Source of the DNA: Acuticoccus mangrovi
GTDB taxonomy: Bacteria; Pseudomonadota; Alphaproteobacteria; Rhizobiales; Amorphaceae
Direction of reading: 5' to 3'
NCBI RefSeq assembly: GCF_016411865.1
Contig: NZ_JAEKJA010000003.1
Coordinates: 62,001-126,000 of the forward strand
DNA length: 64,000 nucleotides
The translations under genes were made by a program, and so were the position numbers. Below are positions 1 to 64,000 of the stretch, piece after piece. The stretch's first letter is position 1; each line of letters opens with the position of its first letter. A model generated the notes under the pieces. The model worked only from the letters and a program-made list of their open reading frames with translations. It searched no databases and had not been told where the DNA came from.

Positions 1-177
1 CCTGAGCTCGACGGGCTGCTGGAGCTCTTCCCCCAGCTCTTTCACGAACCCTATTATCGATCCTACTTGACCCTCGATATGGAAGGCGTATGTGCGAGCG
101 TCGGGTTGGAGCTCGAGGCCGCGTGGCCCGCCTTCGTATCGAAGATCTTCGTCTTCCGAAAACGGATGCCGTCATAG
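1..177 (+). CDS. C-terminal end of a class I SAM-dependent methyltransferase (partial)
   Basis: An open frame enters from the left edge and stops at TAG 175-177, giving the last 58 residues of a protein whose start lies outside the window. The residues run from an acidic segment through HEPYYRSYLTLD to a closing AFVSKIFVFRK. This resembles the ending of class I SAM-dependent methyltransferases, where a Tyr-rich helix is followed by a last beta strand reading roughly PAFLSKVVV. The SAM-binding domain itself is not visible, so the call rests on the tail only. A 77-base gap separates it from the next gene on the same strand. Coding is clear; the family call is moderate. Confidence 0.55.
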   Translation, partial: PELDGLLELFPQLFHEPYYRSYLTLDMEGVCASVGLELEAAWPAFVSKIFVFRKRMPS

Positions 178-254
178 AATGACCGCGTTCCGTGCTGCCC
201 GACGCCGTCTCCCCATCGTAAACGCTGCCGCCGCGCCCGGCGGACGAGGCCTAC

Positions 255-608
255 ATGAAGTCTCTGACCACTCACGCGCGTAAAATCGTGGTGATGACGG
301 CGGCGGCCGTCTGCATCGTGCTGGGTCTTCTCACCGTCTGGACACCGCTACCGACGGGCATTCCGCTGCTCGCGATCGGCATCGTGCTCCTCGCCACGGT
401 GTCGGCCACGGCACGGCGCCTCCTGAAGCGCAGCCGCGGGCGCTGGCGGGTGCTCGACACCGGCATGGTGATGGTGGAAAGCCGCACCGGCCGCCAGCTG
501 TCGACGATGCTGAAGCGCACCCGCCCGCTCAGCCGCAAGGCCGAGGCGAAGGCGGCGATGCGCGCGGCGGAAGCGGCGCTGCGCAACGCGGCCTCCAGCA
601 AGAACTGA
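255..608 (+). CDS. Small hypothetical inner-membrane protein
   Basis: This 117-residue protein has a basic N-terminus followed by two hydrophobic stretches at about residues 10-30 and 34-52. They are joined by a short turn carrying TPLPTGIP. Such a Pro/Gly turn between two helices is typical of the small PGPGW-type putative membrane proteins, so a hairpin in the inner membrane is likely. The C-terminal half is highly basic and alanine-rich (RRLLKRSRGR, then a helical Lys/Ala tail) and should face the cytoplasm. I chose the ATG at 255 because the hydrophobic segment begins just after it. Function is unknown. Neighbouring genes give no strong clue. Confidence 0.6.
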   Translation: MKSLTTHARKIVVMTAAAVCIVLGLLTVWTPLPTGIPLLAIGIVLLATVSATARRLLKRSRGRWRVLDTGMVMVESRTGRQLSTMLKRTRPLSRKAEAKAAMRAAEAALRNAASSKN

Positions 609-731
609 CGCCCTCGCCCGAGAACCAGCGGCGCGGCGCGGATCGCTCTTCGCAGCGCGAGGACCGGCTCGTCGTTTGACGGCCGATCGGCTTTCGGCGC
701 AAAAGCGTTCGAAAAAGTTCGAGGAGCACTC

Positions 732-2012
732 ATGTCCGAAGGCAAGAAGCCTGGCTTCAACACCCTCGCCATCCACGCCGGCGCCCAGCCCGACCCCACC
801 ACCGGTGCGCGCGCCACGCCGATCTATCAGACGACGTCGTTCGTGTTCGACGATGTGGACCACGCCGCTTCGCTGTTCGGCCTGCAGGCGTTCGGCAACA
901 TCTACACCCGCATCACCAACCCCACCACGGCCGTGCTCGAAGAGCGCATGGCGGCGCTCGAAGGCGGCACCGCGGCCCTCGCCGTCGCCTCCGGTCACGC
1001 CGCTCAGCTCATCGCGCTCCACGCGCTGATGCGGCCGGGCGACGAGATCGTCGCCGCCAACAAGCTCTATGGTGGCTCCATCAACCAATTCACCCACAGC
1101 TTCAAGAGCTTCGGCTGGGAGGTGAAGTGGGTGGACGCCGACGATCCCGCCGCCTTCGCCGCCGCCGTCACCGACAAGACGCGGGCGATCTTCTGCGAAT
1201 CCATCGCCAACCCCGGCGGCGTCATCACCGACATCGCCGCCATCGCCAAGGTGGCGAAGAACGCCAACGTGCCGCTCATCGTCGACAACACGATGGCGAC
1301 CCCCTACCTCATCCGCCCGTTCGAGCACGGCGCCGACATCGTGGTGCACTCGGCCACCAAGTTCCTCGGCGGGCACGGCAACTCCATCGCCGGCGTGATC
1401 GTCGACGGCGGCTCCTTCGACTGGGCCGGCGACGCGCGCTACCCGATGCTGTCGGCGCCGCGGGCCGAGTATCAGTCGATGGTGCTCGCCGAGACGTTCG
1501 GCAACTTCGCCTTCGCCATCGCCTGCCGCGTGCTCGGCCTGCGCGATCTGGGCCCGGCGCTGTCGCCGATGAACGCCTTCCTCGTGCTCACCGGCATCGA
1601 GACGCTGGCGCTGCGGATGCAACGCCACTGCGACAACGCCCAGAAGGTGGCCGAGTATCTCGCCGGCCATCCCAAGGTGTCGTGGGTGAGCTACCCGGGC
1701 CTCGCCTCGGACCGCTACCACGCCCTGCACCAGACCTACTGCCCGAAGGGTGCCGGGGCGGTGTTCACCTTCGGCCTCGCCGGCGGCTACGACGCGGGCG
1801 TCTCGCTGGTCTCCAAGCTGAAGCTCTTCTCCCACCTCGCCAATATCGGCGACACGCGCAGCCTGGTGATCCACCCCGCCTCCACCACCCACCGCCAGCT
1901 CAGCGACGAGCAGAAGGTGGCAGCGGGCGCCGGACCCGACGTGGTGCGCCTCTCCGTCGGCATCGAGGACGTGGAGGACATCATCGCCGACCTCGAGCAG
2001 GGTCTCGCCTGA
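732..2012 (+). CDS. metY: O-acetylhomoserine sulfhydrylase (aminocarboxypropyltransferase)
   Basis: The 426-residue product is a full-length Cys/Met-metabolism PLP enzyme. It should make homocysteine from O-acetylhomoserine and sulfide in the cytoplasm as part of methionine synthesis. It opens with the family signature FNTLAIHAG, has TTSFVF and YTRITNPT in the N-terminal substrate region, and carries SATKFLGG with the PLP lysine at residue 210. The long form (about 425 residues) and the NIGDTRSL segment favour the acetylhomoserine enzyme over the roughly 400-residue succinylhomoserine enzyme, though this is family knowledge rather than proof. A purine-rich GAGGAGC lies just before the ATG. 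No SAM riboswitch is evident in the 123 bases upstream. The next gene converges on it. Confidence 0.9.
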   Translation: MSEGKKPGFNTLAIHAGAQPDPTTGARATPIYQTTSFVFDDVDHAASLFGLQAFGNIYTRITNPTTAVLEERMAALEGGTAALAVASGHAAQLIALHALMRPGDEIVAANKLYGGSINQFTHSFKSFGWEVKWVDADDPAAFAAAVTDKTRAIFCESIANPGGVITDIAAIAKVAKNANVPLIVDNTMATPYLIRPFEHGADIVVHSATKFLGGHGNSIAGVIVDGGSFDWAGDARYPMLSAPRAEYQSMVLAETFGNFAFAIACRVLGLRDLGPALSPMNAFLVLTGIETLALRMQRHCDNAQKVAEYLAGHPKVSWVSYPGLASDRYHALHQTYCPKGAGAVFTFGLAGGYDAGVSLVSKLKLFSHLANIGDTRSLVIHPASTTHRQLSDEQKVAAGAGPDVVRLSVGIEDVEDIIADLEQGLA

Positions 2013-2042
2013 GCTCCAAATGAGCCTCGACCGCGGTCCGCT

Positions 2043-3083
2043 TCAGCGGGCGGGCTGCGGCACGCCCTGGGCGAGGACGGCGCCGGCGGGCGCGACGCGC
2101 GTCGCGTGCACCACGCTCGCCCACAGGATCACGGCCGCCGCGAGCTGATGCGACGCGGCGAGCGGCAGCGGCACGTGGTGCATCACCACGCCGATGCCGA
2201 TCGCGACCTGGACGAGGACGAGCGCCACCAGCGCCAGCGCCCGTCCCGCCACCGCCCCGCCGCGCGCCGCGAAGGCGTGCCAGACCACGAACAGCGTGAT
2301 GAGATAGGCGACGATGCGGTGATCGAACTGCACCGTCAGCGGGTTCTCGAAGAGGTTGATCCAGCCGGGGGCGTGGGTGAGGAGACCATCGGGCACCAGC
2401 TTGCCGAGCATCAGCGGCCAGGTGTCGGAGGCGAGCCCCGCGTCGAGCCCCGCGACTAGCGCGCCGAGGGCGATCTGGAAGAGGATGAGGAACGGCAATA
2501 GGCGCGCGCCGCGCCGCACCGCGGGCGTCGTCTCCACCGTGCCGGCGCGGCCCGACAGGCGCACCGACAGCCACACCGCGAGCGAGAGGATGACGCAGGC
2601 GAGCGTCATGTGGACGGCGAGGCGATACTGGCTGACGTCGACCCGCTCGGCGAGGCCCGAGGTGACCATCCACCACCCGACGGCTCCCTGCAGCCCGCCG
2701 AGGAGGAGAAGGACCACGGCCCACGGCTTGAACCAGCCCGGCAGGCGGCCAGCGATCCAGAAGATCACCATGGGCACGGCGAACACGAGGCCGATGGAGC
2801 GCGCGATGAGCCGGTGCGCCCACTCCCACCAGAAGATCGACTGGAACTCGGCCATCGACATGCCGCGATTGACCAACTGATATTCCGGGATCTGCCGATA
2901 GAGCTCCAGCGCCCGCTCCCACGCCGCATGGGTGAGCGGAGGGATGACGCCCATGATGGGCTGCCACTCGGTGATCGAGAGCCCGGAATCGGTGAGGCGG
3001 GTGGCACCGCCCACCACGAGCGTCGCGACCACGAAAGCCGCGACGATCCGCAACCACCAGACGATGAGCGTGTTACGAGCCAT
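2043..3083 (-). CDS. ctaA: Heme A synthase, COX15/CtaA family
   Basis: This 346-residue polytopic membrane protein should oxidise heme O to heme A for aa3-type cytochrome oxidase. It has about eight hydrophobic segments and the alphaproteobacterial COX15 signatures: GGATRLTDSGLSITEWQP after the first helix, a WWEWAHRL segment with a heme-ligand histidine, and FDHRIVAY and ASHQL with further candidate heme histidines. I start at the ATG at 3083, which is preceded by GTGAGGAT. An upstream in-frame ATG at 3140 would add 19 non-hydrophobic residues. The end lies 30 bases from the metY stop in convergent orientation. No other oxidase assembly genes are in view, as is common for COX15 in this order. 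Confidence 0.93.
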   Translation of the reverse strand: MARNTLIVWWLRIVAAFVVATLVVGGATRLTDSGLSITEWQPIMGVIPPLTHAAWERALELYRQIPEYQLVNRGMSMAEFQSIFWWEWAHRLIARSIGLVFAVPMVIFWIAGRLPGWFKPWAVVLLLLGGLQGAVGWWMVTSGLAERVDVSQYRLAVHMTLACVILSLAVWLSVRLSGRAGTVETTPAVRRGARLLPFLILFQIALGALVAGLDAGLASDTWPLMLGKLVPDGLLTHAPGWINLFENPLTVQFDHRIVAYLITLFVVWHAFAARGGAVAGRALALVALVLVQVAIGIGVVMHHVPLPLAASHQLAAAVILWASVVHATRVAPAGAVLAQGVPQPAR

Positions 3084-3293
3084 AATCCTCACGAGCCTAC
3101 CGCACCGGGGCACCGCCGCGCCATGAGGCCGCCACGGCAAGGCGCCGCCCGGATCGCGCGCCTGCCCCGCAAGCGCCGATGGAGGAGGCCGGGATAGCCC
3201 ATCGCGCCGCCGATGGCGAGGCTTCGCACCGTCGCACCGCGCCGCTCCCGTCCGACCGCGCCGCCGGGACGCCGGCGCCCGGCCTCGGCGGTC

Positions 3294-4838
3294 TCAGCGC
3301 GGCACGGTGATCCGGGCGGCCAGCGCTTCGGCGACGGCGCTGACGGTGGCGTGGATCGGGCCGGAGGGCAGGCTCGGGAACACCGAGGCGTCGCAGACGA
3401 AGAGGTTCGTGGTGCCCTTCACCCTGAGGTCCGCGTCGACCACGCCCTCGCGCCCCATGGCACAGGTGCCGGCGGGATGGTGGTGGGTGATGAGCGCGCG
3501 ACCGACGAAATCGTCGACGTCGTCGGCGCGCGTGACGGCGGGGCCGGGAAGCACCTCCTCGGCCACCCAGTCGGCGAGCGGCGGCGTCGCCGCGAGGGTG
3601 CGGGCGTAGGCGAGCGCATCGCGCATCCCCGCCCGGTCGGCGGGGTCGCCGAGATAGTTCGGGTCGATCACCGGCGCGTCCTCGAGGTGCGGGCCGCCCG
3701 GGCGGAGGCGGCCGCGGCTGCGCGGATGGGTGATGCCGAAGAGCAGCGTGAACGCCTCGCCCGGCGGCGGCGCGGCAAGGCCCGGCGCGGGGGCCGGCAC
3801 CACCACGGTCGCCGCCACCACGTCCGGCGCGCCTTCGTCCCCCCACGGCGCCGTCCTCTTGGCATAGAGCAGCGCCTCGGAGTGCTGCAGCCGCGAGGGC
3901 GCGACGGGACGGCGCGTGCGGTAGATGTTGCCGGCGCCGAAATAGTGATCGGCGAGGTTGTCGCCGACGCCGGCTCGCAGGAGACGCGGCGCAAGGCCGG
4001 CCTCGGCGAGCACCTCCCCCGCACCGATCCCGGAGCGCATCAGGAGGAGCGGACTGTCGATCGCTCCGGCGGCGACGACGATGGTCGGCGCCTCGACGAG
4101 GCACGGCCGACCGCTCCCGCGCACCCTGAGCCCGGTGGCGGCGAGTGCCCCGTCGGTGCCGGCCTCGGCGAGGACGATCGTTTCGACGCTCGCGCCGGTG
4201 AGGATCGTGAGGTTCGCCCGACCGTCCGTCGGCAGATAGGCGTCGGCGACGGTGATCCGCCTGCCGCCGCCGATCAGCAGCGTGTTCGCCGTCGCGCCCA
4301 CCAGACGGCCGGTGTTGTGGGAGGCAAGGCGCGGCAGGCCGAGCGCTTCGGCCGCGGCGACGGCGTCCGCCGCCAGCGGATGCAGCCGCCGCGGGTCGGG
4401 CGCGAGCGGCGCCGCGCTCCCCTCGGCGCGGGCCTTCGCCGCGGCGTAGCGTCGATCGACCCTTTCGAAGAACGGGCGCAGCGCGGCGAAGCTCCAGTCC
4501 TCACGCGCGACCGCCGACCAATGGTCGAAGTCGGCCGGATGACCCCACACATGGGCCATGGCGTGAACGAGGGTGGAGCCGCCGAGGCCTCGCCCGCGCG
4601 GCCAGGGGTGGACCCTCCCCGCGGTGAAGCGCTGCGGCAGGGTGCGATAGGCGTAGTCGTAGGGTTTGTTCTCGAGGCGCGGCCAGGCGAGCGGGTCGCG
4701 CATGTCGGGATCGTCGACCTCGCCGCCGGCCTCGACCAGGACCACCCGCCGCCCCGCCTCCTCCGACAGGCGTGAGGCGAGGACGCAGCCCGCCGCTCCC
4801 GCGCCGACGATGGCGACGTCGGCCTCGATCCTCTCCAT
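3294..4838 (-). CDS. GMC oxidoreductase, pyridoxine 4-oxidase-like
   Basis: A 514-residue GMC flavoenzyme with an N-terminal ADP-binding fold (VGAGAAGC at about 12) and FAD-loop motif GLGGSTLVHAM. It has the C-terminal catalytic segment THHHPAGTCAMG and a final GPIHATVSAVAE. Several stretches closely match what I recall of Mesorhizobium loti pyridoxine 4-oxidase, which oxidises pyridoxine to pyridoxal with oxygen: the YDYAYRTLPQ segment, GLPRL..HN, RLQHSEALLY and LLFGITHPRSRG. This fits the other vitamin B6 degradation genes further along the window. It follows the FadR-type regulator on the same strand with a 6-base gap. Choline-type dehydrogenases are the main alternative; enzyme specificity is inferred. 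Confidence 0.75.
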   Translation of the reverse strand: MERIEADVAIVGAGAAGCVLASRLSEEAGRRVVLVEAGGEVDDPDMRDPLAWPRLENKPYDYAYRTLPQRFTAGRVHPWPRGRGLGGSTLVHAMAHVWGHPADFDHWSAVAREDWSFAALRPFFERVDRRYAAAKARAEGSAAPLAPDPRRLHPLAADAVAAAEALGLPRLASHNTGRLVGATANTLLIGGGRRITVADAYLPTDGRANLTILTGASVETIVLAEAGTDGALAATGLRVRGSGRPCLVEAPTIVVAAGAIDSPLLLMRSGIGAGEVLAEAGLAPRLLRAGVGDNLADHYFGAGNIYRTRRPVAPSRLQHSEALLYAKRTAPWGDEGAPDVVAATVVVPAPAPGLAAPPPGEAFTLLFGITHPRSRGRLRPGGPHLEDAPVIDPNYLGDPADRAGMRDALAYARTLAATPPLADWVAEEVLPGPAVTRADDVDDFVGRALITHHHPAGTCAMGREGVVDADLRVKGTTNLFVCDASVFPSLPSGPIHATVSAVAEALAARITVPR

Positions 4839-4844
4839 GCCGCC

Positions 4845-5585
4845 CTAGCGCGGCGACATGCGCGCCATGATCTTCTCATGGACGCTGGCGAGGTGGCGGC
4901 GCATGGCGGCTTCGGCCGCCTCGGGGTTGCGGTCGGCGATCGCCTCGGCGATCTCGCGATGCTCCGCGTCGCGCGCGCGCAGCCGATTGGGGCACTTCGG
5001 CGCATTGTTGCCCGGCGCGATCCGCCCGTCGCAGCTCACCTGGCGCAGGAGGCCGTAGAGCTCGGCGCCGAGGCGGTTGCGCGAGGCGGCGGCGATCGCG
5101 CGGTGGAAGGCGACATCGGTGCTCGCCGCGTCCGCCGGCGTCGCCGTCTTCGCCCACGACAGGATCGTCGCGATCTCCCGCGGCGAGGCGCGGAAGGCGG
5201 CCTGGCGGGCAAAGCCAGGCTCCAGCAGCATCCGCAGCTCGACCACCTCGATCGGGTTCGAGTAGGCGACCATGTCCTCGGCGGTGCGGGCGAACTCGCC
5301 GTTCGGCCGGCCGATCTTGGCCGGGCCCAGCTCGCCGCGCTCGCGCAGCAGCGCCAGCGCCTGGCGCACCCGGTAGCGCTTGACGCCGAGCTCGGCGGCC
5401 AGCACGCGCTCGGCCGGCAGGTCCCCCTTCTCCGCCCGCATATGGCTCAGGGTCTCGGCAATGACGCTGATGTCCGGGTCCTCGCCCGACAATCCCCCGT
5501 CGGCCGCCTGCGGCATGGTGTCAGCCTCGAACGGCGTGGCCGTGTCGGAACGAGCGACGGTCGATCTCGCGCCTGCGTCTTCCAT
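4845..5585 (-). CDS. GntR-family transcriptional regulator, FadR subfamily
   Basis: This 246-residue protein has an N-terminal winged-helix at about residues 38-98 (LPAERVLAAELGVKRYRVRQALALLRERG) followed by an all-helical FCD ligand-binding domain from about 110 to 240. The FCD part shows VVELRMLLEPGFARQAA, DVAFHRAIAAAS and a late H-E-I-A-E-AI segment, the positions that normally supply metal or ligand contacts. The ATG at 5585 is preceded by GGAGGGCAC, a good ribosome-binding site, so the 35-residue polar leader before the winged helix appears genuine. It is transcribed with the pyridoxine-oxidase-like gene and divergently from the GMC gene at 5775. It probably controls both from the shared 189-base region. 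The effector is unknown. Confidence 0.85.
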   Translation of the reverse strand: MEDAGARSTVARSDTATPFEADTMPQAADGGLSGEDPDISVIAETLSHMRAEKGDLPAERVLAAELGVKRYRVRQALALLRERGELGPAKIGRPNGEFARTAEDMVAYSNPIEVVELRMLLEPGFARQAAFRASPREIATILSWAKTATPADAASTDVAFHRAIAAASRNRLGAELYGLLRQVSCDGRIAPGNNAPKCPNRLRARDAEHREIAEAIADRNPEAAEAAMRRHLASVHEKIMARMSPR

Positions 5586-5718
5586 TGTGCCCTCCGCAGC
5601 GAAAAGTGCCGCTCTTCTTTTTCAATCTCACCAGCACGCGCAAGGGTGCACCCGCCGACACTGTCACTTCCTTACGACCGATCGCCGGGGCAACCCAAAA
5701 TAGTCCATTCGCAACACG

Positions 5719-5750
5719 GTTGACAACATTGGTCGAATAATGGTCGCCTA
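5719..5750. promoter_or_regulatory. Candidate operator in divergent FadR/GMC promoter region
   Basis: The region between the regulator and the GMC gene contains a TTGACA word at 5720-5725 and two TGGTCG direct repeats at 5730 and 5741, exactly eleven bases apart. FadR-type proteins often bind sites with TGGT half-sites, so this is a plausible autoregulatory operator. No convincing -10 box at proper spacing was found. The call is inferred from position and repeat spacing only. Confidence 0.3.
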
Positions 5751-5774
5751 GTCGCCGTCGCGGAGGGTGAGCGT

Positions 5775-7436
5775 GTGGCGAACGAGGAGCGGATTACGGC
5801 CGACTACGTGATCGTCGGCGCCGGTTCGGCGGGCTGCACCCTCGCCTACCGCCTCTCCGAGGATCCGTCGGTCGAGGTGGTGGTGCTCGAGGCCGGCGAG
5901 TGGGACCGCGACCCGCTGATCCACATCCCCATCGGCTGGGTGCGGATCCTGCAGCAGCGCAAGCACGACTGGATGTATTTCTGCGAGCCCGAGGCCGCCG
6001 TCGACGGGCGCGGCATCGAGTGCGCCCGTGGCAAGGTGGTGGGCGGCAGCTCGTCCACCAACGCCATGGCGTGGGTGCGCGGCAACCGTCGCGATTTCGA
6101 CGACTGGGCCGCCGCCGGCCTCGCCGGCTGGGGCTACGAGGACACCCTGCCCTATTTCAAGCGTCACGAGCGCTGGGAGGGGGGCGAGAGCGCGCTGCGG
6201 GGCGGCTCGGGCCCCATCGGGGTGAAGAATTGCGCCTACGAAGATCCGCTGCTCGACGCCTTCAAGGCCGCCGGCGCCGCCGCCGGCCACCCTTGGACCG
6301 ACGACTATAACGGCGCCGTGCAAGACGGGTTCGCCACGCTGCAGATGAACATCGCCGGCGGTCACCGCGCCTCCCACGCCACCCACTGCCTGCGACCGGC
6401 GCTGAAGCGGGCGAACTGCCGCCTCCTCACCGGCGCCCAGGTGACCTCGGTGGACTTCGACGGCACGACGGCGACGGGCGTCACCTTCCGGCACCGCGGC
6501 ACCGAGAAGGTGGCGGTGGCGGCGCGCGAGGTGATCCTCGCCGGCGGCGTCATCAACACGCCGCAGCTCCTGATGCTCGCCGGCATCGGCGATCCCGAGG
6601 CGCTCGGCCGGCACGGCATCGCGACGCGGGTGCCGCTCCCCGGCGTCGGCGCCAACCTGCAGGACCACCTGTCCTCCGTGGTGATGGTCGCCCGCCGCGA
6701 GCCCGGCCCCTTCCACCGGATGATGCGGGTCGACCGCATCGCCGGCGCCGTCGCCAGCGCCTACCTCCTCGGCAAGGGCTTCGCGACGGAGGTTCCGGGC
6801 GGCGTGGTGGCGTTCCTGAAGAGCAGTGTCGCCACCGACCGGCCCGACATTCAGGTCATGCTGACCGCGGCGCCGATCACCGCCGAACCCTATCTGGAGC
6901 CGTTCAAGAAGCCGTTCCAGGACGCCTTCGCCTTGCGCGTGGTGACGATCCAGCCGGAGGGGCGCGGCACGGTCGCCCTCGCCTCCGCCGACCCGCTGGC
7001 GAAGCCGCTGATCCGGCAGAACTTCCTGTCGACCGAGCGCGACCGGCGGGCGATCGTCGACGGGGTGAAGATGATGAAGGACATCCTCGCCGAGGCGCCG
7101 ATGGCCCCGTTCGTGGGGCGGGAGCTCGCGCCCGGAGCGGATGCGAGCGAGGCGGACATTCTCGCCCACGTGCGGGCGAGCGCCATCACGCTGCACCACC
7201 CCTGCGGCACCGCGGCGATGGGCGGCGACGGCGATCCGATGGCCGTCCTCGACGGCGCGCTGCGGGTGCGCGGCGTCGACCGGCTGCGCGTGGTCGACGG
7301 CGCCGCCATGCCGCGCATCACCTGCGGCAACATCAACGCCCCGATCACCATGATGGCGGAGAAGGCGGCGGACCTCATCCGCGCCGCGGCCACGGCCGAG
7401 GCGACGGTCGCCAGCGCCGCCCCCGTCGCCGCATGA
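5775..7436 (+). CDS. GMC family oxidoreductase (choline dehydrogenase-like)
   Basis: This 553-residue flavoenzyme should oxidise an alcohol substrate. It has the FAD-binding VGAGSAGCTLAYRL near residue 15 and the GKVVGGSSSTNAMAW loop. GVGANLQDHL lies near the middle, and the C-terminal active-site pair is in LHHPCGTAAMG and GNINAPITMMAEKAA (His plus Asn, the common choline-dehydrogenase-like arrangement). It differs clearly from the GMC enzyme at 3294, which has a second His instead. The GTG at 5775 is used because GGAGGGTGAGC precedes it. It lies alone between a divergent regulator and the cupin gene, with 166 bases to the latter. Substrate is not identifiable; an alcohol feeding the neighbouring pathway is an inference. 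Confidence 0.85.
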   Translation: MANEERITADYVIVGAGSAGCTLAYRLSEDPSVEVVVLEAGEWDRDPLIHIPIGWVRILQQRKHDWMYFCEPEAAVDGRGIECARGKVVGGSSSTNAMAWVRGNRRDFDDWAAAGLAGWGYEDTLPYFKRHERWEGGESALRGGSGPIGVKNCAYEDPLLDAFKAAGAAAGHPWTDDYNGAVQDGFATLQMNIAGGHRASHATHCLRPALKRANCRLLTGAQVTSVDFDGTTATGVTFRHRGTEKVAVAAREVILAGGVINTPQLLMLAGIGDPEALGRHGIATRVPLPGVGANLQDHLSSVVMVARREPGPFHRMMRVDRIAGAVASAYLLGKGFATEVPGGVVAFLKSSVATDRPDIQVMLTAAPITAEPYLEPFKKPFQDAFALRVVTIQPEGRGTVALASADPLAKPLIRQNFLSTERDRRAIVDGVKMMKDILAEAPMAPFVGRELAPGADASEADILAHVRASAITLHHPCGTAAMGGDGDPMAVLDGALRVRGVDRLRVVDGAAMPRITCGNINAPITMMAEKAADLIRAAATAEATVASAAPVAA

Positions 7437-7490
7437 GTGCGGCCGAACGCTGGGCGCCGTGCCTCGCGCCGAACCGGACGAGATACTGCG

Positions 7491-7541
7491 CAACCATGTG
7501 CGATATTTTTTCGCGTTAATGGTTGTTCTTGGTTGATCCAA
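7491..7541. promoter_or_regulatory. Inverted repeats upstream of cupin operon
   Basis: Upstream of the cupin gene, CAACCAT at 7491-7497 pairs with ATGGTTG at 7519-7525 across an AT-rich 21-base spacer. A second short palindrome, TTGG-N5-CCAA, follows at 7529-7541. This is the most AT-rich part of the local region and probably holds the operon promoter and a regulator site. The TTGGTTGA word resembles TTGGTCGA at 5729-5736 before the preceding GMC gene, which suggests one regulator for both. No promoter boxes could be assigned with confidence. Confidence 0.35.
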
Positions 7542-7602
7542 TAACCGACGCGTGACACTCTCGTCATCGCTGTCGGTTCACCCGGTGAGGAGAGGCGCAA
7601 TC

Positions 7603-8739
7603 ATGAACGCACCGAAGGCGTTTTCCAACAGAGACGAAGCTCTCAAGGCGCTCTACGACGATCTGTCGGCCCGCAACATGTTCCCCTTCTGGGCGACGAG
7701 CTCGGATGTCGAACACGACGAGGTGCGCCAGCTGATGGGCTCACAGAAGGCCGTGCCCTTCGTGTGGTCCTACAAGGAGGACATCGAGCCCATCCTCCAT
7801 CGCGCGGCCGAGCTCGTGACCATGGACGATTCGGAGCGTCGCTCGCTGATCCTGGTCAATCCTGGCCTCAACCCGCGCCGCGCGACGGTGTCGACCATGT
7901 ACACCGCCTACCGGCTCAACGATCCCAACGAGATCATGCCGCCGCACCGCCACTCGCCGAACGCCATCCGCTTCGGCCTGATCGGCTCGGGCAACTTCAC
8001 CGGCGTCGAGGGCGAGGACATCACCTTCGGTCCGGGCGACATGGTGCTCACCCCCATCGACACCTGGCACAACCACGGCACGGTGGGCGACGAATCGGCC
8101 GTCAACCTCTCGGTGCTCGACCTGCCGCTCGTCGAAACGCTCAATTCCATCTACTTCGAGCACGACTACAAGGAAGACGCAGAGCTCAAGAAGAAGCAGA
8201 CCGCGCGCTTCCCCACCGACTACTCCCAGCGCATCTACGGCCACGGCGGCATGATGCCCCGCTTCGTGTCCCACAAGCGCGGCACCCGGGCGGCCTCGCC
8301 GATGTACGTCTACCGCTGGGACATGATGCGGGAGATCCTCGAGAAGCATAAGGACTGGGACGGCGACCCCTACGAGGCGCTGATGGTCGAATATATCGAC
8401 CCGACCACCGGCGGGCCGGTGTTCAAGACCATCACCTTCTTCGTCCAGATGCTGCGCCCCGGCGAGAAGACGATGCCGCTGCGCCAGACCGCGAGCCTCC
8501 TCGTCGCCCCCTTCGAGGGCAAGGGCTACTCGATCATCGACGGCCAGAAGCACGAGTGGAACCAGTTCGACACGCTGGCGGTGCCGGGCGGCAGCTGGTG
8601 CCAGCACGTCAACGCCTCGGATACCGAGCCCACCGTGCTGTTCGTCGCCTCGGACGAGCCCGCGCTCAAGGCCTTCAACCTCTTCAACCGCTGGGGCCGC
8701 GACGAGGCCGGCGACACCGTGCACCTTTCAGACCGCTGA
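7603..8739 (+). CDS. Bicupin dioxygenase, gentisate 1,2-dioxygenase-like
   Basis: The 378-residue product has the double-cupin layout and length of gentisate/1-hydroxy-2-naphthoate dioxygenases, non-heme Fe(II) ring-cleaving enzymes. The N-terminal cupin (about residues 95-180) has PPHRHSPNAIRF followed by GDMVLTPIDTWHNHG, supplying the expected His-x-His and late His iron ligands. The second cupin (about 270-365) has lost clear histidines in its first motif. I start at the ATG at 7603, with GGTGAGGAGAGG upstream, because residues before it look non-coding. It leads a run of ten same-strand genes including RidA, GST and a pyridine-aldehyde dehydrogenase homologue. The real substrate could be a dihydroxy-aromatic or pyridine acid; specificity is unknown. 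Confidence 0.75.
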   Translation: MNAPKAFSNRDEALKALYDDLSARNMFPFWATSSDVEHDEVRQLMGSQKAVPFVWSYKEDIEPILHRAAELVTMDDSERRSLILVNPGLNPRRATVSTMYTAYRLNDPNEIMPPHRHSPNAIRFGLIGSGNFTGVEGEDITFGPGDMVLTPIDTWHNHGTVGDESAVNLSVLDLPLVETLNSIYFEHDYKEDAELKKKQTARFPTDYSQRIYGHGGMMPRFVSHKRGTRAASPMYVYRWDMMREILEKHKDWDGDPYEALMVEYIDPTTGGPVFKTITFFVQMLRPGEKTMPLRQTASLLVAPFEGKGYSIIDGQKHEWNQFDTLAVPGGSWCQHVNASDTEPTVLFVASDEPALKAFNLFNRWGRDEAGDTVHLSDR

Positions 8740-8747
8740 GACTCTCC

Positions 8748-9878
8748 ATGGCCGATGCCCTGAACACCTCTCTACTCGGCCATATCGACTGCCCCGGCGG
8801 CGGCCAGGTCTGGGTCGAGGGGACGACGCTCTACGTGGGCCACATGCGCGGGCCCTCCGGCACGTCGATCTACGACGTGTCGGACCCCCGTTCTCCCAAG
8901 CAGATCGCCCGCATCCACCTGCCGCCCGGCTGGCACTCCCACAAGGTGCGCGTCGCCGGCGACATCATGATCGTCAACCACGAGAAGCTCGGCCAGGACG
9001 GCGATCTCGACTTCGGCGGCGGTCTCGGCATCTACGACGTGTCGAACCCCGCCGAACCGCGCGAGATCGCCAAATGGCGCACCAGCGGTGGCCGCGGCGT
9101 CCATCGCTACGACTTCGACGGCCGCTACGCCTACATCTCCCCCACCGCCGAGGGCTATGTCGGCAACATCGTGATGATCCTCGACCTCGCCGATCCCGCC
9201 TCCCCCAAGGAGGTCGGTCGGTGGTGGATCCCCGGCCAGTTCACCGGCGGCGGCGAAGACTATCCGTGGGACAACTGGGTGACGCCGCGCTGCCACCATC
9301 CGCTGCGCCAGGGCGACCGGCTCTATGTGAGCTACTGGCACCACGGCCTCTTCATCCTCGACATCTCGGACCTGTCGAAGCCGCAGCTGATCTCGCAGTA
9401 CAACACGAGCCCGTCCTTCCCCCACCCGACGCACACCTGCCTGCCGATGCCCACGCCGTTGAAGGGTCGCAAGATCATGGTGGTGGCGGACGAGGACGTC
9501 GCCAAGCTGTGGCCCGTCGCCCCCTCCTTCGCCTGGGTCTACGACATCACCGAAGAGCGGCTGCCGGTGCCGATCTCGACGATCAATGTGGACGGGCTCG
9601 ACACGGACGGCTCGCCGCAGCCGCCTATGACCGGCTGCCACCAGCCCTCCGAGCGCTTCAGCGGCACGGTGATCCCCTTCGCCTGGTTCGCCCAGGGCCT
9701 CCAGATCTTCGACATCAAGGATCCGTTCCGCCCGGTCTCGGTGGGCCACTACCTGCCGGACGTTCCGGAGGGCGCCGACCGCCCCTCCTCCAACGACGCC
9801 ACCATCGACGAGCGTGGTCTCGTCTACCTCGTCGACCGGATCCACGGCGTCGACATCATCGAAACCAGCGTTTTCTAG
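8748..9878 (+). CDS. LVIVD-repeat beta-propeller protein
   Basis: This 376-residue protein consists of repeated blocks of the form x-x-IYDVSDPxxPKxIA, seen at roughly residues 42, 97, 145, 205 and 325. This is the LVIVD repeat that builds a beta-propeller. No signal peptide is present, so it should be cytoplasmic, unlike many LVIVD proteins. Several His residues (HSHK, RCHHP, HTCLP, GCHQP) are spread through it and could bind metal. It starts 8 bases after the cupin stop. In this operon setting it may be an enzyme or a scaffold in the same pathway. No catalytic role is established for such proteins as far as I know, so none is assigned. Confidence 0.75.
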   Translation: MADALNTSLLGHIDCPGGGQVWVEGTTLYVGHMRGPSGTSIYDVSDPRSPKQIARIHLPPGWHSHKVRVAGDIMIVNHEKLGQDGDLDFGGGLGIYDVSNPAEPREIAKWRTSGGRGVHRYDFDGRYAYISPTAEGYVGNIVMILDLADPASPKEVGRWWIPGQFTGGGEDYPWDNWVTPRCHHPLRQGDRLYVSYWHHGLFILDISDLSKPQLISQYNTSPSFPHPTHTCLPMPTPLKGRKIMVVADEDVAKLWPVAPSFAWVYDITEERLPVPISTINVDGLDTDGSPQPPMTGCHQPSERFSGTVIPFAWFAQGLQIFDIKDPFRPVSVGHYLPDVPEGADRPSSNDATIDERGLVYLVDRIHGVDIIETSVF

Positions 9879-9888
9879 CGGAGAGCCC

Positions 9889-10278
9889 ATGGCCGACACT
9901 CCCGACCGCTACCCGATCGGCAAGAAGAACCCCAACCTGCCCTTCTACCCGGCGGTACGGGCCGGCGACTTCATCTTCGTCTCCGGCCAGGTGGCGAAGG
10001 ATGCCGACGGCAACATGATCGACGGCACCATCGAGGTGGAGACGGCCGCGACCATCGAGGCGATCCAGCGCATCCTCGCCGAGGCAGGCGCGACGCTCGA
10101 CGACGTGGTGCGCGCCTGCACCTACCTGCAGGATACCCGCGATTTCGGCCGCTACAACAAGGTGTTCGGCCAGTATTTCACCAACGCCGGCCTCGCCCGA
10201 ACCACGGTCGAGGCCAAGGCCGTCATCAACACCAAGATCGAAATCGACTGCGTGGCCTACAAACCCCTGCCGCGCTGA
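9889..10278 (+). CDS. RidA family enamine/imine deaminase
   Basis: The 129-residue product has the whole YjgF/RidA fold: FVSGQVAKDADG, then ETAATIEAIQRILAEAGATLDDVVR, and a C-terminal ARTTVEAKAVINTKIEIDCVA. The arginine before TTVEA matches the substrate-carboxylate arginine of active RidA proteins, so hydrolytic activity on 2-aminoacrylate-like enamines or imines is plausible. The start codon follows GGAGAGCCC, and the gene lies 10 bases after the LVIVD gene. In a catabolic operon, a RidA member often removes ammonia from unstable enamine products. Here that would suit opening of a nitrogen heterocycle, which is an inference from context. Confidence 0.88.
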   Translation: MADTPDRYPIGKKNPNLPFYPAVRAGDFIFVSGQVAKDADGNMIDGTIEVETAATIEAIQRILAEAGATLDDVVRACTYLQDTRDFGRYNKVFGQYFTNAGLARTTVEAKAVINTKIEIDCVAYKPLPR

Positions 10279-10290
10279 AGGAGGCTCGCC

Positions 10291-11214
10291 ATGATGAAGT
10301 CGCTCCTCGTCGCTCTCGCTGCCACGCTGGCTGCCACCGCAGCCGACGCGCAGACGGTCCGCTTCGGCGCCGGCCAGCAGGGCTCGCAGAACTACGGCGT
10401 CAACGCCGCCCTCGCCCAGGCCGTCGACGAGCGCACGCCGCTGTCGGCGCAGGTGCAATCCTTCGGCGGGCCGACGGCCTACCTGCCGCTGCTGTCCTCC
10501 GGTGAGCTCGACTTCGCCGCCGTGGTCACCCCCGACGCGGGCGACGCGGTGCGCGGCAAGGGCCCCTTCGACGGCAACGCCCTCGGCGACCTCACCCTGG
10601 TCGCGCCCCTGTTTCCGAGCCCCGTGGGGCTGATGGTGCGCGCCGACGACGGTATCGCCACCATCGCCGACCTCAAGGGCAAGCGCGTCGCCTGGGGCAT
10701 CCCGGCGCAGGCGAGCCTGCTGCCCTACGTCGAGGGCGCCCTCGCCAACGGCGGCCTCTCCATCGACGACGTCGAGCAGGTCCCGGTGGCGAGCGTCGCG
10801 AACGGCGTCGACGCGCTGGTCGACGGCTCGGTCGACGCGACCCTCTTCGCGCTGCGTAGCGGCAAGGTGGTGCAGGCCGATTCCGCCGTCGGCGGCGTGA
10901 AGTGGCTGCCCTTCGACGACAGCGAGGCCGCCGTCGCCGCCATGCAGGCCGTCGCGCCCGAATCCTACCTCGTGCCGGTGAAGCCGGAGGACAAGGTGGT
11001 CGGCGCCCCCGAACCGATGATGACGATGGCCTACGACTACGTGCTCCTCGCCAACGCCGGGGTGGCAGACGAGACGGTCGCCGCCGTCCTCACCATGCTG
11101 CACGACGACGGCGCGGAGATCGCCGCGGCGAACCGCGTGATCGGCGCGATCACCGAGGAGTCGCTCAACCGCGACTACCCCGCCTTCACGCGCCATCCGG
11201 CCGCGGCGAAATAG
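10291..11214 (+). CDS. TAXI-family TRAP transporter substrate-binding protein
   Basis: This 307-residue periplasmic protein has a signal peptide (about residues 1-21, ending ADAQT) and the TAXI signature near the start of the mature part, GAGQQGSQNYGVNAAL, where the Gly/Ser/Gln loop normally contacts the ligand. It is a little shorter than average. The gene lies 12 bases after RidA and 24 bases before the fused permease, so the two form one high-affinity, sodium- or proton-driven importer. TAXI binding proteins commonly bind glutamate or other carboxylates, and the ligand here is unknown. The operon suggests a carboxylated aromatic or pyridine compound. Confidence 0.88.
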   Translation: MMKSLLVALAATLAATAADAQTVRFGAGQQGSQNYGVNAALAQAVDERTPLSAQVQSFGGPTAYLPLLSSGELDFAAVVTPDAGDAVRGKGPFDGNALGDLTLVAPLFPSPVGLMVRADDGIATIADLKGKRVAWGIPAQASLLPYVEGALANGGLSIDDVEQVPVASVANGVDALVDGSVDATLFALRSGKVVQADSAVGGVKWLPFDDSEAAVAAMQAVAPESYLVPVKPEDKVVGAPEPMMTMAYDYVLLANAGVADETVAAVLTMLHDDGAEIAAANRVIGAITEESLNRDYPAFTRHPAAAK

Positions 11215-11238
11215 ACCTATCGGGAGCGCGGGCCCACC

Positions 11239-13134
11239 ATGACGCCGGAGCGCACACGGGACGCCGCGATTGGGAGCCTTTCGGCGCTCCTCGTCATCGC
11301 CTCGCTCGCGTTCGTGACCGACCTGCCGCGGCGCTTCGGCGTCGTGCTCTTCACCGAGCAGCAGCTCGCCATCGCCCTGGCGCTCGCCGCCGCGGCCGGC
11401 GTCTTCCTCGCCCTCAACCCGAAGCGGGTGGCAAGCCTCGTCGCCGCCGCCCTCCTCGCCGTCGTGACGCTCGTCGTCCTCGGCATGATCGCGGCGGACT
11501 ATCCGACGCTCTCGATCAAAGCGGCGATGCGGCCCACCGATCTGGTGGTCATCGCCACCTTCATCGTCGCGCTGGTGCTCTTCCTGGTGTGGCGACTGAT
11601 CGGGCTGCCGCTCGTCCTTCTGGTGCTCCTCTTCGTGGGCCTCGCCATCTACGGCGGTCCCCTCGGGGTGCCGGAGACGACGCCCGCCCGCGTCCCCCTC
11701 TATCTCGCGCTCGACGCCAACGCCCTCCTCGGCCTGCCGCTGCGGGTGGCGATCGAGGTGGTGATCCCCTTCGTCCTCTTCGGCGAGCTCCTGCGCGTCA
11801 CGGGCGGCGGCGAGTTCCTGACGCGCCTCGCGGTGGCGGCCTTCGGCGGCTATCGCGGCGGCGCGGCGAAGGCCGCCATCGGCGCTTCGGCAGTGTTCGG
11901 CACCGTGTCGGGCAACGCCGTCTCCAACGTGGTGGGAACGGGGGTGGTCACGATCCCCCTCATCAAACGCACCGGCTTCACCGGGCCGCAGGCGGCGGCC
12001 ATCGAGGCGGTCGCCTCCACCGGCGGCCAGCTGTTGCCACCGGTGATGGGGGCGGCGGCCTTCGTCATGGCCGACCTCCTGCGCGTGCCCTATACCGACA
12101 TCCTGATCGCGGCGGCCCTTCCCGCCCTCCTCTATTTCGCGGCCGTCACCATCCAGGTGGACAGGCTCGCGGCGAAGCGCGGCATCCGCGGTCTCGCGGC
12201 GGCCGAGCGCCCGCGCATCGACCGGGCGGCGCTCGCCGGCGCCCACTTCGCACTGCCTTTCATCGCGATGTTCGGCGCCCTCTTCGCCTTCGAGACACGG
12301 CCCCAATATGCCGCCCTCGCCGCCTCGGCCGTGCTCATCGTGGTGGCGGCGGTCGTGCGCTTCGACGGGCGCCGGCTCGGCCTCTCGGGCATCCTCGACG
12401 CCGTGATCGCGACCGGGCGCGCGTCGGTGCCGCTCGTCGCCATCGTCGCGGCGGCCGGCCTTCTCATCGGCCTCATCAGCCTGACGGGGCTCGGCTTTTC
12501 GCTCGCCCTCGACGTCATCCGCATGGCGGACGGCTCGTCGATCGTGCTCCTCGCGCTCGTCGCTCTCTGCGCCATCGTGTTCGGCATGGGGATGCCCACG
12601 GTGGCGGTCTACGTGGTGCTCGCCACCGTCCTAGCGCCGGCGCTCGTCAAGGCCGGCTTCGGCGAGATGCAGGCCCATCTCTTCATCTTCTATTTCGGCA
12701 TGATGAGCATGCTCACGCCGCCCGTGGCGCTCGCCTCGATCACCGCCGCGCGCATCGCGGAGGCGGACCCCTGGGTGTCGAGCTTCGTCGCGGTGCGGCT
12801 CGCCTGGGTCGCCTATCTCGTCCCCTTCCTCTTCGCCTTCTCCACCCCGCTGCTCCTCGACGGGCCGGTGCCGCTCGTGGTGGCGGCCGTCGTCACCGGC
12901 TTCGGCGGCATCCTCGCCGTGTCGATGGCGCTCGCCGGCTACGGCGCGCGCCCGCTCGGCTTGCTGATGCGGCTCGCCTTCGCGGCGGCGGGGCTGATGC
13001 TTCTCGTTCCCTTCGGGCTCGGCACGGTGCCGGCGGCGCTCAACATCCTCGGCGCCGCGCTCCTCCTCGCCCTTCTCGGGCGGGACAGTCTCGCCCGTCT
13101 TCTCCGCTCAACAACTCTCACGAGGCTCCAATGA
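11239..13134 (+). CDS. TRAP transporter fused permease subunit (DctQM type)
   Basis: A 631-residue polytopic membrane protein in which the small (DctQ-like) and large (DctM-like) TRAP permeases are fused. This is the usual form for TAXI systems. About four helices form the N-terminal small domain. The large domain has characteristic segments: FGTVSGNAVSNVVGTG around residue 215, GQLLPPVMGAAAFVMAD around 260, and a late FGMGMPTVAVYVVLATVLAP. It partners the binding protein immediately upstream. Its last codons overlap the GST start by four bases (ATGA at 13131-13134), so translation of the two is probably coupled. Confidence 0.9.
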   Translation: MTPERTRDAAIGSLSALLVIASLAFVTDLPRRFGVVLFTEQQLAIALALAAAAGVFLALNPKRVASLVAAALLAVVTLVVLGMIAADYPTLSIKAAMRPTDLVVIATFIVALVLFLVWRLIGLPLVLLVLLFVGLAIYGGPLGVPETTPARVPLYLALDANALLGLPLRVAIEVVIPFVLFGELLRVTGGGEFLTRLAVAAFGGYRGGAAKAAIGASAVFGTVSGNAVSNVVGTGVVTIPLIKRTGFTGPQAAAIEAVASTGGQLLPPVMGAAAFVMADLLRVPYTDILIAAALPALLYFAAVTIQVDRLAAKRGIRGLAAAERPRIDRAALAGAHFALPFIAMFGALFAFETRPQYAALAASAVLIVVAAVVRFDGRRLGLSGILDAVIATGRASVPLVAIVAAAGLLIGLISLTGLGFSLALDVIRMADGSSIVLLALVALCAIVFGMGMPTVAVYVVLATVLAPALVKAGFGEMQAHLFIFYFGMMSMLTPPVALASITAARIAEADPWVSSFVAVRLAWVAYLVPFLFAFSTPLLLDGPVPLVVAAVVTGFGGILAVSMALAGYGARPLGLLMRLAFAAAGLMLLVPFGLGTVPAALNILGAALLLALLGRDSLARLLRSTTLTRLQ

Positions 13135-13760
13135 TCCGCCTGCTTGGCCGCAAGACGTCCGGCAACGTGCAGAAGGTGCTCTTCCTCCTCGAAGAGCTCG
13201 GCCTTCCCTACCGTCGCGAGGACTACGGCCGCCAGTTCGAGAACACGGCGACCGCCGAGTATCTCGCGATGAACCCGATGGGGAAGGTGCCGACCCTCCT
13301 CGACGGCGACGTGGTGGTTTGGGAATCGAACACGATCCTGCGCTACCTCGCCGCCAAGCACAGTCCCGCCCTCGGCGGCGAGACGCCAGCCGAGGCCGCC
13401 GCCATCGAGCCCTGGATGGACTGGCTGCTCGCCACGGTGAACGCGCCCTATCTCACCCTCTTCAAGGAGACGAAGAAGGAGCCCGCCGAGCGCTCCGAAG
13501 CCTTCGCCCCCGCCGCCAAGGAGCTCAACGCCGCGCTCAAGATGGCCGACGGGCGCCTCGAGGGGACGGACTATCTCGCCCTCGGCCGGCTGAGCCTTGC
13601 GGACATCGCCTGCGCCTCGGTGCTGAAGCGGTGCATGGAGTTCCCGGTGGAGCGGCCGGAGCTGCCCAACCTCACCCGCTGGATGGACGGCCTCCTCGCC
13701 CGCCCCGCCTTCCAGGTGGCGCTCGGCGAGCGCACCAGCACCCTCGCCGAGGCCGCGTGA
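13131..13760 (+). CDS. Glutathione S-transferase family protein
   Basis: The 209-residue product has an N-terminal thioredoxin-like domain (about 1-78). It carries the catalytic-loop segment GRKTSGNVQKVLFLLEELG, the cis-proline NPMGKVPTL and the glutathione-binding WESNTILRYL. A helical C-terminal domain follows, with a YLALGRLSLADIACASVL hydrophobic core. The Ser near residue 9 is the likely glutathione-activating residue. It overlaps the TRAP gene upstream and the dehydrogenase downstream by four bases each. Such GSTs in ring-cleavage operons may isomerise cis/trans ring-opened acids, as maleylpyruvate isomerase does. However, this one does not look like the zeta-class isomerase, so that role is only a suggestion. 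Confidence 0.87.
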   Translation: MIRLLGRKTSGNVQKVLFLLEELGLPYRREDYGRQFENTATAEYLAMNPMGKVPTLLDGDVVVWESNTILRYLAAKHSPALGGETPAEAAAIEPWMDWLLATVNAPYLTLFKETKKEPAERSEAFAPAAKELNAALKMADGRLEGTDYLALGRLSLADIACASVLKRCMEFPVERPELPNLTRWMDGLLARPAFQVALGERTSTLAEAA

Positions 13761-14686
13761 GCGGGGCCGTCACCCGCGCCGCACTCGTCGGCCTCGGAAC
13801 CATGGGACCCGGCATCGCGGCGGCCCTCGGCCGCGGCGGCGTCGCGGTGACGGCGACCGATACCCTTCCGACCGCGCTCGAGCGGGCGGAGGCGATGCTT
13901 CCCATCGCCCGCGGCGCGCTCGACGCCCTCGGCCGCACCGGCGAGGATGCCGCCGTCCGCTTCACCCCCTCCCTCGCGGAAGCGGTGGAGGGGGCCGACA
14001 TCGTCATCGAGAACGTGCCGGAAGACGTCGCGATAAAGACCGCCCTCTACGGCGCGATCGAGGCGCTGGTCCCGCCCGAGACGCTGATCGTCTCCGACAC
14101 CTCGGGCATTCCGATCAGCGACCTTCAGGTCGGCCTCGCCCATCCGGAGCGGATGGCCGGGATGCACTGGTCGAACCCGCCCCACATCGTGCCGATGATC
14201 GAGGTGATCGGCGGCAAGGCCACCGCGCCGGCGACGCTCGCCGCCGTCAGCGCTCTCGTGAGCGCCATCGGCTACCTCCCCGTGCGGGTGAAGAAGGACG
14301 TGCCGGGCTTCGTCGAGAACCGCATCCTCTACGCCATCATGCGCGAAGCGCTCGACCTCGTGGACGCGGGCGTGGTGGAGGCCGACGCCCTCGACACCTG
14401 CGTCTCGTGGGGCATCGGCTACAAGCTCGCCGTAGTGGGGCCGATGGCCCTCCTCGACATGGCCGGGCTCGACATCTACCGCTCCGTCGCGAGCTTCCTC
14501 AACAAGGAGCTCTCCGACCGCAAGGACGTCGCCCCCCTTATCGAGGAGCGCTTCGCCGCCGGAAAGCTCGGCCTCAAGACCGAGGAGGGGCTGAAGGCCT
14601 ACGCGTCCGGCGAGGTGGCGCGGCTGACCGGCGAGCGCGCCAAGCGCCTCATCGCCGTGCGCCGCGCCCTCGAGGGTACGGCGTGA
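13757..14686 (+). CDS. 5-formyl-3-hydroxy-2-methylpyridine-4-carboxylate dehydrogenase-like (3-hydroxyacyl-CoA DH family)
   Basis: This 309-residue NAD enzyme has the Rossmann motif VGLGTMGPGIA at the start. The catalytic pair is His137 (GMHWSNPPH) and Glu149 (PMIEV). Length, catalytic numbering and stretches such as SDTSGIPI, VKKDVPGFVENR and SWGIGYK match what I recall of the Mesorhizobium loti enzyme that oxidises the 5-aldehyde of the pyridine acid in vitamin B6 degradation pathway I. Ordinary 3-hydroxyacyl-CoA dehydrogenases usually have SNTSS instead of SDTSG. It starts at a GTG overlapping the GST stop (GTGA) and overlaps the next gene the same way. Assignment is by remembered similarity; a related pyridine aldehyde is the main alternative substrate. 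Confidence 0.78.
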   Translation: MSGAVTRAALVGLGTMGPGIAAALGRGGVAVTATDTLPTALERAEAMLPIARGALDALGRTGEDAAVRFTPSLAEAVEGADIVIENVPEDVAIKTALYGAIEALVPPETLIVSDTSGIPISDLQVGLAHPERMAGMHWSNPPHIVPMIEVIGGKATAPATLAAVSALVSAIGYLPVRVKKDVPGFVENRILYAIMREALDLVDAGVVEADALDTCVSWGIGYKLAVVGPMALLDMAGLDIYRSVASFLNKELSDRKDVAPLIEERFAAGKLGLKTEEGLKAYASGEVARLTGERAKRLIAVRRALEGTA

Positions 14687-15204
14687 GCCCCCGCGACATG
14701 CCGATCGGCGGGGACATTCTCGCAACCCTCTCGGCGGCGAGCCACAAGCTCGTGCGCCTCCTCCTCGGCCTCGTGCTTCTCGCGATGACGCTCGCCAACG
14801 CCCTCAACGCCGGCGCGCGCTACCTCTTCGGCACCCAGATGCGCGGTACTGATGAGCTGCTCGCCTTCAGCCAGGTGGGCATCGTCATGCTTGGCCTCGC
14901 CGTGGTGACGGCGGAGCGGCGCCACCTCGCCGTCGACCTCTTTCCCGCGAAGAGCCCGATCAACGCGCTGCGCCGCCTCGTCCTCTCCCTCGTCACCTTC
15001 GCCGCCACGCTCTACGCCGCCATCCAGTCCTACGCCTTCGTGGAGCGGATGGCCGCGTTCGGCTCCAAGAGCATGGGGCTCGGCGTGCCGATGGTGATCC
15101 CGCACGCCCTCGTCTTCGTCGGCTTCGCCCTCACCGCGGCCGTGGCGCTCGCGACGGCGCTCGCCGACGCCCGCGCCCTCGTGAGCGAGGAAAGCCGCCG
15201 GTGA
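14683..15204 (+). CDS. dctQ: TRAP transporter small permease DctQ
   Basis: The 173-residue protein has four hydrophobic helices (about 22-44, 57-77, 95-115, 138-160). It carries the DctQ feature of a charged loop after helix 2, GLAVVTAERRHLAVDLF. It starts at GTG 14683 overlapping the preceding TGA; an ATG at 14698 is a second possibility with no better ribosome site. Together with the next two genes it makes a complete DctP-type importer. Being coupled to a pyridine-acid dehydrogenase gene hints that the importer brings in that pathway's acid substrate. That is inference. Confidence 0.87.
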   Translation: MSPRDMPIGGDILATLSAASHKLVRLLLGLVLLAMTLANALNAGARYLFGTQMRGTDELLAFSQVGIVMLGLAVVTAERRHLAVDLFPAKSPINALRRLVLSLVTFAATLYAAIQSYAFVERMAAFGSKSMGLGVPMVIPHALVFVGFALTAAVALATALADARALVSEESRR

Positions 15205-16472
15205 TCGTGACGCTCGCCGCCCTTCCCGTCGCCCTCCTGGCGCTCGGTGCGCCGGTCTTCATCGTGTTCCTCGCCGGTGCCATCGCCACCATCGCATGGG
15301 TGCTGCCGGTCCCGCCGATCATCATCCAGCAGACGGTGTTCGGCTCGCTGTCGAACTACGCCCTCCTCGCCGTGCCCTTCTTCCTCTTCGCGGGCGAGCT
15401 GATGCGCCGCTCGGGGATCGCCGACCGCCTGGTGGACTTCGCCATCGCCGCGGTCGGGCGCGTGCCCGGATCGATGGGCCTCACCACCATCGGCGCGGGC
15501 ACGGTGCTCGGCGCGGTGTCGGGGTCGAGCCCGGCGACCGTCGCCGCCCTCGGCAAGACGCTTTATCCGGGCCTCCTGCGCACCCGCCACTCGCCGAGCG
15601 AGGCGGCCGGGCTGATCGCCTCCAGCGCCTCCGTCGCCATCGTCATCCCCCCGTCGATCGCGATGATCCTCTACGGCGCGGCGGCCGAGCAGTCGATCGC
15701 CAAGCTGTTCATCGCCGGCGTCCCGGCGGGGCTCCTCATCGCCGGGCTGATGGCGCTCTGGGTGGTGGGGGTCGCGCTGGTGCGCGGCAGCGCGTCCGAG
15801 CATCGCTTCGTCGCCGCCATCGCCGTCCGCGCCTTCCTGCGCGCCGTGCCGGGGCTGTTGATGCCGGTATTCGTCCTCGGCGGCATCGTCGCGGGGTGGT
15901 TCTCGCCCACCGAGGCGGGCGGCTTCGCCGCGCTCTATGCGATCCTCGTCGGCATCCTCGTGCACCGCTCGCTCTCCTTGTCGGAGCTCCTGGAGGCGGC
16001 CGCCGAGGCGGCGGTCCTGTCGGCGCAGATCCTCATCATCGTCGCCGCGGCGGGGGTGTTCTCCTACCTCCTCACCACGCAGCAGGTGCCGCAGGCCCTG
16101 ATCGGCTGGGTCGGCGGCCTCGGTCTCAACGCCTGGCAGTTCCTCCTCGCGGTCAACCTCCTGCTGCTGGCGGTGGGCTGTCTGCTCGATCCCACCTCGG
16201 CGATCCTCGTGCTGTCGCCGCTCCTCGTGCCGATGGCGACGTCGCTCGGCATCGACCCGATCCACTTCGGCATCGTCATGACGGTGAACCTTGCCATCGG
16301 CATGTTCACCCCGCCCTTCGGCCTCAACGTGTTCGTGGCCCAGTCGGTGCTCGGGCTGCCGCTCGGCACCATCTTCCGCGGCGTCCTGCCCTTCGCGATC
16401 GTCCAGATCCTGGCCCTCGCGATCATCACCTACTGGCCGCCCCTCACCCTCGCCATCACCCGTCTCGTCTAG
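15201..16472 (+). CDS. dctM: TRAP transporter large permease DctM
   Basis: A 423-residue membrane protein with about twelve helices. Hallmark DctM motifs are present: AGELMRRSGIADRLVDF near 60, GAVSGSSPATVAALG near 105, IPPSIAMILYG near 150, FSPTEAGGFAALYA near 235, and a late FTPPFGLNVFV. This subunit forms the ion-coupled translocation path. Its GTG start at 15201 overlaps the dctQ stop. It is separated by 11 bases from the binding-protein gene, which has its own strong ribosome site. Confidence 0.92.
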   Translation: MIVTLAALPVALLALGAPVFIVFLAGAIATIAWVLPVPPIIIQQTVFGSLSNYALLAVPFFLFAGELMRRSGIADRLVDFAIAAVGRVPGSMGLTTIGAGTVLGAVSGSSPATVAALGKTLYPGLLRTRHSPSEAAGLIASSASVAIVIPPSIAMILYGAAAEQSIAKLFIAGVPAGLLIAGLMALWVVGVALVRGSASEHRFVAAIAVRAFLRAVPGLLMPVFVLGGIVAGWFSPTEAGGFAALYAILVGILVHRSLSLSELLEAAAEAAVLSAQILIIVAAAGVFSYLLTTQQVPQALIGWVGGLGLNAWQFLLAVNLLLLAVGCLLDPTSAILVLSPLLVPMATSLGIDPIHFGIVMTVNLAIGMFTPPFGLNVFVAQSVLGLPLGTIFRGVLPFAIVQILALAIITYWPPLTLAITRLV

Positions 16473-16483
16473 GAGGACTCTCC

Positions 16484-17482
16484 ATGCGCTTCCGCATCGC
16501 CGCCACCGCTCTCGCCATCGCGATGGCCGCCGCCCCCGCTCAGGCGCAGACCGTCATGAAGATGGCGAGCGCCACCATCAACGACGTGCAGCACGAGTTT
16601 CAGAAGGTCTTCAAGCGCGAGCTTGAAGCGACCGTCGGCGATGCCATCACCGTGGAGATCTACCCGGCGAGCCAGCTCGGCCCGATCCCGCAGATGGCGG
16701 AGGGTGTCGCCTTCGGCACCATCGAATCGTTCATCTCGCCGACGTCCTTCCTGACCCCGCTCGACCCGAAATTCCAGGTGTTCGACGTCCCGGGCCTGTT
16801 CGCCTCGCCGGACGAGCTCTCGGCGGTGATCCACGATCCCGACTATCGCGACCACATCGAGACGATGTTCCTCGACCGCGGGCTGCGCGTCATCGGCGCC
16901 ATCTACAACTCGCCCGTCCTCATTCTGACGCGCAAGCCGGTGGAGACGGTCGCCGACATGAAGGGGCTCAAGGTGCGCACCTTCGCCTCGCCCCTTCAGG
17001 TGCTGCCGATGGAGGCCGTCGGCGCCATCGCGACGCCGCTGCCCCTTTCGGAGGTGGTGCCGCAGCTCCAGTCCGGCGGCATCGACGGGATGCTCGCCGG
17101 CATGCCCATCCTCACGGCGTTCAAGTTCTACGACATCGCCAAGAACGTGACCGACCTCGACTTCTCGTTCATCGTCTCGATGAATGTGGTGAACGAGCAG
17201 TGGTTCCAGTCGCAGGCGCCGGAGATCCAGGAGGCGATCCGCCAGGCCGGTCGCGCCGCGGAGGCGGAGGTGTTCCCCTGGGGCGTCGAGAACGTGGCGC
17301 GCGCCAACGGCGTGTGGACCGACAATGGCGGCATGATCCACCAGCTTCCCGCCGATGAGCTGAAGGCGATGCTCGCCGAGTTCGAATCGATCGGCGCCGA
17401 GGTGGTGACCGCCGAGCCGGCCACCGCCGAGGAGTATGAGCGCCTTCAGGGCGTCCTGAAGGCGAAGCGCGAGGCGAACTAG
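16484..17482 (+). CDS. dctP: TRAP transporter substrate-binding protein DctP
   Basis: A 332-residue periplasmic protein with a signal peptide (residues 1-21, ending PAQAQT) and the DctP fold. The segment DMKGLKVRTF contains the conserved arginine that pairs with the ligand's carboxylate in characterised members. An AGGAGG ribosome site lies 8 bases before ATG 16484, stronger than those of the permease genes, as expected for the most abundant subunit. It ends the long plus-strand operon. Its TAG overlaps the stop of the opposite-strand gene at the palindrome CTAG (17479-17482). The ligand is a carboxylate but cannot be identified. Confidence 0.92.
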   Translation: MRFRIAATALAIAMAAAPAQAQTVMKMASATINDVQHEFQKVFKRELEATVGDAITVEIYPASQLGPIPQMAEGVAFGTIESFISPTSFLTPLDPKFQVFDVPGLFASPDELSAVIHDPDYRDHIETMFLDRGLRVIGAIYNSPVLILTRKPVETVADMKGLKVRTFASPLQVLPMEAVGAIATPLPLSEVVPQLQSGGIDGMLAGMPILTAFKFYDIAKNVTDLDFSFIVSMNVVNEQWFQSQAPEIQEAIRQAGRAAEAEVFPWGVENVARANGVWTDNGGMIHQLPADELKAMLAEFESIGAEVVTAEPATAEEYERLQGVLKAKREAN

Positions 17483-17913
17483 CGCACGGGAGCGCAGATG
17501 AGGCGATCGGCCATGCGGCAGATGATCAGCTCCGGCCAATCGACCGCCGCCCCCTCGCTGCGGGGCAGGTCGAGCGTGGCGCGCGTCTGCCATGCCGCGC
17601 CCGGCCGACCGCACCATACCCGCTCCACCGCCATCGCCTCGCCCCTGTCGCTCACGACCGCCACCGTGCCGTCGGGGGCGCGCAGGAGCGGCAGGGCGAG
17701 GCTCGCCCCCGGCCCCGCCGTGCCGAACGCGGCGGAGAACCAGTGGGCGATCGACGCCTCGCAGGCGATCGGCTCGGCGGTGCGGTTCTCCACCGTCACC
17801 GGCGCCGGCTCCGCCCCGACGATCGCCGCCGTCGCGGACCCCGCGGCGAGCCCGACCATCAGCCCCAAGCCCCCCACGACCCGTGCAGCCACCGACGCTG
17901 TGCGTCCAACCAT
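17479..17913 (-). CDS. Hypothetical secreted protein
   Basis: This 144-residue protein begins with a hydrophobic signal-like segment (about residues 8-32) followed by a mature part with four cysteines, near CEASIAHW, VWCGRPG, IICRM and LICAPVR. They could form two disulfides in the periplasm. The ATG at 17913 is preceded by GGAGGCAACAGGA, a good ribosome site. I do not recognise the family. It is the only minus-strand gene between two transport operons, converges on dctP with overlapping stop codons, and is divergent from the BMP gene, 63 bases away. Confidence 0.6.
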   Translation of the reverse strand: MVGRTASVAARVVGGLGLMVGLAAGSATAAIVGAEPAPVTVENRTAEPIACEASIAHWFSAAFGTAGPGASLALPLLRAPDGTVAVVSDRGEAMAVERVWCGRPGAAWQTRATLDLPRSEGAAVDWPELIICRMADRLICAPVR

Positions 17914-17976
17914 TCCTGTTGCCTCCACGGTGCAGGTGTTTACCGGGCCGTCGGCCCCAAACGGAGGGAGAGTTCG

Positions 17977-19011
17977 ATGAGTGTGAGACGTTATACCATC
18001 CCAGCGGTGGCCGCGGCCCTTCTCGTGGGCCTCTCCACCGCCTCGGCGCAGACGAAGGTGGAGAGCATCGCCATCCTGGTGCCCGAGCAGGGCACCGACT
18101 ACGGCTGGAACCAGCAGGGCGTCGATTCGGCCCGGGCGGCCGCCGAAGCGGCCGGCGTGGAGCTGATCCCCGCCGAGGGCCTCGGCTACGGCGACATCCG
18201 TCCCACCCTGCGCGAGCTCGCCGCCGACGGCGTGGGGCTGATGATCGCCCACGCCTCCGGCTACAACACCGCCGCCCCCGAGATCGCCGAGGAGACGGGC
18301 GTTCCCGTCGCCATCGTCGACAGCCCCGACAAGCTGAAGCCCGGCCTCGTCGCCGACTACACCCTGTCGGGCCACGAGGGCGCCTATCTCGCCGGCCGCC
18401 TCGCCGCCAAGACCACCGACACCGGCACCGTGGGCATCGTGGTGTCGGGTGAGCCGCCCTCGTGGAACTCCCACTCCGCCGCCTTCGCCGACGGCGTGAA
18501 GGCCGAGGACGACAGCGTGAAGGTGCTCTACGCCGTGATCGGCCCCGCCGCCTATTCCGACGCCGCCGGGGGCAAGCGGGTGACGGAAAGCGTGATCGCC
18601 GCCGGCGCCGACGTGATCTTCGGCCAGGGCAACGGGTCGAGCTTCGGCATGATCCAGGCCGTGGAGACCACCCCCGCCACCGATGGCTCGGACGTGATGT
18701 TCATCGACGTCATCGGCGACAAGAGCGAGCTCGACACCGGCCACCTCCTCTCCTCGGTGATGTGGGACATGACACCCGTCTACACCGCCATGATCGAGGA
18801 CCTCGAGGACGGCACCTTCGGCACCAAGAGCTACGCGATCTCCATCGCCGACGATTCGGTGAAGCTCCTCAAGACGCCGCAGATCCCCGACGCGACGTGG
18901 GACGAGCTGATGGCGCTCCGCCAGGACATCATCGACGGCAAGATCACCGTGGAGCCGGTGTTCGACGCCCAGGCGGTGCGGGCGAAGATGGCGAACGTCT
19001 CCGCCGACTGA
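17977..19011 (+). CDS. BMP-family ABC transporter substrate-binding protein
   Basis: This 344-residue product has a signal peptide (residues 1-24, ending ASAQT) and the basic membrane protein/PnrA fold: IAILVPEQGTDYGWNQQG near the start, then PVAIVDSPD, GHEGAYLAGRLAAKTT and GADVIFGQGNGSS. There is no lipobox, so it should be soluble in the periplasm. Known BMP family members bind nucleosides. This one heads an ABC operon that runs straight into three vitamin B6 degradation genes, so a pyridoxine-type ligand is a reasonable prediction. GGAGGGAG lies just before the ATG. A hairpin and tandem repeats separate it from the ATPase gene. Confidence 0.9.
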   Translation: MSVRRYTIPAVAAALLVGLSTASAQTKVESIAILVPEQGTDYGWNQQGVDSARAAAEAAGVELIPAEGLGYGDIRPTLRELAADGVGLMIAHASGYNTAAPEIAEETGVPVAIVDSPDKLKPGLVADYTLSGHEGAYLAGRLAAKTTDTGTVGIVVSGEPPSWNSHSAAFADGVKAEDDSVKVLYAVIGPAAYSDAAGGKRVTESVIAAGADVIFGQGNGSSFGMIQAVETTPATDGSDVMFIDVIGDKSELDTGHLLSSVMWDMTPVYTAMIEDLEDGTFGTKSYAISIADDSVKLLKTPQIPDATWDELMALRQDIIDGKITVEPVFDAQAVRAKMANVSAD

Positions 19012-19021
19012 CGATGGTTGA

Positions 19022-19050
19022 GGGGGCGACGTCCGACCGGCGCCGCCCCC
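19022..19050 (+). terminator. Intercistronic GC hairpin after binding-protein gene
   Basis: GGGGGCG at 19022-19028 pairs with CGCCCCC at 19044-19050, followed by CTTTC but no long T run. Hairpins between a binding-protein gene and its ABC partners often act as partial terminators or RNA stabilisers, giving more binding protein than transporter. Full termination is unlikely because the rest of the operon follows. Confidence 0.4.
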
Positions 19051-19054
19051 CTTT

Positions 19055-19118
19055 CGTGATCTGAGACACCCGTGATCTGAGACACCCGTGATCTGAGACA
19101 CCCGTGATCTGAGACACC
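19055..19118. repeat. Four perfect 16-bp tandem repeats
   Basis: The unit CGTGATCTGAGACACC occurs four times head to tail without a mismatch (19055, 19071, 19087, 19103), between the BMP gene and the ATPase gene. The unit is not self-complementary and its composition is lower in GC than the flanks. It ends 19 bases before the ATPase start codon, inside the operon. The copies look recent, so number variation by slippage is likely. Whether it has a regulatory role is unknown. Confidence 0.95.
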
Positions 19119-19137
19119 GGCGAGCCGACGAGCGAGC

Positions 19138-20670
19138 ATGACAGAGCCGATCCTATCCGTCCGCGGCCTCACCAAGCGCTATCCGGGCGTCGTCGCCAAC
19201 GACGGCGTCGACCTCGCCCTCATGGGTGGCGAGGTGCACGTGCTTCTCGGGGAGAACGGCGCCGGCAAGTCCACGCTGATCGCGATGCTGACGGGACTGC
19301 AGCAGCCCGACGCCGGCGACATCCTCGTCGACGGGACGCCGCGCGTGATCGCCTCCCCGCGCGAGGCGCTGCGGCTCGGCATCGCCTGCGTCTATCAGAC
19401 GATCATGCTCTCCCCCACGCTGACGGTGGCGGAGAATCTCGCCCTCGGCGAGCCCTGGTGGTCGCGGCCCGACCGGGCGAAGATCGCCGCCGAGCTCGCC
19501 GCGATGCGCGAAGACCTCGACATCGCCGTCGATCCGGACGCGCTCGCCGGCGACCTCTCCCTCGGCCAGCAGCAGCAGGTGGAGATCGCCCGCGCCCTGA
19601 TGCGCGGCGGCCGCGTCCTGATCCTCGACGAGGCGACCTCGATGCTGACGCCCGCCGGGGCGGACGAACTCGGAGCCCTGATCCGCCGCCTCGCCGCGCG
19701 CGGGCTCGCCATCGTGTTCATCTCCCACAAGCTCAACGAGGCGCTCGCCTTCGGCGACCGCGTGTCGGTGCTGCGCCTCGGCCGCAAGGTGGGCGAGCTG
19801 ACGCCCGACCACATCGCCGCCCAGCCCAAGGAGGCGACGATGGCCGAGATCGTCGGGCTGATGTTCGGCCGCGATCGGGCCGAGGCGATGGCGCGCACCC
19901 CGCGCCCGGCCTCCGCCGAACCTCCGATCCTGCAGGCGACGGGCCTGTCACTTCAGGTGCCCGGCGGCGTCGGCCTCAAGGACGTGTCCCTCGAGGTGGC
20001 GCCCGGCGAGGTGCTCGGGATCGCCGGGATCGACGGCAACGGCCAGCGCGAGCTCGCCGAGGTGCTCGCCGGCCAGCGCGTCGCGGCGGGCTCGATCCGC
20101 CTCGCCGGCGAGGCGATCGACGGCCTCGGCGTCGGCGCCCGCCGCCGCAAGGGGCTGCGCTACCTCACCGACGACCGCCACCACGAGGGCACCGTCGGCC
20201 CGTTCGCGGTGGCGGAGAATTTCGTGACCAAGGACGTCGGCGCCTCCCCCTTCTGGTCGGCCGCCGGCCTCGTCGACAAAAGCGCGATCGGCGCCCACGC
20301 CGCGCGGATGGTCGCCGACTTCGACGTGCGCACCCCGTCCGTCGCCACCCCCATCGGCCGCCTGTCGGGCGGCAACATGCAAAAGGTGATCCTCGCCCGC
20401 GAGCTGACCGGGGAGGCGAAGGTCGTCATCTACGCCAAGCCCACCTACGGGCTCGACGTCGCCAACACCGAGGCGACGCGCGCGCGCATTCTCGCCGCCG
20501 CCGAAGCCGGGGTCGCGACCGTCCTCATCTCCACCGATCTCGACGAGATCCTCGCCCTGTCGGACCGCATCGCGGTGATGTCGGCGGGCCGCATCGTCGG
20601 CACCGTGCCGAACGGACCCGACGCGCGCGCCGCCGTCGCCGACCTCATGGTGGGACGGGTGGCGGCATGA
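19138..20670 (+). CDS. ABC transporter ATP-binding protein, double-cassette nucleoside/sugar type
   Basis: The 510-residue protein contains two nucleotide-binding domains. The first (about 1-240) is canonical: GENGAGKST Walker A, LSLGQQQQVEIARAL signature, ILDEATSML Walker B. The second (about 260-505) has a degenerate Walker A (GIDGNGQREL) and signature LSGGNMQKVILAREL. Its Walker B region reads VVIYAKPTYGLDV, without the usual acidic pair. One inactive site is normal for this subfamily, which pairs with BMP-type binding proteins. Its last bases overlap the next gene (ATGA). It powers import by the two permeases that follow. Confidence 0.93.
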   Translation: MTEPILSVRGLTKRYPGVVANDGVDLALMGGEVHVLLGENGAGKSTLIAMLTGLQQPDAGDILVDGTPRVIASPREALRLGIACVYQTIMLSPTLTVAENLALGEPWWSRPDRAKIAAELAAMREDLDIAVDPDALAGDLSLGQQQQVEIARALMRGGRVLILDEATSMLTPAGADELGALIRRLAARGLAIVFISHKLNEALAFGDRVSVLRLGRKVGELTPDHIAAQPKEATMAEIVGLMFGRDRAEAMARTPRPASAEPPILQATGLSLQVPGGVGLKDVSLEVAPGEVLGIAGIDGNGQRELAEVLAGQRVAAGSIRLAGEAIDGLGVGARRRKGLRYLTDDRHHEGTVGPFAVAENFVTKDVGASPFWSAAGLVDKSAIGAHAARMVADFDVRTPSVATPIGRLSGGNMQKVILARELTGEAKVVIYAKPTYGLDVANTEATRARILAAAEAGVATVLISTDLDEILALSDRIAVMSAGRIVGTVPNGPDARAAVADLMVGRVAA

Positions 20671-21740
20671 GCGCGACCGATCAGACGCTCGACACGCCGC
20701 GCTCCCGCCCCCCCTTCGGGCTGACGCGGCTCGTCCTCACCACCCTCGCCCCGATCGTGGCGGCTCTCCTCCTTTCAGCGCTGGTGCTCGCCCTCCTCAG
20801 CGTCGACCCCGTCGCCTACTACGCCTACGTGCTGCGCCGCGGCCTCACGTCGTGGCTCGGGCTTCAGGCGACGCTGACGCGCATGGCCCCGCTCCTCTGC
20901 CTCGCGGCGAGCCTCATCATGGCGTTCCGCGCCGGCCTCTGGAACCTCGGCATCGACGGGCAATTCCTGCTCGGCGCCGTGCTGGTGGGGGCGACGGCGC
21001 AGCCCCTGTCCACCGTTCTGCCCCAGGCGGCGATGCTGCCCTTGTGCATCCTCGTCGCCGCCGCCGCTGGGGCGCTGTGGGCGCTCGTTCCCGCGCTCCT
21101 CAAGGCCTACGAGGGCGTCAACGAGATCATCACCACCTTGATGATGACCTTCCTCGGCATCTCGCTCGCCAACGTCCTCGTCAAGCTGCTCTTCCTCGAC
21201 CCCGCCACCACGGTGCCGCAGACCCGCACCCTCCCCGTCGCCGACCGCTTGCCGACGCTGCCGGAGAGCACGATCTCCTCCGGCCTCCTCATCGGCGTCG
21301 TCGCCGTCCTCGCCGTGCACTTCGTCATGACGCGGACGGCCTTCGGCATGCGCCTCAGGATCGTCGGCACCAATCCGCGGGCGGCGGTGCACGCGGGACT
21401 GTCGGTGCCCGCCCTCACCATCGCGGTGTTCTGCCTCTCCGGCGCGCTCGCCGGCATCGCCGGCGCGGTGGAGGTGCTGGGCGTCCAGGGCAACGTGCGG
21501 GCCGACTGGAACCCCGCCTACGGCCTCGCGGTGATCCCGCTCGTCTTCCTCGCCCGGTTCAACGGGGTGGCGGCGATCGTCTTCGTGTTCGCCTTCTCGA
21601 TCCTCTCGATCGGCGGGGAGAGCGCGGCGCGGCGGCTCGGGGTGCCGCACTTCTTCACGCTGGTGGTGGTGTCGATCCTTCTCATCGCCCTGGCGCTCGC
21701 CGAATATGTCGACCACCGCCGGCGTCAACGGACGACCTGA
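20667..21740 (+). CDS. ABC transporter permease (BMP-type system, first subunit)
   Basis: A 357-residue membrane protein with eight to ten helices of the branched-chain amino acid/ribose permease fold. The motif MAFRAGLWNLGIDGQFLLGA near residue 85 and FGMRLRIVGTNPRAAVHAGLS near 230 are typical of the YufP/NupP-like permeases that act with BMP binding proteins. It overlaps the ATPase stop by four bases and shares one base with the next permease start (TGATG), so the three are probably translated together. Confidence 0.92.
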   Translation: MSATDQTLDTPRSRPPFGLTRLVLTTLAPIVAALLLSALVLALLSVDPVAYYAYVLRRGLTSWLGLQATLTRMAPLLCLAASLIMAFRAGLWNLGIDGQFLLGAVLVGATAQPLSTVLPQAAMLPLCILVAAAAGALWALVPALLKAYEGVNEIITTLMMTFLGISLANVLVKLLFLDPATTVPQTRTLPVADRLPTLPESTISSGLLIGVVAVLAVHFVMTRTAFGMRLRIVGTNPRAAVHAGLSVPALTIAVFCLSGALAGIAGAVEVLGVQGNVRADWNPAYGLAVIPLVFLARFNGVAAIVFVFAFSILSIGGESAARRLGVPHFFTLVVVSILLIALALAEYVDHRRRQRTT

Positions 21741-22675
21741 TGGAACAGCTTCTCACCGTCGCCTTCCTCACCTCCCTCCTCGCCGGCGCGGTCACGGCGG
21801 GGGTGCCGCTGCTCCTCGCCGGGCTCGGCGAGCAGGTGTCGGAGAAGGCGGGCGTCCTCAATATCGGCATCGAGGGCATGATGCTGGTGGGCGCCTACAC
21901 GGGGTTCGTCGCGGCCTGGTCCACCGGCTCCTTCTGGCTCGGCTTCGCCGCGGGGGCGGCGGGCGGCATGGCGGTCGCGCTGTTGATGGCGCTCCTGTGC
22001 GTGCGCCTCGGTCTCAACCAGATCGTCGTGGGCATCGCCCTCACCCTCGGAGCGGAAGGGATCACCGCCCTCCTCCATCACGTGCAGTTCTCGCGCACCT
22101 ATCCGCGCCTGCCGGGGGTGGAGACGCTGCCGATCCCCTTCCTCTCCGAGATCCCGGTTCTCGGCCGCGCCCTCTTCGACCGGCACCCCTTCGTCTATCT
22201 CGCGGTGCTGATGGTGCCGCTGCTCGTCTTCGTCTTCCGCCGCACCGGGCTCGGCCTCCACCTCCAGGCGGCCGGCGACAAGCCCGCGGCGCTCGACGCG
22301 GCCGGCGTCTCGGTGGTGACGACGCGCACCGCCGCCGTGCTCTTCACCGGCGCGATGGCCGGCATGGGCGGCACCTACATGGCCAATATCGGCGCCGGCC
22401 TGTTCATTCCCTTCATGACCGGCGGGGCCGGCTTCATCGGCATCGTTCTTGCCATGCTGGCGCGGGGGCGGCCGGGGTGGGTGCTCTTCGGCGCTCTCCT
22501 CTTCGGCGCGTCGATGGCGCTCACCACCGCGCTCCAGGTGGGCGGCGTGAACATTCCCACCGACGTGATCCAGATGGTTCCCTTCGCGGCCGTGATGGCC
22601 GTGCTCGTCATCTTCGGGCGCCGGGCGAAGCTGCCCGCCGCGCTCGGCCTGCCGTACGTCCGCGGCGAACGTTAG
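21740..22675 (+). CDS. ABC transporter permease (BMP-type system, second subunit)
   Basis: This 311-residue membrane protein is the partner permease. It carries the matching motif EKAGVLNIGIEGMMLVGAY near residue 35 and GLHLQAAGDKPAALDAAGVSV near 175, and about eight helices. With the preceding three genes it completes a binding protein, ATPase and permease heterodimer. Its stop lies 30 bases before the lactonase start codon with no terminator between, so transport and degradation genes are probably on one transcript. Confidence 0.92.
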   Translation: MEQLLTVAFLTSLLAGAVTAGVPLLLAGLGEQVSEKAGVLNIGIEGMMLVGAYTGFVAAWSTGSFWLGFAAGAAGGMAVALLMALLCVRLGLNQIVVGIALTLGAEGITALLHHVQFSRTYPRLPGVETLPIPFLSEIPVLGRALFDRHPFVYLAVLMVPLLVFVFRRTGLGLHLQAAGDKPAALDAAGVSVVTTRTAAVLFTGAMAGMGGTYMANIGAGLFIPFMTGGAGFIGIVLAMLARGRPGWVLFGALLFGASMALTTALQVGGVNIPTDVIQMVPFAAVMAVLVIFGRRAKLPAALGLPYVRGER

Positions 22676-25439
<2,764 letters not shown>

Positions 25440-25444
25440 CGCGC

Positions 25445-25467
25445 GATTCGGTTGCGAATCATCTTTT
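25445..25467 (+). terminator. Weak terminator after the vitamin B6 operon
   Basis: GATTCG at 25445-25450 and CGAATC at 25455-25460 form a short six-base stem with a GTTG loop, followed by ATCTTTT. The stem is short, but the position just after the operon's last stop and the abrupt change to AT-rich sequence support a terminator. Confidence 0.4.
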
Positions 25468-25490
25468 AATACATCTTAGGTTGTGAAATA

Positions 25491-25520
25491 GTCGGACCCT
25501 CAACAAAGGGGGGGTCCGAC
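25491..25520 (+). promoter_or_regulatory. Perfect 9-bp inverted repeat abutting the fcl start codon
   Basis: GTCGGACCC (25491-25499) pairs exactly with GGGTCCGAC (25512-25520), and the start codon follows immediately. The AAAGGGG ribosome-binding sequence lies in the loop. In RNA this hairpin could control ribosome access. In DNA it could be an operator. Which applies cannot be told from sequence. Confidence 0.5.
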
Positions 25521-26477
25521 ATGACGAAAACATATTGTCTGAGGGGTAAGCGCGTGTTCGTGGCCGGCCATCGCGGCATGGTCGGCAGCGCGCTGGTGCG
25601 GCGCCTGGAGCTCGAGGATGACGTGACGATCCTCGCCGCGCCGCGCAACGAGCTCGACTTGCGCGACCGGATCCGGGTGCGCGGCTGGATCGAGGCGCAT
25701 CGGCCGGACTGCGTGTTCCTGGCGGCGGGCCGTGTCGGCGGCATCCTCGCCAACGACACCCGGCCGACGGAATTCCTGTTCGACAATCTGGAGCTCGAGC
25801 TCGCCGTGATCCTCGGCGCCTTCGAGGCGGGGGTGAGCCGGCTCGTGTTCCTCGGCTCCTCCTGCATCTATCCCCGCGGGGCGATGCAGCCGATCACCGA
25901 GTCGGCGCTGATGACGGGGGCGCTGGAGCCGACCAACGAGTGGTACGCCGTCGCCAAGATCGCCGGCATCAAGATGGTGCAGGCGCTGATGAAGGAGCAC
26001 GGCGCCCGCTACATCTCGGTGATGCCCACCAACCTCTACGGCCCCGGCGACAACTTCGACCTCCTGTCGAGCCACGTCATCCCGGCGCTGATGCGCAAGG
26101 CGCACGACGCGCGCATCTGCGGCGCCAACCACATGAGCGTGTGGGGCAGCGGCACGCCGCGCCGCGAGTTCCTCCATGTCGACGACTGCGCCGACGCCAT
26201 CGTCCACTTGGCCCAGCATCACGACGGATACGAGCACGTGAACATCGGCACCGGGCAGGACATCTCGATCCGCGACGTGGCGGAGCTCGTCGCCGACACG
26301 GTGGGCTTCAACGGCGAGCTGCGCTTCGACCATACGAAGCCCGACGGGATGCCCCGCAAGCGGCTCGACGTCTCGCAGCTCGACGCGCTCGGCTGGCAGC
26401 CGCGGATCGGTCTGCGCGACGGGCTCTCCGCCACCTACAGGTGGTTTCTCGACCACCACATGGCGATGGCCGCCTAG
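25521..26477 (+). CDS. fcl: GDP-L-fucose synthase
   Basis: This 318-residue NADPH-dependent epimerase/reductase should convert GDP-4-keto-6-deoxy-mannose to GDP-L-fucose for surface polysaccharide. It has the Rossmann start VFVAGHRGMVGSALVRRL, the family's FLGSSCIYPR, and catalytic Tyr142-x3-Lys146 (NEWYAVAKIAG). NLYGPGDNF and GSGTPRREFLHVDD follow. It is full length. Unusually, no GDP-mannose dehydratase (gmd) lies next to it, and it is unrelated to both neighbours, so it looks like an isolated gene with its own control, perhaps through the hairpin at its start. Confidence 0.92.
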   Translation: MTKTYCLRGKRVFVAGHRGMVGSALVRRLELEDDVTILAAPRNELDLRDRIRVRGWIEAHRPDCVFLAAGRVGGILANDTRPTEFLFDNLELELAVILGAFEAGVSRLVFLGSSCIYPRGAMQPITESALMTGALEPTNEWYAVAKIAGIKMVQALMKEHGARYISVMPTNLYGPGDNFDLLSSHVIPALMRKAHDARICGANHMSVWGSGTPRREFLHVDDCADAIVHLAQHHDGYEHVNIGTGQDISIRDVAELVADTVGFNGELRFDHTKPDGMPRKRLDVSQLDALGWQPRIGLRDGLSATYRWFLDHHMAMAA

Positions 26478-26483
26478 GATTTC

Positions 26484-26500
26484 CGGGGCTACAAGCCCCG
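26484..26500 (+). terminator. Short GC hairpin after fcl
   Basis: CGGGGCT-ACA-AGCCCCG forms a perfect seven-base stem just after the fcl stop. There is no T run downstream, so it is a doubtful intrinsic terminator and may mainly protect the 3' end of the RNA. Confidence 0.3.
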
Positions 26501-26654
26501 CGCCAGCTTCGGTTGGATAAAAGCGCGCAATTCAGCCATCGTCGTTGCGAAGGGTCCGGTTCGGGTCCCCCGGGCCCGTGCCCGCGGCAGACCGGGTCGA
26601 ACCCGAAAGACACCGATCCGCGTTCACACCGCGTTGGAAGGAAGAGGTGGCGCC

Positions 26655-28217
26655 ATGAGCGACGAAGAGCTGACGCGCGATCCGAGCCGGATCAAGGCAT
26701 GGGCCGAGGCGCGAGGCGGCCGGCCGGCCATGTCGGCCACGACGACCGGAAAGCGCGCGGTCGGCGAGCGCCCGAGGTTGGATTTCGGCAAGGCGAGCCC
26801 GTCGCTGAAGCCCATCAGCTGGGACACCTTCTTCAAGTTGCTGGAGACGGAGAACCTCGCCCTCCGTCTCCAGGAGAAGACCAAGTCCGGCAACCTCAGC
26901 CGCTCCTGCAAGGTGGTCGAGGCGACGCACGCCGCACCGGCACCGGCGAAGCGCGCTGAACCGAAGAAGGCCGTCTCCCCCAAAGGCACGGCCCGAAAGA
27001 ACGGCGCAGCGACACCCGCCACGGCGCCGAAATCCAGCGCCACGCCGAAGCCCAACCCCTCGCAGAAGGCCGAAGCCTCGGGGAAGACAGGCGTGTCGCC
27101 GAAGACGAGCGCCTCGCGGAAAGCCGGCGCATCACAGAAGGTGAGCGCCTCGCGAAGAGCCACTGCGTCGCACAAGGCGAACGGCACGCAGCGCATCACT
27201 GTCGCTCAGAAGACCGCCTCGACGACCCCAACGCCGGCGACAGCCTCCCGGCGGAGAGCCGCAAACGGGACGGCCAAGGCGCAAACTGCCGGCACCGTCA
27301 CGCCAGCCGTGACCTCCACGCCGACGTCACGCACCAAGTCCGCCAGCAAGGCGTCGTCGCCCACGCCGGCAAAGTCGGCGTCGGCCAAACCCACCCCGAC
27401 CAAGGCCAAGCTGGCAAGCGCCAAGTCGGCAAGCGCCAAGTCGACAGCAGCCAAGTCGGCGAGCACCAAGTCAGCAGGCGGAAAGTCAGCGGGCGCCGAT
27501 GCGGCCAAAGCCAAATCAGCAGGCGTCAAGTCGGCGAAAACAACGCCGACGAGCGCGACGCCGACGGACGCCAAGTCACCGCGCACAGTGCCGTCTCAAA
27601 CGAAGTCGTCCGGAACCATGCCGCCCGTGACCAAGTCGTCCGGGACCAAGCCGTCTGCCTCCAAATCGACCGCGACCAAATCGGCAGACGCAAAATCGAC
27701 GGCCGCAAAGTCCGCCGCCAAGCCTTCCAAGGCTGCGGCCGCCCCCGCCGCCCCCAAGCGCAGCGCTTCGGCCGCCAAGCCGTCGCCCGCGTCCGCGAAG
27801 GCCGACGGCAAGACGGCACCACGTGCGGCGCAGGCCGACGGCAAGACGGCGCCGCGGGCCGCGCAGGCAGAAGCGAAGAAAAGCGCCAGCGGCGCGAAGC
27901 CGGCGAAGGTCTCGAGTCCCACCCGTCCGACGAAGGCCGCGACGGGTGACACGGCAATCACCACCACCGACCACGCCCGCATCCGTGAATGGGTGGAAGC
28001 GCGCGGCGGCCGCCCCTGTCACATCGCCTCGGCGATGGACGGCGAGAGCACCGGCATGCTGCGGATCGGCTTCGGCAGCGTCGAGCCGGGCCTTCGGGAG
28101 CTCGCCTGGCCGGACTTCCTCCAGGCCATCGAGGAGAAGGCCCTCGCCTTTCACTTCAAGGAGACGACGAAGAGCGGTCGCACCAGCCGCTTCTGCAAGT
28201 TCGTCAGCCGCAGCTGA
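26655..28217 (+). CDS. Two-domain protein with long histone-H1-like linker, unknown function
   Basis: A 520-residue protein with the same small domain at both ends. Residues 7-88 and 438-520 each contain a WxEARGGRP box, a hydrophobic strand around LDFG or LRIGFG, a Trp-Asp/Pro-x-Phe helix, and a closing KxTKSGxxSR-C-K segment. Between them lie about 350 residues made almost only of Lys, Ala, Ser, Thr and Pro, with many AKSA-type repeats, similar in composition to histone H1 or AlgP tails. The end domain resembles small alphaproteobacterial proteins sometimes misannotated as glucan branching enzyme; its function is unknown to me. The basic linker suggests nucleic-acid binding. AGGAAGAGG precedes the ATG at 26655. 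Confidence 0.75.
   Translation: MSDEELTRDPSRIKAWAEARGGRPAMSATTTGKRAVGERPRLDFGKASPSLKPISWDTFFKLLETENLALRLQEKTKSGNLSRSCKVVEATHAAPAPAKRAEPKKAVSPKGTARKNGAATPATAPKSSATPKPNPSQKAEASGKTGVSPKTSASRKAGASQKVSASRRATASHKANGTQRITVAQKTASTTPTPATASRRRAANGTAKAQTAGTVTPAVTSTPTSRTKSASKASSPTPAKSASAKPTPTKAKLASAKSASAKSTAAKSASTKSAGGKSAGADAAKAKSAGVKSAKTTPTSATPTDAKSPRTVPSQTKSSGTMPPVTKSSGTKPSASKSTATKSADAKSTAAKSAAKPSKAAAAPAAPKRSASAAKPSPASAKADGKTAPRAAQADGKTAPRAAQAEAKKSASGAKPAKVSSPTRPTKAATGDTAITTTDHARIREWVEARGGRPCHIASAMDGESTGMLRIGFGSVEPGLRELAWPDFLQAIEEKALAFHFKETTKSGRTSRFCKFVSRS
27801..27866 (+). repeat. Two tandem 33-bp coding repeats in the linker
   Basis: Two adjacent 33-base units (27801-27833 and 27834-27866) encode ADGKTAPRAAQ twice. 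They differ at a few third positions, so the duplication is not brand new. They lie near the end of the Lys/Ala/Ser-rich linker. Confidence 0.85.
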
Positions 28218-28394
28218 CCGGCGACTCGGCCGCTCGCGCACCAGCACACGCGAGGGCCGACGCCCGACCCAAAGCGTCGCCTCACAACGCCGGGTGCCGA
28301 CGCTCCCGGCTCGCGACATCGCGGCGCCGCGTGCACCGCGCCGCGGCCTCGCGACATCGCGCCGATCACCAGCCCGCAGGATCCTCGGCGGGAG

Positions 28395-30656
<2,262 letters not shown>

Positions 30657-31052
30657 TCAGCCGTCGATGCAGGCGACGGCGTATGCCCCAACACCCACGA
30701 TCACAAGCACCCCTGCCTCCGCATAGCTATCCGCGGCCACGCCGCGGGCAAGACGCAGCGAGATGAGGATCTCGGAGGTCGCGGGATCGGCGAACTCGAC
30801 GATGGCGCTACGCTCGTCGGCGTAGGTGTGGACGATGTCGACGAGCTTCGCCCCCTCCACGCCGACGGTGGACCAGGTGGTGTCCACGGTGACGATCTCC
30901 GCGCGCAGCGGCATCAGCACGGGCGGCTCGCTGCGCGTCAGAAGCAGCGAGGCGACGACGGCGTTGTCGTCGATCCCCTGGCATTCGAGCGAGCCGGTCG
31001 CAAAGGCAGGCCCCGCCGCGAGGAGCGACAGGCCGAGACAGAGGGCACGCAT
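30657..31052 (-). CDS. Hypothetical secreted protein upstream of ligA
   Basis: A 131-residue protein with a short signal peptide (about 1-19, ending AFA). The mature domain probably forms a beta sandwich, with two cysteines (LECQG and VACIDG) likely joined by a disulfide. I start at the ATG at 31052 because the hydrophobic segment begins directly after it; an upstream ATG at 31073 would place seven basic residues before it. The family is not recognised. It ends 15 bases before ligA, which suggests cotranscription without implying a shared function. Confidence 0.6.
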   Translation of the reverse strand: MRALCLGLSLLAAGPAFATGSLECQGIDDNAVVASLLLTRSEPPVLMPLRAEIVTVDTTWSTVGVEGAKLVDIVHTYADERSAIVEFADPATSEILISLRLARGVAADSYAEAGVLVIVGVGAYAVACIDG

Positions 31053-31226
31053 AGAGCGTCTCCGACAGACCAAACCGGCCTCACTTTATACGAGATCCCA
31101 CGAAAGCGCCGCCGCCCGCACCGCCCGATAGTGCCTCAGTGTGCATTCTGGAGCCGATCCGCTCACCTCATCGCGATCCGCCATCCAATCCTGTAGGCTT
31201 GTCTTGAGATCCGGGGGGAGGAGACG

Positions 31227-31562
31227 ATGACGTCACTCACGTTGGAGTCTTTCATAGACGAGATGATCCGCCTCTCGCGAAAGCGCGGATACAGCCCAAC
31301 CACCTTCATTCAGATGCGTCGACGGCATGGGACCGTCGACGCCATTTCGCGTTTGGTAGTAAGCGGCGACATCCAAAGCGGCTTTCGGCGGCTCGACGCG
31401 CTTGGACTGCTTGACTGGACTATTGAGGCGGCGGTCAGGAAGTTTCCCGACGAATTTTCGCGGGAGGTTCAATACGCCGCCAAGTGGCGTCTCGACCAGG
31501 TGAAGTCGGGAAGCGAATTACCGACCAGGCCTGCAGGCCCGAAAAGCGCCCCGCCGACGTGA
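31227..31562 (+). CDS. Small hypothetical protein with a conserved C-terminal helical module
   Basis: This 111-residue protein contains GYSPTTFIQM, followed by a helix and VSGDIQSGFRRLDALGLLDWTIEAAV-KFPDEF. I recall this as a short module found alone or at the end of larger proteins in many bacteria, where it reads GY-x3-F-x-x-M, then L-x-x-x-SGF-x-RL-x-x-x-x-x-L-T-x-E. Its function is unknown to me. GGGGGGAGGAGAC precedes the ATG. The gene is visibly lower in GC than its neighbours, which suggests acquisition. A tiny second frame overlaps its stop codon. Confidence 0.6.
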   Translation: MTSLTLESFIDEMIRLSRKRGYSPTTFIQMRRRHGTVDAISRLVVSGDIQSGFRRLDALGLLDWTIEAAVRKFPDEFSREVQYAAKWRLDQVKSGSELPTRPAGPKSAPPT

Positions 31563-31642
31563 TCGACGGCGCCGCGAAGATGGTGCGGATTGCGAAGGAG
31601 GTCGGGGGCCACATCGACTTGGTCGCGCTCCAACCCGTCTGA
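31559..31642 (+). CDS. Possible 27-residue ORF overlapping the previous stop
   Basis: A GTG at 31559 overlaps the preceding TGA (GTGA) and opens a 27-codon frame with an amphipathic middle (KMVRIAKEVGG). The GTGA overlap is the same junction style used by real gene pairs elsewhere in the window. It could also be the lost tail of a longer ancestral gene after a frameshift. Evidence is thin. Confidence 0.2.
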   Translation: MIDGAAKMVRIAKEVGGHIDLVALQPV

Positions 31643-31741
31643 TGCCAAAGGGCGGCCCGATCTGCTACGCTGCACAGATATTTCGGGACGGCGGCGATCC
31701 GGGCGGATATCCGCTTGGCGCCGGCTCATCAGGCCATTGAT

Positions 31742-32626
31742 ATGACAGCATATTTTCTCGGCTGCGTTGCGCTCGGCATGGTCGCGGGCTTTCTCGTCGG
31801 GGCGAGCGCCAGCCCCGTGGTGGGCGTCGTCCTGCCGCTTCTCTTCTCGCTGCTCGGGTCGGCCGGCGGCGTGCTCGCCCTGACCTTCGACCCCGGCACG
31901 GCGGAGGCGCGGCGCCGCTTCCGCCTCCTCGGCCTCTCGGCGCTCGCCTTCGCCCTGCCCTTCCTCGTCGGCGTCTTCCCCGGCATCGCCGTCCGCACCG
32001 GCGCGCCGCTCTCCGCCGTCATCCGCGGATCGCCGGAGGCGCCCGTGATCGATCCCACGGCGATCCTGCGCACCGGTCCCGCCGCCACCCTCTCCCCGGC
32101 CGATGCCGCCGGGCTCTACCTCTTCTCCCGTCAAGCCGCCCTCGCCGGGGTGCCGGCCGACGGCATCGCGCGGCTGCTCGAAGGCGCGCTCGCGCAGCGG
32201 CTCGACCGCCTCGGCCGCTTCGAGGCGGAGCGGGCGAAGATCGTCGAAACCGCCATGGCCGCCGATGCCGCGATCGGCGCCCTCATGAACGAGAACGACG
32301 CAAGCTCCCTCGTCTCGCTGAAACTCGGCAGCGAGCGCTTTCTCGCCGCCATCCGGGCGGCTCCCGACCTCGCGAGCAGCCTCGCCGCGGCGACGGACTT
32401 TCGCGCCGCCCTCCTCGTCGCGGCCGACGACTACACGATCGGCCCGCTCTTCGTCGGCGACGGAGCGCTCGCGCCCCTCGCGCGCGACCTCCTGCAACGG
32501 ATTCCCGCATCCGCCGGAACGCTCGACGGGTCCGGCTTCGAAGAGCTCGTCGGCCGCACCGCCGGCGCAGCGGGCGGCATCACCGCGGGGATTTCCCTCG
32601 GACGCGGCCTCGCCTCGGTGGACTGA
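31742..32626 (+). CDS. Hypothetical membrane-anchored protein
   Basis: The 294-residue product has three hydrophobic segments in its first 90 residues (about 3-22, 26-46, 65-85). A helical, mostly soluble domain of about 200 residues follows. No catalytic motif is evident. The soluble part is rich in Ala and Asp/Glu and ends with a Gly-rich segment. The start at ATG 31742 places the first helix at the very N-terminus; a TTG at 31715 is less likely. The gene converges on recN with only five bases between stop codons. The family is not recognised. Confidence 0.6.
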   Translation: MTAYFLGCVALGMVAGFLVGASASPVVGVVLPLLFSLLGSAGGVLALTFDPGTAEARRRFRLLGLSALAFALPFLVGVFPGIAVRTGAPLSAVIRGSPEAPVIDPTAILRTGPAATLSPADAAGLYLFSRQAALAGVPADGIARLLEGALAQRLDRLGRFEAERAKIVETAMAADAAIGALMNENDASSLVSLKLGSERFLAAIRAAPDLASSLAAATDFRAALLVAADDYTIGPLFVGDGALAPLARDLLQRIPASAGTLDGSGFEELVGRTAGAAGGITAGISLGRGLASVD

Positions 32627-32631
32627 GCCGC

Positions 32632-34287
32632 TCAGGCGTCGATGAGCTTGTCGGCGGCGCGGCGGGCTTCGTCGGTGACGGTGGCGCCGGCGAGCATGCG
32701 GGCAATCTCCTCGCGCCGCTCCTCCCCCTCGATGGCACGCACGCTCGTCGCCGTCGTCGCACCGTTCTGGTGGGTCTTGGCGATGAGGAGATGGCTCCCC
32801 GCCCGCGCCGCCACCTGCGGGGCGTGGGTGATCGACACCACCTGCACGGCATCGGCGAGGCGGGCCATGCGCGTGCCGATCGCGTCCGACACCGCACCGC
32901 CCACGCCGGTGTCGATCTCGTCGAAGATCAGCGTAGAGGCCGAGCCCGCATCGGCGAGGCACACCTTGAGCGCGAGGAGGAAGCGGGAGAGCTCGCCGCC
33001 GGAGGCGATCTTCATGATCGGGCCGGCGGGAGAGCCCGGATTGGTCTGGACGTAGAAGGCCATCTGGTCGACCCCTTCCGGCCCCGGCTCGACCGCCTCG
33101 CGCCGCACGCTGAAGATCGCCTTGTCGAGCTTCAGCGGCTTCAACTCGGCCATCACCGCCGCCTCCAGCCGATCGGCGGCGGCGTGGCGGCGCTCCGACA
33201 GGGCCGCCGCCGCCTCGCGATAGCTCCGCTCGGCCGCCGCGACCTCCTGCGCCAGGGTGTCGAGGCGCGCCTCGCCGGCGTCGAGGTCGGTCAACTCGTC
33301 GGCCATCCGGGCGGCGAGATCGGCGAGATCGTCCACCGGTACCTTGAACTTGCGCGAGGCCGCTCGGAGAGCGAACAGGCGCTCCTCGAGCCCTTCCATG
33401 GCGCCGGGGTCGAAGTCGAGCGCGCGCTGTGCCTCCAGGATGGTGGTGCGCGCCTCCTCCAGGGCGTCGAGGGCGGCGGCGAGAGCATCCATCACCGGCG
33501 TCAGCGTGTCCTCGGCGCCGTCGCGCTTGCGCTCCAGCTTGCGCAGGACGCCGGCGAGTGCCGGGATGGGCGACTTGCCGCCCTCGAGGCTCGACGCCGC
33601 CTCGGCGAGGTCGCCCGCCACCTTCTCGGCGGCCGCCATCTCCTGCCGGCCGGCGGTCAGCCTCTCCTCTTCCCCCGGCTCCGGGTCGAGCGCCGTCAGC
33701 TCCGCCACGGCGGCGCGGAGGAACTCGGCCTCCTCGCGGGCGGCGGCGAGCTTCGCCTCGTGCGCCTCGAGCGCGGCTTCGGCATCCTTCAGCGCCTGCC
33801 ACAGCGCACCGACGCGCGCCGTCTCCCCGCCGAGCCCGCCATAGGCGTCGATCAGGCGGCGGTGGGCGGCGGGCTGCATCAAGCCGCGGTCGGCGTGCTG
33901 GCCGTGCACCTCCACGAGCAGCCCCCCCAAGGCGCGCAACAGCGACACCGACACCGGCTGATCATTGACGAACGCGCGGGCCCGCCCGTCGGACCCCTGC
34001 ACGCGGCGCACGATGAGCACGTCCTCGCGTGCCACACCCACCTCGTCGAGCACGGCGAAGGCGGGATGGGTCGGCGGCAGCAGGAAGGTGGCGGTCACCG
34101 ATCCCTGCGCCTCCCCCGTGCGCACCAGGCTCGCGTCGCTCTTGGCGCCGAGGGCGAGGGCGAGGGCGTCGAGCAGGATCGACTTGCCCGCCCCGGTCTC
34201 GCCGGTCAGCACGGTGAAGCCGGGAGCGAAGGCGAGGTCGAGTGCCTCGATCAGAACGATGTTGCGGACGGAAAGCCGGGACAGCAC
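32632..34287 (-). CDS. recN: DNA repair protein RecN
   Basis: A 551-residue SMC-like ATPase that acts in double-strand break repair. The N-terminal half-domain has the Walker A motif GETGAGKSILLDALALALGAKSD. A long alpha-helical coiled-coil region of about 300 residues follows (rich in Ala, Glu, Leu and Arg). The C-terminal half-domain has the signature SGGELSRFLLALK and Walker B LIFDEIDTGVGG. Length is normal. GTG 34287 is the start. It follows bamD by 108 bases, the usual alphaproteobacterial order bamD-recN-ligA, although here three short genes and opposite-strand insertions separate recN from ligA. Confidence 0.95.
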   Translation of the reverse strand: MLSRLSVRNIVLIEALDLAFAPGFTVLTGETGAGKSILLDALALALGAKSDASLVRTGEAQGSVTATFLLPPTHPAFAVLDEVGVAREDVLIVRRVQGSDGRARAFVNDQPVSVSLLRALGGLLVEVHGQHADRGLMQPAAHRRLIDAYGGLGGETARVGALWQALKDAEAALEAHEAKLAAAREEAEFLRAAVAELTALDPEPGEEERLTAGRQEMAAAEKVAGDLAEAASSLEGGKSPIPALAGVLRKLERKRDGAEDTLTPVMDALAAALDALEEARTTILEAQRALDFDPGAMEGLEERLFALRAASRKFKVPVDDLADLAARMADELTDLDAGEARLDTLAQEVAAAERSYREAAAALSERRHAAADRLEAAVMAELKPLKLDKAIFSVRREAVEPGPEGVDQMAFYVQTNPGSPAGPIMKIASGGELSRFLLALKVCLADAGSASTLIFDEIDTGVGGAVSDAIGTRMARLADAVQVVSITHAPQVAARAGSHLLIAKTHQNGATTATSVRAIEGEERREEIARMLAGATVTDEARRAADKLIDA

Positions 34288-34395
34288 GTGTCGGGTTCCC
34301 TCGGCGGGTCGGTCGCAGTCGCGAGCCGGCCCTTCTGATGATGTCGCGCCGGCGGGACGAACGCCCCGCGCGGCCTGCCCGGAACCGGGCGCGGC

Positions 34396-35214
34396 TCAGA
34401 GAAGGCTGAAGCCCTGGAACGCCCGGCTGATCCAGCTCGACTTCGACTCTTCGGGCGCATAGCCACCCTTTTCGAGAAGCGAGTAGGCGTCCTTGTACCA
34501 ACGGCTTTGCGGGAAGTTGTGCCCCAGCACCGCCGCCGCAGTCTGCGCCTCCTGCGTCAGGCCCAAGGCATAGTAGGATTCGGTGAGGCGGAACAGCGCC
34601 TCCTCGACGTGCCGCGTGGTCTGGTACTTTTCCACCACGATGCGGAAGCGGTTGATGGCGGCAAGGTTGTCGTCCCGCTCCAGATAGTAGCGGCCGATCT
34701 CCATCTGCTTGCCCGCGAGCTGATCCTTGGTCGCCTGGATCTTGTTGCGCGCATCCTCGGCGTATTCGGAGTCGGGATATTTGTCGATGAGCACCTGATA
34801 GGCGTCGAGCGCCTGCTTGGTGTCGGCCTGATCGCGGGTGACGTCCGGAATCTGGCGATAGTAGGAGTTGGCGATGATGTACTGGGCGTAGGGCGCGTCC
34901 GGATGGTTGGGATAGAGCGTGATGAAGCGCTTCGCCGAGTTGATCGCCTCCTGATAGTTGCCGCGCGAGTAGCTGGCGAAGGCGAGCATCACCTGGCTCT
35001 TGCGGCCGAGGTCGGTGTGGGGGTGGAGCCGATCCACCTCCTCGAACTTCACCATCGCGGTGCGATAGTCGCCCGCGTTCATCAGCACGAGGGCTTCGTT
35101 GTAGAGCTGGTCGGCAGGCGTGTCCTCGAACTCGAGCTCGGTGACGCGGTTGCCGCATCCCCCGAGCGCCACGAGCGCGACGATGACGATCCACCCCATC
35201 AGGCGCATCTGCAT
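34396..35214 (-). CDS. bamD: Outer-membrane assembly lipoprotein BamD
   Basis: This 272-residue lipoprotein is part of the BAM complex that inserts beta-barrel proteins into the outer membrane. A short signal ends in the lipobox LGGC with Cys20 as lipid-bearing residue. The rest is a chain of about five TPR-like repeats (LYNEALVLMNAGDYRTAMVKF, NYQEAINSAKRFITLYPNHP and similar), which is the BamD fold. I start at ATG 35214, preceded by GGAGTAGGCC, because it puts the signal peptide at the N-terminus. It sits between lpxC and recN as in most related genomes. Confidence 0.93.
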   Translation of the reverse strand: MQMRLMGWIVIVALVALGGCGNRVTELEFEDTPADQLYNEALVLMNAGDYRTAMVKFEEVDRLHPHTDLGRKSQVMLAFASYSRGNYQEAINSAKRFITLYPNHPDAPYAQYIIANSYYRQIPDVTRDQADTKQALDAYQVLIDKYPDSEYAEDARNKIQATKDQLAGKQMEIGRYYLERDDNLAAINRFRIVVEKYQTTRHVEEALFRLTESYYALGLTQEAQTAAAVLGHNFPQSRWYKDAYSLLEKGGYAPEESKSSWISRAFQGFSLL

Positions 35215-35328
35215 TGGCCTACTCCAACTCTCACACGCAGTCTCCATACCAGCCGCCACGCCGCGCGGCCACACTGCGGCCTCGCCGCCCCGGCATGGGT
35301 CACAGCCACGTGCCAAAAACTGTTTCAA

Positions 35329-36162
35329 TTACGCAACAATTTTAAAGTTTTCCGACCGCGACAAGAGCGCCGCCAGGAGTTGGTAGTTCAGCCGGTGACC
35401 ACCCTTGTGAGCCCGATAAAGCCCCAGAATCGGCCGTCCCGCAAGGGCGAGATCGCCCACCGCGTCGAGCAGCTTGTGGCGGGCGAACTCGTCGGGAAAG
35501 CGCAGCCCCTCGGGATTCGCCACCCTCTCTCCATCCACAGCCACGGCGTTCTCCAGCGACGCGCCGCGGCCGTAGCCGCGCCGGCGCAGGCGCTTCACGT
35601 CCTTGAGCCGGCCGAAGGTGCGCGCCGGCGCGATCTCGCGCCCGAACACCTCCGCGTCGATGTCGTAGATCGCCCGCTGCACGCCGATCACCGGGTCCGG
35701 AAAGTCGATCCCCACGTCGAAGCGCCGGCGCGGATGGGGCAGGATCGCCACGAAGGACGATCCGGCGCGCACCGAGACCGGCCGAAGCACCTCGATCGCC
35801 TCCCCCGGTCCCCCCGGCACCACCTTCGGCGCGAGGGCCGCCATGAAGGGCGCGGCGCTTCCGTCCATGATCGGCACCTCCGGCCCGTCGATCTCCACCC
35901 GCGCGTCGGTGACGCCGAGGGCGGAAAGCGCGCTCATCAGGTGCTCGACGGTCGCGACCGTCGTACCGTTCTCGGCGATGACGGTGGCAAGGCGGGTCGC
36001 CGACACATTCCGCCAGTCGGCCTTGACGCTGCCGCCGGTGTCGGTGCGGTGGAAGACGACGCCGCCCTCCCCCGGCCCTACAACAACAGAAACGTCGGCG
36101 CCCGAATGGACGCCGACGCCGTGGAGCCGGATGGGCTCCGCAAGCCGGTTGGCTTCAATCAG
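35329..36162 (-). CDS. lpxC: UDP-3-O-acyl-N-acetylglucosamine deacetylase LpxC with CTG start
   Basis: LpxC catalyses the committed deacetylation step of lipid A synthesis. The protein has the N-terminal HGVGVHSG motif, zinc ligands His74 (VEHL), His229 and Asp233 (HKLLDAVGD), and the catalytic His in GGHRLNY. No ATG, GTG or TTG lies in frame upstream of the N-terminal motif: the frame from the HGVGVHSG region back to an upstream stop at about 36328 contains only a CTG at 36162 and an ATT at 36159. The CTG overlaps the ftsZ stop as CTGA, like the ATGA and GTGA overlaps elsewhere here, with AGG five bases before it. From this start the product is 277 residues, slightly short. A GTG at 36006 would delete essential N-terminal residues. 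Confidence 0.9.
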
Positions 36163-37844
36163 TTGGCCTGACGACGCAGGAATGCCGGGATCTCCAGCTG
36201 ATCGTCGTCCAGCGGGCGCTGGGCGGGGCGAGCGCGCGAGGCGGGCTCGGCCTCCTGCCGCTGGCGGCGCTGGGCGGCTTCGGGCTTCGGACGAGCGCGG
36301 CGGGGCTGGGGAGCCTCGTCGGCGACGTCATCCATATAGGCATCGTCGGCCTTCGGTGCAGGGAGGCGGCGACGCTCTTCCTGCGGCGCGGGCAGACGAC
36401 CCTGCGGCGCGGCGGCACGACGGCGCGACGCGCGGGGCTCGACCTCGTAGCCCTCCTCCTCGTCCTCGTCGCGGCGGGAGAGACCGCTCGCGATCCGGCG
36501 CAGGAGACCCATCGGGCGCCGCTCGTCGCCGTCATGGTAGTCGTAGGCACGAGGCTCAGGCTGGGAACGGGCGGGCCGCGCCTCGCGTGCGGTAGGGCGC
36601 TCCTCGACGGGCTCCTCGTCGACGAAGTCGCGCAGCGCCTCTTCCTGCTCGGCGGCGGCGATCAGCTCCTCGTCGTCGTAGACTTCGGCCTGTTCGACGG
36701 GCTCGAGCTGCGCCTCGAAGTCCTCAAGGCCCGCGGCGACGGCGGCGATGGCCGCCTCGGAGGGGTCGGCGGCGCTCGCCGCGGCGGTGCCAGCGGCCGG
36801 CGTCTCGCGCTTGGCGGCGCGATCGGCGAACGAGACGACGCGGCTGTCACGCGGCTCGTGGCCGATGTCGGCCGGGTCCTGGTCGATGCCGGTGGCGACA
36901 ACGGAGACGCGGATCACCCCTTCGAGCGAGTCGTCGAACGTCGCGCCGAAGATGATGTTGGCGTCGTCGTCCACTTCCTCGCGGATGCGGGTGGTGGCTT
37001 CGTCGACCTCGAAGAGGGTGAGGTCCTTGCCGCCGACGACGGAAACGAGAAGGCCGCGCGCGCCCTTCATCGAGGTCTCGTCGAGGAGCGGGTTGGAGAT
37101 GGCGGCCTCGGCGGCCTGCATCGCCCGGCCCTCGCCGGAGGCTTCGCCGGTGCCCATCATCGCCTTGCCCATGTTGCGCATGACGGAGCGCACGTCGGCG
37201 AAGTCGAGGTTGATGAGGCCTTCCTTCACCATCAGGTCGGTGATGCAGGCGACGCCCGAGTAGAGCACCTGATCGGCCATCGCGAAGGCGTCGGCGAAGG
37301 TGGTCTGAGCGTTGGCGATCCGGAAGAGGTTCTGGTTCGGAATGACGATCAAGGTGTCGACGTGCTGCGCCAACTCCTCGATGCCCGCGTCCGCGATGCG
37401 AGCGCGGCGGGCGCCCTCGAACTGGAACGGACGGGTCACGACACCGACGGTCAGTATACCCTGGTCGCGCGCCACCCGCGCTACGACGGGGGCCGAACCG
37501 GTGCCGGTGCCGCCGCCCATGCCGGCGGTGATGAACACCATGTGCGAGCCCGACAGGTGATCGGCGATCTCGTCGATGACCTCCTCGGCGGCGGCGCGGC
37601 CGACGTCGGGCTGCGAGCCCGCGCCGAGGCCTTCCGTCACCGCGATGCCCATCTGCACCACCCGCTCGGCCTTCGACAGGTTGAGCGACTGGGCGTCGGT
37701 GTTGGCAACGACGAAGTCGCAGCCTGCAAGCCCCGCCTCGATCATATTGTTGACGGCGTTGCACCCCGCCCCGCCGACGCCGAACACCATGATGCGCGGC
37801 TTCAACTCGGTGAGGTCGGGCGTCTTCAGATTAATGGACGACAT
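36159..37844 (-). CDS. ftsZ: Cell division protein FtsZ
   Basis: This 561-residue tubulin-like GTPase polymerises into the division ring. The GTPase domain (about 15-320) has [14 protein letters not shown] and the tubulin signature [12 protein letters not shown] very long disordered, charged linker (about 330-540) follows, as in many alphaproteobacteria. The conserved end, IPAFLRRQ, recruits FtsA and other partners. The ATG at 37844 has GGGAGACATT before it; an adjacent TTG is the alternative. A 70-base gap separates it from ftsA, the only gap in the ftsQ-ftsA-ftsZ-lpxC run, so it may have its own promoter. Confidence 0.97.
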
Positions 37845-37914
37845 CAATGTCTCCCGTGTCTCGTCCCATGCCCGAACCGGGCGCTTTCAAAGTCCGGCAA
37901 GCGCCGGGTCGTTC

Positions 37915-39222
37915 TTAGAAACTCTCCCGCAGCCAGCGCCCCATGCGGGCGAGGTAGCCCGATGAGCCGGAGGCCTCGAAGAGGCTCGCCGGAGCAAGCT
38001 GCGGGTAGATCAACAAGCCGATGACGGCCGAGAAGGCCGAGCCGCGCGCGGCGATCGGCAGCCCCTTGACGCCGAGCGGCCGCCCCAGTCGGACCGGCCG
38101 CCCGAAGACGGTGCGGGCGACGTCGGTCAGCCCGGTGAGCTGGCTCCCTCCGCCCGTCATCACCACGCGCCGCCCGATCCGCCCGGCAAAGCCGGACGCC
38201 ACGAGACGGTCGCGGATCAGCTCCAGAATCTCGTCCGCCCGCGGGCGGATGATCTGGTTGAGGGTCAGCCGCGGAATGGCCTGCGGCGCCGAGCCGTCCT
38301 CCTCCCCGATGGGGTGGATCGTGAGGGTGTCGCGCTCGTCGCGGCTCGCCGCGATCGCCGATCCCTGCAGCGTCTTCAGCCGCTCCGCCTCCTCGATCCG
38401 GATCGAGAGGCAGTGGGCGATGTCCATGGTGACGTGATGGCCACCGATGGCGATCGCGTCGACGTGGACGAGATTGCCGTCGGCGAAGATTGCGATCGAG
38501 GACGTGCCGCCGCCGATGTCGACGCACACCGCGCCGAGCTCGCCCTCGTCGTCGACGAGCGAGGCGAGACCCGAGGCGTAGGGCGTCGCCACCACGCCGT
38601 CGACATCGAGATGGCAGCGGTTGATCACGAGAGCGAGGTTGTCCTGTGCCGAGCGATCCGCCGTCACGAGGTTCACATCGACGCCCAACGTGTCGCCGAC
38701 CATACCGCGCGGATCGCGGATGCCGTCCTGACCGTCGAGGGAGTAGCCGATGGGGAGCGCGTGCAAGGCTGTTCGCCCGTCCTTGATCTGGTGACGACCC
38801 GAGGCGGCAAGCACTCGCTTGATGTCCGCCTCTCTGACCGTCCCGGTGTCGAGATCGACCTTGGCGCCGAAAGCTTCGGAAGAAAGGCGCCCCGATGTCT
38901 GAGTGACGATAAGCGATTCGACCGTCACGCCAGCCATTTGCTCGGCGGCATCCACGGCTCTCCTGATCGCGCCCTCGGCCTTGTCGAGGTCGATGATCGC
39001 TCCCGACTTCACGCCACGCGACTGCTGGCAGCCGAAACCGATCACCTCGATGGAGTGGGTGCGGCCGGACAGAAGCTCCGCCTCTGTGCCGGGCTTCAGG
39101 CGTGCGATGAGGCAGGCGACCTTGGAGGTGCCGACGTCGAGCACGCACACCGTGGACGACCGGCTGGGCGCCACGTGGCACCGGCTCTGATCGACGCGGC
39201 GGGGGAGTTCGATGATGTTCAT
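37915..39222 (-). CDS. ftsA: Cell division protein FtsA
   Basis: A 435-residue actin-like protein that links FtsZ to the membrane. It has the nucleotide-binding motif VLDVGTSKVACLI near residue 26, the FtsA-specific 1C domain (about 105-185) and the second phosphate motif CVDIGGGTSSIAI. VVMTGGGSQL lies near 365. The C-terminal helix, ARMGRWLRESF, is amphipathic and is the expected membrane anchor. Its ATG overlaps the ftsQ stop (ATGA). Confidence 0.96.
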   Translation of the reverse strand: MNIIELPRRVDQSRCHVAPSRSSTVCVLDVGTSKVACLIARLKPGTEAELLSGRTHSIEVIGFGCQQSRGVKSGAIIDLDKAEGAIRRAVDAAEQMAGVTVESLIVTQTSGRLSSEAFGAKVDLDTGTVREADIKRVLAASGRHQIKDGRTALHALPIGYSLDGQDGIRDPRGMVGDTLGVDVNLVTADRSAQDNLALVINRCHLDVDGVVATPYASGLASLVDDEGELGAVCVDIGGGTSSIAIFADGNLVHVDAIAIGGHHVTMDIAHCLSIRIEEAERLKTLQGSAIAASRDERDTLTIHPIGEEDGSAPQAIPRLTLNQIIRPRADEILELIRDRLVASGFAGRIGRRVVMTGGGSQLTGLTDVARTVFGRPVRLGRPLGVKGLPIAARGSAFSAVIGLLIYPQLAPASLFEASGSSGYLARMGRWLRESF

Positions 39223-40106
39223 TGCTGCGCCTCCGCGATGGCGAGGGCGAGCGGGTCTAGGCCCGATGCGGCGATGGTGGCGGCGAGTGGGTCGAACGGC
39301 TCGGACGGTCCCTGCGGCAGGTTGTCGATGGGATCGAGCCCTTCGGCCGCGTTGCCGTCGACGTCGAGCTGCACCGTGGTGCGGTCGACGAGACGCATGT
39401 CGATGACGATCGGCCCGGCGGCGAGAAGCGCGCCCTGAGCCTCGAGATCCTCGAGGCGCGACAACGCCCTCGACGCGTCCTTCTCGGGCAGCCGCACCGT
39501 CGCGCCGTTGGCGAGGCGCAGGTCCCAGCGCCGGTCGTTCACGAGCACCGCGGCGACGGTCCGCGCGTCGATGCCCGGATGCGCTTCGAGCAGCGTGCGG
39601 GCCTCGTCCACCCGCTCGTTGGCGCCGCTGCCGGCGACGAGCGGAAGATTGCGATAGGCGAACGGCACCTCGTCGGTCAGCACCGAGCCGTCCTTGGCGA
39701 TCACCATCTCGGTTCCGTCGATCTGCCAGCGCGCGAAGGCCTCCGCCTCCTCGATCTCGACGTCGAGTGTGCCGGGCAGGATCTTGCGCACCGTCGCTTT
39801 GGTCACCCACGGCAGCGCTTCGAGCCGCTGCCGCGTCTCGCGGGCGTCCACGGTGAGGAGCGAGGCCGAGGGATCGAGCCCCACCGAGGCGACGATGGCG
39901 CTGTCCGAGGTCTCCTTCTGGCCGGTCAACTTCACGTAGCGCACCTGAAAGCCGCTGGCCCGGCCCACCACGTCGATCACCGCGGACGGGTCGTCGGAAT
40001 AGGCGAGCCCCGCTCCGCCGGAGCCCAGCAGCACGACGAGCGCCAGGATCCGCCCGGGCATCGGGCCGGCGAACCGCGCATCAGGATGGCGCCGGCTCGG
40101 CGTCAC
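39219..40106 (-). CDS. ftsQ: Cell division protein FtsQ
   Basis: This 295-residue bitopic membrane protein has a single transmembrane segment (about 22-42), then a periplasmic POTRA domain (SGFQVRYVKLTGQKETSDSAI, then LLTVDARETRQRLEALPWV) and the beta domain ending in a Pro/Leu-rich tail. It scaffolds the division machinery. I start at the GTG at 40106 because it overlaps the ddl stop as GTGA and gives a normal short cytoplasmic leader. Confidence 0.9.
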   Translation of the reverse strand: MTPSRRHPDARFAGPMPGRILALVVLLGSGGAGLAYSDDPSAVIDVVGRASGFQVRYVKLTGQKETSDSAIVASVGLDPSASLLTVDARETRQRLEALPWVTKATVRKILPGTLDVEIEEAEAFARWQIDGTEMVIAKDGSVLTDEVPFAYRNLPLVAGSGANERVDEARTLLEAHPGIDARTVAAVLVNDRRWDLRLANGATVRLPEKDASRALSRLEDLEAQGALLAAGPIVIDMRLVDRTTVQLDVDGNAAEGLDPIDNLPQGPSEPFDPLAATIAASGLDPLALAIAEAQQ

Positions 40107-41014
40107 CGACCGCAACTGGCGTCCTCCACCAGTGCGCTCACCAGGGCGTCGAACCCCATCCCCGCGTGCGCGGCCATTTCCGGCACCAGGGAGGTTTCGG
40201 TCATACCCGGCTGAGTATTCACTTCGAGACACACGAGTTCGTCTTTCTCGGGGTCATATCGGAAGTCTGCTCGCGAAACACCGCGACACCCCAACGCGCG
40301 ATGAGCATCCAGGGTGAACTGTTGAATATTCTGGTAAATATTCGGTTTAAGGGGGGCGGGAAGGACGTGCTTCGACCCCCCCGGGGCGTACTTCGCGTCG
40401 TAGCCGTAAAACGACCCGGAAACGGGGAGGATATCGATGATGTCCCACACCGTGTCGCCGAACGCGGCACAGGTCAGCTCCTTGCCTGCGACATAGCGCT
40501 CGGCCATCACGACGTCGCCGTAGGCCCAATCGGGGGCGGCGAGTGATTCGGGCGGGCGATTGGCCCCTTCGGGCACGATCACCACGCCGAAGGAGGAACC
40601 CTCCGTCACCGGCTTCACCACGTAAGGTGGCTCCAGCGCGTGGCGCTTGGCCGCCTCGAAGCGGTTGCAGATGACGTGCTCGGCCACCGGCACGCCGGCC
40701 CGCGCGAGCACCGCCTTCGCCCGGTCCTTGTTCATGGCGAGCGCCGAGGCGAGGATCCCCGAGTGAGTGTAGGGGATCTTGAGAAACTCCAGGATGCCCT
40801 GGACCGAGCCGTCCTCACCGAAAGGACCGTGCAGCGAATTGAAGGCGACGTCCGGCTTGATCCGCTTCAATTCCTCCACGAGGTCGAAGCCGACATCGAT
40901 GCGCGTCACCTCATAGCCGGCGCGCTCGAGCCCCGCGGCGCACGCCGTGCCGGACATCAGGCTCACCGGCCGCTCGGCGGACATGCCGCCCATCAGAACC
41001 GCGACGTGCGTCAT
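40103..41014 (-). CDS. ddl: D-alanine-D-alanine ligase
   Basis: The 303-residue ATP-grasp enzyme joins two D-alanines for peptidoglycan. It begins with [19 protein letters not shown] (substrate loop), has [18 protein letters not shown], and the ATP-grasp lysine segment [18 protein letters not shown]. The metal-binding end is [18 protein letters not shown]. Its ATG overlaps murB by four bases. The product feeds MurF, encoded in the same cluster. Confidence 0.95.
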
Positions 41015-41958
41015 AGAGCCTCCATGAAAGGGGGGACGGGGTCGCCCGCCGGCACACCGATGCGCTTGATTTCCCAGTCGAGCGCCACGCCGGACGTGGC
41101 CTTGACGCGGCCGCGCACGGTCTCGCCGAGCCGCTCCAGATCGTCGGCGGTGGCCTCGCCGAGGTTGAGCATGAAGTTGCAGTGGAGCTCCGACATCTGC
41201 GCGCCGCCCACCGTGAGGCCGCGGCAACCCGCCGCGTCGATGAGCTGCCACGCCTTCTCCCCCGGCGGGTTCTTGAAGGTCGAGCCGCCGGTGCGGGACT
41301 TGATCGGCTGCGTTTCCTCCCGCTTGGAGGTGATCTCGTCCATCGCGGCGAGAATCTCGGCACGATCGCCCGGCTCGCCCGCGTAGGTCGCCTCGGTGAA
41401 GACGAGATCGTCGGGCGCCGTGGAATGGCGGTAGGTGTAGCCGAAGTCGGCGTTCTGGAGCACGTGGACCCTGCCCTTGCGGTCGACGGCCCGCGCCGAG
41501 ACGAGGCGGTCCTTGGTCTCGGTGCCGTAGGCGCCGGCGTTCATGCGCAGCGCGCCGCCGATGGCACCCGGAATGCCGCGGTAGAAGGCGAGCCCGGCGA
41601 TGCCGGCATCGGCCGCCGCGCGCGCGGCCTTCACGTCGGGAAGCGCCGCGCCCACGGTGAGCCGCATCCCTTCGGCGCGCGCGCCCGCAAACCCCTTCGG
41701 CGACAGGCGGATCACGGCGCCCTCGACGCCCCCGTCGCGCACCAGGAGATTGGAGGCGAGGCCGATCGTGAGCACCGGCACCTCCTGCGGCAGCGCGGCG
41801 AGGAAGGCGCAGAGATCCGCCTCGTCGGCCGGCGTGAACAGAAGCTGCGCCGGCCCGCCCACGCGAAACCAGGTGATGTCGGCGAGCGGCCGGTTCGGCT
41901 CGAGCCGCCCGCGAATCCCGGCTCCGGCGAGGAGCGGCGTGAGATCCTCGAACGTCAC
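41011..41958 (-). CDS. murB: UDP-N-acetylenolpyruvoylglucosamine reductase MurB
   Basis: A 315-residue FAD enzyme that reduces the enolpyruvyl group to give UDP-MurNAc. The FAD domain shows [11 protein letters not shown] and [12 protein letters not shown], then [20 protein letters not shown]. The catalytic region has [13 protein letters not shown] (proton-donating Ser) and a late HCNFMLN. This is the shorter type II form typical of alphaproteobacteria. The GTG at 41958 overlaps the murC stop. Confidence 0.95.
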
Positions 41959-43361
41959 GCCGCGAGCTCCCCCGGCAGCGCCGCCGCCCACTGCGTGATG
42001 GAGCCCGCCCCGAGGCAGATCACCATGTCGCCCGGCTGCGCGTGCGCCTTGATGATGCCCGCGAGCGCCTCGCGACCCTCGAGCGGCACGGCGTGACGGT
42101 GACCGCGCACGGAAAGGCCGGTGACGAGCGAATCCCGGTCGGCGCCCTCGATGGGCGATTCGCCGGCGGGATAGACATCGGCGACCACCACGAGGTCGGC
42201 GTCGTTGAAGCACAGGCAGAAGTCGTCGAAGAGGCTCTTCAGGCGCGAATATCGATGCGGCTGGACGACGGCGATCACCTTGCCCTTCGCCGCCTGCCGT
42301 GCGGCCGCGAGCACCGCGCGGATCTCCACCGGATGGTGGCCGTAGTCGTCGAAGACTGCGACGCCGTTCCAATCGCCCACGTGGGTGAAGCGCCGCTTCA
42401 CCCCGCGGAAGGCGTCGAGGCCGCGCCGGATGGCGTCGGCGTCGATGCCGAGCCGGTCGGCGACGGCGATCGCGGCGGTGGCGTTCGACACGTTGTGAAT
42501 GCCCGGCATCGGCAGGGTGAGGCCGTCGATGCGCCGCTCCTCGCCCGTCACGCGATCGGTGATCGACACGGCGAAGTTGGTGCGCGGCCCCGGCTCGACG
42601 TCGACATAGCGCACGTCGGCCTGCGGGTTGGCCCCGTAGGTGATGATGCGGCGATCCTCGATGCGGCCGACCATCGCCTGCACCTCCGGATGGTCGAGGC
42701 ACATCACCGCGAAGCCGTAGAAGGGCACGTTCTCGACGAACTGGCGGAAGGCGGCGCGCACCCCGTCGAAGGTGCCGTAGTGGTCGAGATGCTCGGGATC
42801 GATGTTCGTCACGATGGCGATGTCGGCGGGCAGCTTGACGAAGGTGCCGTCGCTCTCGTCCGCCTCGGCGACCAGCCAGTCGCCCTCGCCGAGCCGGGCG
42901 TTGGTGCCGTAGGCGTTGATGATGCCGCCGTTGATCACGGTGGGGTCGAGGCCGCCCGCCTCGAGCAGCGTCGCCACCAGCGAGGTGGTGGTGGTCTTGC
43001 CGTGGGTGCCGCCGACGGCGATCGCCTGCTTGAGGCGCATCAGCTCGGCGAGCATCTCGGCCCGCCGCACCACCGGCAGGAGGCGGGCGCGGGCCGCCAT
43101 CAGCTCCGGATTGTCGCGCTTCACCGCCGAGGAGACGACGATGACGGTCGCCCCCTCGATATTCTGCGCGGCGTGGCCGATCGCGACGTCGATCCCCTTC
43201 TCGCGCAGCCGCGCCACGTTGGCGTTCTCGGCGATGTCGGAGCCCTGGACGGTGTAGCCGAGATTGTGGAGCACCTCGGCGATGCCCGACATGCCGATGC
43301 CACCGATCCCGACGAAGTGGATCGGCCCGATGGCCGTCGTCATCTTGAGGGGGGCGATCAT
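41955..43361 (-). CDS. murC: UDP-N-acetylmuramate-L-alanine ligase MurC
   Basis: This 468-residue Mur ligase adds L-Ala to UDP-MurNAc. It has the N-terminal UDP-binding [17 protein letters not shown], the ATP loop [28 protein letters not shown], and [12 protein letters not shown] in the C-terminal domain. AAAGGAG precedes the ATG at 43361. That ATG overlaps the murG stop (ATGA). Confidence 0.96.
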
Positions 43362-44431
43362 CGCGGGCTCCTTTGGGCGACCCCTTCGCAGAGATCGGCG
43401 AGACGTTCGGCGGCATCGGGCTGGGCGAGGCCCTTCGCGGCCTCCGCGGCGGCGGCGAGCGCTTCCGGCGCCAGCATGGCGGTTCCGACCTCGTGGGCGA
43501 GGCGCTCGGGCGAGAGCACGCCCTGGTCGAGCCGCTTCGCCCCGCCGAGCGCGGCCATGGCGGAGGCGTTGTAGGCCTGATCCTGGTCGATCGCGCCGGG
43601 CAGCGGCACGAGCAGCGCCGGCCGCCCGATGATCGAGAGCTCGGCCACCGTGGACGCACCGGAGCGGGCGATCACCAGATGCGCCGCCGCCATCCGCGCC
43701 GGCAGATCCGCGAAGAATGGCGCGAGGTCCGCCGCGATCCCGGCCGCCTCGTAGGCGGCGCGCACCCGCTCCATGTCCTCCGGCCGGCACTGCTGGGTGA
43801 CGCGCAGCCGGCCGCGCAGCTCCGCGTTGAGCTTGCCGAGCGCCGGCGGCACGATGTCGGCGAAGGCGCGCGCGCCCTGGCTGCCGCCGAAGACGAGAAG
43901 GCGGAACTCGTCGATCGACGGCGAATAGGGCGCGGCCGCCGCCCGCACCGCCTCGCGCACGGGAATGCCGACATGGGTCTGCGCGCCCTCGGGCAGGCCC
44001 TTCACCTGCGGAAAACTCGTCGCGACGTGGGCGAAGCGGGCGAGGAGGCGGTTCGCCCGGCCGGCCACCGCGTTCGCCTCGTGCACGATCACCGGCACGC
44101 CCTTGGAGCGGGCGGCGAAGAGGGGCGGCAGCGTCGGATAGCCGCCGAAGCCCACGGCGACGGTCGGCTTCTCGGACGCCACGATCGCCCGCGAGCGCAG
44201 GAAGCCCGACGCCAGCGCCTTGGCGAGGCGGGCGAGAGCCGCCGGGCTCCTGCCGCGCACCGTGTCGGACGCGACCATGTGAACGCGGGCGGGAAAGGTC
44301 TCCACGTAGGGCGCGGCGCGATGGTCGGTCACGAGGGTCACCTCGTGGCCGCGCGCCGCGAGGACGCTCGCGAGCGCCTGGGCCGGGAAGAGATGCCCCC
44401 CCGTTCCGCCGGCGGCGAGCAGCGCGCGCAT
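43358..44431 (-). CDS. murG: Lipid II synthase MurG
   Basis: A 357-residue GT-B glycosyltransferase that adds GlcNAc to lipid I at the inner face of the membrane. Signatures are [14 protein letters not shown] at the N-terminus, [39 protein letters not shown], and [22 protein letters not shown] in the UDP-GlcNAc site. Its start shares one base with the ftsW stop (TGATG). Confidence 0.96.
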
Positions 44432-45579
44432 CACGCAAAGGCCTCGCGCATCGATCGCTCCGTGGTGAAGCGCACCGGCCGCGGCCGGCGACGGGCGAGC
44501 GCCAGCGCCAGCCCCATCTCCAGCGCGACCGCCATCAGCGAGGAGCCGCCATAGGAGATGAAGGGCAGCGTCATGCCCTTGGCCGGCATCAGCTGCAGGT
44601 TCACCGCCATGTTGATGGCGGCCTGCCCGCCGAAAAGGAGCATCAGCCCCGACAGCGCCAGGCGCACGAAGGGATCGGGCTCCTTGAAGGCGTGCATCAG
44701 CCCGCGCAGCACCACCACCGCGAAGAGGAGCACCAGGAGGCCGCAGGCGAGAATGCCGAACTCCTCCGCCGTCACGGCGAACACGAAGTCGGTGTGGCTG
44801 TCCGGCAGGCGGCGCTTGATGATGCCCTCGCCCGGGCCCTCGCCGAACCAGCCGCCGCGGATGAAGGATTCGATCGAGCGGTTGATCTGGTAGTTTTTGT
44901 CCGACGAGGGATCGAGGAAGGCGTTGAAGCGCGCCGTGACGTGCGGCAGGTAGAGATAGGCCGACACGATGCCGCCGAAGCCCAGTCCTCCGAGCGCGAA
45001 CACCCAGCGCCACTGGAGCCCGGCGAGGAAGATCATCGCGCTCCACACGATGGCGATCAGCATCGCCTGACCGAAGTCGGGCTGGGCGATCAGCGGCGCG
45101 ATGACCATCGCCAGCAGGAAGACGGCGAGCAGCCGCCCCGGAAGATCCGCCCGCTTGGAACCCTCCGCGAACAGGAAGGCGGTGAGGATCACGAAGGCCG
45201 GCTTGACGAACTCCGCCGGCTGCACCGTGAGCCCGGCGATCTGGATCCAGCGGCGCGACCCCTTCACCTCCACGCCCATGAAGAGCGTCACGATGATGCC
45301 CACGAGCGCGACGGCGAAGATGACGAGCGCCACGCGCCGCACCTGCCGCGGGCTGAGGAAGGAGAAGGTGATGAGGGCGATCACCGCCGGAACCGCGAAC
45401 ATCGCGTGGCGGATGACGAAGTGATAGCTGCCGACGCCGAGCTTCTCGGCGACCGGCGGCGACGCCGCCAGCGACAGGAGTACACCGAGTGCGATCAGCG
45501 ACAGGAGCGCTCCGAGGAGAACCCGGTCGACCGTCCACCACCATTGGGCGAAGGCGCGTTCGTCGGCGCGGCTGACCAT
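44431..45579 (-). CDS. ftsW: Peptidoglycan glycosyltransferase FtsW
   Basis: This 382-residue SEDS-family protein has about ten transmembrane helices. It is the septal glycan polymerase that works with FtsI. Conserved segments are [33 protein letters not shown] (catalytic-region Asp), [16 protein letters not shown], and a late [14 protein letters not shown]. It is coupled to murD and murG by single-base stop/start overlaps. Confidence 0.96.
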
Positions 45580-46976
45580 CAGGCGTCCTCCCCTTTGTGC
45601 AAATGCTCGGTGACGAGGGCACGGAAGCGGTCACCGCGCGCCTCGAAAGAGCGGAACTGATCGAACGAGGCGCAGGCGGGCGACAGGAGCACCACGCCGT
45701 GGTCGGCCGCCGCGCCCGCGGCCGCGGCATCGAGCGCCGCCTCGAGCGTGCCCGACATCGTGAACGGCACGCGCCCCTCGAGCGTCTCGGCAAAGGCCGG
45801 CGCCGCCTCGCCGATGAGATAGGCGTGGGAGATGCGGCCGAAGAGGTCGGCGAGCCCGGTGATGCCGCCGGCCTTCGCCAGCCCGCCGGCGATCCAGTGC
45901 ACCTTGTCGAAGCTCTTGAGGGCCTGACGGGCCGATTCCGCGTTGGTCGCCTTGGAGTCGTTGACGAAGATCACCGCCCCGTCGCGCCCCACCTCCTCCA
46001 TGCGGTGGGCGAGGCCCGGGAAGGTGGCGAGGTGGCTCGCCGCATCCTCGGCGGTGTGGCCGAGCGCCATCGCCATCGCGACGGCCGCCGCCGCGTTCTG
46101 CGCGTTGTGGCTGCCGCGCAGCGAGGGAATGCCGTCGAGCCGGCCGACGGCCCGCGTCGCCCCGTTCTCCGCCGCGAAGAGCACGCCTCCGACGGCGCCG
46201 ACGCCCGCCCCCGCAAGCGCCGCGAGCTCCGCCTCGGCGTCGAACACGCCGACGCGGCGCACCGGCTTGCCGGCCGCCGACAGGCGGTCGGCGACGGCGG
46301 CGGTGTCGGCATCGTCGACGCCGATCACCGCCTGGCGGCTACGCGCCACGAGACCTGCCTTGATGGTCGCATAGCGCTCGAAGGTGCCGTGGCGGTCGAT
46401 GTGGTCGGGCGACAGGTTGAGGAGCGCCCCCACCTCCGCCGTCAGCTCGGGGGCGAGGTCGATCTGATAGGAGGAGCACTCCACCACCGCGACGCCCGGC
46501 ACCGGGTCGAGGTCGAGCACGGGGCGGCCGATGTTGCCCCCCACCTGCGCCTTCTCGCCCAGCGCGGCGAGGAGGTGGCCGAGCAGCGCCGTGGTGGTGG
46601 ACTTGCCGTTGGTGCCGGTGATCGCGGCGAGACGCAGCCCCGGAATCCGCGCGCGGCGCTCCGCATCGAAGAGGGCGACGTCGCCCGTCACCGGCACGCC
46701 GGCCTTGCGCGCCCGCTCCACGCTCCAATGCGGCGCCGGATGGGTGAGCGGCACGCCGGGCGACAGCACCAACGCCGCGAAGGCGGAGAAGTCGGCGACC
46801 CGCAGGTCGCCCGTCGGCACCCCCGCGCGGTCGGCTTCGGCGACGCGCTCGCGGTTGTCGTCGTAGGCGACGATCCGCGCGCCACCCGCCGCCAGAGCGT
46901 GCGCCGAGACAAGGCCCGACCCGCCGAGGCCGAACACCGCCACGTTTTTTCCGGAGAGGCTTTCGACCGCGATCAT
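45579..46976 (-). CDS. murD: UDP-N-acetylmuramoyl-L-alanine-D-glutamate ligase MurD
   Basis: A 465-residue Mur ligase that adds D-Glu. It has [17 protein letters not shown] at the UDP-binding start, the ATP loop [28 protein letters not shown], and [17 protein letters not shown] in the C-terminal domain. [19 protein letters not shown] closes the active site. The length is usual. ATG 46976 overlaps mraY as ATGA. Confidence 0.96.
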
Positions 46977-48058
46977 CTGAGCTTCAGCGTGGAAAGGCCG
47001 ACGAGGGCGAGCACGAAGGCGATGATCCAGAAGCGGATCACCACCTGCGGCTCGGTCCAGCCGAGCTGTTCGAAGTGATGGTGGATGGGCGCCATCTTGA
47101 AGACGCGCTTGCCGGTGAGCTTGTAGGAGCCGACCTGGATGATCACGGACACGGCCTCGAGCACGAAGAGGCCGCCGATGATCGCCAGCACGATCTCGTG
47201 CTTAGTGGCGACGGCAATGGCGCCGATCATGCCGCCGAGCGCCAGCGAGCCCGTGTCGCCCATGAAGATCGCCGCCGGCGGCGCGTTGAACCACAGGAAG
47301 CCGAGGCCGCAGCCGATCACCGCGCCACAGATCACCGCGATCTCGCCGGTGCCCACCACGTTGTGGATCTGCAGATAGTCGGCGAACACGGCGTTGCCCG
47401 AGAGGTAGGCGATGAGGCCGAACGAGCCGGAGGCGATCATCACCGGCACGATGGCGAGACCGTCGAGCCCGTCGGTGAGGTTCACCGCGTTGCCCGCGCC
47501 GACGATGACGAAGGCGCCGAAGATCGGGAAGAACAGGCCGAGGTTGAAGAAGAGGTCCTTGAAGAAGGGGACCGTCAGCACCGATTCCAGCTCGGGGCTC
47601 TCGAGCAGCATGAAGGCGACGCAGGCGATCATCGCGATCACCGCCTCGATGGCGAGCCGCATGCGGCCGGAGAAGCCGCCGTGGGTCGCCCGCTTCACCT
47701 TCAGATAGTCGTCGTAGAAGCCGATGGCGCCGAAGCCCAGCGTGACGAACAGCACGAGCCACACGTAGAGATTGCCGAGATCGGCCCACAGCAGCGTCGC
47801 GATGAGAAGGCCCGAGAGGATCATCAGGCCGCCCATCGTGGGGGTGCCGCGCTTGGTGAGAAGGTGGCTCGCCGGCCCGTCCTCCCGGATCGGCTGGCCC
47901 TTGCCCTGCCGCACCCGCAGCGAGCGGATGATCGCGGGGCCGAACAGGAAGGTCACGAACAGCGCCGTGATGAGGGCGCCGCCAGTGCGGAAGGTGATGT
48001 AGCGGAAGACGTTGAGCGGCGAGAACTCGCCCGCGAAGGAGGCGAGATATTCAAACAT
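46973..48058 (-). CDS. mraY: Phospho-N-acetylmuramoyl-pentapeptide transferase MraY
   Basis: The 361-residue, ten-helix membrane enzyme makes lipid I from UDP-MurNAc-pentapeptide and undecaprenyl phosphate. It carries [11 protein letters not shown], the catalytic [30 protein letters not shown], and the cytoplasmic APIHHHFE. I start at ATG 48058, giving the normal MFEYL beginning. This leaves an eight-base overlap with murF, the largest in the cluster. Confidence 0.96.
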
Positions 48059-49439
48059 CGGCGCGGTCCAGTCCGTAGCGGGTTTCGATCGCCTCCACCA
48101 CGGCGGAGAGGCCCATGGCCTTCGACGCCTTGACGAGCACCACGTCACCCACCTCGATCGGGTCGAGGTGCTCGATGAGCTCGGCTGCCGTGTCGGCGTG
48201 ATGGCCGCGCAGCTCGAAGGGGAGCGCATCGCGCAGGTGCTTCGTCATGGTTCCTACGGTGTGGACGATTCGCGTGTCGGCATCGACGAGGAGCGGCGCC
48301 AGTCCACGGTGAAGATCCTCGGCGGTCGGCCCGAGCTCGAGCATGTCGCCGAGAATGGCGATGCGGCGCGTCGCCGGCACCTTGGCGAAGGTGGCGATCG
48401 CCGCGGCCATCGCGGCGGGATTGGCGTTGAAGGCGTCGTCGAGGAGGAGAGCGTCGCCGCCGCCGGGGCGAAGCCGGACCTGCCGCCCCCTCCCCTTCGG
48501 CGCGCGCCAGGCGGCGAGCGCCGCCGCACCCTCCGGAATGTCGAAGCCGGCGATGTAGAGCGCGGCGATCACCGCGAGCGAGTTCTTCGCCACGTGCAGG
48601 CCGGGCTCGGCGAGGCGATAGTCGAGGTGGGTGCCGAACACGTCGGCGACGACGCCGCCGGCATCGTGGGAGAGGAGGCGCACGTCGGCGTCCTCCCCCG
48701 TGCCGAAGGTGACGATGTGAGCGCCCACCGCCTTCGCCGCCGCCATCAGCCGGCCGATGTGCGCGTTGTCGGCCGGCAGGATCGCCGTGCCGTCGGGCTC
48801 GAGACCCTCGAAGATCTCCGCCTTCGCGTCGGCGATCGCGGCCACGCTGTCGAAAAACTCCAGATGCGCCGCCTCCACGGTGGTGATCACCGCGATGGTG
48901 GGGCGGACCATCTTCGTCAGCGGGCGGATCTCGCCGGCGTGGTTCATGCCGATCTCGAACACCGCCGCCTCGGCGCTCGCCGGCGTGCGGGCGAGGCTGA
49001 GGGGGACGCCCCAATGGTTGTTGTAGGAGGCGGCCGAGGCGTGCACCGATCCGGCGACGCCGAAGGCGAGGCGCATCATCTCCTTGGTGCCGGTCTTGCC
49101 CGCCGACCCGGTGACGGCGATCACCGGCACGTGGTGGGGAAGGCGTCCGCGCGCGGCGACGCCGACCGCCTCGAGCGCCTGCAACACGTCGGCGACGCCG
49201 AGGGCGCGTTCCGCCTCGCCCTCGGACACCACGGCGACCGCGGCGCCCTTTTCGAGCGCGTCCGGCACGAAGCGGTGGCCGTCCATCGAAACGCCCTTGA
49301 TGGCGAAGAAGGCGTCGCCGGGCTGCAGGGTGCGCGTGTCGATCGACATGCCCGTGACGGGCGTGTCCGGATCGGCGCCGACGAGTTCGCCGCCGGTGAT
49401 GGCCGCGAGCTCGGAGAGGGTCCACAATGTGTCAGTCAT
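48051..49439 (-). CDS. murF: UDP-MurNAc-tripeptide-D-alanyl-D-alanine ligase MurF
   Basis: A 462-residue Mur ligase that adds the D-Ala-D-Ala dipeptide made by Ddl. The N-terminal domain has [18 protein letters not shown]. The ATP loop is [13 protein letters not shown], followed by [21 protein letters not shown] and [11 protein letters not shown]. The ATG at 49439 overlaps the murE stop by four bases. Confidence 0.95.
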
Positions 49440-50854
49440 AGCGAGGCCAAGGCCTCCAAGACGGCTGAACGGTCGCTGAAGGGCAGCACCGTGTCGCCGA
49501 CGATCTGCCCCTCCTCGTGACCCTTTCCGGCCACCACCAGCGCGTCGCCCGGGCGCAGCATGGCGACGGCCTGCCGGATCGCGGTGGCCCGGTCGCCGAT
49601 CTCCACCGCGCGCGGGGCGGCGGCGAGGATCGCCTTGCGGATCGTCGCCGGATCCTCCGAGCGCGGGTTGTCGTCGGTGACGATCACCACGTCGGCGATG
49701 TCGGCGGCGGCCTTGCCCATGAGCGGGCGCTTGCCGTGATCGCGGTCGCCGCCGGCGCCGATCACCACCACCAGGCGGCCCTTGACCCCCGGCCGCACCG
49801 CGCTGAGCGCCGCGGTGACGGCCTCCGGTTTGTGGGCATAGTCGACGAACACCGGCGCTCCGGCGGCCCGTCCGACGAGCTCCAGCCGCCCCGGCGCGCC
49901 GATGAGGTCGTTGAGCGCCCGGATCGCGTCGGCCGACGAGATGCCCGCCACCATGGCGAGGCCGGCGGCGATGAGGGCGTTGTCGATCTGAAAATCGCCG
50001 ATGAGGGGAAGGTGGACGCGGTGGGGCGCACCGGCGACCTCCACCACGAGGCGGGCGCCGTCGGCGGCGCGCTCCGCCTCCACGAGCCGCAAGAGGTCGC
50101 CGTGCGGCCCGACGGTGCGCGCCCCCGGCACCGCGGCGAGCACCGCCGCCCCGCCGGGCGCATCGGGGTTCACCACCGTGCGGGAGGCGTCGGGCTGCAG
50201 CGTGCGGAAGAGGCGGAGCTTTGCTTCGAGATAGGCCTCCGGCGTCGGATGATAGTCCATGTGGTCGCGGCCGATGTTGGTGAAGGCCGCCGCGGCGAGG
50301 TGCACCCCGTCGAGCCGGCGCTGGTCGAGGCCGTGGCTCGACGCCTCGAGCGCGACGTGGGTCACCCCGCGCCCGGCGAGATCGGCGAGGCGCTGGTGGA
50401 GGGCGACGGGATCGGGCGTGGTGAGCCCGCCGGGCACCCTCACCGCCCCTTCCACGCCGAGAGTGCCGACGCTGACCGCCGTCTTGCCGGCGGCGGCGAA
50501 GATCTGCCGGGTGAACTCGGCGACCGATGTCTTCCCGGCCGTCCCCGTGACGGCAACGATGGTCTCCGGCTGCGCTCCCGCGAGCTCGGCCGCCATCAGC
50601 GCGAGGCGGCGGCGCGGGTCCTCCTCGCGCAGGATCACGGGCGCCTCGATGGCGGTGTCCTCGTCCGCCAGCACCGCCACCGCCCCCTTGCGCAGCGCCT
50701 CCTTGACGAAGGCGGCACCGTCGGCCCGCGCGCCCTTGAGGGCGGCGAACACCATGCCGGGCCGCACCTTTCGGCTGTCGGCGGTCACCCCGGTCACGTC
50801 GAGGTCGGGCGCCGGCACGGGCCGATCGGGGACGAGGTCGGCGAGGCGCATCAT
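49436..50854 (-). CDS. murE: UDP-MurNAc-dipeptide-meso-diaminopimelate ligase MurE
   Basis: This 472-residue Mur ligase adds the third stem residue. It has TADSRKVRPGMVFAAL, the ATP loop VTGTAGKTSVAEF, EASSHGLDQRR and FTNIGRDHMDYH. The sequence DDNPR near residue 385 is the known meso-diaminopimelate specificity motif, so the cell wall should be the usual Gram-negative type. Two consecutive ATGs (50854 and 50851) overlap the ftsI stop; I use the first. Confidence 0.96.
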   Translation of the reverse strand: MMRLADLVPDRPVPAPDLDVTGVTADSRKVRPGMVFAALKGARADGAAFVKEALRKGAVAVLADEDTAIEAPVILREEDPRRRLALMAAELAGAQPETIVAVTGTAGKTSVAEFTRQIFAAAGKTAVSVGTLGVEGAVRVPGGLTTPDPVALHQRLADLAGRGVTHVALEASSHGLDQRRLDGVHLAAAAFTNIGRDHMDYHPTPEAYLEAKLRLFRTLQPDASRTVVNPDAPGGAAVLAAVPGARTVGPHGDLLRLVEAERAADGARLVVEVAGAPHRVHLPLIGDFQIDNALIAAGLAMVAGISSADAIRALNDLIGAPGRLELVGRAAGAPVFVDYAHKPEAVTAALSAVRPGVKGRLVVVIGAGGDRDHGKRPLMGKAAADIADVVIVTDDNPRSEDPATIRKAILAAAPRAVEIGDRATAIRQAVAMLRPGDALVVAGKGHEEGQIVGDTVLPFSDRSAVLEALASL

Positions 50855-52530
50855 TCGTCCTGATACGCCACGGTGATGGCGCGCTCCACGGCGTCGTCGT
50901 TCTCGAAGCGCGGCGTCTTGATCAGCATCGGACCGACGCGGCTGATGACGTTGGCGACCGTCGGCGCGGCGTTGTAGCCGGCGGTGGCGTAGGGCTTGCC
51001 CTCTTCGGGCTTCGGCTCGTCGATCACGATGAGAACCACATATTGCGGATCGTCGATCGGAAAGGCGGCGAGGAAGGAGTTGATGCGCTTGCTCTCCGAG
51101 TAGCCGCCCTTCACCGCCTTCTCGGCCGTGCCGGTCTTGCCGCCCACGTTGTAGCCCGGCACGCGGGCGTTGCGGCCCGACCCGTCGGTGCCGTTGAAGA
51201 GCATCAGCTCGCGCATCATCGCCGACGTCTGCGGGCTGATCACGCGGCGGCCGATGGTCATCATCTCCGCTTCCGAGCGCGGATAGAAGGTCGGCGGGGC
51301 GTAGATGCCGCCGTTCACCATCGCCGCGCCGGCCACCGCCACGTGCATCGGCGTCACCGAGATGCCGTGACCGAAGGCGACGGTGGCCGCCGTCACGTCG
51401 GGCCAGCTCTTCTGCACCAGCGGACGCGCCGTCTCGGGAAGCTCGGTCTCGATCCGGTCGAACATGCCGAACGACTTGAGATAGGCCTTCTGCCGCTTCG
51501 CCCCCACGGCGAGCGCGATCTTGGCGCTGCCGATGTTGGAGGAGTGCTGGAACACCTCCTTCACCGTGAGCCAGCGGTGGGTGGCGTGGAAGTCGTGGAT
51601 GGTGAAGCGGCCGATCTTCAGCGGATAGCGGGCGTCGATCGGCGTGTTGAGCGTCACGACGCCAGAATCGAGACCCATGGCGAGGGTGAACGTCTTGAAC
51701 ACCGAGCCGAGCTCGTAGACGCCGGCCGTCGCCCGATTGAGGCGGTTCGGATCGAGCGCCTCGGCCGGGTTGTTGGGGTTGTAGTCGGGCAGCGAGCTCA
51801 TCGCCACGACCTCCATCGTGCGCGCATCGAGCACGATGCCGACGGCCGCGAGCGCCCGGTAGCGCTCGAGGGCACGCGACAGCTCGTCCCGCACCGCATG
51901 CTGCACGCGCAGGTCGATCGAGAGCCGCACCGGGGCGAGCGAGCGCCCCTTGCGGGCAAGGCCCACGGCCTGGAGAGCGCCGAGACCGCCGCCGTCGATG
52001 GTCTTCTCCATGCCGGCGATGCCCGCATTGTCGATGTCGGTGTGGCCCACGATGTGTCCCACCGAAGGGCCGCCCGGATAGAAGCGCCGCGTCTCGGAGA
52101 GGAAGCCCACGCCCGGGATACCGAGATCGTGCACCTTCTCGCGCAGGCGGGACGGGATCTCCCGCTTCAGCCACACGAAGCCGCGGTCGCCGGAGAGATC
52201 GCGCCGCAGCGTCGCGACGTCGATGTCGGGCAGCACGGAGGAGAGCTTCTCCACGGCCTCGTCGACGAGGCCGACATTGCGCGGCTCGGCATAGAGCGAG
52301 GCGGTGGCGAGGTCGGTCGCCAGCACCTCGCCGTTGCGGTCGACGATGTCGGGACGGGAGGCCTGCACCTCGTCCTGCGGGGTGACGTGATAGGCGTTGC
52401 GCGCCTCCGCCGGCGTCATGCCGAGCGAAACGAGGCGCCCCCCGATCAGGCCGAACAGGCCGACGCAGACGACGATGAGGAGAGCGATGCGCCCCTTCGC
52501 CCCCTGTTCTTCGCCCTGAGCCCTCCTCAT
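50851..52530 (-). CDS. ftsI: Septal transpeptidase FtsI (PBP3)
   Basis: This 559-residue class B penicillin-binding protein crosslinks septal peptidoglycan. It has one transmembrane helix (about 14-36), a pedestal domain starting RPDIVDRNGEVLATDL, and a transpeptidase domain. Active-site motifs are SVFK (Ser276 and Lys279), SSN in QHSSNIGS, and KTG in GGKTGTAEK. GGAGGGGAAGAA lies before the ATG. The ATG overlaps ftsL as ATGA. Confidence 0.96.
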   Translation of the reverse strand: MRRAQGEEQGAKGRIALLIVVCVGLFGLIGGRLVSLGMTPAEARNAYHVTPQDEVQASRPDIVDRNGEVLATDLATASLYAEPRNVGLVDEAVEKLSSVLPDIDVATLRRDLSGDRGFVWLKREIPSRLREKVHDLGIPGVGFLSETRRFYPGGPSVGHIVGHTDIDNAGIAGMEKTIDGGGLGALQAVGLARKGRSLAPVRLSIDLRVQHAVRDELSRALERYRALAAVGIVLDARTMEVVAMSSLPDYNPNNPAEALDPNRLNRATAGVYELGSVFKTFTLAMGLDSGVVTLNTPIDARYPLKIGRFTIHDFHATHRWLTVKEVFQHSSNIGSAKIALAVGAKRQKAYLKSFGMFDRIETELPETARPLVQKSWPDVTAATVAFGHGISVTPMHVAVAGAAMVNGGIYAPPTFYPRSEAEMMTIGRRVISPQTSAMMRELMLFNGTDGSGRNARVPGYNVGGKTGTAEKAVKGGYSESKRINSFLAAFPIDDPQYVVLIVIDEPKPEEGKPYATAGYNAAPTVANVISRVGPMLIKTPRFENDDAVERAITVAYQDE

Positions 52531-52856
52531 TTCTTCCCCTCCTGCGCTTTGCGACGCGCGGCCGAGGCCACTTCCGTCACGCTCACGATCTGCTCCGCCG
52601 TAATCGGCTCCAGGCGCAGCACCTCGTTGTGCCGGGTCACCAGCGCCTGCAGGCGAGCCGGATGGTCGAGCGTGCTCCACTCCGCCAAAAGCTCGCTGAT
52701 TCTTTGCTTCTCGGCCGCAATCTTTCGATTGAGTTCACTGATTGCGCGCGCATCGCGCTCGGCGTCCTTCTTCGTCATGAAGACGGCCGCGGCGCTCGAT
52801 GTCGCCGCACACACGCTGATCACCAGCACGGCAAAACGCACGGGGCGCTTGATCAT
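52527..52856 (-). CDS. ftsL: Cell division protein FtsL-like
   Basis: A 109-residue bitopic protein with one transmembrane helix (about 7-27) and a periplasmic coiled-coil region (about 32-75, rich in Glu, Lys, Leu and Ala). The conserved patch LLAEWSTLDHPARLQAL follows. Size, topology and position between rsmH and ftsI identify it as FtsL, although sequence conservation in this family is low. Its ATG directly follows the rsmH stop without a gap. Confidence 0.88.
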   Translation of the reverse strand: MIKRPVRFAVLVISVCAATSSAAAVFMTKKDAERDARAISELNRKIAAEKQRISELLAEWSTLDHPARLQALVTRHNEVLRLEPITAEQIVSVTEVASAARRKAQEGKK

Positions 52857-53855
52857 TCAGATCCCCCTCAGGCGAAGATTGGGCACGAAATCGGTCAAGG
52901 CAAAGGGGTGCGGCGCCACGCCGGTGCGGCGGGCGGCCCGCAGCTTCGCCGAGCGGGCGCGCGGGTTGGCGCGCGTCTCCGCCTCGCTCGGCGCCACCGC
53001 CTTGCGCTCGATATAGGTGAAGGACGGCTCCGGTCCGGCGGCGACCGGCAGGTGGCGCGACCCGCCCCCGGTGCTGGTGCGGTCGGCGAAGAAGCGCTTC
53101 ACGATCCGATCCTCCAGGCTGTGGAAGGCGACCACCACGAGGCGACCGCCCTCGGCGAGCACGCGCTCGGCGGCGGCGAGGCCGCGGGCGAGCTCGCCGA
53201 GCTCGTCGTTCACCGCGATCCGCAGCGCCTGGAAGGTGCGCGTCGCCGGGTGGATGCCGTCGCGCGAGGCGCGCACGGTGCGCTCGCACAGCGCCGCGAG
53301 CTCGGCGGTGGTGGTGATGGGACGGGCGGCGACGATCGCTCGGGCGACGGCGCCGGCCCGACGCTCTTCGCCGTAGGTGCGCAGGAGGTGGGCAAGATCC
53401 GACACGTCGACGCGGTTGACGAGATCGGCGGCCGTCGGCCCCTCCCCGCCCATACGCATATCGAGCGGCCCGTCGAAGCGGAAGGAGAAGCCGCGGTCGG
53501 CCTCGTCGAGCTGGTAGCTCGACACGCCGACGTCGAGCACGACGCCTGCGACGTTGCGATGGCCGGCGGCCTCGGCAAGCTCGTCGAGATCGCCGAAGCG
53601 GCCCTCGCACACGGTGAGGCCCGGGGCCCGCTCGGCCATGGCGCGCGCCCGCTCGATCGCCGCCGGATCGCGGTCGATCGCGATCACCCCGGCGCCGGCG
53701 TCGAGGATCGCACGGCTATAGCCGCCGCCGCCGAACGTGCCGTCGATCACCACCTCGCCGGGCTGCGGCGCCAGCGCCGCCATCACCTCGGCCAGCATGA
53801 CGGGCGCGTGGCCCGGTGCGGGTGGGGCGTTTCCCCATGCCGGACCATGGGTCAT
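52857..53855 (-). CDS. rsmH: 16S rRNA (cytosine-1402-N4)-methyltransferase RsmH
   Basis: A 332-residue SAM-dependent methyltransferase that modifies C1402 in the ribosomal P site. It has HAPVMLAEV at the start, [11 protein letters not shown] as SAM motif, [19 protein letters not shown], and [27 protein letters not shown] lies near the C-terminus. Length is normal. ATG 53855 overlaps the mraZ stop. Confidence 0.96.
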
Positions 53856-54310
53856 GCGCCATCTCCCGCCGAAACCTTGGCGCCGAGCACGCCGAAGGCC
53901 CGCTTCATGGCCTCCGCGCGGTGCGCGGCGAAGCGCGAGGGCTCCCAGATCTGAAACTTGTAGCCGAGGCCGACGAACGTCGCCGCGGTGGTGATACCGG
54001 TTTGCTCGAGGATCGATTCCGACAGCATCACGCGCCCCTCGCGGTCGAACTTCAGCTGCTCCGACATGCCGTAGAGGGCGGTGGAGATCATGTCGTGATC
54101 CATCGTCAGCGTGTCGAGGCCAGCGAGGCGCGCCCGGATTTCCTGCAGCAAATCATTGCCTCCAGCATCGATGGCCGGCGCATGGGGGGAAGGAAAGCAG
54201 TACAGCCCCTCGAACCCGTCGCGCGCCAATACGGAGCGGAAGGGCGCCGGGATCGACACGCGCCCCTTGGCGTCCAGCTTGTTCGTGAAGTGCGAGACGA
54301 ACTCGTTCAC
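53852..54310 (-). CDS. mraZ: Transcriptional regulator MraZ
   Basis: This 152-residue protein carries two AbrB-like half-domains. The first starts [18 protein letters not shown]; the second reads [14 protein letters not shown]. MraZ is a ring-shaped DNA-binding protein that regulates its own promoter and the division cluster. The start is the GTG at 54310, with GGGGGCTGGC just before it. Ten-base-spaced GGG-type repeats overlapping a promoter lie 60-100 bases upstream, so autoregulation is likely. Confidence 0.94.
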
Positions 54311-54369
54311 CGCCAGCCCCCGCGCTGGTGGGAATCCACCCCGCCGTCAGGTCCCGCACCCCTCCGTAA

Positions 54370-54409
54370 CGGGATGGCTTGGGATACCATGGGCCAGCAT
54401 GGGCGTCAA
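54370..54409 (-). promoter_or_regulatory. mraZ promoter with phased MraZ-box-like repeats
   Basis: On the coding strand TTGACG (plus 54404-54409) and TATCCC (plus 54381-54386) stand 17 bases apart, a sigma70-like pair. The same stretch holds repeats every ten bases, read on the plus strand as CGGGA (54370), TGGGA (54380), TGGGC (54390) and TGGGC (54400). This is the TGGGN-N5 pattern described for MraZ boxes. The boxes lie on the strand opposite mraZ, an orientation I cannot verify as usual. Confidence 0.6.
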
Positions 54410-54470
54410 CGAACCGATTACCATGTTGTCATGGAAGCGACGCCCCTGTGGCCGGCTGGCACGGCGCACG

Positions 54471-54502
54471 AAAAACGCCGCCTCGCGGGACGAGGCGGCG
54501 TT
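54471..54502 (-). terminator. Rho-independent terminator for the minus-strand deacetylase operon
   Basis: A perfect 12-base stem (54474-54485 with 54491-54502, five-base loop) is followed on the minus strand by TTTTT (plus AAAAA at 54471-54475). It lies 64 bases after the deacetylase stop and before the mraZ promoter, so it ends the upstream operon and insulates the division cluster. Confidence 0.85.
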
Positions 54503-54565
54503 CGGATGGGGTCTCGGACGGGGATGCCGCGCGATCGCGGCACGGGGTCGACGATGCGGCGCGGC

Positions 54566-55438
54566 TCAGGCGGGGCTTTGGCCCTCGAACCAGTCGAAGA
54601 TCTCGCCGCCCGTCCAGATCGCGACGTCGTCGTAGGCGGCGATCTTCTCCATGATCTCGCGGAAATAGCGGGCCCGGTGCGGCGCGCCCATGATGTAGGG
54701 GTGCACCACCAGCGCCATCACCCGGGCCGAGTGCTTGGCGTCGGCGTAGATCTGGTCGAACTGGTCGGAGGCGCGCTGAAAATATTCGCGCGCCGGATGA
54801 TGCTGGATCAGCATCATCGCCACGTCGTTGCACTCCTGGGTGTAGGGCACGTTGACGATCTCGCCGGCCCGCGTCTTCAGCCGCACCGGCTGATCGTCGA
54901 GCACCCAGTCGCAGACGTAAGAATAGCCCGCCTCCTTCAGGAGGTCCGGGGTTTCCCAGGTCTCGGTGAGGCCCGGCCCGAGCCAGCCGCGCGGCGCGAC
55001 GCCGGTGAAGGCGCGGATCGTCTCGCTCGTCCTGCGGATGTCCTCCGCCTCGTTCTCCACCTTCTGCATGTTCTTCTGGGTGAAGCCGTGACCCATGAAC
55101 TCCCAACCCCGCTCCAGGGCGGCGCGGGCGATGGGCTCGTAGCTCGTCACCGCCGTGCCGTTGATGGCGAGGACGCCCGGCACCTTCAGCGTGTCGAACA
55201 CCTCCAAGAGCCGCCAGAAGCCCACGCGATTGCCGTACTCGTGCCAGGCCCAGTTCGGAATGTCCGGGCTCGGCGCGCCCCCGGCGGGCGGCGTCAGGAC
55301 GGTGCGCGGCATCGTCTCCTTCGGGTTCCACTCCTCGATGTTCACGATCACCCACACCACCATGCGCTTGCCTTCGGGCAAGACGAGCGGCGCGCGCTCG
55401 GGGATGGCGGAATAGGAAATGCGCTCGGTGGGCAGCAT
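54566..55438 (-). CDS. Polysaccharide-deacetylase-fold hydrolase, PuuE/imidase-like (copy 1)
   Basis: The 290-residue protein has the NodB-like fold in the form seen in PuuE allantoinases and some cyclic imidases. It reads VIVNIEEW where deacetylases have a catalytic Asp pair, then PDIPNWAWHEYGNRVGFWRL, EFMGHG, and VVHPYIMGAPHR near the end. Such enzymes open cyclic amides or ureides rather than deacetylate glycans. It is clearly related to the product of 61085-61969. It lies two bases after the FAH gene and ends at a strong terminator. The ring-opening role is inferred from family and neighbours. Confidence 0.8.
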   Translation of the reverse strand: MLPTERISYSAIPERAPLVLPEGKRMVVWVIVNIEEWNPKETMPRTVLTPPAGGAPSPDIPNWAWHEYGNRVGFWRLLEVFDTLKVPGVLAINGTAVTSYEPIARAALERGWEFMGHGFTQKNMQKVENEAEDIRRTSETIRAFTGVAPRGWLGPGLTETWETPDLLKEAGYSYVCDWVLDDQPVRLKTRAGEIVNVPYTQECNDVAMMLIQHHPAREYFQRASDQFDQIYADAKHSARVMALVVHPYIMGAPHRARYFREIMEKIAAYDDVAIWTGGEIFDWFEGQSPA

Positions 55439-55440
55439 GT

Positions 55441-56133
55441 TCACGTCCCTTCGACGATTGTTATGGTGAGCGGCGCGAGACCGTCGATCCGCGCCGCGAT
55501 GGTGTCGCCCGGTACCACCGGACCGACGCCCGCCGGCGTTCCGGTGAAGATCAGATCGCCCGGCGACAGGGCGTAGGCGGCGGAGAGGTTGGCGATGATC
55601 TCCGGCACGTTCCAGATCATCTCCGCGGTGGAGGCGACCTGCCGCGTCTCCTCGTTCACCTCGAGCACGATCGTCGCCGCGAGCGGTGCCGGGATTACCG
55701 CCGCCGGCACGATGGGCCCGCACGGGGCGGAGTGGTCGAACGCCTTGCCCGGCTCCCACGGACGCTGCATCGCCCGCGCCTCCACCTGCAGATCGCGCCG
55801 GGTGAGGTCGATGCCCACGGCATAGCCGAAGACGTGGCCGAGCGCGTCCGCCACCGCGATGTCGCGGCCGCCCTCGCCGATCGCGACGACGAGCTCCACC
55901 TCGAACTGGAGGTCGCTGGTGGCGGGCGGATACGGCACCGCGCTGCCGCTCTCCACCACCGCATCGGTGGGCTTTTGGAAGAAGAAGGGCGGGTCGCGCT
56001 CGTCGCCCTCCTTCATCTCGCGGATGTGGGTCACGTAGTTGCGCCCGACGCAGTAGATGCGGCGGACGGCGAAGCGGTCGCCCGCGCCGGTGATGGGCAG
56101 GCTGACTGGGGCGGATTGGAAGAGCAGCGACAT
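55441..56133 (-). CDS. Fumarylacetoacetate hydrolase family protein, fumarylpyruvate-hydrolase-like
   Basis: The 230-residue product has the short FAH fold: RIYCVGRNYVTHIREM, PPFFFQKPTDAVV, the metal-binding E-x-E of FEVELVVAIG, YAVGIDLTRRDLQ and FTGTPAGVGPV. The RIYCVGRNY beginning and the size resemble fumarylpyruvate hydrolases, which end the glutathione branch of the gentisate pathway. With the gentisate-dioxygenase-like cupin and the GST in region 2, a gentisate-type route is conceivable. However, the genes are in separate loci. ATG 56133 puts the first beta strand at the start. Confidence 0.82.
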   Translation of the reverse strand: MSLLFQSAPVSLPITGAGDRFAVRRIYCVGRNYVTHIREMKEGDERDPPFFFQKPTDAVVESGSAVPYPPATSDLQFEVELVVAIGEGGRDIAVADALGHVFGYAVGIDLTRRDLQVEARAMQRPWEPGKAFDHSAPCGPIVPAAVIPAPLAATIVLEVNEETRQVASTAEMIWNVPEIIANLSAAYALSPGDLIFTGTPAGVGPVVPGDTIAARIDGLAPLTITIVEGT

Positions 56134-56152
56134 CGGGCGTCTCCGATCGCGG

Positions 56153-56599
56153 TCAGCGGACCGCGAGATAGGCACCAGCCACCACGAGAGCGAGCCCCGT
56201 GGCCTTGGTCAGGGTGAGGGGCACGACGGCCGAGTTGAGCAGCCCATAGTGCGCGATGACCGCACCCACCGCGAGCTGCCCGGCGACGAGGAGAACGAAG
56301 AAGAGGGACGCGCCGACCCGCGGGATGAGGTAGCCCGTCCCGAGGATCATGAGGCACGCCCCCATGCCGCAGAGCGGCATCCAGAGCGGCATGCCACCGA
56401 GGCGGACGAGCTGGCGCGTCTGGCCCGAGAACACCACCAAGAGCACCGAGGTGATCAGTCCGACGACGAAGAAGGGCACGCACGCAACCACCGAGGATTC
56501 CAGATGCCGGGCCATGGTGCTGACCATCGGCAGGTAGATCGCCATCACCATCCCGACGCCGAAGGTGAGCGCCAGAACGAGGGTGTAGGGCCCCGTCAT
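56153..56599 (-). CDS. DMT family small transporter (YdcZ/DUF606 type)
   Basis: The 148-residue protein has five hydrophobic helices and a GQ-containing motif (VAGQLAVGAVIAHYGLL), characteristic of the short DUF606/YdcZ members of the drug/metabolite superfamily. These often occur as half-size pairs, but here there is one. Its ATG shares a base with the TRAP permease stop (TGATG), so it is part of the same operon. Direction and cargo are unknown; export of a pathway product or by-product is one possibility. Confidence 0.75.
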   Translation of the reverse strand: MTGPYTLVLALTFGVGMVMAIYLPMVSTMARHLESSVVACVPFFVVGLITSVLLVVFSGQTRQLVRLGGMPLWMPLCGMGACLMILGTGYLIPRVGASLFFVLLVAGQLAVGAVIAHYGLLNSAVVPLTLTKATGLALVVAGAYLAVR

Positions 56600-57873
56600 C
56601 ACCCGATCACCTGCGGCAGGAACAGGGAGATCTGCGGGATGTAGGTGATCAGCAACAGGACGATCAGCATCAGCCCGATGAACGGCAGCACCGCCTTCAC
56701 CACCTCCAGATAGGACGCGCGGAAGGTGGTGATGCCGATGAAGAGGTTGAGCCCGAACGGCGGCGACACCATGCCGAGCGCGACGTTGGCGACGATCACC
56801 GAGCCGAGGTGCACCGGGTCGATCCCCGCCGCCAGCGCGGCCCGATAGATCAGCGGCGTCAGCACGATGATGAGCGAGTTCGGATCGACGAACATGCCCG
56901 CGATGAGGAAGAGCACGTTGATGATGAGAAGGATCTCGAAGGCCGAGGCGCCGGCGAGGGTCGACGTCACCTGCTGCGGGATCTGCGACAGGGTGAGGTA
57001 GTAGGTCAGCACCGTGCCCGAGGCGACGAGGATCAGGAGGACCGAAATCGTCCCCGCCGAGGCGGACGAGATGTTGAAGAGGTCCTTGAAGGAGAGCTGG
57101 CGGTAGATCAGCACCTCCACCATCATGGCGTAGACGCAGGCGAACGCCGCCGCCTCGGTGGGCGTGAACGCCCCGCCATAGATGCCGCCGAGGATGATGA
57201 CCGGCAGGCCGAGCGCGAAGGCCGCCTCCTTGGTGCGTTTCCAGCGCAGCGACCAGGGCGCCTTCTCGTCCATCGCGATGTTGTAGCGGCGGGCGTAGAG
57301 GTAGGCGTAGATGCACAGGACCACCGAGAACACGAAGCCCGAGCCGAGGCCAGCCAGGAACACGGCGCCGATGGAAGTGTTGGTCTGGAGCGCATAGAGG
57401 ATCATCGCCACCGAGGGCGGGATCAGCATCGCGAGGGTGGACGAGGTCACGATGAGCCCCACCGCAAAGCCGCGCGAATAGCCCTGGCGGATCAGCGCCG
57501 GGTAGACGATGGGCCCGATCGACACCACCGCCGCCGGGCCGATGCCCGACATCGCGCCGAAGAGAGCGCAGGCGATGATGGTGGCGATGGCGAGCCCGCC
57601 GCGCAGGTGCCCGCAGAAGCTTTCCACCATCGCGACGAGCCGCGCCCCGATCTGGCCGCGGGCGATGATGTCGGCGGCGAAGATGAAGAGCGGGATCGCG
57701 AGCAGCGAGAACTTGTTGACCCCGTCCACCATACGCTGCGGCAGCACCATTGCCGGGATCGGCGGGGCGAACAGCTCGAAGGTGATGAAGGTGGGGCCGA
57801 GGATCGCGAGGAAGATCGGCGAGCCGATGATGAGGACGACAAAGGCCGTCGCGATGAGAAAGGGAATCGGCAT
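56599..57873 (-). CDS. dctM: TRAP transporter large permease DctM
   Basis: A 424-residue polytopic protein of the DctM family. Motifs are FAADIIARGQIGARLVAM near 65, ALFGAMSGIGPAAVVSIG near 100, LIPPSVAMILYAL near 145, AFTPTEAAAFACVYA near 240, and VSPPFGLNLFIG near 370. It is the translocating subunit of the second DctPQM importer in the window. It is joined to dctQ and the small DMT gene by one-base stop/start overlaps. Confidence 0.92.
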   Translation of the reverse strand: MPIPFLIATAFVVLIIGSPIFLAILGPTFITFELFAPPIPAMVLPQRMVDGVNKFSLLAIPLFIFAADIIARGQIGARLVAMVESFCGHLRGGLAIATIIACALFGAMSGIGPAAVVSIGPIVYPALIRQGYSRGFAVGLIVTSSTLAMLIPPSVAMILYALQTNTSIGAVFLAGLGSGFVFSVVLCIYAYLYARRYNIAMDEKAPWSLRWKRTKEAAFALGLPVIILGGIYGGAFTPTEAAAFACVYAMMVEVLIYRQLSFKDLFNISSASAGTISVLLILVASGTVLTYYLTLSQIPQQVTSTLAGASAFEILLIINVLFLIAGMFVDPNSLIIVLTPLIYRAALAAGIDPVHLGSVIVANVALGMVSPPFGLNLFIGITTFRASYLEVVKAVLPFIGLMLIVLLLITYIPQISLFLPQVIG

Positions 57874-58436
57874 CAAACGGCCCGCTTCTCGGGGGGCATC
57901 GTCTCGGCGGTGTCCTCCGGATCGACGAGGGCGGGCAGCGGCGGCAGCGTGTTGGTGATCGCGCGCACGAGCTTCTCGGCAAAGGCGATGGTCATCAGCA
58001 CGGCACCGACGCAGACGGGCATGAAGAAGAGGCCCCGCGGCACCGGCAGCGTCGTGCCGAGCTGACCGGTGCCGAGGCTGAAGGCGGTGAGCTGGTAGGC
58101 GCGCCAGGACAGATACGCCATCACCACGACGCCGATCAGCGCCGTGAGCCCGCGCATCAGGCGCTCCACCCCCGGCGGCACGATGCGCAGCACGAGGTCG
58201 ATGGTGACGTGCCGATCCGCCCGCAGCATCACGTAGGCGGCGACGAATGCGATCCACACCGTGAGGAGCCGGGCGAGCTCCTCCCCGCCGAGGAAGGAGA
58301 CGCCGAGGGTATAGCGGCCCGTGGCGTTGGCGAAGATCGTCATGGTCACGACGAGAAGGGCGATGCCGGCGAGGACGCTGACCGTCCGGTCGATCACCGT
58401 CAGCGCGCCTTGTGCGATCGCGAGCGGGGACGCCAT
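57873..58436 (-). CDS. dctQ: TRAP transporter small permease DctQ
   Basis: The 187-residue protein has four hydrophobic helices with the typical loop YVMLRADRHVTIDLVLR after helix 2. It also has an acidic, proline-rich C-terminal tail. It lies between dctP and dctM. A 119-base intergenic space with a strong hairpin separates it from dctP, while dctM follows directly. Confidence 0.88.
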   Translation of the reverse strand: MASPLAIAQGALTVIDRTVSVLAGIALLVVTMTIFANATGRYTLGVSFLGGEELARLLTVWIAFVAAYVMLRADRHVTIDLVLRIVPPGVERLMRGLTALIGVVVMAYLSWRAYQLTAFSLGTGQLGTTLPVPRGLFFMPVCVGAVLMTIAFAEKLVRAITNTLPPLPALVDPEDTAETMPPEKRAV

Positions 58437-58505
58437 CGGGACCTCCGAAGCTCAGGGGGACAACGGGTAGATGCGGCCCCGGCTCTCACGGCGGGACCGC
58501 AGCAC

Positions 58506-58533
58506 GGCGGCGGCGACTGGGTGCGCCGCCGCC
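58506..58533 (-). other. Ten-base perfect hairpin between dctP and dctQ
   Basis: GGCGGCGGCG (58506-58515) pairs exactly with CGCCGCCGCC (58524-58533) around an eight-base loop. There is no T run. Such a structure after a binding-protein gene is expected to protect the upstream RNA or reduce read-through, giving more DctP than permease. Confidence 0.6.
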
Positions 58534-58555
58534 CGCGGGTCGCTCAGAAGATGGC

Positions 58556-59581
58556 TCAGTTCTTTTCCATCTCGGCCATCTCGGCCTCGAACGCTTCGAC
58601 GATGGCCTGCCCCTCGGGGCCGGTGGAGTCGATGTAGAACTGGCGCACCCGCGGCAGGATCGCGTCGCGCAGCGCGTCGCGCTCCGCGTCGGTCAGCTCC
58701 ACGATGGTCATGCCCTTGGCCTTGAAGTCGGCCATGGCTTCCTCTTCCTGCTTCATCGTCTCGTCGAAGGCGACTTCGTTGGCGGCCGGCATCGCGTTCT
58801 TGATGGAGGCCTTGCAGGCGTCGGAGAGGCCCTCCCACCAGGGCTTGTTCATCAGGATCACCTGATCGAGCGTGCCGTGGTTGGTCATGGTGAGGGTCGA
58901 CTGCACCTCGTGAAACTTCATGTTCCAGGAGGTGGGGTTGGGGTTCTCCTGGGCGTCGATGGCGCCGGACTGGAGGGCCGAATAGGTCTCCGGGAAGGGC
59001 ATCGTCACCGGGGTGAGGCCGAGGGCCTTCTGCTGCTCGGCGAGCACCGGGGACGGCATTACGCGGGCGACGAGACCATCATAGGCGTCGAGCGTGTTGA
59101 GCGGGGTGTTGGAGGTCCACTGCTTGTAGCCGGTCCGCCACACGTCGGCGAGCACCATGTTGTGCTTGGCAAGGCTCGCGGCGAGCTTGTCCATGGCGGG
59201 GCTCTGGTGGAGCTGGCGCAGCTCTTCGGGGTCGGCGGGCCAGAAGAAGGGCAGGTCGAACACGCCGAACAGCGGCTCGGTGCCGACGATGTAGGAGGCC
59301 GGCATCACGCTCATCTCGATCGAGCCGAACTGCACGCCCTCGTTGATGTCGTTGAACATGCCGAGCTGGCCGGCCGGGTAGACCTGCACGTCCATGTCGC
59401 AGGTGTCGTCGGCCTCGACGAGCTCTTCGATCTTGTGGGCGGCGAGGTCGCGCGGATCACCGGCCGGCAGGATGTGCGCGATCTTCAGCGTGTACTCGGC
59501 CGCGGACGCCGCGGGGGCGCCGCCGACGACCGCCGTCATGGAAAGCCCGAGGGCCGTCGACAGAGCCAGGAACTTCTTCAT
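58556..59581 (-). CDS. dctP: TRAP transporter substrate-binding protein DctP
   Basis: This 341-residue periplasmic protein has a signal peptide (about 1-27, ending ASA). The mature domain has the DctP fold, including a central segment GLVARVMPSPVLAEQQKALG with the conserved ligand arginine and TYSALQSGAIDAQENP after it. I start at ATG 59581 because GAGAGG lies nine bases before it; an ATG three codons earlier touches that site. The promoter region carries the AACTTGA-type operator words shared with the plus-strand operon. The ligand is probably a carboxylate but is unidentified. Confidence 0.92.
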   Translation of the reverse strand: MKKFLALSTALGLSMTAVVGGAPAASAAEYTLKIAHILPAGDPRDLAAHKIEELVEADDTCDMDVQVYPAGQLGMFNDINEGVQFGSIEMSVMPASYIVGTEPLFGVFDLPFFWPADPEELRQLHQSPAMDKLAASLAKHNMVLADVWRTGYKQWTSNTPLNTLDAYDGLVARVMPSPVLAEQQKALGLTPVTMPFPETYSALQSGAIDAQENPNPTSWNMKFHEVQSTLTMTNHGTLDQVILMNKPWWEGLSDACKASIKNAMPAANEVAFDETMKQEEEAMADFKAKGMTIVELTDAERDALRDAILPRVRQFYIDSTGPEGQAIVEAFEAEMAEMEKN

Positions 59582-59681
59582 TGATGCCATCCTCTCGATG
59601 TCGTCACGGTTCTTCGTCGTCCGCCCGGGCATCGCCCAGAGGCAAGCGACGCGGCGCACCGCGCCACTGTCATTCAAGTTG

Positions 59682-59718
59682 AATTTCATCTTGGTAAAGT
59701 AACTTGACTGATGTCAAG
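59682..59718. promoter_or_regulatory. Operator cluster upstream of dctP
   Basis: This stretch holds a 13-base palindrome (ATTCAA-G-TTGAAT, 59682-59694) that includes TCAAGTT, then AACTTGA (59701-59707) and TCAAG (59714-59718). The last two also form CTTGAC-N4-GTCAAG, and TTGACA on the minus strand could be a -35 box. The same heptamers recur at 60975-60995. Binding by the XRE-cupin regulator is inferred. Confidence 0.55.
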
Positions 59719-59789
59719 GCCGAGATGCACCCTCGCGTCGCGCAGGTGCCTCTCCGCCTCCAAAGCAAGAAGCGCACCAGGCGCGAGCC

Positions 59790-60302
59790 TCAGAGCCGTA
59801 AAGTCGTCAGGATCAGATCGACGCGCGCGGCGACGCTCGCTTTCGGCAGGATCGCGACGTCGTAGCCGAGCGCGGGATAGGCGGCCGCGAGGCGCTCATA
59901 TTCGGCGACGCCGTCGGCAAAGCCGTGTCGCCGTGCCGCATCCGCGACGTAGATCTCGCGCCACGGCGGAACCAAGAAGACCGGGGACCGATAGGCCCGC
60001 CGCGCCGCTTCGGGGATCGGCACGCCGGCCACATGGTGGAGGTGCATCGCCGCGTCGACGAGGCCGCGGTCGAAGAACACCACCCCGGCCGGGGCGGCGT
60101 CGAGATCGGCCTCGGCGAGCGCCACCAGACGGCGCACGAAGGCGAGGCCGTCCACCCAGGGAAGCGCCGTGCCGCGGACAGCGAGCTCGGCCTTCACGAG
60201 CCGCCGGCCCGGCTCGGCGACGACGGCGAAGCCGCGCGCGGCAAGGGCGGCGAGGAGCGTCGACTTCCCCCCGCCCGAGGCGCCGGAGAGGACGATGCGC
60301 AC
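59790..60302 (-). CDS. Small P-loop ATPase (AAA_28-like), unknown function
   Basis: The 170-residue protein begins with a Walker A motif, GASGGGKST, followed by AALAARGFAVVAEPGRRL. It later has GVVFFDRGLVDAA, where the Asp is a likely Walker B or substrate residue. This pattern is that of small AAA_28/thymidylate-kinase-like proteins, which may phosphorylate a small molecule or act as a switch. Start is GTG 60302, 21 bases after the regulator stop, so it is probably cotranscribed with the regulator. It has no visible link to transport or hydrolysis. Confidence 0.7.
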   Translation of the reverse strand: MRIVLSGASGGGKSTLLAALAARGFAVVAEPGRRLVKAELAVRGTALPWVDGLAFVRRLVALAEADLDAAPAGVVFFDRGLVDAAMHLHHVAGVPIPEAARRAYRSPVFLVPPWREIYVADAARRHGFADGVAEYERLAAAYPALGYDVAILPKASVAARVDLILTTLRL

Positions 60303-60323
60303 CGCCGCGCCCTCGGCCCGCGC

Positions 60324-60917
60324 CTAGTATGTCGGAGGGGAGTTCACCCACACGATGCGCACCTCCTCGTTGCCGACGTTGCGGTAGCCGTGCGGGCGCT
60401 GGGAGGCGAAGAAGAAGGAATCGCCCGGCCCGAGAACGGCGTGCTGATCGTCGACGATGATCTCGATTTGCCCCTGGAGGACGTAGCCGAGCTCCTCCCC
60501 CTCGTGGCTGATCAGCCCGTCGCTCGCCCCGCCGGGCGCCACGACGTGGATCTGCGCCTGCAGGATGCCGTGGATCTCGAACGGCGTGAGGCTCTCGAGA
60601 CTGACCCCGTCACCGCCGCGCAGAGGGTGGCGCACCAGCGTCGGGCGCCGCCCCGCGCGCAGGACGAAGGGCGCGTTGTGGTCGGGCTCGGCAAACAAAT
60701 CGGCAATCGAGATGCCGAGCGAGCGGGTGATGCGATGGAGCGTGTTGATCGAGGGGCTGACGAGCCCGTTCTCGATCTTGGACAGCATGCTTTCCGAGCA
60801 CTTGGCCTTCCCCGCAACGTCCTTCAGCCTGAGGCCGGCGCGCCGCCGATACTCGCGCAGCCGCACCCCCACTCCCACCTCGTCGCCCTCCTCCTGATCG
60901 GCGGGCTTGATCTCCAT
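60324..60917 (-). CDS. XRE-family regulator with C-terminal cupin domain
   Basis: A 197-residue repressor or activator with an N-terminal helix-turn-helix (about 17-72, LKDVAGKAKCSESMLSKIENG). The C-terminal cupin ligand domain (about 105-192) has HEGEELGYVLQGQIEI and GDSFFFASQRPHGYRN. This layout is typical of regulators of amine, amino-acid and aromatic catabolism. The ATG at 60917 is better placed relative to GAAGGA than the GTG at 60923. It lies between two catabolic operons in divergent orientation. Identical inverted heptamers occur in both control regions, so it probably governs both and itself. Confidence 0.88.
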   Translation of the reverse strand: MEIKPADQEEGDEVGVGVRLREYRRRAGLRLKDVAGKAKCSESMLSKIENGLVSPSINTLHRITRSLGISIADLFAEPDHNAPFVLRAGRRPTLVRHPLRGGDGVSLESLTPFEIHGILQAQIHVVAPGGASDGLISHEGEELGYVLQGQIEIIVDDQHAVLGPGDSFFFASQRPHGYRNVGNEEVRIVWVNSPPTY

Positions 60918-60956
60918 CGTCACGTCCTTCTAACACTCCGCCGGCACGATAGCGGG

Positions 60957-60995
60957 TTTACAATACGACCACCAAACTTGATAAATACTCAAGTT
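60957..60995 (+). promoter_or_regulatory. Promoter and perfect inverted-repeat operator before the second deacetylase gene
   Basis: TTTACA (60957-60962) and GATAAA (60980-60985) stand 17 bases apart. AACTTGA (60975-60981) and TCAAGTT (60989-60995) form a perfect seven-base inverted repeat around the -10 box. A bound protein here would block the promoter, which suggests repression by the adjacent regulator. Confidence 0.6.
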
Positions 60996-61084
60996 CGCTT
61001 TAGCGAGTTGGCGTCGCGCCGAAGCGCCGTCCACCCATTGCCCTAGGGCGATCGAGCGTCCGAGAAAAGAAGCGAGTTCCCGCC

Positions 61085-61969
61085 GTGCCCCACACCACCC
61101 CGCGTCAGCGCCTGCCCTTCTCGCCGATCGTCGATCGTCCGCCGCTGACCTTGCCCGACGGACTGCGTCTCATCGTGTGGCCCATCGTGAACCTCGAGGA
61201 GTGGGAGATCGAGCGGCCCATGGCGCGCCAGATCCTGCCCGCGCCCACCGGTCAGGTGGTCACTCCCGACATCCCCAACTGGGCATGGCACGAGTATGGG
61301 ATGCGCGTCGGCTTCTGGCGCCTCAAGGCCGCGCTCGACCGCATGAACATCACCCCCACCCTGTCGATCAACGCCCGCGTGTGCGAGACCTACGAGCCCG
61401 TCGCCGCCGCCGCGCGCGACGCCGGCTGGGAGTTCATGGGCCACTCCTACATCCAGATGCCGACCCACAAGCTCGACGATCAGGAGGCGACCATCGTCAA
61501 GTCGCTCGAGGTGTGCGAGCGCTTCACCGGCAAGCGCCCCGTCGGCTGGCTCGGCCCGGGCCTCACCGAGACCTACGAGACCCCCGACATCCTGACCAAG
61601 CACGGCGTGAAATATGTCGGCGACTTCGTGCTCGACGACGACCCGTGCGTGCTCACCACCGACAACGGCCCGCTCGTGACGTTGCCCTACACGGTGGAGC
61701 TCAACGACATCCCGATGATGGTCGTGCAGCATCACGAGTCGGAATATTTCAAGCGGCGCGTGCTCGACCAGTTCGACCGCCTCTATATGGAGAGCGGGGA
61801 GCGGGCCAAGATCCTCTCCGTCGCCGTCCACCCCTACATCTCCGGCGTGCCGCACCGGATCCGCTACTTCGAAGAGATGCTCGAGACGATGGCCGCCAAG
61901 CCCGGCGTCGCCTTCTGGACCGGCGAAGAGATCTACGACTGGTTCACGACCACCCCCGCCGCCCGCTGA
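61085..61969 (+). CDS. Polysaccharide-deacetylase-fold hydrolase, PuuE/imidase-like (copy 2)
   Basis: This 294-residue protein is a paralogue of the product of 54566-55438. It shares IVNLEEW, PDIPNWAWHEYGMRVGFWRL, EFMGHSY, GWLGPGLTETYETPDIL, LPYTVELND and VAVHPYISGVPHR. Differences are spread through the protein, so the two copies are old duplicates or separate acquisitions and may prefer different substrates. The start is GTG 61085 with only a weak ribosome site. It leads a tightly spaced operon with a C-C or amide hydrolase, a cysteine hydrolase and an amidohydrolase. Opening of a cyclic amide or imide is the best guess. Confidence 0.82.
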   Translation: MPHTTPRQRLPFSPIVDRPPLTLPDGLRLIVWPIVNLEEWEIERPMARQILPAPTGQVVTPDIPNWAWHEYGMRVGFWRLKAALDRMNITPTLSINARVCETYEPVAAAARDAGWEFMGHSYIQMPTHKLDDQEATIVKSLEVCERFTGKRPVGWLGPGLTETYETPDILTKHGVKYVGDFVLDDDPCVLTTDNGPLVTLPYTVELNDIPMMVVQHHESEYFKRRVLDQFDRLYMESGERAKILSVAVHPYISGVPHRIRYFEEMLETMAAKPGVAFWTGEEIYDWFTTTPAAR

Positions 61970-61998
61970 TCGCCTCGAACTTCAAGGACGCTCCCGCG

Positions 61999-63237
61999 AT
62001 GACCGACACCGTGGTCCCCGAGAACGCCATCGACGTCGCCCCGACCGACCTCTCGCCACACTATGAGCCGATGGGCTGGCACCACTGGCCGGAATTCCCG
62101 TGGCTCTCCTACCAGTTCCGCCGCAGCCTCGGCGAAACCCAGGAGGGCGGCGGGGCGATCTCCGAAATGTTCCTCGCCGCCTCGCGCATGGTGCCGGGCG
62201 ACCTCGAGAGCTGGCACGCGGAATTCATGGTAGTCGCCGACGCCAACTTCGCCCGCGCCAACGCGGAGGAGGCGGCGGGCCACATCCGCACCGCGCAGAA
62301 CTGCTATCTGCGCGCCTGCGAGTATTACCGCCAGGCCGAGTTTCACCTCGTGCCCGACGACCCCCGCCGCCTGCCCACCTTCGAGAAGATGGAAGCGTCG
62401 AGCCACGGCTTCCTGAAGCACCTCAACCCCGCCGGCGAGGTGGTCGAGATCCCCTACGAAGACGGCAAGCCCATCTGCGGCTACTTCGTCCGCGCGCCGT
62501 TCCCGGGTGACAAGCTGCCCGTCCTCATCTCGTTCGGCGGTCTCGATTCCATCAAGGACGAGATGTGGTTCATGCAGGCCCACGGCGCCCTCCAGCGGGG
62601 CATCTCGGTGCTGATGGTGGACCTCCCGGGCCAGGGCGGCACCTTGCGCCGTCACGGCCTCACCGCGCGGGCCGACACCGAGGTGCCCGTCGGCGCCTGC
62701 ATCGACTGGCTCGAGACCCGCGACGACGTCGACACGTCCCGCATCGCCTGCTGCGGCTCCTCCATGGGCGGCTACTATGCCGCGCGCGCGGGCTGCTACG
62801 AGAAGCGCCTCGCCGCCGTCGTTTCCCACGGCGCCATCTGGTCGGTCCACGACATGTGGGGCGACAAGGACGACAGCTTCGGCCTCGCCATGCATATCCG
62901 CTGGGTGATGGGCGGCAAGACCATGGCCGAGGCGCTGGAAAAGGCCAAACCCTTCTCCCTCGAAGGCCACCTCGATCACATGACGTGCCCGTACCTGGTG
63001 CTCCACGGTGGTCACGACGTGCTCACCGTCGCCGCCGCCCGCCAGACCTACGACTACGCCGTGGCGAAGGGCGTGCCAGCCACCTTGCGCATCCTCGCCC
63101 CGGAGGAGACCGGCGCCGAGCACTGCCAGCATGACAACCCCACCATCGGCCAGGAAATCCTCGCCGACTGGCTCGCCGACGTGTTCAAGATCGACCAGGC
63201 CGCGCTGATGAAGACCGGCTGGTCGCCGCTCCTGTGA
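61999..63237 (+). CDS. Alpha/beta hydrolase, 2,6-dihydroxypseudooxynicotine-hydrolase-like
   Basis: A 412-residue serine hydrolase with a helical N-terminal domain of about 140 residues before the catalytic alpha/beta fold. The nucleophile is Ser255 in CCGSSMGG. The acid is probably the Asp in LHGGHDVL and the base the His in EHCQHDN. The layout (long helical cap, DLPGQG oxyanion segment) resembles the dihydroxypseudooxynicotine hydrolase group of nicotine degradation, which cleaves a C-C bond. Esterases of similar build are the alternative. AAGGA precedes ATG 61999, 29 bases after the deacetylase stop. Confidence 0.78.
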   Translation: MTDTVVPENAIDVAPTDLSPHYEPMGWHHWPEFPWLSYQFRRSLGETQEGGGAISEMFLAASRMVPGDLESWHAEFMVVADANFARANAEEAAGHIRTAQNCYLRACEYYRQAEFHLVPDDPRRLPTFEKMEASSHGFLKHLNPAGEVVEIPYEDGKPICGYFVRAPFPGDKLPVLISFGGLDSIKDEMWFMQAHGALQRGISVLMVDLPGQGGTLRRHGLTARADTEVPVGACIDWLETRDDVDTSRIACCGSSMGGYYAARAGCYEKRLAAVVSHGAIWSVHDMWGDKDDSFGLAMHIRWVMGGKTMAEALEKAKPFSLEGHLDHMTCPYLVLHGGHDVLTVAAARQTYDYAVAKGVPATLRILAPEETGAEHCQHDNPTIGQEILADWLADVFKIDQAALMKTGWSPLL

Positions 63238-63881
63238 GCCCCGCCATGAATCTCGGGGTGGACCATCCGAAGGCGGCGGTGGTGGCGATCGACTGCCACC
63301 GCGGCCACCTCGACCCGGCCGTCGCCACGATGCCCGTCTCCGCCGAAGCCGCCGAGCGGGTGATCGCGGCGAACAAGCGGCTGATGGACTGGTGCCGCGG
63401 CGTGGGTATTCCCATCGTGCATCTCGTGACACGCTACCGCGACGCGGAGGAGATCCGCGCCAACCCCTTCTGGCGCACCCGCCACGAGGACCCCAGCGCG
63501 ACGCGCAAGAACGTGCTCGCCCACAATCTCGACGGCATGCCAGGCTGCACCATCATGCCGACGCTGCACGACCCGGCCGACCGCGTGGTCGACACCAAGA
63601 AGCGCTACGACTGCTTCGTCGGCACCGACCTCGACTTCCACCTCAAGGCGCACGGCATCAACACGCTGATCCTCACCGGGGTGAACACCAACTCCTGCGT
63701 GCTCGCCACCGCCACGGCCGCCAACGTGCGCGACTACGCCGTGATCGTCGCCACCGACTGCGTCGACACGATGGACACGCCCGCGCATCACGAGGCAGCA
63801 CTTCTGTGCATCAAGACCGCCTTCGGCTGGCCTCTGTCCACCGATGAGATTATGGGGCTTGGACTGGAGCGCACCCGATGA
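63234..63881 (+). CDS. Isochorismatase-family cysteine hydrolase
   Basis: The 215-residue product has the complete cysteine-hydrolase triad: Asp20 (AIDCHRGH), Lys in DTKKRYD, and Cys155 in NTNSCVLAT. Family members hydrolyse amide bonds, for example N-carbamoylsarcosine, maleamate or nicotinamide. In this operon it could release ammonia from a half-amide made by the deacetylase-fold enzyme. GTG 63234 overlaps the preceding stop (GTGA) and is used here; an ATG at 63246 would also fit. Its stop overlaps the next gene as ATGA. Confidence 0.85.
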   Translation: MSPAMNLGVDHPKAAVVAIDCHRGHLDPAVATMPVSAEAAERVIAANKRLMDWCRGVGIPIVHLVTRYRDAEEIRANPFWRTRHEDPSATRKNVLAHNLDGMPGCTIMPTLHDPADRVVDTKKRYDCFVGTDLDFHLKAHGINTLILTGVNTNSCVLATATAANVRDYAVIVATDCVDTMDTPAHHEAALLCIKTAFGWPLSTDEIMGLGLERTR

Positions 63882-64000
63882 TCATCGACGTCCACACCCA
63901 CACCCTCTGCCCCGAAGTCAACGCGATCGTCGCGGGGCTGATCGGGCCGGAGGACGTGCCCTACCAGCGGGACATCTCGCCGGAGAGCAAGGCGCGCGAT
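63878..64000 (+). CDS. Amidohydrolase family protein (N-terminal part)
   Basis: The first 41 residues are present before the window ends. They begin MIIDVHTHTLCPEV, the metal-binding Asp-x-His-x-His of amidohydrolase family 2, the group that includes ACMSD-type decarboxylases. ATG 63878 overlaps the isochorismatase-like stop, so it belongs to the same operon. Whether it is a hydrolase or a decarboxylase cannot be told from this fragment. Confidence 0.75.
   Translation, partial: MIIDVHTHTLCPEVNAIVAGLIGPEDVPYQRDISPESKARD

Follow-up and report, generated by a model that had tools for sequence, protein, structure and literature searches.

A conserved gene cassette around an unusual iron dioxygenase that probably opens the vitamin B6 ring by a non-textbook reaction

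Here we describe a conserved gene cassette, organized around an unusual iron dioxygenase, that probably opens the pyridine ring of vitamin B6 by a reaction other than the textbook one. It is located in the window, by which we mean the whole stretch of 64,000 nucleotides of Acuticoccus mangrovi DNA that was analysed. The textbook lower half of the B6 route consists of the HMPDC decarboxylase, the flavin oxygenase MHPCO and the AAMS hydrolase. We consider it likely that B6 is converted by the known route into 3-hydroxy-2-methylpyridine-4,5-dicarboxylate (HMPDC), and that C3-C4 cleavage by a bicupin dioxygenase, together with a RidA-family, an LVIVD and a GST-like protein, replaces this lower half; the substrate, the bond cleaved and the LVIVD, RidA and GST steps are what we infer from the sequences. 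The first-pass annotation had proposed a nitrogen-ring cleavage module in which RidA acts on the product and the LVIVD protein is an enzyme, and this proposal is now well supported by the gene context, the mutual exclusion with the textbook ring-opening genes and the changes in the active site.

The vitamin B6 cluster around the cassette

It is close to certain that the cassette genes are part of a vitamin B6 catabolic cluster, at about 3.3-25.4 kb of the window: four neighbouring genes exceed curated NCBIfam cut-offs, and one more matches a solved pyridoxine 4-oxidase. The cluster contains, on the plus strand, genes for the B6 ABC transporter ATPase (19138-20670; NF047930, 766 bits, cut-off 670), 4-pyridoxolactonase (22706-23512; NF047925, 480 bits, cut-off 325), pyridoxamine-pyruvate transaminase (PPAT; 23505-24674; NF046070, 642 bits, cut-off 600) and an SDR-type pyridoxal 4-dehydrogenase (24702-25439; NF047923, 403 bits, cut-off 325) and, on the minus strand, GMC1 (3294-4838), a pyridoxine 4-oxidase homologue scoring 435 bits to PDB 4ha6. 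A BMP-type solute-binding protein of the ABC importer (17977-19011, plus strand; assigned by eye from sequence and position), which has relatives in 42 of 80 related loci containing the cupin, and two ABC permeases (20667-21740 and 21740-22675, plus strand; assigned by eye and position) are encoded next to the ATPase. An FCD/GntR-family regulator (4845-5585, minus strand), above the Pfam cut-off for FCD and just below that for GntR, is divergent from GMC2 (5775-7436, plus strand), a GMC-family protein whose position points to a probable 4-pyridoxate (CH2OH-oxidising) dehydrogenase; a regulator relative and GMC2 are each found in 61 of the 80 cupin loci. A search for a GntR operator yielded TGGTTGAC, which 33 of the 43 intergenic regions between regulator and GMC2 contain (1.7 on average and at most 5 in shuffles), but it resembles a -35 box, and its best match in the window lies inside the LVIVD gene.

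All six genes from the bicupin to the GST (7603-13760) are on the plus strand. Sequence reading and Pfam and NCBIfam searches agree with the first-pass annotation on the genes for the bicupin (7603-8739), the LVIVD beta-propeller (8748-9878; Pfam LVIVD, 65.1 bits), the RidA-family imine/enamine deaminase (9889-10278; Pfam), a TAXI TRAP solute-binding protein (10291-11214; NCBIfam TRAP_TAXI, above cut-off) and the GST-like protein (13131-13760; Pfam GST_N/GST_C); the sixth encodes the fused TRAP permease that partners the TAXI protein (11239-13134; NCBIfam TRAP_fused, above cut-off). The permease and GST genes share an ATGA overlap (13131-13134), and the overlapping-codon coupling to a pyridine-aldehyde dehydrogenase homologue, also described previously, corresponds to a GTGA (13757-13760) shared by the GST gene and that of a probable FHMPC dehydrogenase (5-formyl-3-hydroxy-2-methylpyridine-4-carboxylate 5-dehydrogenase; 13757-14686, plus strand), the enzyme that makes HMPDC. 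The window's FHMPC dehydrogenase scores 394.7 bits to PDB 4om8 and 467.6 bits with NF042925, under the curated cut-off of 500, which its orthologues of 10 other genomes of the order exceed; it forms a long branch in the tree. Trees were made from those of 96 sources having a long enough, stop-free match, which were 71 for FHMPC dehydrogenase and 62 for GMC2. A TRAP importer follows (14698-17482, plus strand), made up of DctQ (14698-15204, by eye), DctM (15201-16472) and DctP (16484-17482), the last two by model.

The upper half of B6 degradation pathway I, known from Mesorhizobium loti MAFF303099 and Pseudomonas sp. MA-1, is common to the window cluster, and includes pyridoxine 4-oxidase, PPAT, pyridoxal 4-dehydrogenase, 4-pyridoxolactonase, the GMC dehydrogenase, a probable FHMPC dehydrogenase and the B6 ABC importer. 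However, unlike pathway I, the window cluster is devoid of the HMPDC decarboxylase, MHPCO and the AAMS hydrolase, and instead contains the cupin, LVIVD, RidA and GST genes. The first-pass annotation named neither the whole vitamin B6 pathway nor the absence of MHPCO.

Conservation of the cassette and exclusion of the textbook genes

The grouping of cupin, LVIVD, RidA and GST is far beyond chance. In all 80 related loci, the cupin and LVIVD genes are direct neighbours or are separated by about one gene (roughly 1 kb); 69 of the loci contain RidA (11 do not) and 68 contain GST (12 do not), presence being counted with bit-score limits that we set ourselves. The conservation of the cupin-LVIVD-RidA trio in other genomes, proposed as a check in the earlier annotation, is therefore borne out, which does not apply to its inclusion of the TAXI importer in the module: TAXI-TRAP occurs in only 4 of the 80 loci, plus genome G009. 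Importers vary between the cupin loci (TAXI-TRAP, DctPQM, THI5-like ABC), and TAXI-TRAP is one of several interchangeable ones and not part of the core. No strict B6 marker is within reach in 23 of the 80 loci, and six loci, which are 6-11.4 kb long, are without any B6 marker. In one MAG lineage, hydantoinase A/B and pyruvate carboxylase genes adjoin the cupin gene.

In the genome of the window, relatives of the HMPDC decarboxylase reach at most 32% identity, MHPCO has no match at E 1e-80, and the best relatives of the AAMS hydrolase are 28-29% identical. We searched 397 genomes of the order (340 of them good, 141 genera; the sample was taken as identical across searches from equal sizes and tallies) and found FHMPC dehydrogenase in 11; five of these have MHPCO, six have the cupin, and none has both or neither. 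Given the margins, the chance of such a perfect split is 1/462, although it should be noted that the counts are few and related, because only three genera are represented among the five MHPCO genomes. The remaining 386 genomes have neither MHPCO nor the cupin at the thresholds used. We recognised the MHPCO set by means of 3alj/3gmb, 3kxp and 2z7b; orthologues of the decarboxylase and the AAMS hydrolase were found only in the five MHPCO genomes, the relatives in the 11 cupin genomes searched being at most 32% identical. The LVIVD orthologue shows the opposite distribution (11 of 11 cupin genomes, 0 of 5 MHPCO genomes).

For a sample of the class, the NCBIfam search for FHMPC dehydrogenase at default E gave matches in 323 of 385 genomes, and also in 9 of 14 controls; the counts were therefore restricted to the strong group (above 460 bits, the next score being 245), and a repeat at E 1e-100 matched none of the 14 controls. 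Strong FHMPC dehydrogenases are present in six of the 385 genomes, all of which have the cupin. Over the class and order samples, 16 genomes have a strong FHMPC dehydrogenase, 11 of them with the cupin set and 5 with the textbook set. A search for MHPCO in 49 of the genomes behind the 80 cupin loci gave no orthologue, with relatives of 40-44% identity in three of them. The exchange is no simple one-for-one swap of place, because the two sets occupy different positions relative to GMC2: the MHPCO set is flanked by a regulator of another kind and by GMC2, which in these clusters is immediately upstream of the FHMPC dehydrogenase gene, and the cupin set lies between GMC2 and FHMPC dehydrogenase.

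The bicupin active site and its predicted substrate

The bicupin has near full-length homology to 3bu7, 2d40 and 4fag (3bu7: E 1.8e-50, residues 13-362 of 378) and is about 31-37% identical to full-length gentisate/salicylate-type paralogues. It has the bicupin architecture, the Fe-His3 site and Arg83/Arg127/His162 in common with the salicylate 1,2-dioxygenase of Pseudaminobacter salicylatoxidans and bacterial gentisate 1,2-dioxygenases, and, like them, is predicted to cleave beside a carboxylate. The iron triad (H115/H117/H156) and the equivalents of the other three residues (R79, R123 and H158) are present in 81 of 81 orthologues; five of the 81 aligned rows extend past their own stop codon, and the positions compared are all inside the gene. 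Unlike these dioxygenases, for which Gln108, Trp172 and Asp174 were found in 24 of 24 proteins compared and Leu38 in 23, all 81 orthologues carry Phe, Arg, Asn and Ser at these places (L38F, Q108R, W172N, D174S; F29, R104, N168 and S170 of the window cupin), and a pyridine is the predicted substrate. The relevant passages of PMC11264262 describe Leu38, Gln108, Trp172 and Asp174 as conserved in all GDOs and, with those of PMC10306065, assign contacts with the substrate carboxylate to Gln108 and with the gentisate 5-OH to Asp174. With the Asp that contacts this 5-OH replaced in every orthologue, the cupin is unlikely to act on gentisate alone. HMPDC has an extra carboxylate beside the first, and no counterpart of the gentisate 5-OH.

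Gentisate and 5-aminosalicylate dioxygenase are nevertheless the closest named families, as would suit an ordinary dioxygenase for gentisate or salicylate that belongs to some other aromatic pathway and has ended up in the B6 cluster by chance. However, both scores (218.9 of 442.1 bits for the gentisate 1,2-dioxygenase model TIGR02272, and 208.3 of 650) are less than half of the curated cut-offs, the four GDO-conserved residues are replaced throughout, the exclusion with MHPCO is perfect, and the same contig encodes a distinct paralogue, 33% identical to the cupin, that retains the usual Gln, Trp and Asp (and has a His at the place of Leu38, where the alignment is unsure). We reject an ordinary gentisate pathway on the grounds of active site and gene context, and regard an ordinary dioxygenase of either kind as extremely improbable.

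HMPDC, being a salicylate-like hydroxy-carboxylate, would bind the Fe(II) of the bicupin through its 3-OH and 4-COOH, as salicylate does in salicylate dioxygenase, and insertion of O2 would split the C3-C4 bond; decarboxylation, flavin-dependent opening by MHPCO and AAMS hydrolysis would not follow HMPDC. The 3-OH beside the 4-COOH is also found in 4-pyridoxate and FHMPC, and the cupin might open the ring earlier, at one of these (5-CH2OH or 5-CHO), with FHMPC dehydrogenase acting on the opened chain or a side branch. FHMPC dehydrogenase is present in 56 of the 80 cupin loci and missing from 24, compact loci such as L044, L092 and L112 keep cupin-LVIVD-RidA-GST and GMC2 without it, and 14 of the 18 genomes whose loci lack it or are doubtful have none genome-wide at E 1e-90. 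In these genomes, therefore, the cupin may act on the aldehyde or on 4-pyridoxate, or a different aldehyde dehydrogenase may take over. Against a generally earlier opening, five of the loci without FHMPC dehydrogenase contain an ALDH, bringing those with either enzyme to 61 of 80, the FHMPC dehydrogenase gene overlaps that of the GST in the window, and the change of Gln108 to Arg suits a second carboxylate. We hence consider opening before HMPDC unlikely.

Processing of the opened chain

C3-C4 cleavage of HMPDC would yield HOOC-CO-C(COOH)=CH-N=C(CH3)-COOH, whose nitrogen would belong to an N-substituted 2-iminopropanoate on one side and a substituted 3-aminoacrylate on the other. Rid proteins (RidA, RutC) are described in sections of PMC8113886 as hydrolysing imine/enamine bonds of kinds resembling these, with Arg105 of RidA and Arg104 of RutC as the catalytic arginine. 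Because of this resemblance, the window RidA would release pyruvate first and then, from the C5 enamine that is left, ammonia. Its R104, found in at least 97% of 70 sequences, is, judging by the motif, presumably the equivalent of the Rid catalytic arginine; imine/enamine deaminase chemistry would suit both predicted product bonds. Unlike RidA and RutC, it is a member of a catabolic operon and is below both curated cut-offs (TIGR00004, 82 of 106.25 bits; RutC model, 58.7 of 169.1). The GST, whose T9-S10-G11-N12 is shared by at least 97% of 69 sequences, scores 34.9 bits with the maiA model (maleylpyruvate/maleylacetoacetate isomerase, GST zeta; cut-off 171.05), and the solved chains closest to it carry no more specific name than glutathione S-transferase; that the GST isomerises the double bond of the opened chain is a guess.

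The LVIVD protein, the constant partner of the cupin, would act on the opened chain as a metal-dependent propeller hydrolase. No signal peptide is seen by eye at its N-terminus (MADALNTSLLGHIDCPGGG). Its AF2 model (pLDDT 88.9) has as its top Foldseek match 5hrm_A (E 2.5e-16; next entry 1.2e-8), the Sphingobium TCM1 phosphotriesterase, a seven-bladed propeller with a binuclear metal centre. The VIA comparison with 5hrm (Z 31.3, rmsd 3.2 over 347 residues) does not by itself single out this structure, because unrelated propellers score Z 29-30. 5hrm is also the only sequence-profile match in the PDB, as a sum of weak pieces with a best single E of 0.004. The two proteins are about 18-21% identical over the aligned part, and LVIVD differs in its predicted substrate and in having a metal centre that is a prediction. 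The five more distant LVIVD proteins in the comparison all retain H119, H229, E249 and H298, and in a profile alignment, itself a weak match, H119 falls on residue 258 of 5ioj, and W62/H63 on residues 201/202; we take residues 201 and 258 to be metal ligands.

Being the strictest partner of the cupin (80 of 80 loci) where the HMPDC decarboxylase is absent, LVIVD might instead replace that decarboxylase (HMPDC to MHPC), leaving the cupin to open MHPC to an intermediate of the textbook type. This we find very improbable: MHPC has no carboxylate beside its 3-OH, yet salicylate dioxygenase uses Arg83, Arg127 and His162 to hold the ortho hydroxy-carboxylate, and these residues do not vary among the cupin orthologues; the closest fold to LVIVD is a hydrolase; and the AAMS hydrolase that the textbook product requires is also absent.

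In the open-licence PMC literature, outside which most subscription papers lie, we found no published account of a cupin in B6 catabolism. If cleavage of HMPDC by the bicupin is verified, the cupin would be a ring-cleavage dioxygenase that works on a pyridine, RidA would have a catabolic role on a ring-derived imine, and an LVIVD protein of this type would have its first function, offering the large LVIVD family a function that can be tested; the route would cleave the ring without NAD(P)H and give pyruvate as a product. It is conceivable, with a chance that we put a little short of even, that the MHPCO route is a late and local replacement in some Rhizobiales, and that the widespread bacterial route for opening the B6 ring is C3-C4 cleavage of HMPDC by a dedicated bicupin, with a metallo-propeller hydrolase and a Rid deaminase following it. 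A second, mutually exclusive ring-opening set would alter the annotation of B6 and 4-pyridoxate turnover in bacteria that live in soil, in the sea and with plants.

The cupin module and its vitamin B6 surroundings

Genes, strands and overlaps were read straight from the sequence, and genes were named by Pfam and NCBIfam. The first-pass annotation had placed the start of the bicupin dioxygenase (cupin) gene at 7603 and the end of the GST gene at 13760, and both coordinates are exact. The gene for 5-formyl-3-hydroxy-2-methylpyridine-4-carboxylate 5-dehydrogenase (FHMPC_DH; 13757-14686), which makes 3-hydroxy-2-methylpyridine-4,5-dicarboxylate (HMPDC), continues this cupin-to-GST module with no break between them in the window sequence. 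Downstream of the module, the ATPase of a B6 ABC importer, 4-pyridoxolactonase, pyridoxamine-pyruvate transaminase and an SDR pyridoxal 4-dehydrogenase all score above the curated NCBIfam cut-offs, and upstream of it lie a pyridoxine 4-oxidase homologue (GMC1; 435 bits against 4ha6), a regulator of the FCD type and another GMC enzyme (GMC2, a probable 4-pyridoxate dehydrogenase). Together these genes cover the upper part of vitamin B6 degradation pathway I, the textbook route outlined in PMC3538738, with HMPDC as its endpoint. The substrate class of the module follows from this setting.

Two smaller features lie in the same region. A small predicted exported protein of ~144 aa, with Cys, is encoded on the minus strand from 17479 to ~17913, between the DctP gene and the gene for the solute-binding (BMP) protein of the B6 importer, and has a relative in 52 of 96 loci, including both the cupin kind and the kind with the ring-opening flavin oxygenase MHPCO. 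Just 5' of the B6 ABC ATPase gene, the 16-base unit CGTGATCTGAGACACC is present in four perfect copies (19055-19118).

Two mutually exclusive gene sets in the genomes sampled

The textbook steps after HMPDC are carried out by HMPDC decarboxylase, MHPCO and AAMS hydrolase, and all three are absent from the window organism. A search of 397 genomes of the order detected FHMPC_DH (E 1e-100) in 11, MHPCO (E 1e-80) in five and the cupin (E 1e-100) in six genomes; the MHPCO and cupin genomes do not overlap and add up to exactly the 11 FHMPC_DH genomes, and the other 386 have neither MHPCO nor the cupin at these thresholds. Among the five MHPCO and 11 cupin genomes (six from the order and five from the class sample) that were examined, HMPDC decarboxylase (74-100% identity) and AAMS hydrolase (76-100%) are confined to the five MHPCO genomes, and the relatives of these two enzymes in the 11 cupin genomes are at most 32% identical. 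Matches to solved structures (3alj/3gmb, 838 bits; 3kxp, 492 bits; 2z7b, 465 bits) served to identify the MHPCO set. One genus, g336, holds both kinds, with three MHPCO genomes and one cupin genome. MHPCO orthologues were found in none of the 49 cupin-locus genomes searched, three of which have 40-44% relatives.

Gene order is otherwise much alike in four of the five MHPCO loci and in those cupin loci that were read in detail: GMC1, a divergent regulator, GMC2 and FHMPC_DH come first, and importers, lactonase and transaminase follow. The two sets are placed slightly differently: MHPCO and its partners are flanked by the regulator and GMC2, the cupin and its partners by GMC2 and FHMPC_DH. The MHPCO loci have a regulator other than the GntR orthologue, phnR-like in the case of L162. 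The fifth MHPCO locus (L165, genome G053) has no GMC1, importer or lactonase within the 20 kb read. As for the cupin kind, genome G009 has no GMC1 in the stretch read, some class genomes have GMC2 elsewhere in the cluster or none seen in the stretch read, and G506 carries cupin, LVIVD and GMC2 on a separate short contig. A THI5-like ABC importer inside the operon, identified partly by eye, is common to both kinds of cluster (L160, L161, L163 and 33 of 80 cupin loci), and is a candidate 4-pyridoxate importer.

The five MHPCO genomes nest inside the cupin-type diversity in a tree of FHMPC_DH (71 rows) and in one of GMC2 (62 rows), with two label changes; one clade in these trees has support of 100/98. 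Because both trees were rooted at the midpoint and their rows came mostly from loci found through the cupin, they only suggest that the MHPCO set is the newcomer.

Conservation and variants of the cupin locus

The genome_contigs collection (84,980 species genomes), scanned once with an alignment of three cupin sequences, yielded 88 cupin loci, of which 80 were kept (61-78% identical, mostly alpha- and betaproteobacterial records). Bauldia litoralis and Mesorhizobium ciceri WSM1271 are among the organisms with a cupin orthologue. Counted with bit-score limits that we set ourselves, and with several of the 80 loci ending at contig ends, LVIVD is present in all 80, RidA in 69, GST in 68, GMC2 in 61, FHMPC_DH in 56, the BMP protein in 42 and TAXI in four; the three textbook genes are present in none. 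A strict B6 marker occurs in 42 of the 53 loci with full flanks, and an aldehyde dehydrogenase is found in five loci where FHMPC_DH is missing. Some loci are compact, with regulator, cupin, LVIVD, RidA, GST, importer and GMC2, and might belong to 4-pyridoxate specialists. RidA and GST are missing from the locus in one MAG lineage; there, hydantoinase/oxoprolinase A and B adjoin cupin, FHMPC_DH and LVIVD in six loci (L091, 13277-20779; also L079, L084, L088, L090 and L113), and a pyruvate carboxylase adjoining the cupin was read in L091.

An AA_synth gene (PF06684) was seen in an MHPCO-type cluster (L162, 5886-6476) and also in a MAG cluster of the cupin type that lacks RidA and GST (L102, 10120-10665). 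The clusters of L036 (record title Mycobacterium sp. KBS0706) and L100 (Bordetella parapertussis MAG) group with Inquilinus and with a Burkholderiales MAG, and these record names may be mislabelled.

Cupin active site, predicted LVIVD propeller and proposed chemistry

The LVIVD protein was modelled with AlphaFold2 as a confident propeller (pLDDT 88.9, pTM 0.89). For this model, Foldseek put the Sphingobium TCM1 phosphotriesterase first, with an E value almost eight orders of magnitude better than the next entry, and by VIA Z it is slightly ahead (31.3 vs 30.0); according to a paper title cited in PMC11656708, this enzyme is a seven-bladed propeller that houses a binuclear metal centre. The sequence profile matched only the two TCM1 phosphotriesterase entries in the PDB, with E values (2e-10 and 4e-10) summed from several weak pieces. 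In five of five more distant LVIVD proteins (33-55% identity), H119, H229, E249 and H298 are kept, and H198, H226, K253 and C297 differ. An LVIVD orthologue (at least 71%) is present in 11/11 cupin genomes and 0/5 MHPCO genomes. Distant LVIVD proteins are common, being found at E 1e-20 in 42 of 239 order genomes, the six cupin genomes among them; most non-cupin matches are 33-45% identical, the outliers being G502 (56%) and G469 (60% over a fragment), neither of which is among the six order genomes with a cupin match at E 1e-100. The G502 protein (L195, 7046-8209; 55-56% identical) is encoded near an ABC importer and retains most of the pocket residues that were compared, so it may act on a related compound. 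A gene that, judged by its motif, would encode a CobW-type GTPase adjoins one cupin-LVIVD pair (L104, 12551-13690) and one distant LVIVD (L199, 3038-4078), hinting at metal supply, which would suit LVIVD as a metal enzyme.

In all, 81 cupin orthologues were compared, in salicylate dioxygenase numbering, with 24 proteins of the gentisate/salicylate type, of which 21 are paralogues and three are PDB chains. Every orthologue keeps Arg83, His119, His121, Ala125, Arg127, His160, His162 and Leu176, and every one carries Leu38->Phe, Gln108->Arg, Trp172->Asn and Asp174->Ser; the gentisate/salicylate-type proteins have Gln, Trp and Asp in 24/24 and Leu in 23/24. These four residues are described as conserved in all gentisate dioxygenases (PMC11264262), in which Gln108 contacts the carboxylate, and Asp174 with Trp104 the 5-OH of gentisate (PMC10306065). 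HMPDC shares the adjacent OH and COOH of salicylate but adds a second COOH beside the first and, unlike gentisate, has no OH at the gentisate position. Judged from the alignment, the substitutions would fit HMPDC.

We propose that the cupin would split C3-C4 of HMPDC to give HOOC-CO-C(COOH)=CH-N=C(CH3)-COOH. RidA is described as a 2-iminobutanoate/2-iminopropanoate deaminase (PMC7023182) and RutC as a 3-aminoacrylate deaminase requiring Arg104 (PMC8113886), and both bonds to nitrogen in the predicted product would resemble the substrates of these enzymes; an arginine is conserved at the expected place in the window RidA family. No published description of a cupin ring-opening set was found in the open-licence literature searched. 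The gene content, conservation and mutual exclusion of the two sets are solidly established for the genomes sampled, and C3-C4 cleavage of HMPDC by the cupin is the best reading of them and probably the right one.
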